IMG/VR virus record: IMGVR_UViG_3300035698_020241
Location: 62,001-126,000 of that record
Direction: 5' to 3' (one strand)
From: a virus
DNA: 64,000 bases
Positions 1 to 64,000 of the stretch are shown piece after piece. The notes beneath the pieces are model-generated. The model had not been told where the DNA came from, did not search any database, and saw only the letters and a program-made list of their open reading frames with translations. Every line of letters begins with the position of its first letter. The first letter of the stretch is position 1. The position numbers and the translations under genes are program-made.

Positions 1-44
1 CCTTTCTATCTATTATTATACATGGTTTTATTCAAAATGTAAAC

Positions 45-794
45 CTACTCTGGGAGCCAATCCCACCATCCTTCCTCATGAGTCATTGAGAGTGCTGTCC
101 AATCACAACCCTTGTATGAGTTTCTACGATAATGATGAAAATGTCCAAAATACCATTTTTTCGGTCTATACTTGTCAAAAGCGATATTTAAAGCTACACA
201 ACTCGGGTCTGTATGTTTCCCTAGGTACATCTCCATTTTCATTCCATCGAAGAAATATCTCGGGCATGTATGGGATATAATGATATCCACATCAATATCC
301 GGTAGCGCATCAACATCCGCTTGATCTATGACCTCAGTTTTCCACCAGTCGAGACCTTGAGTTCTATATTCAAAGTCAATACTATGTCCACCGCCGATGA
401 AAAGTACAACCCTTCCATCAGGTAGAGTCACATAGGACCCTCTGGGACAATGCCACACATCACTGAAATTTGGCATAGGAAAAGGCTCACGTTTATCTAT
501 AAGAACCTTTAGTGAATCATGGTCGTCATGATTTCCATCACACCAGTAAAATCTTATATCATTACCATTTATGTCTCTATTCTTTAGACCAAACTGATCC
601 CAAGGCTTACGTTTAACACAGCCATTCATATTCATTTCTGTATTTTGATGGAGTTTAGGAAAATACCCAAAGTCACCGCACTGGAGTATCATGTGAGGTT
701 TCCTGCTACTAATCAATTGATTAACAGGATACCAAACTCCATGTGTGTCACCGAGTACCATTATTCTATCTTTATTTGGTTTACTAATCTGCAT
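45..794 (-). CDS. Calcineurin-like metallophosphoesterase
   Basis: 249 aa. The metallophosphatase motif series is visible in order: GDTHG near residue 15, GDFGYFP near 41, GNHDDH near 88, then GGGHS, SHTCP and GHFHHY towards the C-terminus. These are the metal and phosphate ligands of the calcineurin-like superfamily. Phage members act on nucleotides, RNA ends or cyclic phosphates; the substrate cannot be read here. It is last in a minus-strand run after an RNA ligase, so a role in RNA-end processing is possible but inferred. Stop codon is TAG. Confidence 0.85.
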   Translation of the reverse strand: MQISKPNKDRIMVLGDTHGVWYPVNQLISSRKPHMILQCGDFGYFPKLHQNTEMNMNGCVKRKPWDQFGLKNRDINGNDIRFYWCDGNHDDHDSLKVLIDKREPFPMPNFSDVWHCPRGSYVTLPDGRVVLFIGGGHSIDFEYRTQGLDWWKTEVIDQADVDALPDIDVDIIISHTCPRYFFDGMKMEMYLGKHTDPSCVALNIAFDKYRPKKWYFGHFHHYRRNSYKGCDWTALSMTHEEGWWDWLPE

Positions 795-808
795 TCTCTT
801 TACTCCTT

Positions 809-1444
809 TTAAAACACTTTCAATAGGAAAAGATATAGTTTTTCTTCTTTTCCTTCTTCTATTCTTTCCATTTCATAGGCTATACCAACATCAATCAATT
901 TATTAACCTTCTTTTTTATAATTAAGAATGTTTCATAAAACCGTATATCATAGCCTATTGTATAATCTATATTTTTATAAATCCATATAACCTTTGTTGT
1001 GGGACATGGTTTTGAATCTTTAATATATAACGAAAAACCAAAAGATAATCTATAATCATATTCATATTCATCAATTTTTCTATTGATATCACCTGGTAAA
1101 TATAAATTTGCATTCTCTGAATTTCGTTTTTTACTATATTCTATTCTACCATATGAGGTTAATACATCAAACTTTCGTAATGTATATTGACCTATTGGAG
1201 TCTTTTTAAATTTATTACCTATAAATTTTGTTGTATAATCTATTGCGGCATCCCTTCTTATATCCTCAAGTTCCTCTCTACCATATGAATTTTCAAGAAA
1301 CTCCTCATCATAAGACAAGGCATAATAAGGACTATTATAATTTGATTGTTCTTTTTCAAGGATATCAGCATTTGATGTGAACGTGAGCGCACAGAGAAAC
1401 AAAGTAAAGAGGACGATTTTTAGAATATGGACCGTCGCCCTCAT
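809..1444 (-). CDS. Exported protein of unknown function
   Basis: 211 aa. Residues 1-27 form a typical signal peptide: short basic start, hydrophobic core ILKIVLFTLFLCALTF, then small residues. The mature part is polar, rich in Tyr, Lys and Glu, with no further membrane segment. It starts 4 nt after the stop of the RNA ligase gene, so the two are probably co-transcribed. I do not recognise a family. Export suggests a periplasmic or envelope role. Confidence 0.6.
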   Translation of the reverse strand: MRATVHILKIVLFTLFLCALTFTSNADILEKEQSNYNSPYYALSYDEEFLENSYGREELEDIRRDAAIDYTTKFIGNKFKKTPIGQYTLRKFDVLTSYGRIEYSKKRNSENANLYLPGDINRKIDEYEYDYRLSFGFSLYIKDSKPCPTTKVIWIYKNIDYTIGYDIRFYETFLIIKKKVNKLIDVGIAYEMERIEEGKEEKLYLFLLKVF

Positions 1445-1447
1445 AAA

Positions 1448-2401
1448 TTACAATGCTTCTTGTAACATTTTTACTATCCACTTGGCATGGTTATACACAT
1501 ATTGGGTTTCTTTTTTGTCAAGACTTTCCATATATCCGCTATTGTCTTTAAGAAAATCTTTTTTAGCGTCTTTAAGCATATATTTTATATATTCTCCCAG
1601 TTGCTTATTTTCTTTCATCTCACCATATTTAGAGAATATTCCCTGTATCCGCATTGGTGTGAGATATGATCTAAATTCATCATGTAGGTCAAGGAGTTCC
1701 TGAGATATAGGGTCTTTTTGACTCTTAACTCTTTTCTTTCTTTTCATTTTTTCTATGAATTTTTCATTCTTTTTCTTCAAATATACTGTATGTCCGCCAG
1801 AATTTATGTAATATTCATAGTAAGGTTTAATAACCACACCTTCCATTATATTATCACCTTCTGCAATAGGATATATACAACTTTTAAGAACCACATCATA
1901 CTCTATAGCTTTTCTTAATCCCGTTACCATATCAACCGTAGGACATAACAGGTATAACAGTCCTCTATCTCCAAAGAAACATTCCATTCCTTTATCAGAA
2001 AGCATATGTTTATCCAGTCTCATGTTAAAAAATAATAAATGTTTTTTATCCCCATAATCAACACCCTTGTTTATACCAGGACCTATAAACTCTCCATAAA
2101 GGTTTACAAGAGAATCACTTTTATCAGAATATTTCTGCATATGCAGCATGAGTTCCTGCATATGAATATCATTATACAGGAAGTCACGAATTCCAAAGAA
2201 ACTTTCACCTATAGGTATAACACGATTCCTAGAACCTACTTCCATAGGTTTATTTGGTTCGAATATCAACTGTATATTTGTTCCATGAAGTTTTTCCTTC
2301 AGTATGAACAAAGTATCCTTTAATTCAGGAAACTCTGAAAGGAACTGATCCACAGTTTTACTTTGATAATGGTTGTCTATTTCTGGAAATTTTATAAACA
2401 T
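1448..2401 (-). CDS. RNA ligase, T4 Rnl2 type
   Basis: 317 aa. Nucleotidyltransferase motif I is KLHGTN at residues 37-42, with Lys37 as the expected AMP acceptor. Motif IV is EGVVIKP near 188-194 and motif V is the lysine-rich LKKKNEKF near 210. These are the signatures of the Rnl2 branch, which seals 3'-OH/5'-PO4 breaks in duplex RNA. The gene lies downstream of tRNA-Asp and its promoter, in a tRNA-rich segment, which fits tRNA repair. The C-terminal 90 residues are helical and lack a recognised motif. Confidence 0.85.
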   Translation of the reverse strand: MFIKFPEIDNHYQSKTVDQFLSEFPELKDTLFILKEKLHGTNIQLIFEPNKPMEVGSRNRVIPIGESFFGIRDFLYNDIHMQELMLHMQKYSDKSDSLVNLYGEFIGPGINKGVDYGDKKHLLFFNMRLDKHMLSDKGMECFFGDRGLLYLLCPTVDMVTGLRKAIEYDVVLKSCIYPIAEGDNIMEGVVIKPYYEYYINSGGHTVYLKKKNEKFIEKMKRKKRVKSQKDPISQELLDLHDEFRSYLTPMRIQGIFSKYGEMKENKQLGEYIKYMLKDAKKDFLKDNSGYMESLDKKETQYVYNHAKWIVKMLQEAL

Positions 2402-2423
2402 TTTCTTTACCCTTTCTATTGTT

Positions 2424-2497
2424 TGGCGGAGTATAGGGGAATCGAACCCCTACTAATAGATCGACAATCTACCGTGCTGCCACTACACCAATACTCC
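2424..2497 (-). tRNA. tRNA-Asp (GTC)
   Basis: Acceptor GGAGTAT/ATACTCC, anticodon stem GTAGA/TCTAT with loop TTGTCGA, T-arm GGGGTTCGATTCCCC, encoded CCA. Confidence 0.93.
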
Positions 2498-2516
2498 ATA
2501 TTTTCATTATACTTAT

Positions 2517-2545
2517 ATTATATCATTGTTTGATTGTGTTGTAAA
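2517..2545 (-). promoter_or_regulatory. Sigma70-like promoter
   Basis: On the minus strand TTTACA, 17 nt, TATAAT. It points at tRNA-Asp and the RNA ligase gene. Confidence 0.75.
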
Positions 2546-2586
2546 CTAATTCTTTGAAAGATTTTTTTGGTAAGTGTATTTCTATT

Positions 2587-2660
2587 TGGCAGGGGCACAG
2601 GGAATTGAACCCCGTCTTTGACCTTCAAAGGATCATGTGCAACCATCACACTCCACCCCT
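2587..2660 (-). tRNA. tRNA-Gln (TTG)
   Basis: Acceptor AGGGGTG/TGCCCCT, anticodon loop CTTTGAA on stem TGATC/GGTCA, T-arm GGGGTTCAATTCCCT, encoded CCA. Confidence 0.88.
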
Positions 2661-2699
2661 ATATTTTTACATGTATATTCTCATTATTTCCTGTGACAA

Positions 2700-3065
2700 T
2701 CATGAGTCCATCATAAAATTCCATCCATCCTTTCCTTTTACCCTTTTCTTATATTCATCCCATGATATTATCTTTTCTGTTGACCATTCATTCTCTGCAT
2801 CTCTATGAAATTTATCACAATATACATCATAATGTTCAACGATTTCATCATATGTCGGAGGTCTTTTCGAATTTATAACACCTACAGAAGAAGGTTCACA
2901 GGAAAATGTACCGGAATTAATAAAATTACTTTTGTGGTTGTAACTTGCTCCTCTTTTTCTTCCGCGATCAAAAACACTCTTAGCCTTTTTAACATAGGCC
3001 TTAACATAAAACTTTAAAGCTTTATAACTCAATACACCTATTTCACATAAGTCTTTTATTAACAT
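2700..3065 (-). CDS. Hypothetical protein
   Basis: 121 aa starting MLIKDLCEIG. The start was chosen because AGGA lies just upstream of this ATG; a longer frame would run through tRNA-Leu(TAG). The N-terminal half is basic (KKAKSVFDRGRKRG) and the C-terminal half is acidic and aromatic. No known family recognised. It sits between tRNA genes. Confidence 0.55.
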   Translation of the reverse strand: MLIKDLCEIGVLSYKALKFYVKAYVKKAKSVFDRGRKRGASYNHKSNFINSGTFSCEPSSVGVINSKRPPTYDEIVEHYDVYCDKFHRDAENEWSTEKIISWDEYKKRVKGKDGWNFMMDS

Positions 3066-3081
3066 ATTATTCCTTTCTATT

Positions 3082-3161
3082 TGGTACCCCCGGAGGGAGT
3101 CGAACCCATCAAAATACACGGCGTCTAAGGCCGCAGCATATACCAGTTCTGCTACAGGGGC
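3082..3161 (-). tRNA. tRNA-Leu (TAG)
   Basis: Acceptor GCCCCTG/CGGGGGT with wobble pairs, anticodon loop CTTAGAC on stem GCGGC/GCCGT, encoded CCA. The variable region is shorter than in most Leu tRNAs. Confidence 0.85.
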
Positions 3162-3181
3162 TTGATTTTACTATTTATGTT

Positions 3182-3264
3182 TGGTACCCCTGGGGGGACT
3201 CGAACCCCCACGTCCGAAAACACAGGGTTTAAACCTGACGACTATACCATTCGCCTACAGGGGT
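3182..3264 (-). tRNA. tRNA-Leu (TAA)
   Basis: Acceptor ACCCCTG/CAGGGGT, anticodon loop TTTAAAC, long variable arm containing TTTTCGGA, T-arm GGGGGTTCGAGTCCCCC, encoded CCA. Closely related to tRNA-Leu(GAG) at 26846. Confidence 0.9.
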
Positions 3265-3285
3265 TTAATTTTATAAAATGATGTT

Positions 3286-3885
3286 TGGAGAAACCGTTAC
3301 TATATGTTACGGTCTCTCCAAGCGCAATTTTGTTTTAAAATGAGAAAGGCTGCTTCCACACTCTTTTTCAGTCCACCCTATCTTCTTTTTTAAAGGACGG
3401 ACCTTTTAGTTCCACAGCCCACTCGGTTTCTTCGTGCGCAAATGCTTCGTCCGGAACAAAACAAATTCACACTCTTTTTCTTTTAACCCAATCTAATTTA
3501 CTACTAATCTATTAATTATACTTCATCTATTATTGGCAAATTGTTATTTAGTTATAGGCTTTGCCTACGCCTTACTACCTTTCTTATGTAATGACAATCT
3601 ATTTGTACTTGTCATTGCTATTAGTATACCTATATACACTAACCTTTTTCATCTTCGCGCCGGTAACAGCACTTTAACCGTCCAGAATGTTGGACCCAAA
3701 GTCTCTTGTCATTTCTGACCGTCGGTTCCTCAATAACCGGAATCTCCATTCCATTAACCTACACGGAGTTATTATCTATGGTTCCCTTTTATTAAAGTCT
3801 CTGATAACTGTGATTACCAGATGCTTTTAATGTGTGAGGGGAGTTGGCCGTTACAGAAATACTTTCAGTAGCGTGCTCCTCCTCC
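3286..3885 (-). ncRNA. Candidate large structured RNA, about 600 nt
   Basis: Gene-free stretch between tRNA-Leu(TAA) and the GIY-YIG gene. On the minus strand it reads as consecutive hairpins: GGAATGGAGATTCC, CGGTTATTGAGGAACCG, GTCAGAAATGAC, GTCCAACATTCTGGAC, then a long imperfect inverted repeat of 16 nt per arm at about 3283-3320. The motif CACACTCTTTTTC occurs twice on the plus strand (near 3356 and 3468). No convincing open frame spans it. Size and position next to phage tRNAs resemble the GOLLD and ROOL classes of large phage RNAs, but I cannot assign a class from sequence alone. Confidence 0.4.
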
Positions 3886-3892
3886 GTTTATT

Positions 3893-4528
3893 TTATTTGT
3901 TTAAAAACTTTAATCTTCTTCCTTTAAGCCATCCTTTAATTTCATACTTAGGAAATTCTTCCTTTTTAATTTTCTTACATAATTTTCTTTTGAAATTATA
4001 AATCCACATAGTACCATACTGACTGTTTCCCTCTCCAGATTGGTGTTTACTATTTTTTTCACCGATTATTCTTTTCGTTTCATCTGTATGTTTTTTTCCT
4101 CTAAATGTATTACCACATATCTCTCTAAATCTTTTATCATATTCAGGATCATTTTCTCTTTTATTCTTTATTATCTTATTAGTTTTAATAACACCTTTCT
4201 TACCACCTTTTGAACGATGCTCAAAGGTCAATACATTATAATTGGTATGATCCCATCCACCATAACCACCTTCTTTGATATTATAAGTGTCTTTTCTTCT
4301 AATAAACTCTTTATTAACTATTTGACTTTCCATTTTAAACATATCTTCTGAATTATCAAATATTTCAATATATTCTTTCTCAAAGTTTTCTATTCCATAC
4401 TTTTTTATAGCATTTCGTAAGATATCACTAGAACCCATATAATTATCATCTAATTTAGATGTCTTATGAACTCCTATATAAATCTTACTATTGGTCAAAT
4501 TTTTAATTTTATAAACCGTATATAACAT
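3893..4528 (-). CDS. GIY-YIG homing endonuclease
   Basis: 211 aa. The GIY-YIG core is at the N-terminus (TVYKIKNLTNSKIYIG, then a conserved NIKEGGYGG block near residue 90). A NUMOD3-type DNA-binding segment, GKKHTDETKRIIGEKNS, lies near residue 140, and the tail GTMWIYN...KGWLKGRRLKF is typical of Seg-like phage enzymes. Good ribosome site (AGAAGGATAGAGGA then ATG). It sits directly downstream of the tmRNA gene, so it probably is a free-standing homing gene that spreads through this locus. Confidence 0.85.
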   Translation of the reverse strand: MLYTVYKIKNLTNSKIYIGVHKTSKLDDNYMGSSDILRNAIKKYGIENFEKEYIEIFDNSEDMFKMESQIVNKEFIRRKDTYNIKEGGYGGWDHTNYNVLTFEHRSKGGKKGVIKTNKIIKNKRENDPEYDKRFREICGNTFRGKKHTDETKRIIGEKNSKHQSGEGNSQYGTMWIYNFKRKLCKKIKKEEFPKYEIKGWLKGRRLKFLNK

Positions 4529-4550
4529 TCCTCTATCCTTCTATTTAAAA

Positions 4551-4950
4551 GTGGAGGACGGCGGGAATCGAACCCGCGTCTTGAATAAAATCATACATAA
4601 TTCATACGCCTATTTCCGTCAACGTACTTTGAAGAAAAGGACGGATACCGTTCTACAAAGTTGTGATATTGTTTGTTTAAGTCAGTCGGTCAATATCCAA
4701 GCCAAACTTTCCGATCCTACTAATTTATGCCTCACTAAGATGTAGGATGCCCTTTAGTGAAACATGCAACTATATAGCTGCAAATGCGGGAGTTGGAACA
4801 AGTGACTTGAAGAAGTCGCTTATCTTAGTTACCGCGTTTTTTATAAATGTTTTAGCATTTATCGTTTTGTAGTCATTTTAAGGTAGCCTACTACATTCTA
4901 CCAGACGCAATTACATACTCATACTACCCAATCGAAACCTTTTCGCCCCC
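4551..4950 (-). ncRNA. ssrA: Transfer-messenger RNA (tmRNA)
   Basis: About 400 nt, the usual tmRNA size. The 5' end GGGGGCG followed by GGTTTCGATTGGG matches the bacterial tmRNA start (consensus GGATTCGAC), and it pairs with the 3' acceptor strand CGTCCTC. The T-arm is GCGGGTTCGATTCCCGC preceded by AAGAC, as in E. coli. An internal frame opens at GCT (4856-4854), preceded by ATAAAT as in the E. coli resume context, and ends at TAG (4772-4770). It would encode a 28-residue tag beginning AKTFIKNAV and ending PTPAFAAI. A 3' CCA is not clearly encoded. The 5' 27 nt overlap the end of the upstream zinc-ribbon gene. Confidence 0.85.
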
Positions 4951-5094
4951 ATTGATTGTTTTAGGATCAACAGCCCATGAACAGCCCTGACAAACTTCCC
5001 TTGGGATTTCAACATCTACAATGATGTCTCTTGCCAGAACAAAACCCATACACTCCTTGATCTCTGTTTTACATATTATACATTTTCTTTTCAT
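4924..5094 (-). CDS. Small zinc-ribbon-like protein
   Basis: 56 aa from MKRKCIIC. Two CxxC pairs (CIIC near residue 5, CQGC near 39) suggest one zinc ribbon. The start was placed at the first Met after tRNA-Ser; no clear ribosome site is present, so it may not be translated efficiently. The last nine codons overlap the tmRNA 5' end. Confidence 0.5.
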   Translation of the reverse strand: MKRKCIICKTEIKECMGFVLARDIIVDVEIPREVCQGCSWAVDPKTINGGEKVSIG

Positions 5095-5099
5095 AATTA

Positions 5100-5182
5100 T
5101 GGCGGAGGATAGATGAATTGAACACCCATGTTTCACCATGCCACCGGGTTCAAACCGGATTTGTCCCTTGACGGTACCCTCC
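5100..5182 (-). tRNA. tRNA-Ser (TGA)
   Basis: Acceptor GGAGGGT/ATCCTCC, anticodon loop TTTGAAC, long variable arm (ATGGTGAAACAT), encoded CCA. Confidence 0.88.
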
Positions 5183-5194
5183 ATGTTCTTTATA

Positions 5195-5283
5195 TGGTGA
5201 GGGATGATGGAATTGAACCACTCGTCGCCCTCCGAGATTTTTTATGACCACGACTTTACAGGCCGTTACCCGGAACATCCCCC
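5195..5283 (-). tRNA. tRNA-Tyr (GTA)
   Basis: Acceptor GGGGGAT/ATCCCTC, anticodon loop CTGTAAA on stem ACGGC/GTCGT, long variable arm, T-arm with TTCAATT, encoded CCA. Confidence 0.88.
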
Positions 5284-5305
5284 ATATATTTCTTTTATCT
5301 ATATA

Positions 5306-5334
5306 ATTCTAACACATTTTATCACTTGTGTCAA
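5306..5334 (-). promoter_or_regulatory. Sigma70-like promoter
   Basis: Minus strand TTGACA, 17 nt, TAGAAT. It would drive tRNA-Tyr, tRNA-Ser(TGA), the zinc-ribbon gene and tmRNA. Confidence 0.7.
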
Positions 5335-5343
5335 GATTATAAT

Positions 5344-5577
5344 TTATTTCTCTCTCTCTCTCATTGCTTCTTTTATATTTGTACCTTCAAGACCGGACAC
5401 GATTATTCGTGATCCATCAGGTCCATATAGAACTATATCATTTTTTTCTACTTCTCCATTTTGTACTACATCTATATTTATACCAAACTGCTCCGCTTCT
5501 CCACGGAGTTCTCGAACAGCGTTTCTAAGTTTACGTTTTCTGTTCCATTGTATGATTCTTTTTATCCATTTCGGCAT
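5344..5577 (-). CDS. Hypothetical basic small protein
   Basis: 77 aa starting MPKWIKRIIQWNRKRK, with AGGAGAAG upstream of the ATG. Very basic N-terminus, then a mixed region ending in charged residues. It overlaps the previous gene by 47 nt in another frame. No family recognised. Confidence 0.55.
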   Translation of the reverse strand: MPKWIKRIIQWNRKRKLRNAVRELRGEAEQFGINIDVVQNGEVEKNDIVLYGPDGSRIIVSGLEGTNIKEAMREREK

Positions 5578-5713
5578 CTTTCTTCTCCTTATATAGCGTT
5601 TCGATACCGAAGGATAATACATATAAATCTGATACAATTATACTGAAATTATGAAGTTCTTTTGCTGTATCTGATCTCTTATCAAACTTCTTCATTAAAT
5701 CATTAACATTCAT
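5531..5713 (-). CDS. Hypothetical small protein
   Basis: 60 aa starting MNVNDLMKKF, with GGAGAT upstream. Its start overlaps the end of the cysteine-rich gene at 5703 by 11 nt, which suggests translational coupling. Predicted helical and charged. No family recognised. Confidence 0.55.
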   Translation of the reverse strand: MNVNDLMKKFDKRSDTAKELHNFSIIVSDLYVLSFGIETLYKEKKDAEMDKKNHTMEQKT

Positions 5714-5876
5714 TTTTATCTCCTTCAACATCGAAAGTTCCTATTTCTATAGGATAATATCTTGAACAATTTTTGTTTTTTTCATCTTTAACACAAGTAC
5801 GACAATTTCCACTTCCATCATTTAAATCAACATCATGTTTAGGTCTTATAAACTGATATAAACAAATAGTTTCCAT
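5703..5876 (-). CDS. Cysteine-rich small protein, paralogue of 16188-16352
   Basis: 57 aa starting METICLYQF, with GGGAGAAG before the ATG. It shares the pattern METICL-QFIRP, NDGSGNC, TCVKDE and C-S/K-Y/FYPI with the gene at 16188. Four cysteines suggest a small metal site. Function unknown; conservation of two copies supports that it is a real gene. Confidence 0.7.
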   Translation of the reverse strand: METICLYQFIRPKHDVDLNDGSGNCRTCVKDEKNKNCSRYYPIEIGTFDVEGDKNEC

Positions 5877-5900
5877 TAACTTCTCCCTGAATATATAATA

Positions 5901-5988
5901 TGGCGGCGAGACCCGGATTTGAACCGAGACAGGTTTGACCCTGGATAGATTAGCAATCTACTGCGATACCTGATTACGCCATCCCGCC
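5901..5988 (-). tRNA. tRNA-Ser (GCT)
   Basis: Acceptor GGCGGGA/TCTCGCC, anticodon loop TTGCTAA on stem GTAGA/TCTAT, long variable arm, encoded CCA. Its 5' half is also the 3' end of the ASCH coding sequence. Confidence 0.9.
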
Positions 5989-6497
5989 ATTTGTTTTGTT
6001 ATTTCATTTTTTTCATCATGTACATTAAAAATACTTAATTGCCCCTTCCATTGTATGGGGTTTTCAAACTCAATACCGTTATATAGTTTCCACCAAAAAT
6101 TTACATTTGTTTTGGCCCACACGCTATCATAAACACCTAAAGTGGAATTACACGATCTAAATACCTCAGATATTTCCACAGCGCCGACTATATAACCTAA
6201 ATGATAGTCCTCTGGTCGCATCAAATGATCATGAAAACCTTCATCTTGTAAACTTTTCCAATCATCTTTATTGAACTTCAATGGTGCCTGTATCAGTAAA
6301 GGTCCTCTATGATTTGTAAACCAATTTCTATTTTCTATAGATTTTACACCTTTTACTATTAAATCAGCCCAAGGTTGACGAACAGATAAACACTTGTATG
6401 TGTAACCGAATTTACCAAGATTTAAATCCTCTTTCAAATTAATATCCGGATTTACCGAACATATTAGTTCATCAAACATTCTTGTTATAGAACTCAT
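5958..6497 (-). CDS. ASCH-domain protein
   Basis: 179 aa. The ASCH core is visible from about residue 36: LSVRQPWADLIVKGVKSIENRNW followed by HRGPLLIQA. ASCH domains have a PUA-like fold and are proposed to bind RNA; some cleave modified nucleosides. The last ten codons (MAGWRNQVSQ) and the stop lie inside tRNA-Ser(GCT). The start overlaps the upstream membrane gene by 4 nt, so the two are one operon. Confidence 0.8.
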   Translation of the reverse strand: MSSITRMFDELICSVNPDINLKEDLNLGKFGYTYKCLSVRQPWADLIVKGVKSIENRNWFTNHRGPLLIQAPLKFNKDDWKSLQDEGFHDHLMRPEDYHLGYIVGAVEISEVFRSCNSTLGVYDSVWAKTNVNFWWKLYNGIEFENPIQWKGQLSIFNVHDEKNEITKQMAGWRNQVSQ

Positions 6498-6721
6498 TTT
6501 TCGATTATCCTTTTTATAATATAAAGTATAAGACCTATGGTAAAATTTACTAATTTATACAATATAAATACTATAAGAATGTGCCAAACCTTCAATTCTA
6601 CAACTGATTTGAGTAGAAACGGTAGTATTCCATGATACACCATGGAAAATACCAAACATCCTACAAATACAACAACAAATGTTAATAACATCATTCCAAA
6701 TAATTGTGTTTTACTTAACAT
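6494..6721 (-). CDS. Small membrane protein
   Basis: 75 aa with two hydrophobic segments, about residues 7-28 and 44-67. Its stop overlaps the ASCH gene start by 4 nt. No family recognised. Confidence 0.6.
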   Translation of the reverse strand: MLSKTQLFGMMLLTFVVVFVGCLVFSMVYHGILPFLLKSVVELKVWHILIVFILYKLVNFTIGLILYIIKRIIEK

Positions 6722-6743
6722 ATTTTATCCTTTCTTTTTTAAT

Positions 6744-6855
6744 GTGTGCAGCTGTGTGGGTATCGAACCCACATGGCCCGTCAGCCAACCTATCCATCGG
6801 TTATTAAAAATAACCTTTCCCTAAATGTATGGAGGCTCTCACCTGAGTCGCTACA
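6744..6855 (-). tRNA. Aberrant tRNA-like element
   Basis: It has a perfect T-arm (GTGGGTTCGATACCCAC), a D-arm-like CTCAGGTGAGAG, a 5' TGTAGCG that pairs with the 3' AGCTGCA at six of seven positions, and a stem-loop GGTTATTTTTAATAACC whose seven-base loop would give a TTT (Lys) anticodon. The total is about 110 nt, with overlong D and variable regions and no clear CCA. It could be a decayed tRNA, a tRNA carrying an insertion, or a tRNA mimic. Confidence 0.4.
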
Positions 6856-6863
6856 TATAATTT

Positions 6864-6939
6864 TGGAGCGGATATCCGAATTCGAATCGGAACTGAAAGA
6901 TTGGAAATCTTTCGTGCTGCCATTAAACACTATACCCGC
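6864..6939 (-). tRNA. tRNA-Gly (TCC)
   Basis: Acceptor GCGGGTA/TATCCGC, anticodon loop TTTCCAA on stem AAAGA/TCTTT, T-arm CCGATTCGAATTCGG, encoded CCA. Confidence 0.9.
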
Positions 6940-6943
6940 TTAA

Positions 6944-7489
6944 TTATTTCTTTCTTTTATATTTTGGTACAAATATACCATAATTTTTGGCCCATTTCTT
7001 TACTGTACTATCGGATACTCCAAATAACAAACCTATAGAAGTATATGTATTATGTTCAATCAATTCTTTTAACTCCTCTTTTAAAGGCCACTTTACCCTT
7101 CTCAAATTCATATGAGAACATTTAACAGAACATGTCACATAATTTACTAATTTTATATTACCACATATAGGACAATCGTTACAGAATGTTCTTTTTAATA
7201 TGGAAAGATCATAGACAGGTGATTCGTTTATTTCAATAAGTCCACTTTCAACCTGTCTATGACAATTAGAACATAAAAGAACACATTTTTTCATTTCATC
7301 AATAAGATTAATGAAACTATTTAATGTCATTCTATTCAAAGTGGACATAATTCTACTTATTTCTACAACCTTTTTTTGTACATGATGAAAATCATATACA
7401 CATAATGGATATGATTCACCACAATAAAAACACTTATTTCCTAACATATCAACTGCTACTTTTTTTATATTTTTCCTTGATAGATCCAT
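6944..7489 (-). CDS. HNH homing endonuclease with C-terminal HTH
   Basis: 181 aa. A CFYC pair near residue 20, DFHH near 33 and CSNCH near 74 form a zinc-stabilised HNH nuclease. A second zinc cluster (CNDCPICG, CSVKC) follows. The C-terminus TSIGLLFGVSDSTVKKWAKNYGI is a helix-turn-helix. It is a clear paralogue of the gene at 30282. It begins just after tRNA-Gly on the plus map, as free-standing homing genes often do in tRNA arrays. Confidence 0.8.
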   Translation of the reverse strand: MDLSRKNIKKVAVDMLGNKCFYCGESYPLCVYDFHHVQKKVVEISRIMSTLNRMTLNSFINLIDEMKKCVLLCSNCHRQVESGLIEINESPVYDLSILKRTFCNDCPICGNIKLVNYVTCSVKCSHMNLRRVKWPLKEELKELIEHNTYTSIGLLFGVSDSTVKKWAKNYGIFVPKYKRKK

Positions 7490-7582
7490 GATATACTCCT
7501 TATTTCTAACTTCTATCTTTATTTATATCACTGGTTCTATTTTTCTTATTTTATTTTTCATTGACGTATACCCGCTAATATT

Positions 7583-7894
7583 TTATTGCTCTATTCCTCT
7601 TGTTATGTCTATTAATTTATCACCCATGATTAAACACTCCTCACCACCGATAAATTTATCAATTTTTTTATCTTCACTTAATAGTATAACACTTCCACAT
7701 GAAAAGTAAATCTCTTGTGGATCATATCCAACAACCCTTTTCAATGCTGGATAATCACAATTTGGACAAGGTGTCATTTCCCGATCTATATCATCATTAG
7801 TTTCATACACTTGGATTACTTCCTCAGAAGGTTGTAACCTCAATAATATCCATTTAAAAACGGTCATTGTTGTTTTATATAGAAATTTTTTCAT
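7583..7894 (-). CDS. Hypothetical protein with CxxC
   Basis: 103 aa. The N-terminal 25 residues are hydrophobic and basic; a CPNC pair near residue 43 suggests a half zinc ribbon. It overlaps the SLOG-like gene by 4 nt (coupled). No family recognised. Confidence 0.5.
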   Translation of the reverse strand: MKKFLYKTTMTVFKWILLRLQPSEEVIQVYETNDDIDREMTPCPNCDYPALKRVVGYDPQEIYFSCGSVILLSEDKKIDKFIGGEECLIMGDKLIDITRGIEQ

Positions 7895-8292
7895 ACAATT
7901 ACCAAGTTACATATATTATCTGGATGAAATTTCTTCCATTTTTTAATTGTGTCCTCGGTACCGCCCTTCCTTGAAGGATCAACAACAGCTATTAAGATAT
8001 CTGAATCTTTTGCTACTGTTGTATTTCTCTCATAGAACGCCTTTGCATATACATATTTAGGTGAATCTTTAGGAACAGGTTTCGGTCTATGTATAATGAG
8101 TTGTCCATTATCTTCGGTCAATCTTGTCCAATCCGCTATCTTCTCTGCGAATCTATCACCACCTTTTGGGCAACCTCCTGAACAAATCTTATCACCTGGT
8201 TCATAATATTTTCTGAACAATTCCATTACAAGTTTAAGATCATCTTTACCGTCTCTTTTCCTTGAGCCGACTATACCTATTGTTTTTGACAT
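7891..8292 (-). CDS. SLOG-family (DUF2493-like) nucleotide-binding protein
   Basis: 133 aa. The Rossmann-like start IGIVGSRKR, then ICSGGCPKGGDRFAEKIA near residue 37 and AKAFYERNTTVAKDSDILIAV near 83, are the hallmark order of DUF2493/YspA-type SLOG proteins. Such proteins are proposed to bind nucleotides or ADP-ribose derivatives. It is in an overlapping three-gene operon (7583-8558). Confidence 0.8.
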   Translation of the reverse strand: MSKTIGIVGSRKRDGKDDLKLVMELFRKYYEPGDKICSGGCPKGGDRFAEKIADWTRLTEDNGQLIIHRPKPVPKDSPKYVYAKAFYERNTTVAKDSDILIAVVDPSRKGGTEDTIKKWKKFHPDNICNLVIV

Positions 8293-8558
8293 TAATATTC
8301 CTTTTCAGACAGCCATGCACAATCTATCCATACAGCCACAGCTTCTAATTGTTTTGTAGAGAACACAATCTCCTCATTCTTAATAACAACATGATTTCTA
8401 TCATCATCAATTGTTTCTACATACCAACATGAGTAACCTTTAGATTCTAAATTTTCAGATTTTTCTTTATTAAAATGGGTTTCCTGTCTCCACCATTTAG
8501 TACCAATATCATTGATAAAATCTGGGTCTCTTCCTTTTTTATAAAAATCAAAATCCAT
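8292..8558 (-). CDS. Hypothetical protein
   Basis: 88 aa, acidic, aromatic-rich (WWRQ, CWYVETID, AVWIDCAWL). The stop shares one base with the next gene start. No family recognised. Confidence 0.5.
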   Translation of the reverse strand: MDFDFYKKGRDPDFINDIGTKWWRQETHFNKEKSENLESKGYSCWYVETIDDDRNHVVIKNEEIVFSTKQLEAVAVWIDCAWLSEKEY

Positions 8559-8581
8559 TGTATTATCCTTTCATTAAATTT

Positions 8582-8764
8582 TTAATTATGACATCCAGTT
8601 GAAAACTGATACCTAAATTTTTCAGGATGTTGTAAAAAATATTTACAATTATCATTTTTACACACCTTTACATAATCAAACGGCATAACCGCTTCTATAT
8701 CAGTGCTATTACACTTAGGACATTTAATTATTTTACCGTTTTCCTTCATGATTTTTTCTTTCAT
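8582..8764 (-). CDS. Small zinc-ribbon protein
   Basis: 60 aa at most; a second Met at residue 6 is an alternative start. CPKC near residue 15 and CKNDNC near 36 form a zinc ribbon. A promoter lies upstream at 8807-8835. Confidence 0.55.
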   Translation of the reverse strand: MKEKIMKENGKIIKCPKCNSTDIEAVMPFDYVKVCKNDNCKYFLQHPEKFRYQFSTGCHN

Positions 8765-8806
8765 CCAAAACTATCATTTTTCTTTAACATCTTTATTCCT
8801 TATTAT

Positions 8807-8835
8807 ATTATATCATTTTTTCTTATAAATGTAAA
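8807..8835 (-). promoter_or_regulatory. Sigma70-like promoter
   Basis: Minus strand TTTACA, 17 nt, TATAAT. It overlaps the end of the phosphoesterase gene and points at 8582-8764 and beyond. Confidence 0.7.
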
Positions 8836-9371
8836 TTATCAATCTTTAACATAAGGCTTGATAATCTAATAGGTCTGTAATCTATTTGTTCCACAGACAC
8901 ATTTACATGTATCACTTTCTTTGATTTATATATAAAATCACCCTTATCATGTACATGTCCTGCTATTGATATTGTTCGTGGTGGAACATCAAGTTGTGGT
9001 CTATGTGAGAAATAAAATCTTATATCCTCATTTGGACAATCAACTATAAAAGGATTTTTTATCAATGTTACTCCAACATCGTCAAACCATTTTATACCTT
9101 TTCTATCGTGGTTACCTTTGAGATTAAAAATCTTACCTGGTAACTGATCTATTACTTTTTTAGTCATTTCTTTACTACCAAATGATAAGTCTCCAAGATG
9201 AAGAACCGTATCATTCTTTTTTACTACCTGATTCCAATTGGTAATAATTTTTTCCTGCCAACCATGTGATCTATTAGCATATTCTGCTATATTTCTATGA
9301 TATAGATGTAAATCTGATATCAAAAATATATCGTAAATCGTTTCTCCATTAAATATACAGTTTTCTTCCAC
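8823..9371 (-). CDS. Calcineurin-like metallophosphoesterase
   Basis: 182 aa from a GTG start with AAAGG upstream. Motifs in order: SDLHLYH near residue 19, HLGDLSFG near 58, LKGNHDRKG near 84, FSHRP near 119, AGHVHDKG near 136. This matches small phage and YfcE-like phosphoesterases. Substrate unknown. A second, unrelated-length family member is at 45-794. Confidence 0.85.
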   Translation of the reverse strand: MEENCIFNGETIYDIFLISDLHLYHRNIAEYANRSHGWQEKIITNWNQVVKKNDTVLHLGDLSFGSKEMTKKVIDQLPGKIFNLKGNHDRKGIKWFDDVGVTLIKNPFIVDCPNEDIRFYFSHRPQLDVPPRTISIAGHVHDKGDFIYKSKKVIHVNVSVEQIDYRPIRLSSLMLKIDNLHL

Positions 9372-9470
9372 TTTTTTACCTTTATTAGAAATAAATCGTT
9401 TTACTCCAAATACTTTCTTTTCATTCCAGGAACTAACTTTGAATCACCTCCTGAACATTTGTTCTTTTAT

Positions 9471-10331
9471 TTATTTTACGAATTTTTTTATAAAATCTAT
9501 ACATGTGTTTTTGTTATTCATCCAGTCATTTTCTTTTATCACTAACAGGTCAATATTTTTTTCTTTACATTGGACAACCTTCTGATGGTCTCTGTATTTT
9601 GTTTCAATATCATTGTGCCAATATTCGCCGTTAAACTCAATGGCTTTATTAATGGAAGGTATGAAAATGTCTAATTCTAAATTCCATCCTGTTTTAGGAT
9701 TTATAATTTGCGTTCTATCATTCTCCACAATATATTCAGGTGTTAATAATTTAACAACTTCTAATACTTCCTTCTCTGTTTTAGAAGTTGATGCTTCTTT
9801 CCAACATTCTGGACATCTGCTACCTTGTTGAAAATTATTCCATACCATTTCAAACTCATGGCCTTTAGGACACTTCATTCTCAATTTAACATGAGCATTT
9901 TTATACTCCTTACTCAAAAGTTTATAACCCTCTTTTTCTATATTCTTTCTTACATATTCATTTCTTATACATTTAGAACATCTTCGTCCTTGTTTGAAAT
10001 GACTCCATATCATTTCAAATTTATGACCTTTAGGACATTGAAATTCCAATTTAGTTTTACTATTTTTATATGTTTTACTTAAAAGTTTATAATCTTCTTG
10101 CTCTATTTGATCTTTTACATATGAATAAGACAATCTTTGTTTTTCTATACTACATATAGAACATCTATCACCTTGTTTCAAATGACTCCAATTCATTTCA
10201 AATCTATGACCTTTAGGACACATTAGTTTTAATTTAACATGAGCATTTTTATACTCCTTACTCAAAAGTTTATAACCTTCAACATTCTCAATTTGTTCCT
10301 TTACATAATCATATGTTAATTTCTTAGGCAT
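9471..10331 (-). CDS. VSR-like (EDxHD) homing endonuclease with zinc-ribbon repeats
   Basis: 286 aa. Three repeats of the type LLSKEYKNAH..LK..CPKGH.FEM.W..F.QG.RC..C occupy residues 1-175; each supplies one zinc site and probably contacts DNA. The C-terminal nuclease domain has ELDIFIPSINKAIEFNGEYWH, the active-site strand of VSR-like enzymes such as the I-Bth0305I family. It is a paralogue of the gene that splits the DNA polymerase (59797-60843). Confidence 0.8.
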   Translation of the reverse strand: MPKKLTYDYVKEQIENVEGYKLLSKEYKNAHVKLKLMCPKGHRFEMNWSHLKQGDRCSICSIEKQRLSYSYVKDQIEQEDYKLLSKTYKNSKTKLEFQCPKGHKFEMIWSHFKQGRRCSKCIRNEYVRKNIEKEGYKLLSKEYKNAHVKLRMKCPKGHEFEMVWNNFQQGSRCPECWKEASTSKTEKEVLEVVKLLTPEYIVENDRTQIINPKTGWNLELDIFIPSINKAIEFNGEYWHNDIETKYRDHQKVVQCKEKNIDLLVIKENDWMNNKNTCIDFIKKFVK

Positions 10332-10503
10332 TTTTAATCTTTTATTTAATAATCTAAAATAATTAGTTTACTTTTTCCTCCAATATGTTATCCTATCTCC
10401 TGTAGCCAGCCGCGATATACCATTACCAATAATATATACCTATACCACCTATTATTATAATAGATATATACTATACTCCAATCATACATTACATTTCCTA
10501 CTA

Positions 10504-10719
10504 TCAACATCCTTTTATAATATTATATATATTATTTACTACCATATCTATTTTCCTATTATTATTTCCATATAATATCATCACTAATCTTCCTAATGAA
10601 ACATCATAAACATATCCTTTTAATTCTATATCTTCACTTATACAATATTTACCAATATTCTCTTCTAATCCTGGATGTGGTATTATATTAATGAGTACAT
10701 CTATTATTTTTATATTCAT
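10504..10719 (-). CDS. Hypothetical small protein
   Basis: 71 aa with AAGGATAAG before the ATG. Mixed hydrophobic and charged, no membrane segment, no family recognised. The 172 nt between it and the VSR-like gene (10332-10503) are AT-rich and hold nothing I can name. Confidence 0.5.
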   Translation of the reverse strand: MNIKIIDVLINIIPHPGLEENIGKYCISEDIELKGYVYDVSLGRLVMILYGNNNRKIDMVVNNIYNIIKGC

Positions 10720-10749
10720 AATCTTATCCTTTCTATTCTATTTATCATA

Positions 10750-10827
10750 TGGTCCCCCTGGCAGGATTCGAACCTGCGACTTTTTGATTCGTAATCAAAC
10801 ACTCTGATTCCGCTGAGCTACAGGGGG
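10750..10827 (-). tRNA. tRNA-Arg (ACG)
   Basis: Acceptor CCCCCTG/CAGGGGG, anticodon loop TTACGAA, T-arm GCAGGTTCGAATCCTGC, encoded CCA. Confidence 0.92.
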
Positions 10828-10840
10828 AAGTATTTTTAAT

Positions 10841-10911
10841 TGGCACACCGTCCAGGAATCGAACCCGGCACAACGAAGTTTGGAGCCTCATTTGATCCCA
10901 GATCACGATGC
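10841..10911 (-). tRNA. tRNA-Trp (CCA)
   Basis: Acceptor GCATCGT/ACGGTGT, anticodon loop CTCCAAA on stem TGAGG/CTTCG, T-arm CCGGGTTCGATTCCTGG, encoded CCA. Only 71 nt because the D-arm (GATCTGGGATC) is short. Confidence 0.82.
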
Positions 10912-10920
10912 TCATATAAA

Positions 10921-10963
10921 CAAAAAAGGGATTCTACACTCATTATTGGTAAAATCCCTTTCT
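10921..10963 (-). terminator. Intrinsic terminator
   Basis: Stem AAAGGGATT/AATCCCTTT followed on the minus strand by TTTTTTG. It closes the micro-unit at 10993-11152. Confidence 0.75.
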
Positions 10964-10992
10964 AAATCTAACTATTTTTAATATGATTTTAC

Positions 10993-11079
10993 CTATATGG
11001 AGTTTTCTCCTTGCCAATCTGAGCCTAGTAAATCGCTGGAATAATTATCTAAACTGCGATATGCTGATACTATTTTCAT
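10993..11079 (-). CDS. Possible 28-residue peptide
   Basis: Frame MKIVSAYRSLDN...GENSI with GGAGAG before the ATG. It has its own promoter (11124-11152) and a terminator (10921-10963), so it forms a discrete unit. It could equally be a small RNA. Confidence 0.35.
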   Translation of the reverse strand: MKIVSAYRSLDNYSSDLLGSDWQGENSI

Positions 11080-11123
11080 TACTCTCCATCCTTAAAAATC
11101 ATAATTTATTTTACTTTATCCTA

Positions 11124-11152
11124 TTTATAACATATTTGGTTGATTTTGTAAA
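11124..11152 (-). promoter_or_regulatory. Sigma70-like promoter
   Basis: Minus strand TTTACA, 17 nt, TATAAA, upstream of the 28-codon frame. The stretch 11153-11339 holds no gene that I can see; it carries a copy of the 15-17 bp repeat described at 11584-11728. Confidence 0.6.
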
Positions 11153-11339
11153 TATATATTTTTATTTTAATCCGTTCATATTTAAAAAGTCAATAGGTAA
11201 GACGACCCCCAAAAGTGCTTTCGTTTAAGTCCGTGCTAGGTACTATAACCCTTTTCTGCATTTTAACGGACGGTATGTCTCTTTACTGCACATCAACCTA
11301 TAAATTCATAATAACTATACAACTACATCATAGTTAAGT

Positions 11340-11579
11340 CTAATCAAATAATAACGACAATTCCATGAAATCATTTAACGAATCTTCAACATTTACCATG
11401 ATATTATTTACATGTTCTTCCATTTCCTTAGTAGAATACTCTATCATTTCGATGCATTCATCAAATTCCATATAACCATCTTTCAGACCGTCAGTTGCAG
11501 CCCCAAGTTCTTCAGGAATATCCCTAAGTATTTTTATTGATTTTGAACATTCCTCAACTAATTTTTCAATTTGTCTCAT
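11340..11579 (-). CDS. Helical acidic protein, paralogue of 11729-12031
   Basis: 79 aa, predicted all-helical and acidic. LRDIPEELGAATDGLKDG and the following heptad-like region align with LKEIPEEIDNAVFRMDIG in the upstream gene. Unknown function; appears to arise from a tandem duplication. Confidence 0.6.
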   Translation of the reverse strand: MRQIEKLVEECSKSIKILRDIPEELGAATDGLKDGYMEFDECIEMIEYSTKEMEEHVNNIMVNVEDSLNDFMELSLLFD

Positions 11580-11583
11580 TTTA

Positions 11584-11691
11584 TCACACCTTTTTAATCT
11601 TACTGGTTATGTTACTTTTTGGTTTACGTTTCAAAGACTTACCTCATTTGAAACCTTTATTCAAGGTTTCAGGTTTGGCTTTCCCTTGCCT
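11584..11691 (-). pseudogene. Duplicated C-terminal fragment of gene 12036-12572
   Basis: Translated on the minus strand it gives KAKPETLNKGFK, a stop, then GKSLKRKPKSNITSKIKKV. This matches the last 33 residues of the gene at 12036 (KAKSVTLNKGFKRGKALKRKPKCKITSKIRKV in two parts), with Arg replaced by an in-frame TGA. It lies just upstream of the duplicated helical gene, as in the parent arrangement. Confidence 0.75.
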
Positions 11692-11728
11692 ATATTATTT
11701 GTACTTACCGTACATCAACCTATAAATT

Positions 11729-12031
11729 CTATCCTACTATTATAGGTTCTGTTATATGACTCAATTCGTTTAAAAGTCCTACAGGTAAAGAAGTATCATT
11801 TAAGATTATTATACCGGCTTCATCTGAAAGAATTTCTAACATATCGTCAACCGTTTCATATATGATATCTAATTTAGCTGCCGTTTCTGCAGCAAGTTCT
11901 ATGATATACTCACTTGCATCAATTCCTATGTCCATACGAAAAACCGCGTTATCAATTTCTTCAGGAATTTCTTTAAGTCTATTCTTTGCATCTTTATAAT
12001 CCTTGTGTATTTCATCAAAATTTTTATCCAT
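11729..12031 (-). CDS. Helical acidic protein
   Basis: 100 aa, helical, acidic N-terminal two thirds, hydrophobic tail (EAGIIILND...EPIIVG). Starts 5 nt after the stop of the next gene, so co-translated. Paralogue at 11340. The downstream sequence GAATTTATAGGTTGATG is repeated after both copies. Confidence 0.6.
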   Translation of the reverse strand: MDKNFDEIHKDYKDAKNRLKEIPEEIDNAVFRMDIGIDASEYIIELAAETAAKLDIIYETVDDMLEILSDEAGIIILNDTSLPVGLLNELSHITEPIIVG

Positions 12032-12035
12032 TTTG

Positions 12036-12572
12036 TTACACCTTTCTTATCTTACTGGTTATTTTACATTTTGGTTTTCGTTTTAAGGCCTTGCCTCTTT
12101 TAAATCCTTTATTCAAGGTTACTGATTTGGCTTTATTTCCTATATCATCATACGACTTTGTTGCTGTAGGATCATCATCTACGAAGTCCTCAGCCTCAAA
12201 AATTTGTTCATCTCCACTCAAAGCTCTTCCAAGATTTTCAAGATTTTCCCTTGGAAACCAACCATCAACACATAAGTCCCTCATGATACTTTTGAGTTTT
12301 TTAAGAACTATAGGAGATAAAGGACCGTCTTTCGCCTTTACTCTTTTTGGAAGTTTTTCAAGTAATACAGTAGGCATACAACTTTCATGATTTGTAACCA
12401 TGGTGAATCTACCAGTTTTACCATACTTAACTTTCTGTCTGGTTATACCATTGAAGGCAAACCATCTGAATCCTTTCCTTTTATCCTCAGTCAGTGTGCT
12501 GAAAATTAACTTATTGTTTTCATCTATCTGTATGAAGGGACTATTACTTCCCTCAGAATATTTCAATATCAT
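12036..12572 (-). CDS. Hypothetical protein with basic tail
   Basis: 178 aa. Mixed alpha/beta N-terminal region with several Trp and Phe, an acidic stretch near 130 (EAEDFVDDD) and a very basic C-terminus (KRGKALKRKPKCKITSKIRK) that may bind nucleic acid. Family not recognised. Confidence 0.6.
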   Translation of the reverse strand: MILKYSEGSNSPFIQIDENNKLIFSTLTEDKRKGFRWFAFNGITRQKVKYGKTGRFTMVTNHESCMPTVLLEKLPKRVKAKDGPLSPIVLKKLKSIMRDLCVDGWFPRENLENLGRALSGDEQIFEAEDFVDDDPTATKSYDDIGNKAKSVTLNKGFKRGKALKRKPKCKITSKIRKV

Positions 12573-12580
12573 TATATCTC

Positions 12581-12979
12581 CTATTCAAACTCAAAAGATT
12601 TACATTCAGGACAATTATATGTTTGTTTTATTCTATCATTTACAACAGGACAGTCATCCTCATTATATTTACACCCATGTTTAACACAACAATGAGTTTT
12701 ATGGACACCCTCTCTTGCCTCTACAACATAATAATCAAGCCATGTTTCACGCTCTTCATTATATATCTCTATTGCTTCATCTTCATCAACTTTATCTTCC
12801 TCCATGATATCACCAACTTCCCTGAGACCGTGAAGTCCACAATAACCTTCATAAGATTCTATGGCTGATTCCCAAGCTGCTTTACTTGCTTCATCTTCCG
12901 ACTCAAATTCATCGGTATATGAATATGTTGCTCCACCGAAGCCGCCTCCGAGTCCTGCATATATTTTAAATTTTTTCAT
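12581..12979 (-). CDS. Conserved phage hypothetical, zinc-binding C-terminus
   Basis: 132 aa. Starts MKKFKIYAGLGGGFGGATY, a Gly-rich opening I recall from hypothetical proteins of large phages. The middle is strongly acidic (VGDIMEEDKVDEDEAIEIYNEE in part). The C-terminus has HCCVKHGC and CPEC, a likely zinc site. Overlaps the upstream gene by 14 nt. Confidence 0.6.
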   Translation of the reverse strand: MKKFKIYAGLGGGFGGATYSYTDEFESEDEASKAAWESAIESYEGYCGLHGLREVGDIMEEDKVDEDEAIEIYNEERETWLDYYVVEAREGVHKTHCCVKHGCKYNEDDCPVVNDRIKQTYNCPECKSFEFE

Positions 12980-13148
12980 TATTTTCCTTATTTTCTGGTT
13001 TTTTTGGTCTACTCATACATATAGTGCAGTTATGATCTGTACAAGTATCCTCTATCCATATATTACATTCTTTACAGAATACGGAGTCATATTTTTCATT
13101 ATATGTTCCTGGTTTTACACACTTAGGACATCTTTTATATCTTTCCAT
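12966..13148 (-). CDS. Small zinc-ribbon protein, paralogue of 53865-54074
   Basis: 60 aa. CPKC, CKEC and CTICMSRP form two knuckles, with the conserved string Y-x-x-K/E-Y-D-S-V/M-FC-K-C-NIW shared with the gene at 53865. Strong AAAGGAGAT ribosome site. Confidence 0.7.
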   Translation of the reverse strand: MERYKRCPKCVKPGTYNEKYDSVFCKECNIWIEDTCTDHNCTICMSRPKKPENKENNEKI

Positions 13149-13179
13149 ATCACATTATCTCCTTTGTATTTTAACATTT

Positions 13180-14031
13180 CTATACAACTACAAGAGCGCC
13201 AGTGTTTATTCCGTAAAGATCCGTAGCCAAACGATTCAGGGTCTTATGTCTCTGTGAAAAAACATTGGAACCCTTACGAGCCTTGGCAACATGTGTTGAT
13301 AAATAAGTAAGGACATTGAATGCTCCCCACATAGTGTTATCAAGTTTCTGCTCTATTAAAAGAGGCTCATAACTATCAATTATTGACTTGGCAACCTTTA
13401 CACCAAGATACTGGTGTTTTTTAGCCTTGGTACCATCATCAGACTTTGTATGACCATTTACAAAATTCTCAAAAAGTCTTTTGTCCATGGGTATTTTTGA
13501 CCAGTCTTTCCAGATTTCTGTATTTTTATGAAATGCATCAAACTTCATTTCAAAAGAATTACGCAATCTTTCAGGATTATTGACAAAATGGGCAAACGAC
13601 TCTTTAAAAAGAGAAGATTTCCCCATAACCATACCATTGGTACATGCCCAACGATATCCCATTAACTCATAACCGAAAGCAGTTTTACCGTTATAACCGT
13701 TATGTATTTCTAACATAACACCTGTTGCGTCACCAGGTAAAACTTCGGAAGTAAGACGATCATCACCGAATATTACACGGCGTTTCCATCGTTTTGTCTC
13801 TGCGTCCATATGATCCTGAACTTCTTTAACCTCAAACGCTGTCATCGCCTCATTGAACATTTCATCAATATCAGAATTGGTAACAAGTTCATAACCAGGA
13901 GAAACAATACCAAGAACATCATCTGTATCATCATTGATAAGTGCTTCCTTATCAAGAATTATACCGGAATCAGTTTTTAATGTTTCCCGTCTAACACTGA
14001 AAAATGGATTTCTTTCTTCAATATATCCCAT
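13180..14031 (-). CDS. DUF932 phage/plasmid-like protein
   Basis: 283 aa. The pattern GIVSPGYELVTNSDIDEMFNEA near residue 42, VMLEIHNGYNGKTAFGYELMGYRWACTNGM near 105 and MWGAFNVLTYLSTH near 234 is characteristic of the DUF932 (TIGR03299) family found on phages and plasmids. Biochemical role unknown. Full length for the family. Confidence 0.85.
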   Translation of the reverse strand: MGYIEERNPFFSVRRETLKTDSGIILDKEALINDDTDDVLGIVSPGYELVTNSDIDEMFNEAMTAFEVKEVQDHMDAETKRWKRRVIFGDDRLTSEVLPGDATGVMLEIHNGYNGKTAFGYELMGYRWACTNGMVMGKSSLFKESFAHFVNNPERLRNSFEMKFDAFHKNTEIWKDWSKIPMDKRLFENFVNGHTKSDDGTKAKKHQYLGVKVAKSIIDSYEPLLIEQKLDNTMWGAFNVLTYLSTHVAKARKGSNVFSQRHKTLNRLATDLYGINTGALVVV

Positions 14032-14049
14032 AATTACATTTCCTTTCTT

Positions 14050-14232
14050 TTAAGTTTTTCCAACTATTATTTTTTCATCATAATCATAGTCAAAAGATTT
14101 AACTCCTTCAGAACCATTAATATCCACACAATCAAAATAATCCTGTTCACCACTATTACATAACCATTCAACAAAATACTTAGCTTGTGCTGAATTTTTA
14201 AAAATTAGTTTTACTTCGTTTTTTGTTTTCAC
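14050..14232 (-). CDS. Hypothetical small protein
   Basis: 60 aa, acidic C-terminal half. Start shares one base with the end of the upstream gene. No family recognised. Confidence 0.5.
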   Translation of the reverse strand: MKTKNEVKLIFKNSAQAKYFVEWLCNSGEQDYFDCVDINGSEGVKSFDYDYDEKIIVGKT

Positions 14233-14519
14233 TATACTCCTTTATACCAAATTATAAATCTTTTATCATTATTTGGTAAAAACATTTCACTTACATTAAT
14301 GATGTTTTCAACAGGTATACATTCCTTTTCTAACCACTCATTCATAACATTCATTATATCTGTATTTTTAATAATTACCTGTCCAAAGGTAACTACCTTA
14401 AATGTTTTTCTTTTCAATTTCTTACCGGCTTTATAGAAGTCAATTTCTGATATAACTTCTCTATTGATCTTTGCTCTTTCCTCATTGAGACATTCTACAT
14501 ATTCAATATTAACCCTCAT
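14232..14519 (-). CDS. Hypothetical protein
   Basis: 95 aa starting MRVNIEYVECLNEERA, chosen because AAGGAGATAATA precedes it. Mixed alpha/beta. The promoter at 14579-14607 is upstream. No family recognised. Confidence 0.55.
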   Translation of the reverse strand: MRVNIEYVECLNEERAKINREVISEIDFYKAGKKLKRKTFKVVTFGQVIIKNTDIMNVMNEWLEKECIPVENIINVSEMFLPNNDKRFIIWYKGV

Positions 14520-14578
14520 TATTATCTCCTTAATTTGGGGTTTTAAACTCATAATTATATTTTTCAATCACTAAAATC

Positions 14579-14607
14579 ATTATATCAAAAATTGCACGCG
14601 ATGTAAA
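14579..14607 (-). promoter_or_regulatory. Sigma70-like promoter
   Basis: Minus strand TTTACA, 17 nt, TATAAT. It drives 14232-14519 and the genes after it. Confidence 0.75.
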
Positions 14608-14634
14608 TTAAAAAATGCGTGATTTGTTTTCAAA

Positions 14635-14667
14635 ACAAAACAAGGGGTTAGATGATTCTAACCCCTT
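14635..14667 (-). terminator. Intrinsic terminator
   Basis: Perfect stem AAGGGGTTAG/CTAACCCCTT with six-base loop, then TGTTTTGTTTTG on the minus strand. The stop codon of the 40-residue gene lies in its first arm. Confidence 0.75.
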
Positions 14668-14780
14668 ATGTATCTGATAAAATAATTTATACATCTCCAA
14701 CATGTATGCTGGTTTTTAAATCCTGTAAAATAACTTCCACATTCTTTACAATGATGTACAAAGTCAATTCGTTTTTTCAT
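14658..14780 (-). CDS. 40-residue zinc-ribbon protein
   Basis: Frame MKKRIDFVHHCKECG...TCWRCINYFIRYIRG, with CKEC and CWRC. Very strong ribosome site (GGGAGGAGATAATA). It ends inside the terminator stem and starts 3 nt after the next gene's stop. Confidence 0.7.
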   Translation of the reverse strand: MKKRIDFVHHCKECGSYFTGFKNQHTCWRCINYFIRYIRG

Positions 14781-14782
14781 TA

Positions 14783-15520
14783 TTATCTCCTCCCATTATA
14801 CATACCATCACCTTTAACTGCGATAATATGTCTCACATCAATTCTCCTCTGTTTTCCGATATCCTTGTGGAAATCACTTTCCCAGATAAAAACAGATTTT
14901 GGAGTGGTTCTAATAAGGTCTCTCCACTGCTTACCACCCTTGTAATTTATCTGTACCCTGTAATTATAATGATTTCTACTATAATCAAAATTCTTTTTAA
15001 GTCCAAGAGACACGAATTTTGCATTCGCTATCTGTTGTTTCATATTTTTTACAACTTTTTTATTTTCAGTGATTTTATCCTGAACTTCAAGTCCGATTTT
15101 AAGGTCGTCACTATCAGCCATTCCTACAATACCAAAAGTATGTCTATAACACTGGATTTTCCAGATTCCTTGACTTTTGAAGTCAAAAACACTGTATTCT
15201 GTGGCTCCTGATAATCTACCGCGAGTTATAGGACGAACTTTTATAATAACTCCACGAATATTACCTTTTCTTGATGCCCATGTAACAATGGCACCAACCA
15301 CAGCGTTATAAACTTTTTCATTAAAACTGCCGGCAGCCCTTTTAAATTTATCTTCATCAAAAGTTTTACCGTCAACAGAAAGACCCCATCTACGGGCTAA
15401 ACTTAAAAGCATATCAGGATCATTTTTCCATTGATTAACTTTTTTCATCATATTTGTTGCATTAGGAACATTGGAGACATCGGGATGAACTTGTTTTGCT
15501 ATATCTGTATATAAACTCAT
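14783..15520 (-). CDS. Hypothetical protein with J-like N-terminus
   Basis: 245 aa starting MSLYTDIAKQVHPDV, chosen because AAAGGAGAT precedes it. The first 60 residues contain HPD in a J-domain-like setting (AKQVHPDVSNVPNATNMMKK, VNQWKNDPDMLLSLA). The rest includes beta-rich segments (VIIKVRPITRG, YSVFDFKSQG) and is unrecognised. The J-domain reading is tentative. A leader-hairpin repeat (15566-15605) lies upstream. Confidence 0.55.
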   Translation of the reverse strand: MSLYTDIAKQVHPDVSNVPNATNMMKKVNQWKNDPDMLLSLARRWGLSVDGKTFDEDKFKRAAGSFNEKVYNAVVGAIVTWASRKGNIRGVIIKVRPITRGRLSGATEYSVFDFKSQGIWKIQCYRHTFGIVGMADSDDLKIGLEVQDKITENKKVVKNMKQQIANAKFVSLGLKKNFDYSRNHYNYRVQINYKGGKQWRDLIRTTPKSVFIWESDFHKDIGKQRRIDVRHIIAVKGDGMYNGRR

Positions 15521-15565
15521 CTTCAAAATCTCCTTTCGTTTTATTTTCAATCATTAAATACATTA

Positions 15566-15605
15566 TACCAACTCAAGGGTATATCTATTGTATAGGTACA
15601 CCCTT
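15566..15605 (-). repeat. Leader hairpin repeat, copy 1
   Basis: Divergent copy: GGGTGTACC...GATATACCC arms, then TTGAGTTGGTA, placed before the gene 14783-15520. Confidence 0.65.
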
Positions 15606-15606
15606 T

Positions 15607-15870
15607 TTATTTTGGACAGATATGTTCTCTTCGTAGTCTTGAACTTGCATTCATTTCTGTAATTAACTCACCACAATCTTTACATTTGTATATAGTGTTA
15701 CAACCACTATTCATTTCATGTGTGAATTTATTACCATTCCATAAATCAGAATCAACAGACCTTACTAATTCTAATTTTAACATCTTCATTTTTCTATTAA
15801 CATTAATTTTACCGTGTAACAATATCCATGTGCCTAAACACGCCATACCAGTTATTACAGTTATATACAT
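15607..15870 (-). CDS. Small membrane-anchored zinc-ribbon protein
   Basis: 87 aa. Hydrophobic N-terminus (ITVITGMACLGTWILL) suggests one membrane segment; CKDCGE near residue 62 and a late Cys give a possible zinc ribbon. AAAAGGAGAT precedes the ATG. Function unknown. Confidence 0.55.
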   Translation of the reverse strand: MYITVITGMACLGTWILLHGKINVNRKMKMLKLELVRSVDSDLWNGNKFTHEMNSGCNTIYKCKDCGELITEMNASSRLRREHICPK

Positions 15871-15886
15871 TTTTTAATCTCCTTTT

Positions 15887-15927
15887 CTACCAACTCAAGG
15901 GCGTCCTATTGTATAGGTACGCCCTTA
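15887..15927 (-). repeat. Leader hairpin repeat, copy 2
   Basis: Arms AAGGGCGTACCTAT/ATAGGACGCCCTT around a short loop, then GAGTTGGTAGAAAAGGAG, which ends in the ribosome site of 15607-15870. Confidence 0.8.
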
Positions 15928-15937
15928 GACTTTGAGA

Positions 15938-16111
15938 CTACATACTAAGATCAATAACATTAAAGTTTTTACGAGTGAGTCTATTGGAAACCTTGATCAA
16001 GTTGGTGATAAAAGCTCTAACATTTTTGAAGCTTTTGAATTCACGAATTTTCTTGGCTCCTGCCATGATGGGATTACCATCTTTTTCAATTACAAATATT
16101 TTTGTACTCAT
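15938..16111 (-). CDS. Small protein, paralogue of 17274-17447
   Basis: 57 aa starting MSTKIFVIEKDG. Same length as the paralogue, sharing FKSF/LKNVRAFI-type and NLIKVSNRLT segments. Predicted beta-beta-alpha. Preceded by AAAGGAGATTG. Function unknown. Confidence 0.7.
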   Translation of the reverse strand: MSTKIFVIEKDGNPIMAGAKKIREFKSFKNVRAFITNLIKVSNRLTRKNFNVIDLSM

Positions 16112-16152
16112 AATAATCAATCTCCTTTCGTTTTATTTTTCAATCTATAATT

Positions 16153-16181
16153 AGTATAACAAATTTCAAAACCGTTGTAAA
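16153..16181 (-). promoter_or_regulatory. Sigma70-like promoter
   Basis: Minus strand TTTACA, 17 nt, TATACT. It points at 15938-16111. Confidence 0.7.
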
Positions 16182-16187
16182 TTACTT

Positions 16188-16352
16188 TTATTCTTTAATC
16201 TCAACATCAACAGTGGAAATCTTTATAGGATAAAATTTTGAACATTTTTTGTTGTTTTCATCCTTAACACAAGTACAACAATTACCACTTCCGTCGTTCA
16301 TTGAAACATCCGAACATGGTCTTATAAACTGGTGTAAACAAATAGTTTCCAT
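16188..16352 (-). CDS. Cysteine-rich small protein, paralogue of 5703-5876
   Basis: 54 aa starting METICLHQFIRPC, with AAGGAGATTGAA upstream. Cysteines in NDGSGNCCTCVKDE and KKCSKFYP. Translationally coupled to 16354-16509. Confidence 0.7.
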   Translation of the reverse strand: METICLHQFIRPCSDVSMNDGSGNCCTCVKDENNKKCSKFYPIKISTVDVEIKE

Positions 16353-16353
16353 T

Positions 16354-16509
16354 TCAATCTCCTTCACATTTTGAACATTTAGGTTTACCGGCTTGATAAA
16401 TGCCACAAAATTCACAGGTATATTCTATGTTTCCTGGATGATCTTTTACCCATTTACATGAACAATTAAATCCATAAATAACATTATCACAAGTACATTG
16501 TGTTTCCAT
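16354..16509 (-). CDS. 51-residue cysteine-rich protein
   Basis: Frame METQCTCDNVIYG...CEFCGIY...CSKCEGD. Eight Cys in CxC, CxC, CxxC and CxxC pairs suggest one or two zinc sites. AAAAGGAGAT before the ATG; the leader hairpin repeat at 16523 lies upstream. Confidence 0.7.
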   Translation of the reverse strand: METQCTCDNVIYGFNCSCKWVKDHPGNIEYTCEFCGIYQAGKPKCSKCEGD

Positions 16510-16522
16510 TTCAATCTCCTTT

Positions 16523-16563
16523 TCTACCAACTCTAGGACGTCCTATTGAATAGGTACGCCCTG
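16523..16563 (-). repeat. Leader hairpin repeat, copy 3
   Basis: Arms CAGGGCGTACCTATT/AATAGGACGTCCT, then AGAGTTGGTAGAAAAGGAG leading into 16354-16509. Confidence 0.8.
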
Positions 16564-16575
16564 TGAGTCTAAAAT

Positions 16576-16800
16576 CTAACGTCTGCCACCTTTTTTTTGT
16601 TTCTGCTGACCGACACGTCTTTTGATTTTTACTGGAACTTTTGTTCTTTCGATTATTTCCCATGCAAAATGACAACCAGTTCCTATTTTTGGATTATCAA
16701 CAAACCTGGTCTGTATGGCTGGATCTGGATAAACGGTACATTTTTCAGTTTCCCAGTCAACTTTTTCACATTTTAAACAAGCGTAGGTTAAATTAGTCAT
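16576..16800 (-). CDS. Small cysteine-containing basic protein
   Basis: 74 aa. YACLKCEKVDWETEKC at the N-terminus and a highly basic tail (KIKRRVGQQKQKKGGRR). AAAGGAGATAATAA before the ATG. Could bind nucleic acid; no family recognised. Confidence 0.6.
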   Translation of the reverse strand: MTNLTYACLKCEKVDWETEKCTVYPDPAIQTRFVDNPKIGTGCHFAWEIIERTKVPVKIKRRVGQQKQKKGGRR

Positions 16801-16828
16801 TTTATTATCTCCTTTATAGTTTAATTTT

Positions 16829-16869
16829 CTACCAACTCAAGGACGTACTATTATATAGGTACACCCTTT
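16829..16869 (-). repeat. Leader hairpin repeat, copy 4
   Basis: Arms AAGGGTGTACCTATA/TAGTACGTCCTT, then GAGTTGGTAGAAAA, upstream of 16576-16800. Confidence 0.75.
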
Positions 16870-16880
16870 TGGGAGAGTTA

Positions 16881-17024
16881 TTAGTCATCTTTATGGTCTT
16901 TACCACATACGGTACAAGTATACTTGTATCTTCCTTTTTCACCGCCTACAGTGTGTAAACGAATTTTTTTACCGTATCTTTTATCTTGAAAATCACTTTT
17001 ACATGTGCATCTGAATTTCTTCAT
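16881..17024 (-). CDS. 47-residue zinc-ribbon protein
   Basis: Frame MKKFRCTCKSDF...YTCTVCGKDHKDD, with CxC and CxxC pairs. AAAGGAGACAATAAA before the ATG, own promoter at 17064-17092. Confidence 0.7.
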   Translation of the reverse strand: MKKFRCTCKSDFQDKRYGKKIRLHTVGGEKGRYKYTCTVCGKDHKDD

Positions 17025-17063
17025 TTTATTGTCTCCTTTATTGTTTAATTTGTTTATGTATCA

Positions 17064-17092
17064 ATAATAACAAATTCTAACATTCTTGTAAA
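17064..17092 (-). promoter_or_regulatory. Sigma70-like promoter
   Basis: Minus strand TTTACA, 17 nt, TATTAT, upstream of 16881-17024. Confidence 0.65.
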
Positions 17093-17097
17093 TCAAA

Positions 17098-17213
17098 AAA
17101 GATAGTGCCTTATATAGCGCTCTCGGATTTACATCCAAGAAGTTATTCTGGCATTGATAAAGGTTATGAATAACTCAACTAATCCCTTATCTATCATACA
17201 GGTGACTATCTTT
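17098..17213 (-). ncRNA. Candidate small structured RNA ending in a terminator
   Basis: Closed by AAAGATAGT..ACTATCTTT and followed on the minus strand by TTTTTT. Inner hairpins: GAGTTATTC/GAATAACTTC and CTTGGA/TCCGAG. It follows leader repeat copy 5, in the place where the other copies are followed by a gene. Confidence 0.45.
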
Positions 17214-17254
17214 TCTACCAACTCAAGGGCGTCCTATTGTATAGGGACGCCCTG
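17214..17254 (-). repeat. Leader hairpin repeat, copy 5
   Basis: Arms CAGGGCGTCCCTAT/ATAGGACGCCCT, then TTGAGTTGGTAGAAAAG running into the structured element at 17098-17213. Confidence 0.8.
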
Positions 17255-17273
17255 TATTTGTTGGAGATAAATC

Positions 17274-17447
17274 CTACAGACGGATCATTTCAAAATCTTT
17301 AATAGTGAGACCATTGGACACTTTGATTATGTTACGGACAAAATTTCTTGCTTTACCAAGGCTCTTGAAAACACGACATTTTGTACCCTCAGAATTAGCC
17401 ATTAACAGACGTCCTTTTTTTGTTACTGCACACTTTTGAGCCTTCAT
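17274..17447 (-). CDS. Small protein, paralogue of 15938-16111
   Basis: 57 aa starting MKAQKCAVTKKGRLL, with FKSLGKARNFVRNIIKVSNGLTIKDFEMI. AAAGGAGATAAGAAT before the ATG. First gene of the minus-strand side of the control region; promoter at 17494. Confidence 0.7.
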   Translation of the reverse strand: MKAQKCAVTKKGRLLMANSEGTKCRVFKSLGKARNFVRNIIKVSNGLTIKDFEMIRL

Positions 17448-17493
17448 ATTCTTATCTCCTTTATTTTTTGTTTGTTTGTTTGTTTATGTGTAC

Positions 17494-17522
17494 ATACTAT
17501 CAAATCCGAACATTCTTGTAAA
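17494..17522 (-). promoter_or_regulatory. Sigma70-like promoter
   Basis: Minus strand TTTACA, 17 nt, TAGTAT, followed by a (TTTG)n-type leader (AAAC repeats on the minus strand). Confidence 0.65.
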
Positions 17523-17609
17523 TCTTTTATTTAAAATCTTTTTAAAGACATACGGATCCAACTTTGATCCATAAACCTTTAGAAATACTTTAAACTTTGC
17601 AGTTTTAAC

Positions 17610-17668
17610 TATTTGTTTTTACTCTGTTTTGTCTTGATTGACACGCTAGCGTTTTAAGTGTTATTGTT
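17610..17668 (-). repeat. Inverted repeat, left arm
   Basis: On the minus strand AACAATAAC..TTAAAACGCTAGCG, then TGTCAATCA.GA.AAAAC and AAACAAATA. The right arm (18744-18799) has the same sequence on the plus strand with few mismatches. Each arm lies downstream of its own divergent promoters and is thus in sense orientation in both leaders. Confidence 0.8.
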
Positions 17669-17768
17669 AAGACCCTGATAATATTGTTAATTCACCTCGG
17701 CCGATGATGTTTCACAATACATGTAAGTACAACTTACATTGTGTCTGTTACCTCTTTGATCTGTATTC

Positions 17769-17797
17769 ATTATATCAAATCCGAAAGCCGTTGTAAA
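17769..17797 (-). promoter_or_regulatory. Sigma70-like promoter
   Basis: Minus strand TTTACA, 17 nt, TATAAT. Confidence 0.75.
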
Positions 17798-17872
17798 TGA
17801 AAAATAATAACTAACGAATTCAACACTTTGTAACTTACTGATTTTTCAAACTCAATCTCGATCACTGGAAAG

Positions 17873-17901
17873 ATTATAACATACTGAAAACATTTTGTAA
17901 A
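17873..17901 (-). promoter_or_regulatory. Sigma70-like promoter
   Basis: Minus strand TTTACA, 17 nt, TATAAT; the outermost leftward promoter of the control region. Confidence 0.75.
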
Positions 17902-18409
17902 GAGAAAAATAACCTGTAATGGTTTCAGTGGTTTACTCGAAGGGTGTGAATCTCCAGCGCAGAACCGATATGGTGTGTGGCTCAAAAACCGCCCCTGGAG
18001 CCACGGAGATTGCGGAGGATCGACGGAAAAATCTTCTGAAGGTCTCAGTAAGGGGTAAGGCAGCCTGCGCAAAATCCCAAAAGTAAAGATAATTTTATAT
18101 AATGGCCATGACCCTTCAAGGTGTTGATATATCACTATCGAGATATGATGGTGTTGATACCACATGGTGTTGGGATATAAACACTCATAAGTCCGTGATA
18201 TGATGATGCTCTGGTGCGGATTACCGTATAGGACCAACGGAGAGTGCGAGGACTGGGCGGAAATCTGATCTGAAGGTACTGACATCAACCTTAGATACCA
18301 AGATCAGTCTGCGCAAAATCCGTCAGACTGATAATGATTTCAGATAGTTACCTGAGCTGTTAGATACCAGATCGTCCAAGCCCTTGAAATCATTGAGAAT
18401 AATTCTTTG

Positions 18410-18438
18410 TTTACATACCAGTGGCCGTTTGTTATAAT
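18410..18438 (+). promoter_or_regulatory. Sigma70-like promoter
   Basis: TTTACA, 17 nt, TATAAT with TGT just before the -10. Confidence 0.75.
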
Positions 18439-18523
18439 GTATACATTGATCGGGTAACACACTGAGTGAATTCAAAGAGTTACAAAGTTATAAAGTGTTG
18501 AAATTGTTCAGGAAATTTTTTGA

Positions 18524-18552
18524 TTTACATTTGAGTTGAGATTTGATATAAT
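18524..18552 (+). promoter_or_regulatory. Sigma70-like promoter
   Basis: TTTACA, 17 nt, TATAAT, immediately upstream of the AAAAGTTGT repeats. Confidence 0.75.
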
Positions 18553-18574
18553 GGAAACAGATTGAGAAAGTAAT

Positions 18575-18635
18575 ACAACAAAAGTTGTAACAACAAAAGT
18601 TGTACAGTAAAAGTTGTTACACAATAAAAGTTGTA
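18575..18635 (+). repeat. Four iteron-like AAAAGTTGT repeats
   Basis: Four units: ACAACAAAAGTTGTA, ACAACAAAAGTTGTA, CAGTAAAAGTTGTTA, ACAATAAAAGTTGTA, at about 15-16 bp spacing between two promoters. The first two units are palindromic (ACAAC/GTTGT). Confidence 0.8.
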
Positions 18636-18649
18636 ATTAAGATTTTTGA

Positions 18650-18678
18650 TTTACAAGTAAAATGAAGTTTGTTATAAT
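18650..18678 (+). promoter_or_regulatory. Sigma70-like promoter
   Basis: TTTACA, 17 nt, TATAAT. Confidence 0.75.
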
Positions 18679-18743
18679 GAGTATAAGAATAGAATTGACT
18701 ATCACCAATTTCATTAATGGACTGCAGACCATAAATGGAATTC

Positions 18744-18799
18744 AACAATAACTTTTAAAACGCTAGCGTGTCAATCACGATAAAACAAAAAAACAAATA
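18744..18799 (+). repeat. Inverted repeat, right arm
   Basis: AACAATAACTTTTAAAACG, CTAGCGTGTCAATCACGA, then TAAAACAAAAAAACAAATA. Partner of 17610-17668. Contains the palindrome ACGCTAGCGT. Confidence 0.8.
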
Positions 18800-19060
18800 A
18801 TTGAAAAAATTATAAAGATTATAAAATGTTTAATTCAGGCTTAACGATAGAGTTAATATGTTGATAATGTACCTGTTTTTAGTATACCATTGTAAATTCA
18901 GACATAATTATCACCTTTGTACCTATCATACACCACGAGTAGTCACTGATAGCTCTACATTGCGGATTTTGTGATCTTGAAAAGTAACTGAGGAGAAAAC
19001 AATCAAACAGTCATTTTATAATTTTTATAATTTTTTGAGTTAAAAGTAAATGGTTTCAAT

Positions 19061-19243
19061 ATGTTGATAATTTAATGTGGGTTATCTTGACGGAATAACT
19101 GGTTCGCAACCAAACATGGAAATGTCGAAAGTATAACGAGGTATTGCGCATCGTATCAGCTTTTGTCCAAAGTATCAGTTACTTTGGCGAGTTCGGTAAG
19201 GCAATAAATATCTTTTGATTATATCAATTCCTATTATCAACAT
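19061..19243 (+). ncRNA. Candidate structured RNA, 183 nt
   Basis: ATGTTGATAA at the 5' end pairs perfectly with TTATCAACAT at the 3' end. Inside are TGGTTCGCAACCA and CCAAAGTATCAGTTACTTTGG. No open frame. The strand is inferred from the rightward promoters upstream. Confidence 0.4.
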
Positions 19244-19288
19244 TTTAAAGTTATTTACTTAACAGTTTGAAATGTTTATGAATTATTT

Positions 19289-19399
19289 TATACTGAGGCG
19301 AAAATGGTACACGTCCTGTTGAGAAGCAGAGTTGGTAAGGTTCGATTCCTTACAATTAATAAACTGGAGTCAAACGTGGGTTCGACCCCCACCAGTATA
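19289..19399 (+). tRNA. tRNA-like RNA with extra T-arm-like hairpin
   Basis: TATACTG pairs with CAGTATA; directly before the latter is a perfect T-arm, GTGGGTTCGACCCCCAC. A D-arm GGCG/CGTC with AAAATGGTACA loop follows the acceptor strand. In place of a normal anticodon arm is a long insertion containing a second T-arm-like hairpin, GTAAGGTTCGATTCCTTAC. A competing stem TTTATGAATT/AATTAATAAA (19275-19363) overlaps it. A T run follows. Confidence 0.4.
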
Positions 19400-19408
19400 T
19401 TTTTTTTG

Positions 19409-19437
19409 TTTACAAACATTTCGTTTTTGTGTATAAT
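19409..19437 (+). promoter_or_regulatory. Sigma70-like promoter
   Basis: TTTACA, 17 nt, TATAAT, upstream of the PC4-like gene. Confidence 0.8.
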
Positions 19438-19482
19438 GAAGTTGAGTTTGAATTTAACATTTAAAAAATAAAGGAAATTACG

Positions 19483-19740
19483 ATGGGCTTTGACAAAACA
19501 AAAGATAAAGAATTAATGTCGAAAGAGTTAGAAAGTGGTCTTCGCATTTCGGTTTTTTCTTATAACGGCGGCGAAGCCAAACTCCAGATCGGCCCCAGAG
19601 TTTTTGATAAAAGGGACGGATCCAAGGGTTACGGAAAAGCTGGCAGAATGTCTCTTAAAGAGGCTGTTGCTTTGGCTGGTCTTATGCCTCGTATATCAGA
19701 GGTTATGAACGGTCTTCCGGCTAATTCTCTTCCTGAATAA
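19483..19740 (+). CDS. PC4/YdbC-like DNA-binding protein (tentative)
   Basis: 85 aa. The region LRISVFSYNGGEAKLQIGPRVF followed by YGKAGRMSLKEAVALAGLMPRISEVM fits the beta-sheet plus helix layout of PC4-like single-strand DNA binders, but the match is by eye. First gene on the rightward side, with its own promoter. Its codon use is richer in G and C than its neighbours, as for the HU and Ubl genes, which suggests high expression. Confidence 0.55.
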   Translation: MGFDKTKDKELMSKELESGLRISVFSYNGGEAKLQIGPRVFDKRDGSKGYGKAGRMSLKEAVALAGLMPRISEVMNGLPANSLPE

Positions 19741-19897
19741 CAGTTTACAAAAAACAAATCGCACTGTCACTGTGAGGATGGATAACATGGTCAAACGATG
19801 GACGACTATCTCTATGTAAAAAAACATGAATTTATGTGGATTTCAAGATAGATACCGAAATCAGAGCGACCAGAAACCAGTAAACACATAGAAGATT

Positions 19898-19924
19898 CCA
19901 GGTTGTAAACCCTGGTCGATTTTT
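19898..19924 (+). terminator. Possible weak terminator
   Basis: CCAGG/CCTGG stem followed by TCGATTTTTG. Short stem, so uncertain. 19741-19897 holds nothing else clear. Confidence 0.4.
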
Positions 19925-19932
19925 GAAAATAG

Positions 19933-20101
19933 TATAAATTAATGTGATAGCTTAATGAGAAAGCGCCTGCCGGTAAGGGCGGGAGATATCAGGATAGAGG
20001 CCTGAACATATTGATAACTAATGGTAGTTTAAAGCGGATAAAACACCGGCCCAATTTGGGGTCGGAGCTGTCGGAACCGGGCCTGACCCATTTAATTTAT
20101 A
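19933..20101 (+). ncRNA. Candidate structured RNA, 169 nt
   Basis: TATAAATTAATG at the 5' end pairs with CATTTAATTTATA at the 3' end with one bulge. Inside are a D-arm-like TAGCTTAATGAGAAAGC, a GC-rich hairpin CCTGCCGGTAAGGGCGG and a segment ACCGGCCC...GGGGTCGG. No open frame. Confidence 0.4.
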
Positions 20102-20120
20102 TTATTTTCTTAAAAATGAG

Positions 20121-20155
20121 TTGACATATCATATGTATGTTAACTTAACATACAT
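20121..20155 (+). promoter_or_regulatory. TTGACA box with 23 bp palindromic operator
   Basis: ATGTATGTTAACTTAACATACAT (written here in two halves: ATGTATGTTAAC and TTAACATACAT) covers 20133-20155, directly after TTGACA at 20121. The -10 is poor, so this may be a regulated or activator-dependent promoter. Confidence 0.5.
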
Positions 20156-20158
20156 GGG

Positions 20159-20340
20159 TATTTTAAAATTGACACACGTTAAGCGTCTTGCCCCCAAAGC
20201 GCTCCTATTACCTGCTTGAACTATGAAATCAGCGGGAAAAACAGCCAAACCGGGCCCGAGATGTGAAACCATGTGAAAATTATGGTAGAAATCTATAGCA
20301 GCGAGCTGTTATAGTCACCGTTACCTTCAATTTTAAAATA
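20159..20340 (+). ncRNA. Candidate structured RNA with perfect 14 bp closing stem
   Basis: TATTTTAAAATTGA (20159-20172) is the exact reverse complement of TCAATTTTAAAATA (20327-20340). The enclosed 154 nt contain no open frame and include short GC-rich segments. 20341-20500 has one further hairpin, GTGCATGAAATCCGTGCAC, and no gene. Confidence 0.5.
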
Positions 20341-20500
20341 TCAAAGTGCATGAAATCCGTGCACAGTGGATAAGAGTGAGTGGCAGGTGTTCGTTTCGGG
20401 CGCACAACCCCCCAATATTTTTATTCATTTGTTCAAATTGACTATATTTTGATCCGAATATATACTTTATAGTCAATAGGGAACTCGGTAAAAATTTTGT

Positions 20501-20529
20501 TTGACATATCATGTTATACATGTTATACT
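20501..20529 (+). promoter_or_regulatory. Strong sigma70-like promoter
   Basis: TTGACA, 17 nt, TATACT; the spacer contains CATGTTATACATG. It drives tRNA-fMet and the genes after it. Confidence 0.8.
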
Positions 20530-20546
20530 CAAACCATAATAATTGT

Positions 20547-20622
20547 TGCGGAGTAATGCAGAGGTCAGCAGCTAAGGCTCATAACCTTAGAGTCATGGGT
20601 TCGAATCCCATCTCCGCTACCA
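20547..20622 (+). tRNA. tRNA-Met (CAT), initiator-like
   Basis: GCGGAG/CTCCGC pairs with an unpaired first position (T against T), as in bacterial initiator tRNA, discriminator A, encoded CCA. Anticodon loop CTCATAA on stem TAAGG/CCTTA, T-arm ATGGGTTCGAATCCCAT. The initiator assignment rests on the 1-72 mismatch. Confidence 0.85.
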
Positions 20623-20626
20623 CGAT

Positions 20627-20716
20627 TTACAAGGTAATGCAGTCTATAACGGGAATACTTGAAATATAGTTGTAATGGCCAGACTGCCCCAGTTGGGTGC
20701 GTCCCGTTCCTTGTAA
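20627..20716 (+). ncRNA. Candidate pseudoknotted RNA element
   Basis: Outer stem TTACAAGG/CCTTGTAA. Inside, GCAGTCT (20639) pairs with AGACTGC (20681), and AACGGGA (20648) pairs with TCCCGTT (20702). The two helices cross, so this is a classical pseudoknot, all pairings perfect. It lies between tRNA-fMet and the start of 20750-21001. Confidence 0.6.
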
Positions 20717-20749
20717 TAATAACAGAAACCCTTATAAAGGAGTCTAAAA

Positions 20750-21001
20750 ATGAGTAAAGAGATAAGAGAAAAATTGAAGAAACCTGTTGTTGTTTTAAAC
20801 ACAGAATTTGCAGCTACGGATGTCGTATTTAAGAAGGCATGTGAGTTGGCAAGCGCTGATTTGGAAGAGAAAACAGGCGGTAAGGTAAGAGATAGAATAA
20901 AACCTACCCAGCGTCAAGCTTCCAAATACCGTAACAAAAAAGGTTCTGCCTTTCTTTTCAAAGTAGAGGCAAGTGCCCACTTGGCAAGTGAAAAAGAATA
21001 A
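20750..21001 (+). CDS. Small protein, paralogue of 21376-21612
   Basis: 83 aa. Shares ATDVVFKKACELAS, then IKPT-x-x-QASKYRNKKG with the downstream paralogue. Basic, helical. AAAGGAG before the ATG. Conserved pattern suggests nucleic-acid or ribosome binding; family not recognised. Confidence 0.65.
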   Translation: MSKEIREKLKKPVVVLNTEFAATDVVFKKACELASADLEEKTGGKVRDRIKPTQRQASKYRNKKGSAFLFKVEASAHLASEKE

Positions 21002-21012
21002 TAGTTTTTTAG

Positions 21013-21041
21013 TTTACTTTATCCTGGCCATGTGTTAAGAT
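21013..21041 (+). promoter_or_regulatory. Sigma70-like promoter
   Basis: TTTACT, 17 nt, TAAGAT, upstream of the small membrane peptide gene. Confidence 0.55.
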
Positions 21042-21069
21042 AGAGTTAAATTAAAAAGGAGAAAATATA

Positions 21070-21183
21070 ATGAAAAACACATTTATTAAAGTACTGAAAT
21101 ATATCTTATTAGATCGGAAGATTTGGTATTATATTATAATTGGTCTAATGTTTGGATATTTATTAGGTTTCTTAATTACATAA
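21070..21183 (+). CDS. 37-residue membrane peptide
   Basis: Frame MKNTFIKVLKYILLD...IIIGLMFGYLLGFLIT with one transmembrane segment. AAGGAGAAAATATA before the ATG. Function unknown. Confidence 0.6.
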   Translation: MKNTFIKVLKYILLDRKIWYYIIIGLMFGYLLGFLIT

Positions 21184-21195
21184 AAGGAGATTAAT

Positions 21196-21363
21196 ATGGC
21201 TTTTGATAATGATTATAAAGATTGGCGAAAATCTTATAGAGGATCAAAAAAATATGACAGAACTTGTAGAAATAACGGTTCATGTCAATACTGTAAAGGA
21301 AATCGACTTTACAATTCTCAAAAAAGGATTATAGAGATAAATTCAAAAATTAACGATATTTAA
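21196..21363 (+). CDS. 55-residue basic cysteine-containing protein
   Basis: Frame MAFDNDYKDWRKSYRG, then CRNNGSCQYCKGNR with three Cys. AAAAGGAGATTAAT before the ATG. Possible zinc knuckle. Confidence 0.65.
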   Translation: MAFDNDYKDWRKSYRGSKKYDRTCRNNGSCQYCKGNRLYNSQKRIIEINSKINDI

Positions 21364-21375
21364 AGGAAATGAAAA

Positions 21376-21612
21376 ATGTTTGTAATAAGCAGAGAAAATA
21401 AAGATATCACAGATTTAGAATTTGCCAACACGGATGTAGTGTTTAGAAAGTCATGTGAGTTGGCAAGTAAAAAAATTGAAGTGAAAACAGACGGTAGAGT
21501 AAAGAATGGTGTAAAACCTACTGAAAATCAGGCATCCAAGTACCGTAACAAAAAAGGCTTGGCTTATCGTGTAAGAAAATATGATAGGGAGATTTTGAAA
21601 TGGATGTTTTAA
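21376..21612 (+). CDS. Small protein, paralogue of 20750-21001
   Basis: 78 aa with ANTDVVFRKSCELAS and VKPTENQASKYRNKKG. The C-terminus overlaps the next gene start. Confidence 0.65.
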   Translation: MFVISRENKDITDLEFANTDVVFRKSCELASKKIEVKTDGRVKNGVKPTENQASKYRNKKGLAYRVRKYDREILKWMF

Positions 21613-21731
21613 TCATAAAAAAAGACAATGGTAAACAATATCTCATATATTCTGAAAAACAAAGAATTATAGAGACTTTGAAGCGTGAAAAAGAAACAAA
21701 GGAAATGATGAAAAACTTTATCTTCAAATAA
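21600..21731 (+). CDS. 43-residue protein
   Basis: Frame MDVLIIKKDNGKQYLIYSEKQR...FIFK, highly charged, with AGGGAG upstream. Overlaps the previous gene by 13 nt. Confidence 0.55.
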   Translation: MDVLIIKKDNGKQYLIYSEKQRIIETLKREKETKEMMKNFIFK

Positions 21732-21744
21732 ATTCTTTTTTCAA

Positions 21745-21773
21745 TTTACATTCTTCTGGCAGTGTGTTAGAAT
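21745..21773 (+). promoter_or_regulatory. Sigma70-like promoter
   Basis: TTTACA, 17 nt, TAGAAT, first of two before the HU gene. Confidence 0.6.
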
Positions 21774-21820
21774 GGTGTAAATTGTGAAACGAAACATGAA
21801 ATAAAAATTTTAATTTTTCA

Positions 21821-21849
21821 TTTACAAAAAAGTAGGGATTTAGTATAAT
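21821..21849 (+). promoter_or_regulatory. Sigma70-like promoter
   Basis: TTTACA, 17 nt, TATAAT, drives the HU gene. Confidence 0.8.
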
Positions 21850-21876
21850 GACCTAAGTCGAAAATAACTTTAAACT

Positions 21877-21917
21877 GACGAATCAGAGTAGTCCATGGGG
21901 GACGAATCAGAGTAGTC
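21877..21917 (+). repeat. Direct 17 bp repeats in the HU leader
   Basis: GACGAATCAGAGTAGTC occurs twice, exactly, separated by 7 nt, about 30 nt after the -10. Confidence 0.9.
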
Positions 21918-21951
21918 AACTAAAATAGCCAAATATAAAGGAAAAAATATT

Positions 21952-29681: not shown

Positions 29682-30080
29682 ATGAGTGTAAGTTATAGTT
29701 GTTATGTGATAGTTGGAATACCTGTTAAAGGAGTTGAAAAACCAATTCAAATTAAAAGATATAATGAAAAAACAGGTGAACCTGTAATGAAAGAGCATAT
29801 ACAAAAATCTCTAAAGTTAGGAGATACTGAAATAACGGAGTGTAGTTGTTCAGAGGACCTTGCAGAAGTTTTAGAGATGGAATTCTTGTCATATTACTAT
29901 GGTGGTAATGACGGCATTATAGGTATTATAATTGAAAGAATTACCGATGAAGAAGGTTTAGTTGAACTTACCGGTGATAAAGTTACTGAAATGACGAGCT
30001 TCTGTCAGAATATACTTGATGATGAACTTGTAGATAATAAAGAGGTTGCAAAAGTATACCTCATGAAAGTAGCAGGATAA
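29682..30080 (+). CDS. Hypothetical protein
   Basis: 132 aa, acidic, alpha/beta. MSVSYSCYVIVGIPVKG start; AAGGAAAAAATAA before the ATG. No family recognised. Located between tRNA-Phe and the next CAT tRNA. Confidence 0.55.
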   Translation: MSVSYSCYVIVGIPVKGVEKPIQIKRYNEKTGEPVMKEHIQKSLKLGDTEITECSCSEDLAEVLEMEFLSYYYGGNDGIIGIIIERITDEEGLVELTGDKVTEMTSFCQNILDDELVDNKEVAKVYLMKVAG

Positions 30081-30090
30081 AAGAAAATAA

Positions 30091-30165
30091 GGATCTATAG
30101 CCAAGTGGAAAGGCAGCGACCTCATAAGTCGTTCATCGGAGGTTCGAATCCTCCTGGATCCACCA
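30091..30165 (+). tRNA. tRNA with CAT anticodon (Ile2-like or Met)
   Basis: Anticodon arm GCGAC/CTCATAA/GTCGT resembles bacterial Ile2 (GCGAC/TCATAAT). Acceptor GGATCTA/TGGATCC, T-arm GGAGGTTCGAATCCTCC, encoded CCA. Confidence 0.85.
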
Positions 30166-30172
30166 AAAATAT

Positions 30173-30261
30173 TCCGGAGTGTACAGAACTGGCATTGTAG
30201 CTGGCTGTTAACCAGTAATCCCAAAAGGATCCTGTAGGTTCGAATCCTACCTCCGGAGCCA
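30173..30261 (+). tRNA. tRNA with GTT anticodon and long variable arm
   Basis: Acceptor TCCGGAG/CTCCGGA, anticodon loop CTGTTAA on stem GCTGG/CCAGT, variable arm ATCCCAAAAGGAT, T-arm GTAGGTTCGAATCCTAC, encoded CCA. GTT means Asn by the code, but long variable arms belong to Leu, Ser and Tyr tRNAs, so its charging identity is uncertain. Confidence 0.85.
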
Positions 30262-30281
30262 AAAAGAAAGATAAAGATATT

Positions 30282-30818
30282 ATGAGTCAAACATCAAAAA
30301 AAGTTACACGATGGAGACATCGTACAAAAAAAAGATTGGTTGAAGCTTTCGGTGGAAAATGTTGTATATGTGGTTTTGATTCATGGATAGAAGCTTTTGA
30401 ATTTCATCACTTAGACCCTACTATAAAACAAGGGAAAGTAATTGAGATAGCTAATAACTGGTCTAAAATAATTGAAGAAGCAAGAAAATGTATAATGATA
30501 TGTTCCAATTGTCATAAAGGAGTGCATGGTGGTCATATTAATATACCAGATAACGCACAACGATTCAATGAAGATTTTGCAGAATATAGAGTTAAGAAGG
30601 AAGATACAGATGAATGTCCTGTTTGTAAAGGACGAAAACTAATATATCAAATAACATGTTCCAAAATTTGTGGAGCTAAAATGAGATATAATATAGATTG
30701 GGAATTGTTTGATCTATTAAAAATGTATAAAGAATACGGTACATATACCGCTGTAGCAAAAAAAGTTGGTTGTAGTGATACTACAATAAGAAAAAGAATT
30801 TTAAAATTAAAGAATTAA
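30282..30818 (+). CDS. HNH homing endonuclease with C-terminal HTH
   Basis: 178 aa. CCICGF near residue 24, EFHHLDP near 37 and CSNCHKGVHGG near 72 form the HNH core; CPVC...CSKIC is a second zinc site; YTAVAKKVGCSDTTIRKRI is a helix-turn-helix. Paralogue of 6944-7489 on the other side of the genome segment. Confidence 0.82.
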   Translation: MSQTSKKVTRWRHRTKKRLVEAFGGKCCICGFDSWIEAFEFHHLDPTIKQGKVIEIANNWSKIIEEARKCIMICSNCHKGVHGGHINIPDNAQRFNEDFAEYRVKKEDTDECPVCKGRKLIYQITCSKICGAKMRYNIDWELFDLLKMYKEYGTYTAVAKKVGCSDTTIRKRILKLKN

Positions 30819-30825
30819 AACATAT

Positions 30826-30900
30826 GCCTCTGTGGTATTAATGGTAAAATTCCTGGTTTGTACCCAGGCGATCTCGGTTTGATTCCGGGCGGGGGCTCCA
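30826..30900 (+). tRNA. tRNA-Thr (TGT)
   Basis: Anticodon loop TTTGTAC on stem CCTGG/CCAGG, acceptor GCCTCTG/CGGGGGC, encoded CCA. Confidence 0.88.
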
Positions 30901-30902
30901 AA

Positions 30903-31165
30903 ATTCCCACACTCTTTGGTGTGGGTCATCCCTGCACATATACCCCTTTAGCGGTATAGTGTAGGCGTCTGTCTGTATCCCTTTAGTCGGTATAGACGGA
31001 TAGTGTGCTTGCTCCCGGGAGCATGTACATATTTCCCCAACGGTTTCGACCTTGGGTGCGAAGGTACTGGTTGTGCCTTTTGCTAATCGTATGGGCAACC
31101 ACAAACCCACTGGTATTAGGCGACAAGAGGGAATGGAAAGCGAATCTTGTATAGGTCCTGCCCAT
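30903..31165 (+). ncRNA. Candidate structured RNA, tandem hairpin array
   Basis: Between two tRNA-Thr genes. Six consecutive hairpins: CCCACAC/GTGTGGG; TATACC/GGTATA; TCTGTCT/AGACGGA; GCTCCCGGGAGC; CCCAACGGT-TTCG-ACCTTGGG; GGTTGTGCC/GGGCAACC. The order and compactness are unlike coding sequence, and no frame is supported. Same strand as the flanking tRNAs, so probably co-transcribed and processed. Confidence 0.5.
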
Positions 31166-31170
31166 ATATT

Positions 31171-31244
31171 GCCCTCATAGTTTAATGGCAGAACACCTGC
31201 GTGGTAAGTAGGAAACAACAGTTCGACTCTGTTTGGGGGCTCCA
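31171..31244 (+). tRNA. tRNA-Thr (GGT)
   Basis: Anticodon loop GTGGTAA on stem CCTGC/GTAGG, acceptor GCCCTCA/TGGGGGC, encoded CCA. Confidence 0.85.
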
Positions 31245-31253
31245 CACATCTTC

Positions 31254-31328
31254 GCCCTTGTAGTTCAATTGGTAGAATAACAGCCTCGTAAGTTGAAGAT
31301 ATGGGTTCAATTCCTATCAAGGGCTCCA
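31254..31328 (+). tRNA. tRNA-Thr (CGT)
   Basis: Anticodon loop CTCGTAA, acceptor GCCCTTG/CAAGGGC, T-arm ATGGGTTCAATTCCTAT, encoded CCA. Third Thr tRNA in the array. Confidence 0.85.
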
Positions 31329-31336
31329 ATTTTTTA

Positions 31337-31365
31337 TTTACAACTCCTAATTTTTATGTTATACT
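31337..31365 (+). promoter_or_regulatory. Sigma70-like promoter
   Basis: TTTACA, 17 nt, TATACT, just after the last tRNA. Confidence 0.7.
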
Positions 31366-31442
31366 TTAATATGAAAATAAAATTTAGTTGATAAATGAAA
31401 ACCTCAATAAAAAAATCATAAATAAAATAAATGAAATAGTTA

Positions 31443-31471
31443 TTTACAATAATTATAAATTGTTGTATAAT
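31443..31471 (+). promoter_or_regulatory. Sigma70-like promoter
   Basis: TTTACA, 17 nt, TATAAT, start of the clamp-loader operon. Confidence 0.8.
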
Positions 31472-31480
31472 GGAGAGATA

Positions 31481-31756
31481 ATGAAAAAGAAATTTATTGA
31501 AGCCATAAGAGCTAATGTTAGAAAAATTATGCTTGATAAGGCAAAAGAAAAAAGAGATAATGCCGATATAATTGTATTCTGTGATGATACTAGTACTCCA
31601 GGAATTGATACATATATTGACGATGTGATGGATGAAGTTAAACAATTAATTGAAATTCATTCAGAAGAATTCAGTGAAGCAATTGAAGTTTTCTTTGATA
31701 ATGCAGAGGAAATGTGGGAAACAGAAAAAGATTTCAATAGTGAATCCGACGAATAA
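31481..31756 (+). CDS. Acidic hypothetical protein
   Basis: 91 aa starting MKKKFIEAIRANVRK; this ATG follows GGAGAGATA. The last 60 residues are very acidic (DDVMDEVKQLIEIHSEEFSEA). First gene before the clamp loader; function unknown. Confidence 0.6.
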   Translation: MKKKFIEAIRANVRKIMLDKAKEKRDNADIIVFCDDTSTPGIDTYIDDVMDEVKQLIEIHSEEFSEAIEVFFDNAEEMWETEKDFNSESDE

Positions 31757-31774
31757 AATGTAAAGGAAGTTAAT

Positions 31775-32680
31775 ATGTCAAATGAAATGTGGGAGTTTAA
31801 ATATACTCCTAAGAAGTTTGAAGAAATGATACTCAATCCAAGTATCAAACCAAAATTGAAACTAGCACTTGAACAATTACCTAATCTTGTACTATATGGT
31901 ACAGCAGGTGTAGGTAAAGGAACATTTGCAAATATTTTGCTCAACGAAACAGGTCTCCGAAAAGACGGAAGTATGTGGATTAACGCTTCTGATGAGACCG
32001 GTATTGATATGGTTAGATCAAAGATCAAACCATTTGCTACTTCTCTTGGTTTTACCAAGATGAAAATTGTTGTATTGAATGAAGCTGATTCACTATCACA
32101 AGGACCACAGGGCTCCCAAAAGATGTTGAAGCAGTTAATGGAAGATGTTGAAAAGAATTGTAGATTTATATTCCTCACTAATAATCTTACCCTAATGATG
32201 GACGAACTTCAATCAAGATGTGATGTAATCAAGATAGACAGTCCACCAGGATCCGAAATATTTAAATTCTGTAGTAAAATCCTAACAGCAGAAAAAGTTG
32301 CCTATAAAAAGCAAACAGTTCTTAGCATTGTTAAGAAATGTTATCCTGATATAAGGTCTACTATTAGATGCTTGCGTGAAAATACTATAAGTGGTAAATT
32401 GATAAGTGATCACAGATCGTCTTCCGAAGGTGTATGGGAAAGCATATTTAATATGATTAAGGCTATTGATGTGGATGGTGTAAGAAAGGCCCTAAGAAGT
32501 AACTATATAGAATATACCGACCTTTACAAGTATGTATATGAAAATTGTGAGAAATTTAAGGAACCAGGACTTGCCCTATTATCAATCGGCCAACATTTAG
32601 TATGGGATTCAACAGTTGCTATAAAGGAAATAAATTTCATGCATATGGTCGTAGAAATGGCCAATAGAAATATTATTTAA
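31775..32680 (+). CDS. Clamp loader large subunit, T4 gp44-like
   Basis: 301 aa. Walker A YGTAGVGKGT at 41-50, Walker B VVLNEADSLS at 99-108 (NEAD in place of DEAD) and the sensor region ELQSRCDVIKID near 145-156, where SRC is the RFC-family arginine finger box. It would load the clamp at primer ends with the gp62-like partner. AAAGGAAGTTAAT before the ATG. Followed at 12 nt by a small gene. Confidence 0.9.
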   Translation: MSNEMWEFKYTPKKFEEMILNPSIKPKLKLALEQLPNLVLYGTAGVGKGTFANILLNETGLRKDGSMWINASDETGIDMVRSKIKPFATSLGFTKMKIVVLNEADSLSQGPQGSQKMLKQLMEDVEKNCRFIFLTNNLTLMMDELQSRCDVIKIDSPPGSEIFKFCSKILTAEKVAYKKQTVLSIVKKCYPDIRSTIRCLRENTISGKLISDHRSSSEGVWESIFNMIKAIDVDGVRKALRSNYIEYTDLYKYVYENCEKFKEPGLALLSIGQHLVWDSTVAIKEINFMHMVVEMANRNII

Positions 32681-32692
32681 AGGAGAGTTATT

Positions 32693-32905
32693 ATGGAAGT
32701 AGAAATAGAAAAAATTGAACCCGTTGATCCAGTTGAATTATATATTACAGAAAATATAAAAACTTTTGATGATTTTAAAGGTTCTAAAAGAGTTGATGGA
32801 GAAGATTTTGAGGTTTATAAGATTCGTAGAAAGGCGGAAAAATTGGTTACAAAAATATACCTGCAGGGTAGATATCCTTCTCAAGACGGGAAACCTGTTG
32901 AATAA
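32693..32905 (+). CDS. Small acidic protein in the clamp-loader operon
   Basis: 70 aa, EVEIEKIEPVDPVELYITENI start. Strong AAAGGAGAG ribosome site. Stop shares a base with the gp62-like start. No T4 counterpart recognised. Confidence 0.6.
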   Translation: MEVEIEKIEPVDPVELYITENIKTFDDFKGSKRVDGEDFEVYKIRRKAEKLVTKIYLQGRYPSQDGKPVE

Positions 32906-33279
32906 TGCCTAAAAAGACCCCAGTAAAAAAAGGTCCAAATATATTTGATTTTTTAAACCAAATAACCTTTAAGACAAAAAAATATGAATATGATAGGAAA
33001 GCTGTTAATGCCTATATGTTATCTTTATGGTTATCTCATGAAAAGGATTTAATAGGAATTGTAAATGAAATGAACGGTTTCCAATTTAGGTTTCCTGATG
33101 ATTTGATATATAAATACTACTATGATAGAGTTCCTAAAGGAAAGCGTTTCATACGATGGACTAAAAAGGAAGCAGTGGACAAAAAGACAAAAGTAAAATT
33201 AGACGCTTTGAAGGAAAAATATAACATATCTACAAATGAAGCAAAGAGTTTACTTTTACATTCAAATATGTTAAAATAA
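32905..33279 (+). CDS. Clamp loader small subunit, T4 gp62-like
   Basis: 124 aa, shorter than T4 gp62 (187 aa). The C-terminal part YYYDRVPKGKRFIRWTKKE resembles the conserved VPRGKRYGKWAK of gp62. Position between gp44-like and clamp genes is the T4 order with the clamp moved downstream. Assignment rests on that motif and context. Confidence 0.7.
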   Translation: MPKKTPVKKGPNIFDFLNQITFKTKKYEYDRKAVNAYMLSLWLSHEKDLIGIVNEMNGFQFRFPDDLIYKYYYDRVPKGKRFIRWTKKEAVDKKTKVKLDALKEKYNISTNEAKSLLLHSNMLK

Positions 33280-33308
33280 TTATAAGTTAAAAAATAAGGA
33301 GAAAATTT

Positions 33309-34049
33309 GTGAAAGTAAATGTAGAAAATTTTAAAAACATATTGAGAAAGGCGACACTAAATTTTTCAATAAGTTCGGTTCAATTACAACTGAACCAACT
33401 AAAAATAAGTTCAAGAATGATATCTGAAAACAGAGATTGTATTGTAATACTTGATGTTGATAATGATGTCATGGCTGTAAGTGATGAACATGAGTTTAAC
33501 TTCTCTGAGCCAAACCAACAGTTAATGCCGTTTCTTAATTTGATTGATGATGATGAAGCTGATATTGATGTTCATAGTGAAAAAATTGTTGTAAAAAACG
33601 GTAGACAAAGATCAAATATACATTTTTGTTCTGGTCAAATAGTAAGTGTTTTTGGAACGGATGCTGCAAGGGAAGGTATTGAATCTTTCTTAACATTAGA
33701 TATAGATGATGGTTTCAATGATGCATTCGCAAAGATTAAAAAGATAGGATCAAGATACGGTAATGTATATTTCAATGTTGAGGATGGTGTGTTCTCTATT
33801 GAAACAGCCGATAAAACAAATAGATTTTCAAATGGATTAAAGTTTGAATTAACAAGAATGAGTGATGTACCTGATCTTTCAATTTGTTTTGATTATAAGA
33901 ATTTTATAAATCTTATGGCCGTAATCAATGGTGATTCAGAAAATTTTACACTTGAATTTTCCTATGTTGAGGAACAGGAAATGGGAATGGTATATGCAGG
34001 TAAAAATGATGGTAATGAGAAATATTACCTTATGAGTAAAGAAATCTAG
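33309..34049 (+). CDS. Sliding clamp, T4 gp45-like
   Basis: 246 aa from a GTG start with AAGGAGAAAATTT. Two-fold repeat character, acidic and beta-rich, with the gp45-like C-terminus SFYVEEQEMGMVYAG-type segment (FSYVEEQEMGMVYAG) and final YYLMSKEI. Gene order after the clamp loader supports the call. In T4 the clamp tethers the polymerase and activates late transcription. Confidence 0.8.
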   Translation: MKVNVENFKNILRKATLNFSISSVQLQLNQLKISSRMISENRDCIVILDVDNDVMAVSDEHEFNFSEPNQQLMPFLNLIDDDEADIDVHSEKIVVKNGRQRSNIHFCSGQIVSVFGTDAAREGIESFLTLDIDDGFNDAFAKIKKIGSRYGNVYFNVEDGVFSIETADKTNRFSNGLKFELTRMSDVPDLSICFDYKNFINLMAVINGDSENFTLEFSYVEEQEMGMVYAGKNDGNEKYYLMSKEI

Positions 34050-34078
34050 TTTACAAAACGACCAAACTATAGTATAAT
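34050..34078 (+). promoter_or_regulatory. Sigma70-like promoter of the Ubl operon
   Basis: TTTACA, 17 nt, TATAAT. The leader that follows holds a small hairpin GCACTAAATAGTGT before AAAGGAGGAAC. Confidence 0.8.
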
Positions 34079-34150
34079 AAGTATAAATTGTGAGTAGTAT
34101 AAAATTGTCGCACTAAATAGTGTGATGAAAATTTAAAAGGAGGAACAACA

Positions 34151-34426
34151 ATGACAGATACATATTGGGACAACAGTCCAGAAACAACTGAGGTATTCGC
34201 AGACGAAGCAAGCGCAGACACTTACATTCGTGTAAACGGAAGTAATGTAGCTCTTGAAGCCGGAGCAAACCTTATCGAAACTGTAAAGTCACAAGCCCGT
34301 GACGCTGGTCTCGGCAAATTTCGTGTTTTCATGAACGGCGAAGAAATTCGTCCTTCCGAAGCACCTGATACTATTGCTAGTGGATCTCACCTAGAGCTCA
34401 GACCTTACGATGTAGCCGGCGCATAG
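34151..34426 (+). CDS. Ubiquitin-like modifier protein
   Basis: 91 aa. After a 24-residue acidic lead, TYIRVNGSNVALEAGANLIETVKSQARDAGLGKFRVFMNGEEIRP (in parts) follows the beta-grasp order strand, strand, helix, strand, and DTIASGSHLELRPYDVAGA ends the chain. The PRTRC-C/ThiS-like layout fits a Ubl. The chain ends Gly-Ala, not Gly-Gly. Perfect ribosome site AAAGGAGG, GC-rich codons and a hairpin directly downstream suggest high dosage relative to the enzymes after it. Confidence 0.75.
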   Translation: MTDTYWDNSPETTEVFADEASADTYIRVNGSNVALEAGANLIETVKSQARDAGLGKFRVFMNGEEIRPSEAPDTIASGSHLELRPYDVAGA

Positions 34427-34452
34427 GTGACAAAGTTTTAAAGTTTTATTAT

Positions 34453-34484
34453 CTTCTACATCATAGTTATTTATGATGTAGAAG
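34453..34484 (+). promoter_or_regulatory. Perfect 12 bp hairpin after the Ubl gene
   Basis: CTTCTACATCAT/ATGATGTAGAAG with an 8-base loop. There is no T run, so it may protect or attenuate the message and make Ubl more abundant than the downstream enzymes. Confidence 0.7.
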
Positions 34485-34542
34485 GTGTAAAATGTGTAAC
34501 ATGTAGTAACTTCAAAATGTGAATAAGGAAATTGTAAATAAA

Positions 34543-35415
34543 ATGGGAATAAAAGAAAGAGCAAAAAAAGATATTGATGAAATGTTTGGTTATCTGGACA
34601 CTATTGATGTGGATAACATCAAAACGGAAGGGTTAACTATTCGTACAGGCGATAAAGTTCTCAAACTTAAAGTTATAAGTGAAAGTCCTATTCCAGAAGT
34701 TGATGAAATTCGTGAGGAATTCAGAGCAAAATTAACAGAACAGCTCCAGAAGATCAAGGAGAAAATCAATACAAAAATAACTGAAACCTCAAATTTCGTT
34801 TCAGGACTAAAAAGAGAGTATGAAAGTAAAGAAAGGGAATTAAAAGACAGACTCTCTAAGTCACAGCCAATGCCTGATGTGTTTATGACTCATGCAGAAA
34901 AAGGATTGTCTCTTGTAAAAGGTAGATATAAAGATGAATTAGTATGGCTTGTACAAGGTATTTATTGGCCTAAATTTGTTGATAGTAAACCTCTTGAAGG
35001 CAAGTTTTCTAAGAAAATGCTTACTCAAATCATTTTCTGTATTGAAACTAAAGGGAATAGAGTAATACGAGTTTCTACAAGAAAACCAGTAGATTTTACA
35101 TATTTCAGTCATTACCATCAAAGCCAACCTGATTGTTGGGGTAATTATAAACCCGCCAAAAATTTTGAAACCCCGGAAGATATAATTAATATTGCCAGAG
35201 CATCAGAAGCGGTTCTGGAAAACATTAACTTAGGCTCTATAGCCGATCATAATCCACGAGGTCTACCAAGATTAACAACGGTCAAAAGGCATGTATTGAA
35301 GGTTGATGAAATTAAAGATAAAAAGAAACTTGATATAGGCATCCTTAATCAAAATGCAAGGCGAGCTGGTATATCAGGTGATTTAAGAGTTGAAGAAGAT
35401 TCATGGTCTACTTAA
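34543..35415 (+). CDS. E2-like (UBC-fold) conjugating protein
   Basis: 290 aa from ATG with AAGGAAATT upstream. Residues 60-108 form a charged coiled coil. The domain after about 117 has FTYFSHYHQSQPDCWGNYKP, which resembles the H-x-x-x-x-x-x-C-W-G active site of bacterial E2-like proteins in Ubl operons; Cys198 is the candidate catalytic residue. Function is inferred from this motif and from the neighbours: Ubl upstream, E1-like and JAMM downstream. Confidence 0.65.
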   Translation: MGIKERAKKDIDEMFGYLDTIDVDNIKTEGLTIRTGDKVLKLKVISESPIPEVDEIREEFRAKLTEQLQKIKEKINTKITETSNFVSGLKREYESKERELKDRLSKSQPMPDVFMTHAEKGLSLVKGRYKDELVWLVQGIYWPKFVDSKPLEGKFSKKMLTQIIFCIETKGNRVIRVSTRKPVDFTYFSHYHQSQPDCWGNYKPAKNFETPEDIINIARASEAVLENINLGSIADHNPRGLPRLTTVKRHVLKVDEIKDKKKLDIGILNQNARRAGISGDLRVEEDSWST

Positions 35416-35433
35416 AAAAGAAAGGAAATAACA

Positions 35434-36033
35434 ATGTCAATCGTTTATGAAAGACAAGATTTAATTGAAGGTATAGATAAAAAGCAAACCATAACTGTAG
35501 TTGGTTGTGGTGGTATTGGATACTGGGTAGCAAAGTTGGCAGCAATGAGTGGAATTGAAAAGATGTATATCTTTGACGATGATATACTTGAAGAAGGTAA
35601 TCTTAACAGGCTTGATGTGCCGGATAAATTTGTAGGTAAAAACAAGGCAGATGTGGTGAAGATTGTTATAAACACACTTCGTCCTGAATGTACTGTTTAT
35701 GCTTTTCCTTATCGTCTTACTGAAAACCATATGATAGATGGTTCATTTCTGGTTGATTGTACGGATGAAATCCAATCTCAAATAGACAATCAAAAAATTG
35801 CTCGTAAAAAAGGAATGACCTATTTGAAGGCTGGATATAATGGGGAGGATTTCTCCATACATAACTCTGTTGCAGAATGGGGTGAAGCACCTGATGGTTA
35901 TACAAAAACTCCATCGTGGGTTGTTCCAGCATCTATAATTGCAGCACTTACCGTTGCAAAAATCATGAAGTATAAAAAACTTGAGGTAATATCAAATATA
36001 AGAGGACTCTTTGATGCACAAAGACATTCTTAA
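35434..36033 (+). CDS. ThiF/E1-like adenylyltransferase
   Basis: 199 aa. The ATP loop GCGGIG is at 24-29, YIFDDDILEEGNLNR at 46-59 matches the E1/MoeB/ThiF motif, and LVDCTDE at 107-112 is the canonical D-C-T-D. It would adenylate the Ubl C-terminus. Shorter than ThiF (about 250 aa), and no second catalytic cysteine is seen downstream, so thioester transfer may need the E2-like partner directly. AAAGGAAATAACA before the ATG. Confidence 0.85.
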   Translation: MSIVYERQDLIEGIDKKQTITVVGCGGIGYWVAKLAAMSGIEKMYIFDDDILEEGNLNRLDVPDKFVGKNKADVVKIVINTLRPECTVYAFPYRLTENHMIDGSFLVDCTDEIQSQIDNQKIARKKGMTYLKAGYNGEDFSIHNSVAEWGEAPDGYTKTPSWVVPASIIAALTVAKIMKYKKLEVISNIRGLFDAQRHS

Positions 36034-36053
36034 ATTGGAAGAGATTAAATAAT

Positions 36054-37496
36054 ATGAGTAAAGCGAGTAGAAAAAAGAGAAAGAAAAACAGGAAAAATAA
36101 ACAACGATTTAATAGAAAGGGTCAGAATATGGTAGTACATGCAGATAGTAATATATTTAATAGTAATGTAGCCGATGAATGGGAAGTTGAATTGGACATG
36201 GTAAAAGAATGTGATAAAGCTCCGAAAAAATTAGTAGTGTGGATATTACCTGAAGCAAAAGTAAAGGTTGACGCTTTGATGGAAAAATATCCAAATATTG
36301 AGTGGCTTGCATATTTACTTGGAGAGAATCAAACTATTACAGATATATGGATTCCTGGACAGGAAATAACAGCAACAAGCGTTGATAATATTGTATGTCC
36401 TGAATTCAACGATCTTAATACAATAGGTGTTATACATTCACATCATGGCATGGGAAACGGGTTCTCAGGTACAGATCATGAATGGATAAACCAAAACCAT
36501 AATATATCTCTTTGTATAGCAAAAAACGGTATAGCAGGACAAGTAAGATGGAGTACACCTTGTGGATCAATGAAGATAATTGAATGTACAGTACAACTTA
36601 AACTTGATGTTAAATTTGACAAGGGTGAGTTCTTAAAAATGTCTGAACATAACATTAAAAGAAAAGTAGTACAAGTTACTCCTAATGCATATAATGGTTA
36701 TGGTTATAATTTTAATCATCCTGGTCAGCAAAGTAAAGGTACTGATAAGGACCCATTCCCTGGATCATGTTTATCAAAACATGCAGGAGAAACAAATGAA
36801 AAAACCTTAATTGATGAGTTGTCCGAACTTGATGGTAATACAGTTGAAGAATGTGGAGATTGTATATATTTCCTTGAAACCTCTGATCAATGTCAAAGAA
36901 GTTGGCAAAATGTTACATTACATGGAACTATTTGTGATGAGTTTGATCCTGGTGATGTAGTGCCTACATGTGGATTATGTAAAGCATATAATGCTGATAC
37001 ACCAACACCTGATACAGGTAAATGTACAGACCCCGATGTAAGTTTTGATGATGTTACATTTGACGAAGCTGTTTGTATAAATTTTAAGGAAGTTGAGAAG
37101 GAAGTTGAGAAGGAAGTTGAGAAGGAAGTTGAGAAGGAAGTTGAGAAGGAAGTTGATATTGAAAAATGTTGTTTTAATTGTCACCATTTCGTACCAACAA
37201 ATCATAATGTGGGAAAATGTGGTAATGAGAATACACATTTTGGAATCGTTGGTTACGGACAAAAATGTGAACAACATAAGGAAAAAGCTGTTGAGCCTGT
37301 AAAGAGAGAACAAAATATAGTTGTAAACAAAGGACAGATTGTTTTTTGTAAAAACTGTAATTCGTTTGAACCAACATCTTATGTTGAAGGAAAATGTTCA
37401 AATAATAAGATACTTTCAGATACAGTGTCAAATGTTTCCAACTGTAGAGAATTTGTATTACGAGATCCTGTAAAGACAAAGGATATTACAAAATAA
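36054..37496 (+). CDS. JAMM/JAB metallopeptidase with cysteine-rich tail
   Basis: 480 aa. Basic N-terminus (KKRKKNRKNKQRFNRK). JAMM site: Glu83, then HSH at 128-130, Ser138 and Asp141 (HSHHGMGNGFSGTD), the exact H-x-H-x7-S-x2-D spacing of zinc isopeptidases. Residues 260-470 hold about four C-x2-C...C...C-x2-F modules that look like zinc knuckles, split by a (KEVE)n spacer encoded by 12 bp repeats. It may trim the Ubl precursor, remove Ubl from targets, or both. Confidence 0.85.
   Translation: MSKASRKKRKKNRKNKQRFNRKGQNMVVHADSNIFNSNVADEWEVELDMVKECDKAPKKLVVWILPEAKVKVDALMEKYPNIEWLAYLLGENQTITDIWIPGQEITATSVDNIVCPEFNDLNTIGVIHSHHGMGNGFSGTDHEWINQNHNISLCIAKNGIAGQVRWSTPCGSMKIIECTVQLKLDVKFDKGEFLKMSEHNIKRKVVQVTPNAYNGYGYNFNHPGQQSKGTDKDPFPGSCLSKHAGETNEKTLIDELSELDGNTVEECGDCIYFLETSDQCQRSWQNVTLHGTICDEFDPGDVVPTCGLCKAYNADTPTPDTGKCTDPDVSFDDVTFDEAVCINFKEVEKEVEKEVEKEVEKEVEKEVDIEKCCFNCHHFVPTNHNVGKCGNENTHFGIVGYGQKCEQHKEKAVEPVKREQNIVVNKGQIVFCKNCNSFEPTSYVEGKCSNNKILSDTVSNVSNCREFVLRDPVKTKDITK
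37089..37148 (+). repeat. Five perfect 12 bp tandem repeats
   Basis: GAAGTTGAGAAG repeated five times, then a partial sixth copy, coding for a (E-V-E-K)n linker in the JAMM gene. Confidence 0.95.
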
Positions 37497-37553
37497 GAAA
37501 AATTGACCGATTGTAAATGACCGTATAAATAATAGAAGTATAATAGGAATAAT

Positions 37554-37673
37554 GTTGTGGATCGTAGTTTGGAGTATTTTAAATCCGTATATTTCCTTAG
37601 GGCCATCGTCCAGGTCGGAACGCTTTTGCGATACCAAGGAAGGATAGGAAAATTCTAGATGAAAGTCCACAAC
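37554..37673 (+). ncRNA. Candidate structured RNA, 120 nt
   Basis: GTTGTGGA pairs with TCCACAAC. Inside, TTCCTT pairs with AAGGAA and further hairpins are possible. It follows the JAMM gene, in a 418 nt gene-free stretch (37497-37914). Upstream TATAAT at about 37540 may be part of a promoter. The rest of the stretch holds a small GGCTAAAGCGTAGCC hairpin and the terminator below. Confidence 0.4.
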
Positions 37674-37890
37674 TTTATATATAATTTCAAGGTCTCGGGG
37701 TGTAAATGACCTAAGGTTTGGGAAATTAAAGAATAGATGATATATACATGAATCATTAAGTTATCTTTTAGGCGCCTTAATGTAAAAGATTGTTATTGAC
37801 AATAAGGTATGTTATGATTTATTAAAAATTTATATCCATTAACCGAAAACCCTTTCTCAAAAAACAACGGCTAAAGCGTAGCCTTAACAA

Positions 37891-37917
37891 GAGCCGGGCA
37901 GAAATGTCCGGCTTTTA
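37891..37917. terminator. Terminator between convergent genes
   Basis: AGCCGGGCA/TGTCCGGCT stem with GAAA loop and TTTTA on the plus side. It separates the rightward Ubl operon from the leftward protease genes. Confidence 0.75.
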
Positions 37918-38559
37918 TATTGCTCTAATGTATTTGTATAATTTTTTAATGAATTTTTTATATGTTGGATGGTTTGTTTCAAAAGAATCTTGATAATCTT
38001 TCATTATGTTTGATTCTCCACGATCTAATAACTCTATAGCAGCACCTTGAGCAAAAGCGTCCAGTTCCATAGGATCCGAAAGGTAAATGTCCTTATCAGC
38101 ATTAGGATCAAATTCATCTGGACCAAAAGATTTTCCTCTGGAAACTATATTTTGAGTAACATGTATTAATTCATGTGCCAATATAGTTGTTAATTCTTTA
38201 AAGAATTCATTATTTTGTATTTTAAAAAAATTTTCTCTTTTACCAGGTTTAGTAAATCGTCTGAAATAAGAACTTGATCCTTGTTTAACTTTTATAACTA
38301 TTGGAAGATGAGGATTATCAAATGTAAATGCTGATGTTATATGTCTTCCTAATGATAACGCTCCTCTTTTATCAAATGAAAAATATAAATTATCATTTTT
38401 GAAAGCCGCATTGAGTGTCTTTATTAATGCTGTATCGGAAATCTGCCAACCATTTTTTTCAAACACTCTACCTATCTCACCAAGGCGTTTATTCACCATT
38501 CTTATTGCGTTTTTTATAGTTGGTTTTGTTATCTCGTTTATATATTGTTTAAATCTCAT
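37915..38559 (-). CDS. HExxH metalloprotease-like protein with packaging-type N-terminus
   Basis: 214 aa. N-terminal MRFKQYINE tag. ILAHELIHVTQN near residue 140 is a zincin helix, followed by DPMELDAFAQGAA, where an acidic residue could be the third ligand. First of three related genes; 38556 and 39206 are paralogues. If the tag is cleaved after YINE by a prohead protease, the mature enzyme would be a virion internal protein. Stop lies at the terminator. Confidence 0.7.
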   Translation of the reverse strand: MRFKQYINEITKPTIKNAIRMVNKRLGEIGRVFEKNGWQISDTALIKTLNAAFKNDNLYFSFDKRGALSLGRHITSAFTFDNPHLPIVIKVKQGSSSYFRRFTKPGKRENFFKIQNNEFFKELTTILAHELIHVTQNIVSRGKSFGPDEFDPNADKDIYLSDPMELDAFAQGAAIELLDRGESNIMKDYQDSFETNHPTYKKFIKKLYKYIRAI

Positions 38560-39203
38560 TTCAATTTCTCCACATACTTTATTACTTTCTTTATAAATCT
38601 ATTCTTTGCTTTCATATCTTTAACTAAGGTGAACGCATTTAAAAGATTATCAAATGTTTTTGATACTCCAAATCTTTTCATTTCTACGGCTGCCATTTGT
38701 GCAAATGCTTCCATTTCTACTGGATCTTTAAGATAGTTTATAAATTCATACTTAGATGATTCTGGTGACATTTCAAATGATTTACCTTTAGATGCTTTAA
38801 ATTGTCTTTTGTGTAATAATTCATGTGATATGGCATCCAAAAGATTTCTGAAAAACTCATTTTTATCTATATCATAAAATATTTGTTGTCTTTTAGGCTT
38901 AGCAAATTGTTTAAATGCTTTACCTACACCAGGAGATACTATAATCATTATTAATAAACCTTCAGCGGCTATATTACCACCTTCAATATATTTACTATGC
39001 CTATCTTTACCTTTACCCAAAATGAACAGTATACCATCTTTCTTGAACATACTGGTCAACATAGATACTATAGCATTATCATTCATTATCCAATTATTTT
39101 TATTAAGTATACGAAACATTTCAGCCATATGACTTTCTATCATCTTCTTAGTTTTACTAACAGTTGGTTTTGTTATCTCATTTATATATTGTTTAAACCT
39201 CAT
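38556..39203 (-). CDS. HExxH metalloprotease-like protein, paralogue 2
   Basis: 215 aa. MRFKQYINEITKPTV start, AISHELLHKRQF zincin motif, DPVEMEAFAQMAA. Overlaps the next gene by 4 nt. Same architecture as 37915-38559; the first 14 residues are nearly identical, including at DNA level. Confidence 0.7.
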   Translation of the reverse strand: MRFKQYINEITKPTVSKTKKMIESHMAEMFRILNKNNWIMNDNAIVSMLTSMFKKDGILFILGKGKDRHSKYIEGGNIAAEGLLIMIIVSPGVGKAFKQFAKPKRQQIFYDIDKNEFFRNLLDAISHELLHKRQFKASKGKSFEMSPESSKYEFINYLKDPVEMEAFAQMAAVEMKRFGVSKTFDNLLNAFTLVKDMKAKNRFIKKVIKYVEKLK

Positions 39204-39205
39204 TA

Positions 39206-39874
39206 TTAATCCTTTTTAGCATATTTGAAAAAATTAGATATTCTTTTCTTAACAACTCTATCATGGCTTGAGTATTGGTAAAGTTTTTTTATGAAGACCT
39301 TTCTCATTTTTTGATTGCCTTTCAATATTTTAAGGACTTCCCTTAATCTATTATACTTACCATTCTTTAAATCTAGATATATAGTATGAGCCCAAGCCTC
39401 TGTTTCGTTTGGATCGGAGAAATATCTAATATTTAATAACCAGTCTGGAGCATCTGGGTCGTCTTCTGTTCCTTTCTCTTTTTTATCATCATCATCAGGA
39501 AATTTTTCCCATTGTTTTCTATGTATCAACTCATGAGAGATTATATCAGTCAAATCTTTAATAAAAACTCTTATACTAAACTTCTTATCCAACATCTTTG
39601 ATGTTAATACTATTTCAATTTCATCTTGAAGTGATTGTCCAAAGCATACATATGTTGAATACGGCACAACGCATTCCTTATCTTTTCCGGTATGTGTGAA
39701 TCCTATTTTATCATTTTTAAATATATTATACAAAGCTTTTGTTACTTGATCCATATCCTTTGCTTGTCTTATAGCTTTGGACATTTTACCTTTTTTCTGG
39801 CTCAACATATTCTTTACATGTTTAAGTGGTGATCCTGTTATTTCAGTTATAACATATGTTTCAAGTCTACTCAT
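39206..39874 (-). CDS. HExxH metalloprotease-like protein, paralogue 3
   Basis: 222 aa. MSRLETYVITEITGSP start, IISHELIHRKQWEKF zincin motif, DPNETEAWAHTI. Most divergent of the three, with an acidic insert (DDDDKKEKGTEDD). 5' gene of the leftward operon. Confidence 0.7.
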   Translation of the reverse strand: MSRLETYVITEITGSPLKHVKNMLSQKKGKMSKAIRQAKDMDQVTKALYNIFKNDKIGFTHTGKDKECVVPYSTYVCFGQSLQDEIEIVLTSKMLDKKFSIRVFIKDLTDIISHELIHRKQWEKFPDDDDKKEKGTEDDPDAPDWLLNIRYFSDPNETEAWAHTIYLDLKNGKYNRLREVLKILKGNQKMRKVFIKKLYQYSSHDRVVKKRISNFFKYAKKD

Positions 39875-39933
39875 TATTAATCCCTTTTATATTTTACTAT
39901 TGATATTTATACAAAAAATCACTACTTAAACTA

Positions 39934-39962
39934 TTTACAAAGCATAAATAATAATGTATAAT
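39934..39962 (+). promoter_or_regulatory. Sigma70-like promoter
   Basis: TTTACA, 17 nt, TATAAT, upstream of the lysis cassette. Confidence 0.8.
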
Positions 39963-39986
39963 AGGAGTGAATGTATAGGAGGATTG

Positions 39987-40580
39987 ATGAACTTTTCATT
40001 AAAAGATATACTTAATAGTTTCAATAAAGTCACAGAAAAGGAAAACGAATTTACAATAGAAATACCAACTATAATTCCTATAGTTGATGAAAATTTAAGA
40101 GACCTGGATTCTAAAATACCAGGAGCTCCAAATTTTAGGTATAAAGAAGTTGTAAAATCAGATACGGCCTTGAGACTTGGTATTGAAAATATTCCCAACG
40201 AGAAGCAATGGCAGTGTATAGAAAAGACCGCTAAACTTATAGTCCAACCTGTTAGAGAGAAATTCGGAGGTATCAAGATAACATCTGGATTTAGAAGTGT
40301 TCAATTATGTATTGAAATAGGTAGTTCCCGCACATCAAACCACACCAGAGGCCAAGCAATAGATTTTGAGCCTGTAAACCCTAAAATAAAACTGTTTGAT
40401 ATATTAGAATGGATTCACAATAACTTGAAATATAGGGAGCTTATAGCGGAATTCCTACCCTCAGGGTGGATACATTGTGCCTATAGAGAAGGAGACAATA
40501 GTAGAATTTTGAAATTGAAAGATAATAACCATCATTATAAGAGGGTTAACTTGGAGTATATAAGAAAAATATACGGATAA
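39987..40580 (+). CDS. Peptidase M15-type endolysin
   Basis: 197 aa starting MNFSLKDILNSF, with AGGAGG upstream. ITSGFRS near residue 95, SNHTRGQAIDFEP near 114-126 (His and Asp ligands) and GWIHCAYREG near 167 (second His) are the zinc site of the M15 D-Ala-D-Ala peptidases used as phage endolysins. No signal peptide, so it needs a holin. Genes after it fit that role. Confidence 0.85.
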   Translation: MNFSLKDILNSFNKVTEKENEFTIEIPTIIPIVDENLRDLDSKIPGAPNFRYKEVVKSDTALRLGIENIPNEKQWQCIEKTAKLIVQPVREKFGGIKITSGFRSVQLCIEIGSSRTSNHTRGQAIDFEPVNPKIKLFDILEWIHNNLKYRELIAEFLPSGWIHCAYREGDNSRILKLKDNNHHYKRVNLEYIRKIYG

Positions 40581-40596
40581 TATAAGGGAGGACGTA

Positions 40597-40839
40597 ATGG
40601 ATAAGAAATTTAAAGATGCGGCAAAGAAAAAGTTTATAGAGAATATACTTAGTGTTAAGGTATGGGTAATTTTTATTTTACTAATCATATCAACATTAGC
40701 ATTGTTTCATGGAATGTTAGCAGGAGATGTATGGGCTGGTCTAAACGGCGGTGTTATTTCAACCGTGTTTGCACTAAGAGAAGGATTTAAAGTTGCTAAG
40801 GTAAGATCAGAAGATGATACCGAAAATATGATGCCATAA
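40597..40839 (+). CDS. Holin-like membrane protein
   Basis: 80 aa with two hydrophobic segments (VWVIFILLIISTLALFHGML in part, and WAGLNGGVISTVFAL), basic N-terminus and charged tail. AGGGAGGACGTA before the ATG. Size, topology and place after the endolysin suggest a holin; not proven. Confidence 0.6.
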   Translation: MDKKFKDAAKKKFIENILSVKVWVIFILLIISTLALFHGMLAGDVWAGLNGGVISTVFALREGFKVAKVRSEDDTENMMP

Positions 40840-40852
40840 GGAGGTGGATGTT

Positions 40853-41194
40853 ATGATGAATACAGGAGTAATGATATTTCTTAGTTGTGGAGGCTTGGCT
40901 GGTCTTGCTTTTCTATTTACCAAATTTATGGGTAAAGGAAAAAAGTCAGATATAATGTCTGCTGTACATAAAGTCAATCAAAAGAACACACTAAATGAAA
41001 TCAATGAGATTAATAAGAAACAAAACGTAGTGAAGGTAGAAATAAAGAAGGGTGAAAAGGTGGCCGAAGAAACAAAAACCAGAATCAAAAAGATTCAAAA
41101 TAAGGCCGCTGAGGATATAAAAGAAGTGTTGAGTGAAGATAAAGCGGTTGCTGATACACTGAACGATTTTAACGATGGTATGGAGGACTGGTAA
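40853..41194 (+). CDS. Inner-membrane spanin-like protein
   Basis: 113 aa starting MMNTGVMIFLSCGG, with AAGGAGG upstream. One N-terminal membrane segment, then a long charged coiled-coil-like periplasmic region (NEINEINKKQNVVKVEIKK). Overall shape of an i-spanin. The next gene encodes a lipoprotein. Confidence 0.55.
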   Translation: MMNTGVMIFLSCGGLAGLAFLFTKFMGKGKKSDIMSAVHKVNQKNTLNEINEINKKQNVVKVEIKKGEKVAEETKTRIKKIQNKAAEDIKEVLSEDKAVADTLNDFNDGMEDW

Positions 41195-41195
41195 G

Positions 41196-41714
41196 ATGAA
41201 AAAATATGTAATAATGTTTATGATGATGTTGATAATGTTAACAGGTTGCTATTCTGGTAAAGCATTCAAACCAGCAGGAGTAGATGTATATAATCCAAAG
41301 GCTCTAACAGAGTATGTTTATGACTTCTCAAAAGATGAGAAACCTCAAAAACTTATACCAATTTTCTTAGATGCTAATTTTGAAGAATGTACTGCGAATG
41401 AAGCAAGATATTTAGCTTTTGATGGTAAAGAGTTTAGCAAGATCAAACATCTACAAAAAATTGCTAAATACTATAAGGATCAAGTTGGTGAACATGTGGT
41501 TCTTATAAACAATTATATAAAGATCGCAAACTCCGAAAGAGAATATACAAAACTTGAAAATCAAAAACTTATTAAGTATCGTGAATTATGGATACAATCA
41601 GAAGAAGCATATAGACAAGAAAAATGGTGGCATAAAATTGATAACTGGGTTAATAGAATATCAAGTTGTATAATGGGTGCCGGACTTGTTTATGTAGTTG
41701 TAATAGCTTTATAG
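41196..41714 (+). CDS. Lipoprotein, possible outer-membrane spanin
   Basis: 172 aa. MKKYVIMFMMMLIMLTGC is a lipoprotein signal peptide with the Cys at residue 18. A hydrophobic C-terminal segment (CIMGAGLVYVVVIAL) is unusual for an o-spanin, so the role is uncertain. Starts 1 nt after the spanin-like gene. Confidence 0.6.
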   Translation: MKKYVIMFMMMLIMLTGCYSGKAFKPAGVDVYNPKALTEYVYDFSKDEKPQKLIPIFLDANFEECTANEARYLAFDGKEFSKIKHLQKIAKYYKDQVGEHVVLINNYIKIANSEREYTKLENQKLIKYRELWIQSEEAYRQEKWWHKIDNWVNRISSCIMGAGLVYVVVIAL

Positions 41715-41721
41715 GAGAAAT

Positions 41722-42066
41722 ATGGAACAACAAATAATGACAATTCTTACCGCTGTAACACCTGCTATGTATTGGATGTTCGCCAAAGTTGTTGTGGCGT
41801 TCTTTTTAGTAAAAATATTAAATGATATTCTAACTAATGGCACAGCATGGTTTATGTTCAAGAGTAATAAGAAATTAAGTCCTGGTGTTAAAGTACAAGT
41901 AAATGGAGATATAGGAATTATAACAGATTATGATTGGAATTTTATTCATATAGATACTGAAAATGGTGATGAAATGTTAGTTCCTATAGCAAGATGGAAA
42001 ATTCTAACATGGAAAGTAAAAAATCTTAAAAAGGAACTATACAGAGGGAATAAAGATGAAATTTAG
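41722..42066 (+). CDS. MscS-like beta-domain membrane protein
   Basis: 114 aa. Residues 10-50 are membrane-embedded; the following LSPGVKVQVNGDIGIITDYDWNF and GDEMLVPIARW resemble the beta domain of MscS channels. Only one or two membrane helices are present, so it is a minimal or partial version. Overlaps the next gene by 11 nt. Confidence 0.5.
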   Translation: MEQQIMTILTAVTPAMYWMFAKVVVAFFLVKILNDILTNGTAWFMFKSNKKLSPGVKVQVNGDIGIITDYDWNFIHIDTENGDEMLVPIARWKILTWKVKNLKKELYRGNKDEI

Positions 42067-42349
42067 AAAATATATAAGTGAAGAAAGTCCTTCTAAGATG
42101 GTATCAATAAAGGATATTATTAAAAAGGTTAAATCACATAAAGGGAAATTTATTGCATATGCCGCTGGTTTTGGAATGTTTAATGGAAATGGTGAAATGC
42201 CGATAGATAAAAAAAGATTACTAAAAAGATTAGAAAGTAGTAATAAGAGTTCATTTTTAGAACTACATATTAATGGTAAAATATTAAGAATAGGATATGC
42301 TTTATCGTTCTTAAATAGTAAAAATTTTGATAAGTTCTTTCCTAAATAA
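42056..42349 (+). CDS. Packaging-tag protein of unknown function
   Basis: 97 aa. MKFRKYISEESPSK start fits the shared tag (M-K-F-x-x-Y-I-x-E). The rest is basic and globular. Candidate virion internal protein. Confidence 0.55.
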   Translation: MKFRKYISEESPSKMVSIKDIIKKVKSHKGKFIAYAAGFGMFNGNGEMPIDKKRLLKRLESSNKSSFLELHINGKILRIGYALSFLNSKNFDKFFPK

Positions 42350-42366
42350 TAAATCAGAGGTATAAT

Positions 42367-42834
42367 ATGAAATTTGGAAAATATATGAACATCTGTGAAA
42401 GTAGTAAAGAATTCATAATGGATGTTTTAACAATAGATGATCCTATTAATAAGGATTATATTGAGGATGAAGATAATAAAAAAGAGGCTGAAAAGAATCT
42501 AAGAGAATTAAGGAAAGCTATAAGATTTCAAAAGAAAGATATTAAGTCTTGGGAAATGAAACGATTCTCGGAAGATAATGTTGAAGCCGCTGAGGCAATT
42601 CTTGATGATCTTCAAGTATCCTTAAAGAAATGGGAGGAATCATTAGTGGCTCCTCCACCTGAACCAGTTAAAGAACCTGACGAAGAACCTAAACCAGAAC
42701 AACCTATTCCTGGTGAAGAACCAAAGGATAAACCCGAAGAAAAACCAAAAGATAAAGAAGATAAACCAAAAGATGATGGTAAACCGGAAGAGGAAGAGGA
42801 AGAAAGAGGAGCAGGACTAGTAAATGAAATTTAG
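42367..42834 (+). CDS. Packaging-tag protein with Pro/Glu-rich tail
   Basis: 155 aa. MKFGKYMNICESSKE start. Residues 30-90 are helical and charged; the last 60 are disordered P/E/K repeats (EPVKEPDEEPKPEQP). Overlaps the next gene by 11 nt. Confidence 0.55.
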   Translation: MKFGKYMNICESSKEFIMDVLTIDDPINKDYIEDEDNKKEAEKNLRELRKAIRFQKKDIKSWEMKRFSEDNVEAAEAILDDLQVSLKKWEESLVAPPPEPVKEPDEEPKPEQPIPGEEPKDKPEEKPKDKEDKPKDDGKPEEEEEERGAGLVNEI

Positions 42835-43672
42835 TGATTACATAGTTGAAAAGGATACAGAAAATCCTTTTTTGAATTCATGGTCTAAAATAAAAAAAGA
42901 TTGTGGTCCGTTTCTCAAAGAGTTAAAGAGTTTAGGACTTAAAAAAGGATCTTTATTTTATAGAGGATCACAGACAAGTGTTGCTCACATTAAAAAAGTA
43001 GTTCCTAGAAAAGGTAGAAAACCTAAAGATACCCCAATAGAGATACACAAAATACTTGATGATGCCTTTAATAAAAAGTTTGGATGGCGTGCAAGAAGTA
43101 ATGGTGTATTTGCTGTTTCTGATTATATGGACGCAAGTTCATATGGACGCGCATATGTCTTCTTTCCTATAGGAAAATACAAATATGTATGGTCACCAAG
43201 AGTTGAAGATTTATATACCAAAGTTAGGGATGAAATAGGATTTTCTTTAGATTCTGATAATAGAGAAGTTTGGGATGATTTATATGGACCAAATAATGCC
43301 AAAGATGGCGGTACATGGGTATATGATGGTAAAATACTACATTACTCTAACTTTTTTGATCATGCCAGGGATCTTGTAATTGAAGATATATTAAAAGGTG
43401 ATGAAAGTAAATTTGATGAAGATTTGATGAAGTGGAAACCAGAGAAAAAATTTAAAGAATGGGTAAAAACGGCAAAGAATGATGAAATGAATGAGATAAA
43501 AGATGATATAGAAAAATTGATGCATTTTTATATTACCGATAATATGAAAAAAGCCATAACAACACAATATGAAGTAATGTTTTCATGTGCATCCTACTAT
43601 CTTGTACCTGCTACATGGAGATTTTTACTTGAAGACGCTGTATATAAAAACAAATTACCTAATATAGGATAA
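42824..43672 (+). CDS. ADP-ribosyltransferase-like protein with packaging tag
   Basis: 282 aa. MKFSDYIVEKD start. LFYRGSQTS near residue 45 (the R of R-S-E), RSNGVFAVSDY near 93 (S-T-S-like) and a late YEVMFSCASYYLV fit an ART fold; no clear E-x-E pair is seen, so activity is doubtful. T4 packages and injects the ART Alt, which makes this attractive. Paralogue at 45095. Confidence 0.5.
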   Translation: MKFSDYIVEKDTENPFLNSWSKIKKDCGPFLKELKSLGLKKGSLFYRGSQTSVAHIKKVVPRKGRKPKDTPIEIHKILDDAFNKKFGWRARSNGVFAVSDYMDASSYGRAYVFFPIGKYKYVWSPRVEDLYTKVRDEIGFSLDSDNREVWDDLYGPNNAKDGGTWVYDGKILHYSNFFDHARDLVIEDILKGDESKFDEDLMKWKPEKKFKEWVKTAKNDEMNEIKDDIEKLMHFYITDNMKKAITTQYEVMFSCASYYLVPATWRFLLEDAVYKNKLPNIG

Positions 43673-43674
43673 TA

Positions 43675-44379
43675 ATGAGACTTAAACAATATATAAATGA
43701 AGGTATAGAAGATAAAGGAATACTAAAGGCTGTATTTATAGTAGGCCATCCTGGTAGTGGCAAGAGTTATGTGTTATCAAAAATTAAATCAGGACAAATA
43801 GAACCAAGAGTTGTAAATACGGATAAGGTTTTTCCTTTATACTCTAAAGATGAATGGGATAAATGGGTAGATATAAAAACCAAAGTAAAAACAATTAATA
43901 AAAATCAGTTAGCAAATTATATAAATTCTATGTTACCATTGGCTGTTGATGGTACAGGCACAGAACCAAGTGTTATATTAAGAAGAGTTGGTATACTTGA
44001 ATCATTTGGATATGATGTTGGAATGGTATTTATTAACACTTCTCTTGAAACCGCACTTGAAAGGGCTGGAAAAAGAGATAGACCTGTAGATCCAGACTTT
44101 ATCAAAAGAGTATATAAAAGAATACAAGATGCAAAACAATTCTATCGTAGTAAATTTAGTGATTGGCAGGAGATACAAAATGATAAAGGAGAACTTACAG
44201 AAAAGGTAATTATTGATGCTTTTAAACATATGACATCATTCTATAATTCTCCAATGGTAAATCCTGTTGGTAAAGAGATTATACAAAAGATGAAAGAAAA
44301 TAAGTGGAAATATTTAAGTCCTAATATAAAGGATATAAAAGAAATACAGAATATGATGAGTGCATGGTATAGAATGTAA
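43675..44379 (+). CDS. P-loop kinase (polynucleotide-kinase/zeta-like) with packaging tag
   Basis: 234 aa. MRLKQYINEG tag, then Walker A VGHPGSGKS at 23-31, VNTDK near 47, DGTGTE near 90, and a lid RAGKRDRPVD near 140. This is the fold of nucleic-acid 5' kinases and zeta-type kinases; the substrate cannot be read. Coupled to a HAD phosphatase 10 nt later, as in bifunctional end-repair enzymes, which suggests RNA 5'-end repair. Confidence 0.7.
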   Translation: MRLKQYINEGIEDKGILKAVFIVGHPGSGKSYVLSKIKSGQIEPRVVNTDKVFPLYSKDEWDKWVDIKTKVKTINKNQLANYINSMLPLAVDGTGTEPSVILRRVGILESFGYDVGMVFINTSLETALERAGKRDRPVDPDFIKRVYKRIQDAKQFYRSKFSDWQEIQNDKGELTEKVIIDAFKHMTSFYNSPMVNPVGKEIIQKMKENKWKYLSPNIKDIKEIQNMMSAWYRM

Positions 44380-44389
44380 AGGAGATAAA

Positions 44390-44878
44390 ATGTTTGAGAT
44401 TTTTTGTGATATGGACGGAGTGTTATGTGATTTATGTAAAGGTGCTGTCAAAATACATCCTAATATAAATGAGATTTATGAACAGAGTCATAGTGATGCA
44501 TGGATATTACTTTTAACAAAAGGTGTAAAATTCTGGAGAGATTTAGAATGGAATCCAGGTGGTAAAGAACTTTGGAGTTATATTGTTAAATATAACCCAA
44601 GAATACTTTCTGCTGGAGCTAAGAATTTTCCCACAACAATTCCTGATGAAGGTAAAAGACAATGGTTACGAAAAAATGTTGGTGAGAATTTTGCCACTAC
44701 AGCGATCATTGTTAATGGTGCTATATTTAAACAAAGATATTCTGGTAAAAACAAAATACTTATTGATGATGTTATAAGAAATATTAATCAGTGGGAAGAA
44801 AAAGGTGGTATAGGAATACATCATACCAATACAAGAAAAACACTGGAGATTTTATATGGACATATTAAAGAAAATTAA
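44390..44878 (+). CDS. HAD-family phosphatase / 5'-nucleotidase-like
   Basis: 162 aa starting MFEIFCDMDGVLCDL with AAAGGAG upstream. DMDGV is HAD motif I; SAGAKN is motif II; KILIDDVIRNINQWEEKGG is motif IV. Resembles NT5C-type deoxynucleotidases; could alternatively remove 3' phosphates. Lies between two tagged genes but has no tag itself. Confidence 0.75.
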   Translation: MFEIFCDMDGVLCDLCKGAVKIHPNINEIYEQSHSDAWILLLTKGVKFWRDLEWNPGGKELWSYIVKYNPRILSAGAKNFPTTIPDEGKRQWLRKNVGENFATTAIIVNGAIFKQRYSGKNKILIDDVIRNINQWEEKGGIGIHHTNTRKTLEILYGHIKEN

Positions 44879-45095
44879 TAACCTCTTAGTAGAAAAGAGC
44901 ACTCTTTTCAAAAGAAATTTTAAGAAGGTAGGACCTGCTTGGATTGAAAACAAAATGAGTAAAGTCGTAAAAATAAAAAAGATTGGAGATATATGGGAAG
45001 GCTATCATAAAGGAAAACATGTTCTTAATTATGATAGTGATGATTATGTTTTATATTCAAATATGTCCATGATACAATTAGAGGACCTTAAATAA
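44856..45095 (+). CDS. Small basic protein, possible packaging tag
   Basis: 79 aa. MDILKKINNLLVEKS loosely fits the tag (L-L-V-E). Basic. Overlaps neighbours on both sides (23 nt and 1 nt). Function unknown. Confidence 0.5.
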   Translation: MDILKKINNLLVEKSTLFKRNFKKVGPAWIENKMSKVVKIKKIGDIWEGYHKGKHVLNYDSDDYVLYSNMSMIQLEDLK

Positions 45096-45757
45096 TGAAA
45101 TTCAAAAAGTTTTTAAATGAGGCCACACTTGAAAAAATAGAAGAAGCTGCAAAAATGATTGCAAGAGATTGTAAGCCTTATCTTAAAGAGAATACTATTG
45201 TAAAAACTTCCGTAGGATATATTTTTAAAAGTAACGGAACACTTTATAGAGGATGTAAGGGTAAAGTTGATGTATTTAAAAAGATAACACCTCGTAGTAA
45301 TAGAATACCTGTGGATATTACAGTAGATATACATAAAAGACTTGATGTGTTATTTAAAGAAAAGTTTGGATGGAAAGTTAGAAGTGAAGGTGTATTTACA
45401 ACTGGAAGTAAATTTGTCGCTGGTTGTTATGGTGGTGATGATGGTGGATATATTGTATTTCCTATAGGAAAATACAAATTTGTATGGAGTCCTAAAGTAT
45501 ATGATATGTGGGACACATTAAGATATACATATAATCTTACTGCTGGTGAGTCAGGAGGTAAAAAGCAAAGTCTTTATACAATAGGACTCACAACTCATGA
45601 AAAAATTTTAAAGGATATTGTAAATTCATTTATAGATAAAAATTTAGAAAAAGGAATAGAATCAGGAAATGAAATAACATTAAAAGTAGGATCATATTAT
45701 TTAGTTGAACATATTAATATGGGTGCAATTTTACAGGAATTAGGTAAATTGATATGA
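45095..45757 (+). CDS. ADP-ribosyltransferase-like protein with packaging tag, paralogue
   Basis: 220 aa. MKFKKFLNEATLEK tag. TLYRGCKGKV near residue 48, FGWKVRSEGVFTTGSKF near 92 and IVFPIGKYKFVWSPKVYD near 115 align with 42824-43672. Late GNEITLKVGSYYLV carries a single Glu. ART call tentative. Confidence 0.5.
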   Translation: MKFKKFLNEATLEKIEEAAKMIARDCKPYLKENTIVKTSVGYIFKSNGTLYRGCKGKVDVFKKITPRSNRIPVDITVDIHKRLDVLFKEKFGWKVRSEGVFTTGSKFVAGCYGGDDGGYIVFPIGKYKFVWSPKVYDMWDTLRYTYNLTAGESGGKKQSLYTIGLTTHEKILKDIVNSFIDKNLEKGIESGNEITLKVGSYYLVEHINMGAILQELGKLI

Positions 45758-47163
45758 GACTAACTCAATATATAAATGAAGAAAAAGAAATGCTTAAACA
45801 ATGGAAACAATATATAGTGCGTAACAAAATGCTATTTAACGCGGTTAAGATTCTTGATAATATAAACAAGAAAGGATATTCTGCGTATGTGGTCGGCGGA
45901 TCAGTGCGTGATATTATACTTGGTGTAAATCCACATGATGTTGATATAGCTACAAACATGCCAATAAAAGAACTAGAGAAATTATATAGAGTTCATGATA
46001 TAGGTAAATCTAAAGATTTTGGAATAGTTACCATAAAACAAGGAGGATTTAATTATGAAATTGCGCAGTTTAGGACCGATGGATTATATAAAGATGGTAG
46101 GAGACCTGATAAAGTGCGAATCGCCGTTTCATTTGAGGATGATGCTTCTCGCCGCGATTTTACTATTAATGCTATGGCGATTGACTCAAAAGGTAACATC
46201 TTGGATTTCTTTAATGGTAGAAAAGATATTAAGAATAAAACACTCAAAACTGTGGGTGATCCTACGAAACGCTTTAAAGAAGATCATTTAAGAATGATGA
46301 GAGCTGCAAGGTTCTCATCTAAGTTAGACCTCAAAGTAGATAAGGCTACAGAAAAAGCAGCACAAAAACTTTCAAGTAATATACAAAAATTGTCACCAGA
46401 AAGATTGCGTGACGAACTAATGAAGTCTGCGGCTCAAAGTGGAGATAGATTTGCCACATATATCAGAATACTTGATAATTTCAAAATTCTAAAATATGTA
46501 TTACCAGAACTTATACAACTTAAATATATGAAACACCAATTAAAACATCACCCGGAGGGACCCACCGTATGGGATCATGTAATGGCTGCACTTGAGGTTA
46601 GTCAAACAAAAGATCCTATAAAAAATTTGGCAATAATTTTACATGATATAGGTAAGGGTATATCTTTAACATACAAAGACGGATTGCCAAAATATCTTGG
46701 TCATGCTCATGCTGGTATCAGTATGGTCAATGCAATTGCTGATAGACTTAAATTTTCAAAGAAAGATAGACTGGCGCTTACATTTGCAATTAGTAATCAT
46801 ATGAAAATGCACGATGTTTTAAAGATGAAACCAAGTAAGATCGCAAAATTAGTAAACGATGAAAATTGGGATGTATTAGTTGCCGTTGCTCATGCAGATG
46901 AGTATTCAAGAGGTGAGACATTCATGCATGCTGGTCAATTTGAAAAAATTATTGATAAGTGTATTAAAATCAAAGAAAAATATGGTATTAGGGATGTTGA
47001 AAAGAAATTAAAATTAGTGGATGGTCATCACGCAATGACAATAACTGGATTGAAATCTGGTAAAAAACTTGGTGATATTATAAGGAAAACTACAACTTGG
47101 ATAATAGATCAAGATATAGAAAAACAAGAAGAAATTGATAAATATATGAAGAAATTGGTTTAA
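45754..47163 (+). CDS. CCA-adding enzyme / poly(A) polymerase-type nucleotidyltransferase with HD domain and packaging tag
   Basis: 469 aa. MRLTQYINEEKEM tag. Class II motif VVGGSVRDIILG at 47-58, catalytic DVD at 62-64, RRDFTINAMAID near 130, ERLRDEL near 213, then an HD domain with ILHDIGKG near 292 and NHMKMHD near 345. In bacteria this architecture adds or repairs CCA at tRNA ends; one phage tRNA here (Val) lacks encoded CCA. The tag hints that it is delivered with the genome. Confidence 0.85.
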   Translation: MRLTQYINEEKEMLKQWKQYIVRNKMLFNAVKILDNINKKGYSAYVVGGSVRDIILGVNPHDVDIATNMPIKELEKLYRVHDIGKSKDFGIVTIKQGGFNYEIAQFRTDGLYKDGRRPDKVRIAVSFEDDASRRDFTINAMAIDSKGNILDFFNGRKDIKNKTLKTVGDPTKRFKEDHLRMMRAARFSSKLDLKVDKATEKAAQKLSSNIQKLSPERLRDELMKSAAQSGDRFATYIRILDNFKILKYVLPELIQLKYMKHQLKHHPEGPTVWDHVMAALEVSQTKDPIKNLAIILHDIGKGISLTYKDGLPKYLGHAHAGISMVNAIADRLKFSKKDRLALTFAISNHMKMHDVLKMKPSKIAKLVNDENWDVLVAVAHADEYSRGETFMHAGQFEKIIDKCIKIKEKYGIRDVEKKLKLVDGHHAMTITGLKSGKKLGDIIRKTTTWIIDQDIEKQEEIDKYMKKLV

Positions 47164-47174
47164 TAGGAGAAATA

Positions 47175-47375
47175 ATGAATACAGTAACAACTACATATAC
47201 TAATAGTAAAGGAGTGTCAGGTAATGTAACAATAGTTGATATAAGCGTAAGCGGCAGAGATACTTATGTAACATATATTGATGCATCTGGAGATTTACAA
47301 AGGGATACATTAACAATGACACCAGCATCCGCAGGTTTCCCATTTCAAATAGGCTCTAGTGCCATAGCAACATAG
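47175..47375 (+). CDS. Small Thr/Ser-rich protein
   Basis: 66 aa, beta-type, Thr/Ser/Gly-rich (VTTTYTNSKGVSGNVTIVD). AATAGGAGAAATA before the ATG. Looks like a small structural or decoration protein; unproven. Confidence 0.55.
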   Translation: MNTVTTTYTNSKGVSGNVTIVDISVSGRDTYVTYIDASGDLQRDTLTMTPASAGFPFQIGSSAIAT

Positions 47376-47383
47376 GAGAATTT

Positions 47384-47665
47384 ATGAAATTAAAAAAATA
47401 CTTAATAGAATCCAAGATAGCAGGATCAGAAAGGAAAAAGTTAATTGAAATTTTTAAGAGTAAACCAAAAAAGGCCACCTTTTACTTCAAAAACTTTGGT
47501 CCAATGGATATACGATCATCAAAAGGTGTTACGATTTTTACATATGATACAGCTGAATATAATTTGACAATGGAATTAATTAATCTTGTGGATTCTTTAG
47601 ATGAATTTGAATTTGAAACAAAAATTAAAGGTAATGAAATAAAATTTCGGGTAATTCCAGTTTAG
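47384..47665 (+). CDS. Packaging-tag protein of unknown function
   Basis: 93 aa. MKLKKYLIESKIAGS start fits the tag. Remaining region basic then acidic, alpha/beta. Last gene of the rightward run. Confidence 0.55.
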   Translation: MKLKKYLIESKIAGSERKKLIEIFKSKPKKATFYFKNFGPMDIRSSKGVTIFTYDTAEYNLTMELINLVDSLDEFEFETKIKGNEIKFRVIPV

Positions 47666-47668
47666 ATG

Positions 47669-47690
47669 AAAGGGGTTAAGCCCCTTTATT
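47669..47690. terminator. Bidirectional terminator
   Basis: AAAGGGG-TTAAG-CCCCTTT between convergent genes; short T/A runs on both sides. Confidence 0.75.
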
Positions 47691-47706
47691 CTACAAATCT
47701 TCTCTC

Positions 47707-49167
47707 CTAATTTATATCCGAAAAAAGTGGATTGTTTTCTATTTTAGATCCTTCTTCAAAAAGATACTCATCAACTCTAAATTTCTCAGCATCATAATGT
47801 CTCAATCTTAAATTTCCATGTTTATGGAAAAATCTTATATGGTCGTGTATATCAAATATAACGGCTCCATTCATCTTATCAGTATGTTTTCTCAATGCTC
47901 TACCCACTGATTGTAATACTCTTACTTTACTTTTGAAAGGTGATGCCAATAAGATATACTTTAAATTAGGAATATTAATTCCTTGTTGAAAGATTCCGTA
48001 AGTGGCTATGAGTATAATATTTTTCTTCTTAGTACATTTTTTTCTCCAACCCTCTCTTACTTCCACATCATCCCGTCCAGATATGAATCCTATATCTTTC
48101 CCCGCTATATATTCATTTAGATAATCCTCAAGATACTCTCCTTCTTTTTCAACTTTACCGGTCAAAACAAGAATATTATGATCTAGATTTTCAACTAAAC
48201 TTCCTATAAGTTTTAACCTGTAATCTTTCTTGAACATATCATCTTTGACTTCATCGTAAGTGCCTTCCCATTCCTCCTGACCATATTCAACATTTAACAT
48301 TTTCACATTACACTTAGAGATATAGCCTTGTTCAGCTAAAAATCCACTCGAATATTCTCTCATTATAGGACCAAGATAGGACTTAACATTCCAATCATCT
48401 AATTTACCACCTGGCATTGTACCTGTAAATCCTAATCTATATTCTGCCGTATCTGATTTAGAAAGGATTTTCTTTAACTCATGTGCTTTGGCGCCGTGGA
48501 CTTCATCAACTATTATAGCATTATATTCAGGCACCTTTTTGAGGTTTTTTGCTAATGTTTGCCATGTTGAAATAACAACTTGTTTATCCCATTCTTTCTT
48601 TTTTGAATACACACGGCCTATGAATAGTTTATCCATACCATATTCCATCATATCGTCATAAAACTGTGATACTAATTGAACACTTGGAACTATTATAATT
48701 ACTTTATTTGTACTATCTTCAATCAAAGTTTTTACAATATATGATATAACAAGACTTTTACCAGATGCGGTAGCCGATCTTATTATCCCTTTAGAAGTTT
48801 TCAATGCCGCTTTTATACAATCTTCCTGATATGGATAAGGATAATGTTTTAAATTATATACAGGTTTTAAACCTTTATTATTAAACATCTTCTTTACTTC
48901 GGGGTCTATTGATAGTTTTGTTCTTGGACACTTTCTCTTATGAATTTTTATAAGATCGAATAGTAATCCATAAGGTAAGGTATAATTAGTTTTATGCATC
49001 ATACATATTTGTCCGTTCCAACCACCTGATTTATATGCTGGCATAAATCTAAACCCATCCACATATGCAGTAAACTCATCCTTCATAAGTTTTACATAAT
49101 CTTCATCCTCTGTTACTATCTGTATACTCATTGGAGAGTATAATTTTATTGTTACATCGTTTCCCAT
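47707..49167 (-). CDS. UvsW-like DNA/RNA helicase
   Basis: 486 aa. N-terminal UvsW-type domain, then motif I SATASGKS near 131, motif II IVDEVHGAKAHEL near 222 (DEVH where T4 has DECH), motif III LGFTGTM, and motif VI QSVGRALRKHTDKM near 420. T4 UvsW unwinds R-loops and branched DNA and controls the origin-to-recombination switch. Length matches the T4 enzyme (about 500 aa). Confidence 0.88.
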   Translation of the reverse strand: MGNDVTIKLYSPMSIQIVTEDEDYVKLMKDEFTAYVDGFRFMPAYKSGGWNGQICMMHKTNYTLPYGLLFDLIKIHKRKCPRTKLSIDPEVKKMFNNKGLKPVYNLKHYPYPYQEDCIKAALKTSKGIIRSATASGKSLVISYIVKTLIEDSTNKVIIIVPSVQLVSQFYDDMMEYGMDKLFIGRVYSKKKEWDKQVVISTWQTLAKNLKKVPEYNAIIVDEVHGAKAHELKKILSKSDTAEYRLGFTGTMPGGKLDDWNVKSYLGPIMREYSSGFLAEQGYISKCNVKMLNVEYGQEEWEGTYDEVKDDMFKKDYRLKLIGSLVENLDHNILVLTGKVEKEGEYLEDYLNEYIAGKDIGFISGRDDVEVREGWRKKCTKKKNIILIATYGIFQQGINIPNLKYILLASPFKSKVRVLQSVGRALRKHTDKMNGAVIFDIHDHIRFFHKHGNLRLRHYDAEKFRVDEYLFEEGSKIENNPLFSDIN

Positions 49168-49181
49168 TTTACCTTCCCACT

Positions 49182-50378
49182 TTACTTTCTTGGTATATCC
49201 TTTAAAGCATTATTTATATCTTTAGTTAAATCACCTATATTTTCAATACCTACAGATAATCTAACAAGGCCATCATTTATTCCTGCTTTTTTTCTTTCTT
49301 CGGGTGTATATGTACTATGTGTCATACTTGCTGGGTGTTGTGCTAACGACTCAACATCACCGAGACTTATAGTTCTTGTTATTAAGTTCAAACCATCAAG
49401 AAATCTTTTACCGCCTTTGATACCACCGTTAACTTCAAATGCTACCATAGCTCCAGGTTTTTTCATTTGACGATTAAATTTCTCTATGCCTATTTGATTT
49501 TCAAGTCCTGGATAATAAACTTTTTTTATTCTATCATCTCCATCAAGCATTTTTGAAATATATTCTGCGGACCCACACTGTCTATCCATTCTAACGGCTA
49601 ATGTTTTTAAACCTCTTAATATTAACCAAGCATTATATGGACTCATTATAGGACCCATATGAAAACAAAATTCTTTTATTTTTTTTATATATGGATTTTT
49701 ACCAGCTATAATACCTGCGATCAAATCACCATGACCATTTAAATATTTAGTTGCAGAGTGAACAACTACACTTGCTCCTAATTCTAAAGGTTTTTGTAAA
49801 TATGGTGTCGCAAATGTATTATCAACTACTAATGGTATATTATTAAACTGTGCAATATCTGCTAACATTTTTATATCAAGTATTGATAATATAGGATTAG
49901 CAGGTGTTTCAACATATATAAATTTTGTTTTATCATCAATATTTTTTTCTACAATCTTTCTATCATTACACTTTTCAGCACTCAAAAATTTAGCATGTAT
50001 ATTAAATCTTTTTACTTCATTTGTAAAGTAAGCATATGTTCCTCCATATACTGTTGAACATGCAATAAAATTATCATCTGGATTTGCTAATGTCATTACT
50101 ACAGATGAAATTGCTGACATACCTGAACTTGTAGCAATAGCATCATCACCTCTTTCAAGGTCTGCCATTTTCCTTTGTAATTGATCTATCGTGGGATTAT
50201 TAGCCCTAGTATATAAGAATGACTCTCCTACTGGCTCTCCTTTAAACAACTTAGAACCATCATCGGCTGTATCAAATCTATATATACTTGTCATATGACA
50301 TGGAGCAACATGATCTTTAGTAGGATAATCATATTTAACTCCGTGTACTACCTCAGTCTCATCACTATACTTTCTCAT
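49182..50378 (-). CDS. Cys/Met-metabolism PLP enzyme (methionine gamma-lyase or cystathionine gamma-synthase type)
   Basis: 398 aa starting MRKYSDETEVVHG, placed after AAGGAGGTT. YTRANNPTIDQLQRKMADLE, SSGMSAI, VVDNTFATPYLQKPLELGA and the PLP lysine motif VVHSATKYLNGHGDLIAG are all present, followed by RTISLGDVESLAQHPASMTHS (in parts). Full length and apparently intact. Rare cargo for a phage: it would alter sulfur amino-acid pools. The exact reaction cannot be told apart by eye. Confidence 0.85.
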   Translation of the reverse strand: MRKYSDETEVVHGVKYDYPTKDHVAPCHMTSIYRFDTADDGSKLFKGEPVGESFLYTRANNPTIDQLQRKMADLERGDDAIATSSGMSAISSVVMTLANPDDNFIACSTVYGGTYAYFTNEVKRFNIHAKFLSAEKCNDRKIVEKNIDDKTKFIYVETPANPILSILDIKMLADIAQFNNIPLVVDNTFATPYLQKPLELGASVVVHSATKYLNGHGDLIAGIIAGKNPYIKKIKEFCFHMGPIMSPYNAWLILRGLKTLAVRMDRQCGSAEYISKMLDGDDRIKKVYYPGLENQIGIEKFNRQMKKPGAMVAFEVNGGIKGGKRFLDGLNLITRTISLGDVESLAQHPASMTHSTYTPEERKKAGINDGLVRLSVGIENIGDLTKDINNALKDIPRK

Positions 50379-50586
50379 CATAACCTCCTTTTTCATTCAT
50401 AACTGCTTTTAATCTTCTATAAACAAGCTCCGAACTTATGTATCCAAGTACAAGTCTTAAAACTAAAAATATTAAGGCTGTAAATATTTCACTCTTCCCA
50501 AGAAACAAACCACAAAGAAAAAGTAATATATCACCACCTCTACCTGTTACTTGTAAAATTCTTTGATAATATTTTGAACTTTTCAA
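50365..50586 (-). CDS. Small membrane protein
   Basis: 73 aa with hydrophobic segments near 19-36 and 37-52 and charged ends. Its 3' end overlaps the PLP-enzyme start, so the two are coupled. Function unknown; a transporter-like helper role is only a guess. Confidence 0.55.
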   Translation of the reverse strand: MKSSKYYQRILQVTGRGGDILLFLCGLFLGKSEIFTALIFLVLRLVLGYISSELVYRRLKAVMNEKGGYDEKV

Positions 50587-50648
50587 TTATAACACCCTCA
50601 CTTCGTAATACCCACAACCAGGTATCTTTTTCCATATTTTTTATACCT

Positions 50649-51413
50649 TTAAAAGAAATATTCTATTTTTTCTTCCTTTTTAAGTTTTTCCTTTATTCGT
50701 TTCTCAGACATTTTAAAATATTTCTCAATCTTTTCAATTAAAATAAATTTTCTATTTAAATTTTGGCATGCAACGCCTGTTGTTCCACTACCAGCACAAA
50801 AATCTAAAACTATTTCACCTTCATTAGTATATGTTTTTATAAAATACTCCATTAAAGCTACTGGTTTTTGAGTAGGGTGAACGCTGTCTTGTCTTCTTCC
50901 TGTTGAAACTTTTTGTATATTCTTGGGATTTTTTAAATCTTTATCAAAAAATTTTGGATTATCAACAATCTTAACATTATCAGATTTTCTATTAGAATTA
51001 TCAACTATATATTTAAATCTTTTTTTTCCGCTACCCTCTCTCGGTTCCATAATCTTGTTATAACGGCATTGTTTTTTATAAAAAATTGAAATATTTTCAG
51101 AATAACGCATAGGTTGCTTATTTGATAATTGAGGATTAGAAGGTTTATCCTTCTCCCAGATCCAATCATATTTATAATTTTTTATATTTGAAATTCTTAA
51201 AAAACTACTAAATGGCTCAACTCCAAACAAAGCAATAGCGCCATTATCTTTTATAATCCTTTCCAATTGCTCCCACATTGGTTCAATTGGTATAACACTA
51301 TCCCACTTATGAGCCGTTTTTCCATATGGTGGATCTGTTAAAACTAAATCAATAGATTTATCAGGAATATCTTTCATTTTCTCTAAGCAGTCGCCATGTA
51401 TTAAATTTATCAT
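50649..51413 (-). CDS. Adenine-N6/cytosine-N4 DNA methyltransferase, beta class
   Basis: 254 aa starting MINLIHGDCLEKM; stop of the upstream gene overlaps (TAATG). Catalytic TDPPYG at 26-31, SAM-binding FCAGSGTTGVAC near 205, in the beta-class order. Middle segment NPQLSNKQPMRYSENISIFYKK is typical of target recognition. No restriction partner is nearby, so it probably protects phage DNA or regulates. Confidence 0.88.
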   Translation of the reverse strand: MINLIHGDCLEKMKDIPDKSIDLVLTDPPYGKTAHKWDSVIPIEPMWEQLERIIKDNGAIALFGVEPFSSFLRISNIKNYKYDWIWEKDKPSNPQLSNKQPMRYSENISIFYKKQCRYNKIMEPREGSGKKRFKYIVDNSNRKSDNVKIVDNPKFFDKDLKNPKNIQKVSTGRRQDSVHPTQKPVALMEYFIKTYTNEGEIVLDFCAGSGTTGVACQNLNRKFILIEKIEKYFKMSEKRIKEKLKKEEKIEYFF

Positions 51414-51826
51414 TACATCCTCATACTTTCGTAAAACCCCTTCATACGCCATCCTTGACTCTCCATTCCTTTTACACACATTTCAAAAAATTTCACTCTG
51501 ATATCCTGTCTTCGTAATATCCTTTTCATTTTCAAAACTTTTTTATCAGCCGGTAGACAATATTTTTCAATTTCAACTTTTGTCCATTCTTCTGGAGCAT
51601 TGAATCGGTAATATTTATATTGTTGACCTGTCAATTTTTCCATCAAAGTTTCCAATCTTTGATATTCCATCTGTTCTCTAATCAATAAGTCCCTATATTT
51701 GACAACCATAAAAGTATTGTCCTTTTGCTTTTCGGCCATATCCAAATCCGAAAATTTCACTTCTTCCTCAATCGGATACTTCACAAGCAGGTCATCAAGT
51801 ATTTTATTTTCATCTTGTTTATTCAT
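51413..51826 (-). CDS. UvsY-like recombination mediator
   Basis: 137 aa, identical in length to T4 UvsY. LPADKKVLKMKRILRRQDI near 90 and FFEMCVKGMESQGWRMKGF near 113 follow the UvsY pattern L-x-A-D-K-x-V-L-K and C-x-G-x-x-x-x-K-S-R-G-x-x-I-K. It would load the UvsX recombinase on gp32-coated ssDNA. Neither UvsX nor gp32 is in this window. Confidence 0.75.
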   Translation of the reverse strand: MNKQDENKILDDLLVKYPIEEEVKFSDLDMAEKQKDNTFMVVKYRDLLIREQMEYQRLETLMEKLTGQQYKYYRFNAPEEWTKVEIEKYCLPADKKVLKMKRILRRQDIRVKFFEMCVKGMESQGWRMKGFYESMRM

Positions 51827-51852
51827 AATAACTTAATATTCTCCCATTATTA

Positions 51853-51880
51853 ATTATAACATATTTAAAATTTTTGTAAA
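51853..51880 (-). promoter_or_regulatory. Sigma70-like promoter
   Basis: Minus strand TTTACA, 16 nt, TATAAT, drives uvsY and the methylase. Confidence 0.7.
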
Positions 51881-51885
51881 CTACA

Positions 51886-51914
51886 TTTACTTTTTTACTT
51901 TAATGATGTATAAT
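51886..51914 (+). promoter_or_regulatory. Sigma70-like promoter
   Basis: TTTACT, 17 nt, TATAAT, divergent from the above; drives the helicase operon. Confidence 0.75.
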
Positions 51915-51951
51915 AAATGTATGGATAAAAAAAAATGAAGGGAGAACAAGA

Positions 51952-52320
51952 ATGGCGTTAAATGAATCCGTAGTCGTCCGAAGAGGTAAAGAGTGGCTTG
52001 TTGGTAGTATAAATAAAAACACATTTGTTGAATCGGGTCGAATAAAGAGATTAAAAGATGTAAAACATGTGGTGGATTATATAAGCCTCTCACAATATCT
52101 CAAAAGAGAAGATATGCCAATGACACTTGAGAAAACGATACTCAAGGAAACAGAACTTAGTAAAATTTACATACTTTCAAAACCTATCAATCCCACAGCC
52201 GCAGAGTTTGAACAATATTGGTGGAAGGGTCACAATAGGAAATGTAAAAAATGTGTAATGAAATGCAAACAAAGTTCAAAGACAGAGGTGTATTATTGTA
52301 ATCAGTTTAAGGCAAAGTAA
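51952..52320 (+). CDS. Hypothetical protein with cysteine-rich C-terminus
   Basis: 122 aa. First gene of the helicase operon. CKKCVMKCKQSSKTEVYYC near residue 98 may bind zinc. GGGAGAACAAGA before the ATG. Position before a gp41-like helicase could suggest a loader, but no gp59 motif is recognised. Confidence 0.55.
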   Translation: MALNESVVVRRGKEWLVGSINKNTFVESGRIKRLKDVKHVVDYISLSQYLKREDMPMTLEKTILKETELSKIYILSKPINPTAAEFEQYWWKGHNRKCKKCVMKCKQSSKTEVYYCNQFKAK

Positions 52321-52322
52321 CC

Positions 52323-52481
52323 ATGAAAAAATTTAGAAAAGAAATTGACTATGCACTTATAGATACCTTTTTAAGAAAATGTGGATCAAATTTAGTTGGT
52401 AAATCAATTGAGGAAATAGTTATTAGTTTTGTATCCTATTTAGAGGAGATAACTGTAGAGGATATTAATGGAGAGGCTTGA
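52323..52481 (+). CDS. 52-residue hypothetical protein
   Basis: Frame MKKFRKEIDYALIDTFLRKCG...EDINGEA. Starts 2 nt after the previous stop and overlaps the helicase start by 14 nt, so translation is coupled. Confidence 0.6.
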   Translation: MKKFRKEIDYALIDTFLRKCGSNLVGKSIEEIVISFVSYLEEITVEDINGEA

Positions 52482-53865
52482 CAGCGAGTATGTTGAAAAA
52501 TTAATCACCAAAGCTATGCTTTGTGATAAGAATTTTCTGGTTCTTATATCAGGCGTATTTGAAAAGGAATATTTTAATGATACGGCGGTAAGTACCATAT
52601 TTGATTTTTCTAAAAACCATATGGAGGAATATAAAACTATACCTCCACGAGACGCAATAGTACATTCCATACAAGACGAATCTATACAAAAAGATGTTGA
52701 GGATTTATTTGTAGATATTGATTCTATAGAGTTTAATATATCTTCAAATTATGATTATCTCTTAAAGGAAACCAATGAATATTTAAAAGAACAGGCAATA
52801 AAAAAGGCTATTGTAGAATCTGTTGATATTGTTGATAATCGTGATCAACGAGAACAGATAAGAGAAAAAATTGAGTCAGCATTATGTAAGGATATAAAGG
52901 TCGATCTTGGACTTAGTTATTTTGAAGACCTAGGAACAAGACTAACGAGAATTTTTACCGCATCTGATTATCGTGTGCCTACATACTTCCCAAAATTTGA
53001 TGAATATATAAATGGCGGTTTTCCACCATTCACACTTTCTGTAATCGTTGCCAGGATACATGGGATGAAAAGTAATACAATGGCTAACATGGCAATGAGA
53101 CAGGTATTAAATGGTCATAATGTTGCCCTTTTATCTCTTGAAATGGCACAAGATGCATTTGCACAAAGATTTGATTCCATGTACTCAAAGATGGATATAA
53201 ATAGAATGTATTTTGGAGATACTAACAAAAGAAATTTGATGACCAAATTGAAAGTTGTTAAAGAACAAGAAGGTCGAGGTGAATTATTCATAAAACAATT
53301 CCCAACTGGTGGAGCATCAGTAAGGGATTTTAGAACTTATCTGAGGGAATTGATAATTAGAGGTACAAAGATAAGTATAATTTATGTTGATTATATTAAT
53401 CTTATGAAGGCCGCCTCTGATGTCAATGGCGGTAACATGTATCAATCAGTAAAAATGATAGCAGAAGAATTAAGAGCTTTATCATTTGAGTTTGAAGTTC
53501 CTGTTGTGTCTGTTAGCCAATTAAATCGTGAAGGATCATTTGTTGGTTTTGAACAACTTGATTTCACATACATCGCAGAGAGTATGGGTCTACCAGCAAC
53601 ATCTGATTTTATGGGTATATATGGTGTAGATGAAGATGCAATGGTTTATCAAAATGAAGTTCATTACAAGATTGTAAAGAACAGACTTGGTGGACAAGTA
53701 GGTGCGATAGATAAACTATACTATGATGCAAGAACATTAGCCATGTATGACTCAACTGAAATGGATTTATGGTTAGCTGATTCTCAAATCACAGGTGATA
53801 GTAGAGATGCCGCTGAACCAAGAGAGAGAAATGATAATGATAATAGAAGAGGCGGCAGAAGATAA
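52468..53865 (+). CDS. Replicative DNA helicase, T4 gp41/DnaB-like
   Basis: 465 aa. N-terminal helical domain, linker, RecA-fold core with LLSLEMAQDAFAQRFDSM near 216, Walker B-like IIYVDYINLM near 300, VPVVSVSQLNREG near 346 and FMGIYG. T4 gp41 length is 475. The Walker A region reads ARIHGMKSN (Lys201-Ser202), lacking the usual G-x-x-x-x-G-K-S glycine before Lys. Acidic-basic disordered tail. Followed immediately by the zinc-ribbon pair. Confidence 0.88.
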   Translation: MERLDSEYVEKLITKAMLCDKNFLVLISGVFEKEYFNDTAVSTIFDFSKNHMEEYKTIPPRDAIVHSIQDESIQKDVEDLFVDIDSIEFNISSNYDYLLKETNEYLKEQAIKKAIVESVDIVDNRDQREQIREKIESALCKDIKVDLGLSYFEDLGTRLTRIFTASDYRVPTYFPKFDEYINGGFPPFTLSVIVARIHGMKSNTMANMAMRQVLNGHNVALLSLEMAQDAFAQRFDSMYSKMDINRMYFGDTNKRNLMTKLKVVKEQEGRGELFIKQFPTGGASVRDFRTYLRELIIRGTKISIIYVDYINLMKAASDVNGGNMYQSVKMIAEELRALSFEFEVPVVSVSQLNREGSFVGFEQLDFTYIAESMGLPATSDFMGIYGVDEDAMVYQNEVHYKIVKNRLGGQVGAIDKLYYDARTLAMYDSTEMDLWLADSQITGDSRDAAEPRERNDNDNRRGGRR

Positions 53866-54074
53866 TGAGAAGGGGAGAAAAACATATATTATGTGAAAAG
53901 TGTGGAAAGGCAGGAGTATATAGTAAAAAACATGACGCTATGTTCTGTAAAAATTGTAATATATGGTTACAAAAGAGTTGTGGATCCAACTATTGTGATT
54001 TATGTAATACCAGACCAGAAAGGCCTATAGATGAAATAGAAATTATGATTGATGGTTTATTGGAGAAATTATAA
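53865..54074 (+). CDS. Small zinc-ribbon protein
   Basis: 69 aa. CEKCGK, FCKNCNIW and CDLCNTRPERP pattern shared with 12966-13148. Start overlaps the helicase stop. Followed by a degenerate tandem copy. Confidence 0.7.
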   Translation: MRRGEKHILCEKCGKAGVYSKKHDAMFCKNCNIWLQKSCGSNYCDLCNTRPERPIDEIEIMIDGLLEKL

Positions 54075-54280
54075 TGAGTAGACAAAAAGATATGGTATGT
54101 AGAAAGTGTGGAAAACAAGGAGCATATAGTAAAGAATATGACTCTATGTTCTGCAGAAAGTGTAATACATAGTTACAAACCACCTGTAGTGCTGTGGATT
54201 GTTTATGGTGTCGTACCAGACCAGAAAGACCTATAGCTGAAATAGAAAATATGTTTGATAATTTATTAGAGGAGTTATAA
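54074..54280 (+). pseudogene. Tandem copy of the zinc-ribbon gene with internal TAG
   Basis: Frame MSRQKDMVCRKCGKQGAYSK...FCRKCNT, TAG at 54170-54172, then LQTTCSAVDCLWCRTRPERPIAEIENMFDNLLEEL (in parts). The partner has TGG (Trp) at the same position, so one G-to-A change made an amber codon. The rest of the frame is conserved, which suggests recent loss or read-through. Confidence 0.8.
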
Positions 54281-54281
54281 T

Positions 54282-54962
54282 ATGGATGAAGTAAAAGTGT
54301 TTATGTCTTTAAAAGACAAATGTAGAATAGCCATTGGAAATGGTGGTAAAAATAAAGGAAGGATGGAATTACAAATTCCTATAGTAGGAGGGTGGTTCAA
54401 AAGACTTATAAAATGTTTTCATATATTTATTGGTGAAGATGAGGTAATATCCGAGGAATTTGAATTTACAAGTAATGAACAAATAGAAAGGTTTATTGGT
54501 GAATTGAAAAAACGAAACTTTAGTAGATCTGATGTAGTTTTTAATGTTGAACGGATGAATCCTTCAGCCTACTTACCAATAAAAGGAACTCTAGCATCAT
54601 CAGGATTTGATATAAGAAGTCCTTATGATTTTGAAATAAGACCAGCAGAGCAACGAATGATACCTATGCAATTTAAGATGAAAATAGATCCTGGTTATGA
54701 AGTTCAGATCAGAAGTAGATCAAGTATTCCTTACAAATATAACTGTATGATACCTAATGGTATCGGAACAGTTGATGAAGACTACAGAGGTGAATTTAAA
54801 GTTATATTGTTTAATTATGGTAGAGATATAATGTCTTTTAAACGAGGAGATAAAATTGCTCAAATAGTTATAAAGAAAACAGAAAATGTTGAATTGATTG
54901 CCGGTAAAGTGCCTGTAGATACTGAAAGAGGTGCTGGAGGTATAGGATCAACAGGGAGATAA
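54282..54962 (+). CDS. dut: dUTPase with N-terminal extension
   Basis: 226 aa. Residues 1-85 are an extra unrecognised domain. The rest carries all five dUTPase motifs: SGFDIRSP, RSRSS, GTVDEDYRGE, RGDKIAQ and the P-loop-like tail RGAGGIGSTGR. It hydrolyses dUTP to dUMP, keeping uracil out of DNA. Typical trimeric enzymes are about 150 aa, so the extension is unusual. Confidence 0.92.
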   Translation: MDEVKVFMSLKDKCRIAIGNGGKNKGRMELQIPIVGGWFKRLIKCFHIFIGEDEVISEEFEFTSNEQIERFIGELKKRNFSRSDVVFNVERMNPSAYLPIKGTLASSGFDIRSPYDFEIRPAEQRMIPMQFKMKIDPGYEVQIRSRSSIPYKYNCMIPNGIGTVDEDYRGEFKVILFNYGRDIMSFKRGDKIAQIVIKKTENVELIAGKVPVDTERGAGGIGSTGR

Positions 54963-54966
54963 TATT

Positions 54967-55098
54967 ATGAAAATTTTTAAAAAATTATTTACTATTAAAT
55001 GTCCTAAATGTAAAGGAAGATTACATGCGGAATTTTTTGACATACAATTTGACAAACTTGTATGGAAATGTAATAGTTGTGGAGGAGAATATATATGA
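54967..55098 (+). CDS. 43-residue zinc-ribbon protein
   Basis: Frame MKIFKKLFTIKCPKCKG...WKCNSCGGEYI with two CxxC pairs. ATGA overlap with the next gene. Confidence 0.7.
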   Translation: MKIFKKLFTIKCPKCKGRLHAEFFDIQFDKLVWKCNSCGGEYI

Positions 55099-55439
55099 TA
55101 AGTGATAATGTTATGAAACTTAAAGAGTTTGGAGATTCTATATATTATAGAGTTGGTTGTGATTGTATGGATAAAAGATGTGAGTTAACCATGGAACTAG
55201 AACTTGATGAAGATGATAAAATGATATATTTAAATCTATATAAGGACTTAGTATGGGATGAATACTATAATAATGATAATAGATTTACAAGATTTTGGAG
55301 ACGAATAAAATGTACATTAAGAATGTTATTTACAGGTCGTATTGAACTTGAAAGTTGTCTTGTATTAAAAAATAATAATATGATGGCCCTCCGTGATGCA
55401 ATTGATGAAGGTATATCAATAATGGAGGAAAAGAAATAG
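55095..55439 (+). CDS. Hypothetical protein
   Basis: 114 aa starting MISDNVMKLKEFGD; GGAGGAGAATAT lies upstream. Contains GCDCMDKRCELTMELELDEDDK and a basic middle region. No family recognised. Confidence 0.55.
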   Translation: MISDNVMKLKEFGDSIYYRVGCDCMDKRCELTMELELDEDDKMIYLNLYKDLVWDEYYNNDNRFTRFWRRIKCTLRMLFTGRIELESCLVLKNNNMMALRDAIDEGISIMEEKK

Positions 55440-56722
55440 TGAAAAAAAAGGTAAATCCTGAAAGGGATGCTAGATTAAAAAAGGAGTATGAGGAGTGGTT
55501 AGACACAGAAACATTTGATCCAGAAGGTATGGGAACAGACGAGTTAGAAAGAGACCTAACTAAAGAACTAACATTTCTCCATAAAATGAGTGCAGAGGAA
55601 TACACTCTGTATCGTAAGTGGCAGGAGATACAATTAAAATACCCACCAAAAGTTTCAAAGAAGAAAAATCCATTTTTTAATGTAGGACAAAAGAGTTCTG
55701 GTTATCCAAAACTTGATGAAATAAAAAATAACCTTTGGATGCCAGAGTCACCAGAGGATTATCTTAAACTTGAACCAGTTGTTCTATGGACAATGGTTGG
55801 TACAAAAAAGGAAGTACAACAGAAAACAAAAACTTGGTCAATGTTGAGAACATTTACATCTACAATGTTGAACAATTCAAATATAGGTAGAAATCTTAGA
55901 TTTATAATACATGATAATGTTACTGGTAAATATCTTGGTGTGATATGTGCATCATCTGATTTTATGGACTTAACACCCCGTGATAAGTACATTGGTTGGA
56001 CAAGAGAAGTAAAGACCACTAAAAAGATGATAAATCATACATCTATTGGATCATCAATAGTTCCAACACAACCACTAGGTTACAACTTTGTAGGTGGTAA
56101 ATTATTAGCATTACTCACATTATCAAGGACTATTGAAAATGCATGGGATAGTAGATATAAAGATAAATTAGTGGCAATGACCACAACATCTTTATATGGA
56201 TCATTTTCTCAGTATAACGGATTAAAGTTCTGGAATAAAAGAGGTCATTCAGCCGGTAGTATTAAATTTGAACCATCAAAAAAGATTGTAATGAGAATGA
56301 GAGAATGGTTAAAAAATAATCATACATTACGATATTGGGAATGGTATCATGCCCAAAACGATCAAAATATGCCACTCAAAAGAGATCATAAACAAAGGTC
56401 TCTATCATTTATATACAGACAATTGGATATTCCAAAAGAATTATACCAGGCATCACATACAAGAGGTATTTACTTTTGTCCATTGTTTAATAATTCTTGT
56501 GATTTCTTACGGAAAGAGATAGAAGTAGGTAAACTTGTAAGACGATTCGATAATTCTACTCATACTCTTGTTGATCTGTGGAAAAATAGATATGCTAAAA
56601 AACGAGTTGAAAAACTTGTGAAAGATGAGAAATATAATACAACTTCTTTATTCTATGATGATTTGATAGGAGTATCATGGGAAGAAGCTAAAGAAAAATA
56701 TCTTAAAGATGTAGGGAGATAA
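55439..56722 (+). CDS. DruA-like (DUF4338-type) protein, copy 1
   Basis: 427 aa from a GTG overlapping the previous stop. Conserved blocks: GRNLRFIIHDNVTGKYLGVICASSD, PTQPLGYNFVGGKLLALLTLS, and MTTTSLYGSFSQYNGLKFW (in parts), which resemble the DUF4338 fold of Druantia DruA. N-terminal 60 residues are charged. Function in phages unknown. Call is by eye; a paralogue follows. Confidence 0.6.
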   Translation: MKKKVNPERDARLKKEYEEWLDTETFDPEGMGTDELERDLTKELTFLHKMSAEEYTLYRKWQEIQLKYPPKVSKKKNPFFNVGQKSSGYPKLDEIKNNLWMPESPEDYLKLEPVVLWTMVGTKKEVQQKTKTWSMLRTFTSTMLNNSNIGRNLRFIIHDNVTGKYLGVICASSDFMDLTPRDKYIGWTREVKTTKKMINHTSIGSSIVPTQPLGYNFVGGKLLALLTLSRTIENAWDSRYKDKLVAMTTTSLYGSFSQYNGLKFWNKRGHSAGSIKFEPSKKIVMRMREWLKNNHTLRYWEWYHAQNDQNMPLKRDHKQRSLSFIYRQLDIPKELYQASHTRGIYFCPLFNNSCDFLRKEIEVGKLVRRFDNSTHTLVDLWKNRYAKKRVEKLVKDEKYNTTSLFYDDLIGVSWEEAKEKYLKDVGR

Positions 56723-56723
56723 T

Positions 56724-57830
56724 ATGAAAGCATTAAAAAAGAAGATCATTGGAGACTTTGATTTTCTACAAAAAATGACCATACCGGAGTATACACTATA
56801 TGCAAAATGGGTGGAAATAAACAAAAAGAAATACACATCAACTGAACAATCTAGACTTTGGGAAATAAAGAATAGTTTATGGTATCCAAATAAACCAGAG
56901 GACTATTTGAAAGTTCAACCAAAAGTGATTGTGGTTAAAACTAAAGAGGACTCACAGACTTGGACACTATTGAGAACATTCATTTCAACCATGAAATGGA
57001 ATCAAAATGTTGGAAGAATTATAAGATATACTATTATGGATAAAAAAACCATGACATATCTTGGTGTAATTTCTCTTGCATCTGATTTTATATCATTAGG
57101 CCCCAGGGACTCTGAAATAGGATGGGATTATACTAACAGAATAAAACAAAAGATGTTAGCTTATACAGCAATGGGTTCTTCAATAGTTCCCACACAACCA
57201 TTAGGTTACAACTTTGTAGGTGGTAAATTGATATCATTAATTGTTAGTTCTGATAAAGTTGTTGATCCATGGAATGAAAAATATAAAGAGAACTTGGCTG
57301 GTATTACAACCACAAGTCTTTATGGTGGATTCTCACAATATAATAGATTGAAACATTGGAAGAAATGTGGTACTACTACAGGTAAGATACCAATGGAACC
57401 ATCAGAGGATAGCTACTTAGCAATCAGAGAGTGGGTGAAAAAAACACATCCAAAAGATTTTTTGAAACTCACACAAAATAAGAATGGTAAAATACTATCA
57501 AGACCAAAGGCAAAGATGTTATCATTTGCTTATACAAAACTACAAATAAAACCGCCTGTGAATAACGCCCCAAGAGGTGTATATTATTGTAACCTCAATA
57601 CGAAAGGAAACGAGTTTTTAAGGAAAGACAGTGATGATATGGGTGAGAGTTTATTTGATAACAAACTCCAAACATTGGTTGATTTGTGGAAAACAAAGTA
57701 TGCTAAAAAACGGGTTGAGAACTTGTTAAAGACTGATAGATATAATACTGATTCTTTATTCTATGATACTTTGATAGGTAAGAGCTGGGAAGAAACACGG
57801 GAAATGTATCTAGCTAAAGTAAAGAGTTAA
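56724..57830 (+). CDS. DruA-like (DUF4338-type) protein, copy 2
   Basis: 368 aa. Same blocks as the upstream gene: GRIIRYTIMDKKTMTYLGVI, PTQPLGYNFVGGKL, ITTTSLYGGFSQYNRLKHW, and the shared C-terminal VDLWK-x-K/RYAKKRVE, SLFYD, SWEE. Lacks part of the N-terminal extension. Starts 2 nt after the previous stop. Confidence 0.6.
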   Translation: MKALKKKIIGDFDFLQKMTIPEYTLYAKWVEINKKKYTSTEQSRLWEIKNSLWYPNKPEDYLKVQPKVIVVKTKEDSQTWTLLRTFISTMKWNQNVGRIIRYTIMDKKTMTYLGVISLASDFISLGPRDSEIGWDYTNRIKQKMLAYTAMGSSIVPTQPLGYNFVGGKLISLIVSSDKVVDPWNEKYKENLAGITTTSLYGGFSQYNRLKHWKKCGTTTGKIPMEPSEDSYLAIREWVKKTHPKDFLKLTQNKNGKILSRPKAKMLSFAYTKLQIKPPVNNAPRGVYYCNLNTKGNEFLRKDSDDMGESLFDNKLQTLVDLWKTKYAKKRVENLLKTDRYNTDSLFYDTLIGKSWEETREMYLAKVKS

Positions 57831-57832
57831 TA

Positions 57833-57861
57833 TTTACATGACCCATTAACTATGTTATAAT
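57833..57861 (+). promoter_or_regulatory. Sigma70-like promoter
   Basis: TTTACA, 17 nt, TATAAT. The expected start site is within a few bases of the next ATG (57869), so that gene may have almost no leader. Confidence 0.75.
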
Positions 57862-57868
57862 ATATATT

Positions 57869-58003
57869 ATGAAAGTTATAACAAAATGTAAAAAATGTGG
57901 TTCAATAATGAAGAAAGAAAATCTTAAATTTTCATCATATGAAGGACCTTATAAATTTGCATTCTTTTGTCCAAATAACTGTGATTATAAAAAGAAAAAA
58001 TAG
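57869..58003 (+). CDS. 44-residue zinc-ribbon protein
   Basis: Frame MKVITKCKKCGSIMKK...FFCPNNCDYKKKK. Possible leaderless start right after the promoter. CKKC and CPNNC may bind zinc. Confidence 0.55.
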   Translation: MKVITKCKKCGSIMKKENLKFSSYEGPYKFAFFCPNNCDYKKKK

Positions 58004-58027
58004 AGGTGTATTAAAATTTTTAGAAAT

Positions 58028-59776
58028 GTGTTTTACCATACGAAAAGAAGTCAGATTCATTTATGGGAAACGATCAACGGTGTTAATGATTATACCGTTA
58101 TTGATTGGGTTCCATATGTGTTTATAAAAGCACCCGAATCTGATATACATACAATTGATGGAGTTCCAGTTATAAAAAGGGAATTCATTGATTATAGGGA
58201 CTATTATGAGTTCTGTAAGTTCAATAACCATATGCTTGAAAATAAGGTCAAGCCTGAGATTCAATTTCTTGCTGAGAGGTATCATGGAATACCAGATGCG
58301 GATATGGAAGTACCTCAACTTAAAATATATACGATAGATATTGAGATTAACTATAAGGATAAGTTTCCTGATCCTCTATTGGCAGAGGAACCTATATGTC
58401 TTATATCTATAAAAGATTATATAACAAAAAAGGTTGTAACATTTGGAGAAAAGGAATATAGTGGTAACAAAACCGACTATAATCATTATCCAAATGAAAT
58501 AGAAATGATAAAACGATTTCTTACATTCATGCACAGGAATCCACCAGATATAATAACTGGTTGGAATGTTCAAGGTTTTGATATGCCTTATATAATTAAC
58601 CGTGTAAAAGTATTGTTTGGTGAAAAAACACAAGCTTATAATTTTCTTTCCCCTATTAGAGTTGTAAGGACATGGATGTCCAAGAAAGAGAAAGTGATGA
58701 ATGTTGATATAGGAGGAGTAACGGTACTCGACTATATGAAAATATATAAATGGTATACACCGAGAAATCTTGAGTCATATGGTTTAGGTTTTGTATCAAA
58801 GGTTGAGTTGAATAAAGGCAAACTTGATTACTCTGAATATGAAGACCTTAGAGAGTTGTATATTAAAGATTGGGATAAGTATGTTGATTATAATGTAGAT
58901 GATGTCCATAGAGTTGATGAACTTGAGGAGAAACTTGGTTATATTCGCCTTATTCAATCACTATCACTTTTAACAAAAGTGTCTATGAAGTTCTATGATG
59001 GTATGACACACCTTATTGAGGGTGCCATGTTAACCCACTATAGACGAAATAAATTATGTGCTCCTTATATGGCAGGCGGTGTTCAAGAAGGATTTCCAGC
59101 AGCATTTGTAAAAGAACCTCAAAAGGGTATGCATGAGTGGGTTTCAGAGGTTGATATTACATCTTCTTATCCATTCCATATTATAACACTGAATATGTCT
59201 GTAGAAACATATATTGGTCGTATAATGGGCCTGAAAGATTCAGAGATTATATATCATACAAAAAATAGAGAATTTCCAAAATTTGATATGTACAAGGAAG
59301 ATGGACTTGCAAAGTTTAGAGATAGAAAATTGAAAAGTTTCAACATGGCATTAGATAGAGGTTTAATAGCAATTGCTCCTTGTGGTTCTGTTTTCTCAAC
59401 TAAAGAACCAGGTGTATTGGCCGCAGTTGAAAAACAAATTTTCTCTAAGAGAAAAGAAGTGAAAGGTATGATGAAAGATATTAGGATTAATGAACTTCCT
59501 AATCTAACGAAAGATTCTCCAGAATGGCAAAGTAGAAAGGATAGAGCAGATGAATTATTCTCCTTACAATGGGCAATCAAAATTCTATTAAATGCTATGT
59601 TCGGAATCCTTGCTGTACCTTATTCACGGTATTTTAATGTTAATATAGCAGAGGCTATTACATCATGTGGTAAGCATACCATTAAACAAGGAGAATATTT
59701 TATAAATCATTTACTTAATGATATAAATAAGGTTGGTGAGTTAAAAAATATTATCAAGGAGATAGAAAATAATTAA
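58028..59776 (+). CDS. DNA polymerase, family B, N-terminal part (split gp43)
   Basis: 582 aa from the first supported GTG; AGAGGTG upstream allows a start a few codons earlier. Exonuclease motifs DIE at 104-106, ITGWNVQGFDMPYI near 187 and YVDYNVDDVHRVDEL near 290; polymerase motif A EVDITSSYPFHI near 378 and motif B region ILLNAMFGILAVPYSRYFN near 522. It stops at TAA soon after motif B, before motif C, which is on a separate frame at 60836. As a stand-alone chain it has exonuclease and part of the palm. Confidence 0.9.
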   Translation: MFYHTKRSQIHLWETINGVNDYTVIDWVPYVFIKAPESDIHTIDGVPVIKREFIDYRDYYEFCKFNNHMLENKVKPEIQFLAERYHGIPDADMEVPQLKIYTIDIEINYKDKFPDPLLAEEPICLISIKDYITKKVVTFGEKEYSGNKTDYNHYPNEIEMIKRFLTFMHRNPPDIITGWNVQGFDMPYIINRVKVLFGEKTQAYNFLSPIRVVRTWMSKKEKVMNVDIGGVTVLDYMKIYKWYTPRNLESYGLGFVSKVELNKGKLDYSEYEDLRELYIKDWDKYVDYNVDDVHRVDELEEKLGYIRLIQSLSLLTKVSMKFYDGMTHLIEGAMLTHYRRNKLCAPYMAGGVQEGFPAAFVKEPQKGMHEWVSEVDITSSYPFHIITLNMSVETYIGRIMGLKDSEIIYHTKNREFPKFDMYKEDGLAKFRDRKLKSFNMALDRGLIAIAPCGSVFSTKEPGVLAAVEKQIFSKRKEVKGMMKDIRINELPNLTKDSPEWQSRKDRADELFSLQWAIKILLNAMFGILAVPYSRYFNVNIAEAITSCGKHTIKQGEYFINHLLNDINKVGELKNIIKEIENN

Positions 59777-59796
59777 GAAGTTACCTATATTATATT

Positions 59797-60843
59797 ATGA
59801 AAAAATTAACATACGAATATGTAAAAGAACAAATTGAGAAGGAAGGTTATGAACTTTTATCTAAAGAATATAAAAATAGTAACACTAAATTAAAAGTTAA
59901 GTGTCCTAAAGACCATGAATATGAAGTAAGATATAATAATTGGTATAATAAATCAAGATGTTCTATATGTTATGGAAATTCTAAAAAAACATTAGTCGAA
60001 GTTAAAGATAGTTTTTATAGAAAGGGTTTAATATTATTAGATGATGTATATATAAACAGACAACAATTATTAAGTGTGAAATGTATAAAATGTGGTAACA
60101 TTTTTAAATCATCTATATGGAAAATTAATAGAAATATGGATTGTAAAAAATGCTCAAACATAAAATATACCGAATCTTTTGTTAAAGAAGAATTACTAAA
60201 ATATAACTATATTTTAGTATCGCCGTATAGAAAAACAAGAGATAGTATTAAAATTAAATGTAATAAAGGACATATATATAACTCCACATTCTCTCAATTT
60301 ATGAGAAAAAGTAGATGTTATATTTGTTCAGGTAATCATAAATTAAAATATTCTTATGTTAAGGAACAAATTGAAAATGTTGAAGGTTATGAACTTTTAT
60401 CTAAAGAATATAAAAATAACGTAACTAAATTAAAGTTATTGTGTCCTAAAGACCATGTATGTAAAATATCATATAGTAATTTTTCAAAAGGAAGAAGATG
60501 TAAAAAATGTTATGATGGTAAAAATCACTCTAATCAAGAAAAAGAAATATTAAAAATTGTTGAAAACCTTTTACCTGATAAAAAAATTATTCCTAATGAT
60601 AGGACACAAATTATAAATCCTAAAACTGGAAAGAATCTAGAATTAGATATATGGATTCCTGAATTAAATAAGGCAATTGAATTTAATGGCGAATACTGGC
60701 ATTTAAACAGAAAGGATATAGATGAAATTAAAATAAATGAATGTATTAAAAATAATATCAATTTATTAGTAATATGGGATTATGAATGGATAAAAAATAA
60801 AGAAAAATGTATTAAAAATATAAGGGAGTTTGTAAATGTCTAA
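59797..60843 (+). CDS. VSR-like homing endonuclease splitting the polymerase gene
   Basis: 348 aa. Four zinc-ribbon repeats of the LLSKEYKN...LK..CPKDH type (the second and third degenerate), then the VSR-like nuclease with ELDIWIPELNKAIEFNGEYWH and the tail INLLVIWDYEWIKN. Closest relative in this window is 9471-10331, with near-identical stretches such as YVKEQIENVEGY. Only 20 nt separate it from the first polymerase half, and it overlaps the second half by 8 nt. Confidence 0.85.
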   Translation: MKKLTYEYVKEQIEKEGYELLSKEYKNSNTKLKVKCPKDHEYEVRYNNWYNKSRCSICYGNSKKTLVEVKDSFYRKGLILLDDVYINRQQLLSVKCIKCGNIFKSSIWKINRNMDCKKCSNIKYTESFVKEELLKYNYILVSPYRKTRDSIKIKCNKGHIYNSTFSQFMRKSRCYICSGNHKLKYSYVKEQIENVEGYELLSKEYKNNVTKLKLLCPKDHVCKISYSNFSKGRRCKKCYDGKNHSNQEKEILKIVENLLPDKKIIPNDRTQIINPKTGKNLELDIWIPELNKAIEFNGEYWHLNRKDIDEIKINECIKNNINLLVIWDYEWIKNKEKCIKNIREFVNV

Positions 60844-61711
60844 GGATTATGTTTGTTATATTGACACGGATAGTTGTTATATAGATTTAGGTAAATTTAT
60901 ACTTGATAATATAAAATATAAAGAAAAGTGGAATGATTTAAATGATGATTCAAAAATAGAATATATAATAAAAATATCCAAAATCATTGAGGATTATATA
61001 AATGAAAGTGTGTTTCATGAAGTTCAGCTTGGTGATTATAATTCACAGGTACATGATTTTAAGATAGAATTTAAACGAGAAATTATAGCAAAAACAGCTT
61101 TATTTATTAAAAAGAAAAAATATGCCTATTGGGTAGTAAATGAAGAAGGTGCTCCATGTGATGAATTAGTCGTTAAGGGCCTTGAGATAGTAAGATCAGA
61201 TAGTTCGGAAGCTGTTAGATCACGATTAAAGAAAATAATGGAAATGATAATGAGAGGAACTTCCGATGATGAATTATTATTAAAAATTCAACAATATAAA
61301 AGGGAGTTGAAAAAGGTATATCCAGAAGAAATAGCAGCCAACATCGGTGTAAACAATATTGATAAATACATAATTGATGGAAAATCCACTAAAGGCACAC
61401 CTTGGCATGTAAAGGGTGTAGCAAATTATAGAATGTTATTAAAACATTTTAAGTTGGAAGATCAATATGAGGATATATATGAAGGTAATAAATGTAGAGT
61501 ATTTTATGTTAAAAAGAATAGATTTGACATAGAGACAATAACATTTACCAGATGGCCAAAAGAATTTGAGGAAGTTCTTGAGGTTGATTTTGAAACAATG
61601 ATTGATAAGTTTTTTATAAAAAAGATAGGATTTTTATTAGACCCTATGGGTAAAATGTCTTTACTCAAAAGTGGTCAAGCAGATAAACAATTAGGATTGT
61701 TTTTTAGTTAA
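60836..61711 (+). CDS. DNA polymerase, family B, C-terminal part (split gp43)
   Basis: 291 aa. Starts MSKDYVCYIDTDSCYIDL, where DTDS is motif C with both catalytic aspartates. KRYALNV-like segment reads KKKKYAYWVVN, followed by the LVVKGLEIVRSDSSEAVRS block and the thumb. AAGGGAG before the ATG is inside the endonuclease gene. Together with 58028-59776 it completes a T4-type polymerase. Confidence 0.88.
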   Translation: MSKDYVCYIDTDSCYIDLGKFILDNIKYKEKWNDLNDDSKIEYIIKISKIIEDYINESVFHEVQLGDYNSQVHDFKIEFKREIIAKTALFIKKKKYAYWVVNEEGAPCDELVVKGLEIVRSDSSEAVRSRLKKIMEMIMRGTSDDELLLKIQQYKRELKKVYPEEIAANIGVNNIDKYIIDGKSTKGTPWHVKGVANYRMLLKHFKLEDQYEDIYEGNKCRVFYVKKNRFDIETITFTRWPKEFEEVLEVDFETMIDKFFIKKIGFLLDPMGKMSLLKSGQADKQLGLFFS

Positions 61712-61725
61712 GAAAGGATATTAAG

Positions 61726-62199
61726 ATGAAAGATTTAAAAACTATTGAGGACATAAAGAAAGCAATGAAGGATATTATATCTTTTCATCTTTCTAATATA
61801 AAGAAAGCAGAAGCCTTAGAGTTAATTGATATCACTTATGATTTTGGAATAGATGATGGTCAAGATGAAGGTGAAACAACTGGTTTCAAGAAAGGTTGTC
61901 TTGCCGGTGGTGATGGTAGTGGTTATGATGATGCCTACGATGATGGTCGAAGTAGGGGTCACAGCGAAGGATATGCAGAAGGTCATAGGGATGGTGTTGG
62001 TGAAGGTAGTGATTTTTCATTTGAGTCAGGAAAAGATTCTGGTATTAAAATAGGATATTCTAATGGAGTTAAAGAAGGTCATGAGGTTGGATATAATGAA
62101 GGTCTTGAGATAGGATATAGAGAAGGTTATGAAACATCTGAGGAATTACATGAACATGATGAAGAACTTGGAGGAATAGAAGATGAGCAGATTGGTTGA
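61726..62199 (+). CDS. Gly/Glu/Asp-rich low-complexity protein
   Basis: 157 aa. Residues 55-140 are repeats of the form G-Y-x-E-G-H/Y-x-x-G (GHSEGYAEGHRDGVGEG, KEGHEVGYNEGLEIGYREG). Acidic, probably elongated. Similar repeats occur in phage and Gram-negative envelope proteins. Overlaps the next gene by 17 nt. Confidence 0.6.
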   Translation: MKDLKTIEDIKKAMKDIISFHLSNIKKAEALELIDITYDFGIDDGQDEGETTGFKKGCLAGGDGSGYDDAYDDGRSRGHSEGYAEGHRDGVGEGSDFSFESGKDSGIKIGYSNGVKEGHEVGYNEGLEIGYREGYETSEELHEHDEELGGIEDEQIG

Positions 62200-62704
62200 A
62201 TTGTTTAATACACTTTTCAGGATATATTTTATGACTCCTGCTATTATTATACTTACATGTATTGCTTGTTTTGTATCAACGTTTTTCTATGGTAATCATT
62301 TGGAAACCATTTACAGTACAAAAATAAATGCATGTAATACTTATATTGATAAACAAACAAGTTCCATAAAAATTCTTATGAGTAATGATTTTTCAATGCC
62401 AGTAAAATTAACAGCTTATAATGCCGAAGAGTCGCAAACAGATTCTACACCAAATATAACAGCCAGTAATAGAAAGATTAGAAAGGGTTGGTGTGCTCTA
62501 TCAAGAGATATTGAAAAAACGCTTAGTCTTAAATTCGGGGATTTTATAATTGTAAGTATAGATGGACGATATTACGGTAAGTATGAATTCCAGGATAGAA
62601 TGCATAAAAGGAAAACAAAACAAGTGGATTTATATATGGTTAAGAAGAAGGAAGCGTTGAAATTTGGTGTTAAGAAAGGTAGTATACAAATAAAAAGATA
62701 TTAA
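62183..62704 (+). CDS. Membrane-anchored 3D-domain protein (RlpA/MltA-like barrel)
   Basis: 173 aa. One membrane segment near 12-38. VKLTAYNAEESQTDSTPNITASNRKI, GWCALSRDIEKTL and FQDRMHKRKTKQVDLYM (in parts) follow the 3D-domain pattern, with Asp residues in TDSTP, QDR and VDLY. Such domains bind or cleave peptidoglycan in the periplasm. Could aid lysis or entry. Confidence 0.75.
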   Translation: MSRLVELFNTLFRIYFMTPAIIILTCIACFVSTFFYGNHLETIYSTKINACNTYIDKQTSSIKILMSNDFSMPVKLTAYNAEESQTDSTPNITASNRKIRKGWCALSRDIEKTLSLKFGDFIIVSIDGRYYGKYEFQDRMHKRKTKQVDLYMVKKKEALKFGVKKGSIQIKRY

Positions 62705-63132
62705 GATACATCTTTCGCAAAATCAATAGCCATCTGTCTTGATTGTTTATCATTCTTAATTGTGAATTCCCTGCCATTACTACCACAAGTATCCTTTGTT
62801 ACTTTATCTCCAGGTTTAAATCCTGCTACAGCTCTATGTGACCAACCGTACCATTTCCCGTCCGCCTCTGATCTACCAATAGAATGTGAACAATGATCAG
62901 GACTTCTTTTTTCACCTTTAATCAATAACCAATCCTGAAATCTGACCTTTACTTTACCATCAGCATATCGTGGTAGATTTTTAAATGTTCTATCACTATG
63001 TTCTATGTCTGTTTTCACATATCTGGTTTTCTTGAAGTTTTTCATCCTGTTTGTTCTAGGATTCATCTTTCTTATTTTTTGTTTATCAGCCATCGGAACC
63101 TTATGAAGGTCTACGAATTTATCAAATTTCAT
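62701..63132 (-). CDS. Hypothetical protein, possible packaging tag
   Basis: 143 aa, strongly basic. MKFDKFVDLHKV only loosely fits the tag. WYGWSHRAVAGFKPGDKVTKDTCG is a distinctive conserved-looking block. Its stop overlaps the convergent gene end by 4 nt. Family not recognised. Confidence 0.6.
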   Translation of the reverse strand: MKFDKFVDLHKVPMADKQKIRKMNPRTNRMKNFKKTRYVKTDIEHSDRTFKNLPRYADGKVKVRFQDWLLIKGEKRSPDHCSHSIGRSEADGKWYGWSHRAVAGFKPGDKVTKDTCGSNGREFTIKNDKQSRQMAIDFAKDVS

Positions 63133-63320
63133 TTTACAGTTTTATCCTTTTCTAATTTTTTCTCTAAATATTTTATATGTTTTATGAGGTCTTGAAATAC
63201 TGGCTTACATCTATAAGGTAACCATATATCAGCCGCAATTGAGGTTTGAGATAGAATCTCATAATATTTCACATCTTTCTTTGACATCTTTTTTGGGTTT
63301 AAAGGATTGAGATTCTTCAT
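63129..63320 (-). CDS. Small basic protein
   Basis: 63 aa starting MKNLNPLNPKKM, with AAGGA upstream. Overlaps the next gene by 4 nt. Function unknown. Confidence 0.55.
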   Translation of the reverse strand: MKNLNPLNPKKMSKKDVKYYEILSQTSIAADIWLPYRCKPVFQDLIKHIKYLEKKLEKDKTVK

Positions 63321-63344
63321 TTCCATCCTTGTGCATTTTATTTA

Positions 63345-63476
63345 TTAACCAATTATATCATCTAATGTTTGTACTAAATTATCTACATATATACCGACTT
63401 CTTTTAATTTTCTTTTCCATTGTAACTTTCTTACAGATCCTACTTCTACACTATAAAGATCATTTTTAAGTCTCAT
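63345..63476 (-). CDS. 43-residue protein
   Basis: Frame MRLKNDLYSVEVGSVRKLQWKRK...DDIIG. Its ATG overlaps the stop of the upstream gene (TAATG), so translation is coupled. The first four residues match the tag MRLK but the rest does not. Confidence 0.55.
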   Translation of the reverse strand: MRLKNDLYSVEVGSVRKLQWKRKLKEVGIYVDNLVQTLDDIIG

Positions 63477-63682
63477 TATTTTATCCTTTTAAGGTTTTTT
63501 ATTCTTTTGAACATTGATAGTTTCATACTTAATTGTTTACTATTCCGTGGCTGGTAAATTGTATACTCTACAAAGCCATCCTTAGTTATATTATTTACAG
63601 TATATGATGGATAAGTATCATTTACTTCGTAAGATTTTCCAACTTCAATTTTTACTTCATTTATATATTGTTTAAGTCTCAT
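63476..63682 (-). CDS. Packaging-tag protein of unknown function
   Basis: 68 aa starting MRLKQYINEVKIEVGKSY, with AAGGAGATAGTA upstream. The first nine codons are almost identical to those at 43675. Remaining part is beta-type. Candidate virion internal protein. Confidence 0.6.
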   Translation of the reverse strand: MRLKQYINEVKIEVGKSYEVNDTYPSYTVNNITKDGFVEYTIYQPRNSKQLSMKLSMFKRIKNLKRIK

Positions 63683-63692
63683 TACTATCTCC

Positions 63693-64000
63693 TTATTTTG
63701 GATGTCCAAAAATTCTTTCTTGTATAGTTATACTTGTACCGAATAATGTTCTTCTATACTCTCCATCTCCAACCCACTCAATATCACTACCAGTGGTACC
63801 TTTAATGATCTTTCTAACTTTTTCTTCATCTTTAACAATAGGAACACTTGAACTTACCAATATATCAGCAATTTTAAGACCAGCCTCTATAAACCAACCT
63901 TTCTTTTTTACAAGACTAATCAGTTTTTTCACTAATAATTTCTTTGCTAACGGTCCATTATCGGTTCCTAATGCTGTTATTTTATTACCAAACTTAGAAT
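63693..64000 (-). CDS. Hypothetical protein, N-terminus beyond the window
   Basis: The frame stays open to position 64000 and continues off the edge, so this is the C-terminal part (at least 102 residues). It includes GTDNGPLAKKLLVKKLISLV and IERVGDG-like WVGDGEYRRTLFG. No family recognised. Confidence 0.5.
   Translation of the reverse strand, partial: SKFGNKITALGTDNGPLAKKLLVKKLISLVKKKGWFIEAGLKIADILVSSSVPIVKDEEKVRKIIKGTTGSDIEWVGDGEYRRTLFGTSITIQERIFGHPK

Follow-up and report, generated by a model that had tools for sequence, protein, structure and literature searches.

A predicted ubiquitin-like conjugation operon next to the sliding-clamp genes of T4-like phages

Related systems in bacteria and phages

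Ubiquitin-like tagging systems are known in eukaryotes and in some bacteria. Sets consisting of a ubiquitin-like modifier (Ubl), an E2, an E1 and a JAMM peptidase have already been found on bacterial chromosomes, plasmids and integrative elements, lately as a form of anti-phage immunity. In its inventory, the four-part set of the phage operon described here is of the same kind as Bil. The Bil/Bub operons are bacterial and have links to defence or stress (PMC13373217), whereas the present operon is phage-borne.

The PRTRC system is a ubiquitin-like system of plasmids and ICEs (row 6d of Iyer 2006), consisting of the JAMM protein A, the Prok-E2_D protein B, the Ubl protein C and a ThiF protein. 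In cyanobacterial plasmids it is found near genes for SSB, primase or pol III delta, which loosely parallels the linkage to clamp genes described below. In lambdoid phages, a Ubl and a JAB protein are connected to tail assembly (PMC1779556).

The phage operon and its distribution

The window analysed here is a stretch of 64,000 nucleotides from the IMG/VR record IMGVR_UViG_3300035698_020241, which is a T4-type phage fragment of 126 kb. Positions 34151-37496 of the window hold genes for a Ubl, an E2 candidate, a ThiF/E1 adenylyltransferase and a JAMM peptidase, in that order and on one strand:

34151..34426, + strand: Ubl, a 91-aa beta-grasp modifier ending in ...PYDVAGA, with the strong ribosome-binding site AAAAGGAGG (AlphaFold, Foldseek, codon signature)
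34451..34486, + strand: 16-bp RNA hairpin in the Ubl-E2 gap (RNA fold)
34519..35415, + strand: E2-like candidate, 298 aa (from GTG) or 290 aa (from ATG 34543) (motif F-x-H-Y-H-x5-D-C206-W-G, AlphaFold core)
35434..36033, + strand: E1-like ThiF/MoeB adenylyltransferase, 199 aa (Pfam ThiF 5e-20; best PDB profile match Uba1 1e-20)
36054..37496, + strand: JAMM metalloprotease, 480 aa (Prok-JAB; hhalign to PRTRC A 96.4%)

A first-pass annotation, made from the sequence alone, had described four consecutive same-strand genes and read them as a phage operon for a ubiquitin-like cycle. All the reading frames lie where it had placed them, and its reading as a phage operon for a Ubl cycle is well supported. 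In a survey of 70 contigs, 49 had all four genes. Gene order and strand are kept in every one of these 49 contigs, so that the operon arrangement exceeds chance. Seven of the contigs with all four genes represent other phage backgrounds and lack the clamp.

The operon belongs to a whole phage-borne family, present in a large set of uncultured T4-like bacterial viruses, and is no single oddity. A search of bacterial and archaeal contigs with the E1 profile returned two matches only, both phage-like. Annotated phage records gave no relatives of E2, Ubl or JAMM, and their E1 matches were generic MoeB/ThiF proteins only; a complete gene set that would attach and remove a Ubl was absent from all annotated phage genomes searched. 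Neither did the open-access journal literature searched contain a description of this phage operon family, and an Rfam search around the operon gave no match.

Comparison with the described systems

Like PRTRC, the phage operon combines a stand-alone Ubl, an E2-like protein, a JAMM protein and a ThiF-type E1, a comparison which had already been drawn in the first-pass annotation and which stands for two of the four proteins. According to hhalign, E1 (98.9%) and JAMM (96.4%) are homologous to their PRTRC counterparts, and the JAMM proteins share IHSHHxM..FSxTD, whereas the phage Ubl and E2 are not detectably related to PRTRC C and B (0.4% each). For E1, the hhalign value indicates homology only, with the NCBIfam model PRTRC_ThiF matching at E=1.3e-4 and 21 bits, far under its cut-off of 144.75; the phage Ubl had no NCBIfam match to PRTRC protein C. 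The gene order also differs, being Ubl-[helical protein]-E2-JAMM-E1 in PRTRC and Ubl-E2-E1-JAMM in the phage, where the alpha-helical partner between Ubl and E2 is missing and most clamp-linked operons have a short gap only. In addition, the phage E2-like protein has a conserved His before its Cys, unlike the E2s of row 6d (PMC1779556). Membership of PRTRC was rejected on account of the mismatch in Ubl and E2.

Type II CBASS, with Cap2 and Cap3, likewise has a JAMM protease beside the chemistry of an E1 and an E2, and the E1 domains are homologous (hhalign 98.4% to Cap2). Contrary to the phage operon, where E1 and the E2-like protein are separate and a real Ubl is present, Cap2 fuses E2 to E1 and has the CD-NTase itself as the conjugated protein; no CD-NTase was found among the ORFs scanned beside the phage operon.

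The TAPI (Ubl) and TAPK (JAB-NlpC) proteins of lambda/T1 resemble the phage proteins in pairing a phage-borne Ubl with a conserved C-terminal Gly and a JAB peptidase (PMC1779556), but they lack an E1 or E2, belong to a tail cluster and carry a fused NlpC/P60 domain. This domain had no match in the proteins of the operon, whose neighbours are replication genes. Finally, ThiS-ThiF and MoaD-MoeB share with the operon a beta-grasp protein and a single-domain adenylyltransferase with the same adenylation residues. The phage has in addition a Cys protein and a JAMM protein, and its Ubl ends in AG or AG-x rather than GG. No gene for the sulfur-transfer proteins rhodanese, MnmA or PALP was found in the source record, which is a fragment.

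The modifier and its expression

Three parts of a Ubl conjugation system are found in the operon: a beta-grasp modifier with a C-terminal Gly (absent in a minority of relatives), an adenylating E1 with its catalytic residues and a JAMM (iso)peptidase with an intact site. The beta-grasp fold of the protein at 34151, on which the first-pass annotation had staked its reading, is borne out by an AlphaFold model with the order beta-beta-alpha-beta-beta-beta and a core pLDDT of about 90, and by a Foldseek search of the PDB in which nearly all matches were MoaD, ThiS, ubiquitin, SUMO and SAMP, with a prob of up to 0.99 and a best E of 0.02. The window copy had no match in Pfam, and one relative matches Pfam ThiS at 0.0015. 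With Pfam, NCBIfam, PADLOC and PHROGs, Ubl and E2 gave nothing beyond noise or coiled-coil matches, and PDB sequence searches with their profiles gave coiled-coil or chance matches. The C-terminus is conserved as [YF][DE]xAG, about half of the copies stopping exactly at the G; the minority without a Gly in this region comprises L069/L070 (KAA), L086 (KAA), L075 (EASAS), L142 (TPASS), L156 and L157.

Among the 160 ORFs of the record, none has a stronger high-expression codon signature than the Ubl gene (C-ending codons 0.61). Its codon bias exceeds that of the neighbouring genes in 54 of 59 contigs, and in five relatives it comes close to the bias of the gp23 major capsid gene. Ubl is therefore probably made far more strongly than the enzymes, as befits a stoichiometric modifier. 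In the Ubl-E2 gaps of 33 distinct relatives, the median folding z is -3.6, and 73% lie below -3; this hairpin, located 3' of Ubl in most relatives, probably sets the enzyme genes apart from the high expression of Ubl. A near form of the T4 late promoter TATAAATA lies upstream of Ubl in the window, and was set aside because it is rare across relatives (5/52).

The enzymes

The E1 assignment of the earlier annotation is confirmed by the Pfam match listed above. R7, GxGGxG, R59, K71 and D111, the residues of MoeB adenylation, are invariant in the family, and the PDB profile search returned, besides the true ubiquitin E1 Uba1, UBA5, MoeB, ThiF and Cap2 (3e-12). The protein has no C-terminal rhodanese or Ubl-fold domain. 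Its sole conserved Cys is that of DCTD, for which reason an E1 thioester is not predicted.

The E2-like protein consists of an N-terminal region and a long coiled coil, followed by the alpha/beta core that bears the motif. Its ORF opens at GTG 34519, and ATG 34543 is a likely start. Y199, H200, C206 and G208 are invariant in 25 sequences, and the Cys is found in all 50 longer relatives; the Cys198 proposed earlier as its active-site residue corresponds to C206 in the 298-aa form. The AlphaFold core (120-265, pLDDT mostly >90) has its elements in a UBC-like order. The UBC fold anticipated for this protein was not confirmed by fold search, where the whole model found no E2 in the PDB (Foldseek) or in BFVD, nor did Pfam E2 models match any of the 25 members. 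The protein is accordingly treated as a candidate E2, suggested by motif, gene position and secondary-structure order, and is the weakest link of the system.

The predicted spacing of the JAMM site proved invariant: H128-S-H130-x7-S138-x2-D141, together with E83, is kept across 24 distinct sequences. Pfam Prok-JAB matches the window copy at E=6e-4, under the curated cut-off, and 23 of the 24 family members, at best with 1.4e-9; the nearest solved structures are the deubiquitinases AMSH and RPN11, as weak matches (E about 0.06). The tail, previously called a zinc knuckle, does hold four C-x2-C...C...C units besides an (EVEK)n linker, but it is variable among relatives.

The clamp neighbourhood

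In the source record, the operon lies directly 3' of the clamp-loader and sliding-clamp genes:

31775..32680, + strand: T4-type clamp-loader large subunit, gp44-like (phrog_168 E=1.7e-59; same position in 42 contigs)
32905..33279, + strand: T4-type clamp-loader small subunit, gp62-like (Pfam Phage_clamp_A 2.4e-12; phrog_225 3e-24)
33309..34049, + strand: sliding clamp, gp45-like, GTG start (phrog_223 DNA polymerase processivity factor 8e-6)

The same genes lie upstream in 42 of the 49 complete-operon contigs, and the clamp profile matches 45 contigs with a Ubl. When clamp-bearing viral contigs were sought with the clamp loader as query, five relatives were found to have the clamp without the operon, so that the lineage can do without it. 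Among the genes beside the operon, none was recognised as structural and none was identified as serving defence or anti-defence.

Proposed mechanism and alternative explanations

The operon probably gives the phage a reversible system of its own for ubiquitin-like conjugation, complete in itself and distinct from PRTRC, CBASS and lambda TAPI/TAPK. The proposal builds on computed gene content, catalytic-residue conservation, beta-grasp fold, gene order, codon signature and hairpin. Where necessary, the abundant Ubl would first be cut back to its conserved C-terminal Gly, a step for which the JAMM protein is the probable agent, and E1 would adenylate it. The E2-like protein would then take over the Ubl at its invariant Cys, presumably as a thioester, and hand it to lysines of target proteins, from which the JAMM protein would later remove it. 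Given the fixed link between operon and clamp genes in the main lineage, the most likely targets would be phage or host proteins of the replication or late-transcription stage. A more specific version, in which a phage-only E2 family directs the Ubl to the phage's own sliding clamp, clamp loader or clamp-bound factors and so switches between replication, repair and late transcription, as a viral analogue of PCNA ubiquitination/SUMOylation, is rather unlikely. Phages appear to own a Ubl-E2-E1-JAMM set as a stable, probably highly expressed part of the T4-like replication cluster, and also in other phage groups. If the operon does conjugate, phages put reversible protein tagging to use for their own biology, and a phage-specific E2 family would add a further branch to the history of ubiquitin systems.

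Other functions have to be weighed against conjugation. An E1 with one ThiF domain and no conserved catalytic Cys, the similarity of the Ubl to MoaD/ThiS, and a phage equipped with 23 predicted tRNA genes, RtcB and a tRNA nucleotidyltransferase would all suit a sulfur-carrier system like MoaD/ThiS/Urm1 or CysO-Mec+. In such a scheme, the thiocarboxylate that E1 and Ubl form on the Ubl would serve the thiolation of tRNA or the synthesis of cysteine, JAMM would recycle the carrier, and the middle protein would be a transferase rather than an E2. This is very unlikely, given that Uba1 and not MoeB is the closest E1 by profile, that intact operons always have the invariant-Cys protein between Ubl and E1, and that no E1-rhodanese fusion or, in the phage's own record, separate sulfur-transfer gene is present. 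Hosts do possess immune systems of such chemistry (CBASS Cap2/Cap3, Bil, Bub), which Ubl, the E2-like protein or JAMM could disturb, and E1 matches CBASS E1-E2 models besides aligning to Cap2. The first-pass annotation had raised such countering of CBASS or Bil, which finds no backing in a locus within the replication cluster, where nothing nearby stands out except the clamp loader and sliding clamp of the phage itself. It is highly improbable, since the Cap2 matches reflect the shared ThiF superfamily only, no other PADLOC model matches Ubl, E2 or JAMM convincingly, and a full modifier and cycle kept in 49 contigs exceeds the needs of an inhibitor.

A role in virion assembly, with abundant Ubl tagging or joining head or tail proteins and being trimmed by JAMM, would fit the capsid-like codon bias and the lambdoid precedent (PMC1779556), but is doubtful for an operon whose constant neighbours are replication genes, and TAPK, a JAB plus NlpC/P60 protein, has no E1/E2 partners. 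As to the clamp linkage itself, there is an even chance that it is history only, the operon having been gained once beside core clamp genes and then inherited, with targets unrelated to replication. Its absence from five clamp-bearing relatives, the lack of the clamp in seven complete-operon contigs and the only moderate correlation between operon and clamp-gene distance matrices agree with such a history, whereas strict adjacency in relatives with a mean clamp identity of 37% suggests, without proving it, selection for co-expression or co-function.

Genomic context

The operon is encoded in a viral record of 126,240 bases, of which positions 62001-126000 make up the window. The four same-strand genes reported by the first-pass annotation are all present as open reading frames (34151-37496), directly downstream of clamp-loader and clamp genes.

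Genes of the operon and directly upstream of it
start 31775, T4-type clamp-loader large subunit (phrog_168, 1.7e-59)
start 32905, T4-type clamp-loader small subunit (Pfam Phage_clamp_A, 2.4e-12)
start 33309, sliding clamp (phrog_223, 8e-6)
34151-34426, same strand as the other three operon genes, Ubl, 91 aa
34519-35415, same strand, E2-like protein, 298 aa from GTG or 290 aa from ATG 34543
35434-36033, same strand, E1, 199 aa
36054-37496, same strand, JAMM, 480 aa

The window also encodes a T4-type DNA polymerase (phrog_262, 3.6e-117; about 32% identical to those of cyanophages and of Methylophilales phage Melnitz) and two helicases, one DnaB-like and the other a DNA helicase matching phrog_16. 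The major capsid protein of T4, gp23, is found in relatives (E 1e-76 to 1e-108). Because of this gene content, the source is classified as a deep-branching T4-like phage. Other genes include 23 tRNA genes (2424-31328), an RtcB RNA ligase (27831-28943), a tRNA nucleotidyltransferase farther along, and two neighboring proteins matching phrog_19197 (55439-56722 and 56724-57830), probably paralogous and with no function assigned.

Distribution and synteny

The operon is a phage-borne family rather than a single case. Viral contigs were scanned with each of the four proteins, and 70 were retrieved, window included; all four genes are found in 49, with identical order and strand in 49 of 49, although near-duplicates (L002-L005 are one phage) make these counts overstate independence. 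The seven-gene order clamp loader large subunit, small subunit, clamp, Ubl, E2, E1, JAMM is present in 42 contigs. Thirty-five of them are non-identical, with mean pairwise identities of 37% (clamp), 41% (Ubl), 36% (E2), 51% (E1), and 34% (JAMM). In an independent sample of loci picked by clamp loader, the operon, or at least its start, lies directly downstream in 32 of 37 clamp-bearing loci; the records of the other five hold no E1 or JAMM of the family. Seven four-gene contigs lack the clamp and have different neighbors, such as putative terminase genes, read from sequence, in L022 and L024. In more divergent phages (L153-L157, L160), a Cys protein of another kind stands between Ubl and the E1 and JAMM genes that follow it.

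No relatives of E2, Ubl, or JAMM were found in annotated phage records. Among 84,980 bacterial and archaeal genomes, E2 gave no match and E1 matched two contigs, in scans that rely on short conserved peptides, so that absence there is not proof. One is a 6.3-kb contig of a Thermoplasmata MAG with the clamp synteny of the window; the other, a 27.9-kb contig of a Ca. Izimaplasma MAG, is also listed in IMG/VR.

Components of the proposed pathway

The beta-grasp fold proposed for the protein at 34151 is borne out by its AlphaFold model (beta-beta-alpha-beta-beta-beta, core pLDDT about 90), whose fold search matches MoaD, ThiS, ubiquitin, SUMO, and SAMP with probabilities up to 0.99, the best E-value being only 0.02. 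About half of the Ubls in the family end at Gly; the rest either extend beyond it or, in a minority, have no Gly there.

The ThiF/E1 assignment holds as well: the window E1 matches Pfam ThiF (5e-20), and the family profile is closest to Uba1 (1e-20), followed by MccB, TcdA, ThiF, UBA5, and MoeB. R7, GxGGxG, D48/D50, R59, K71, and D111 are invariant across 24 E1 sequences and include the counterparts of the MoeB adenylation residues R14, R73, K86, and D130. For R73, K86, and D130 this role is documented (PMC12355090). The sole widely conserved Cys is that of DCTD, and an E1 thioester is therefore not predicted.

AlphaFold models the E2-like protein with a long coiled coil in front of a core (residues 120-265, pLDDT mostly >90) ordered beta-beta-beta-helix-beta-beta, a loop with F-x-H-Y-H-x5-D-C-W-G, and a helix. 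This succession of elements, and the distances that separate the last strand from His, Cys, and the helix after them, resemble a UBC domain (compared with UbcH5b). The H...CWG motif and a UBC-like element order stand, but the UBC fold itself was not recovered, since Foldseek returned no E2 from PDB or BFVD; the E2 label is for this reason inferred from the motif, the place of the gene in the operon, and the order of the elements. With hhalign, the window family scores 98.8% with the L158 family and 88.7% with that of L155/L157/L160. Two tandem E2-like genes sit between Ubl and E1 in L079/L127/L151 (contigs 3300046710_000261, 3300048804_000103). In other phage contigs (L109:3476-4246, L161:7028-7996), an HPHV...ICxG protein with a Cys-rich, RING- or treble-clef-like tail precedes E1 and JAMM, and no Ubl gene is seen there.

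As for the JAMM peptidase, the earlier claim is upheld by the invariance of E83, H128, S129, H130, S138, and D141 and by Prok-JAB matches in 23 of 24 family members. The closest PDB sequences, all weak matches, are the deubiquitinases AMSH and RPN11. The zinc-knuckle tail proposed for this protein is present in the window copy without being conserved: C-terminal tails are highly variable (window 36850-37470; L071, L075, L139, L108), and several hold unrelated CxxC zinc-finger units. In the divergent phage L153, the Cys-rich tail sits on E1 instead.

Proposed mechanism and target

Ubl conjugation is the probable function of the operon. Where the Ubl extends one or more residues past its C-terminal Gly, JAMM would trim it back to that Gly; E1 would adenylate the Ubl, the Cys of the E2-like protein would accept it and hand it on to lysines, and JAMM would take it off again. 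The main internal difficulty of this model, besides the unconfirmed E2 fold, lies in the Ubls without Gly in the C-terminal region.

Since the operon is locked beside the clamp genes, the replisome or clamp-dependent late transcription is the first place to look for targets; the sliding clamp itself is an unlikely one. The adjacency may instead reflect inheritance only, as some phages have the operon elsewhere than beside the clamp and some relatives have no operon.

Predicted expression of the modifier

The share of C in two-fold pyrimidine codons is 61% in the Ubl gene vs 18% for 81 window genes tested, first among the 160 ORFs of the record. The Ubl value lies above the mean of operon and clamp neighbors in 54 of 59 contigs (Wilcoxon 1.6e-10, computed over contigs that are not independent). 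Five relatives in which gp23 was recognized have similar Ubl/gp23 values (0.36/0.32, 0.44/0.53, 0.27/0.36, 0.52/0.47, 0.35/0.45). Most relatives have a strong hairpin between Ubl and E2 despite unconserved sequence: the median folding z is -3.6, and 73% of 33 distinct gaps fall below -3, against a median of -0.35 for the clamp-Ubl gap.

Hairpin in the Ubl-E2 gap of the window
34451-34486, RNA hairpin, 16-bp stem, computed fold

Codon bias and hairpin both suggest that the modifier is produced in larger amounts than its enzymes.

Relation to known systems

Bacterial operons that combine Ubl, E2, E1, and JAB genes, part of them located on plasmids or ICEs, were predicted in 2006, and the only phage case in that survey was the Ubl TAPI and JAB TAPK pair (PMC1779556). 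A search of the open-access literature returned no report of the present family. An apparently complete phage-borne pathway of Ubl conjugation and deconjugation inside a T4-like replication cluster is real, conserved, and surprising.

The comparison with PRTRC drawn in the first-pass annotation applies to half of the genes. Profiles of plasmid PRTRC loci give 98.9% for E1 and 96.4% for JAMM, a common stock, but 0.4% each for E2 and Ubl: the modifier and E2-like protein of the phage operon are its own, its genes are ordered differently, and it lacks the helical partner. Cyanobacterial plasmid cassettes (L168, L170, L175, L177, L179) resemble the phage operon in having replication genes close by, namely those for SSB, primase/polymerase, or DNA pol III delta. 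A PRTRC-type set apart from the window's family occurs in another phage contig (L057:3305-7729), which encodes E1, a JAMM-like protein, and a protein matching Prok-E2_D below the cut-off (Pfam 5e-4). The operon is not CBASS, as it has no Cap2 fusion and the ORFs scanned beside it include no CD-NTase. A sulfur-carrier role is unlikely, the partner genes not being found in the record, which is a fragment.

A possible head-targeting tag

Nine of 105 window ORFs share the N-terminal tag M[RK][FL]-x-x-[YF]-[ILV]-x-E (e.g., MRFKQYINE), including metallopeptidase-like and kinase-like proteins and the tRNA nucleotidyltransferase (45754-47163).

Tagged ORFs
37915-38559, minus strand
38556-39203, minus strand
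63476-63709, minus strand
42056-42349
42824-43672
43675-44379
45095-45757
45754-47163
47384-47665

The tag resembles the capsid-targeting sequence of T4; if it is one, the tagged proteins would be packaged in the head and injected. The same tag is found in the related phage L005 at 8256 and 8639.
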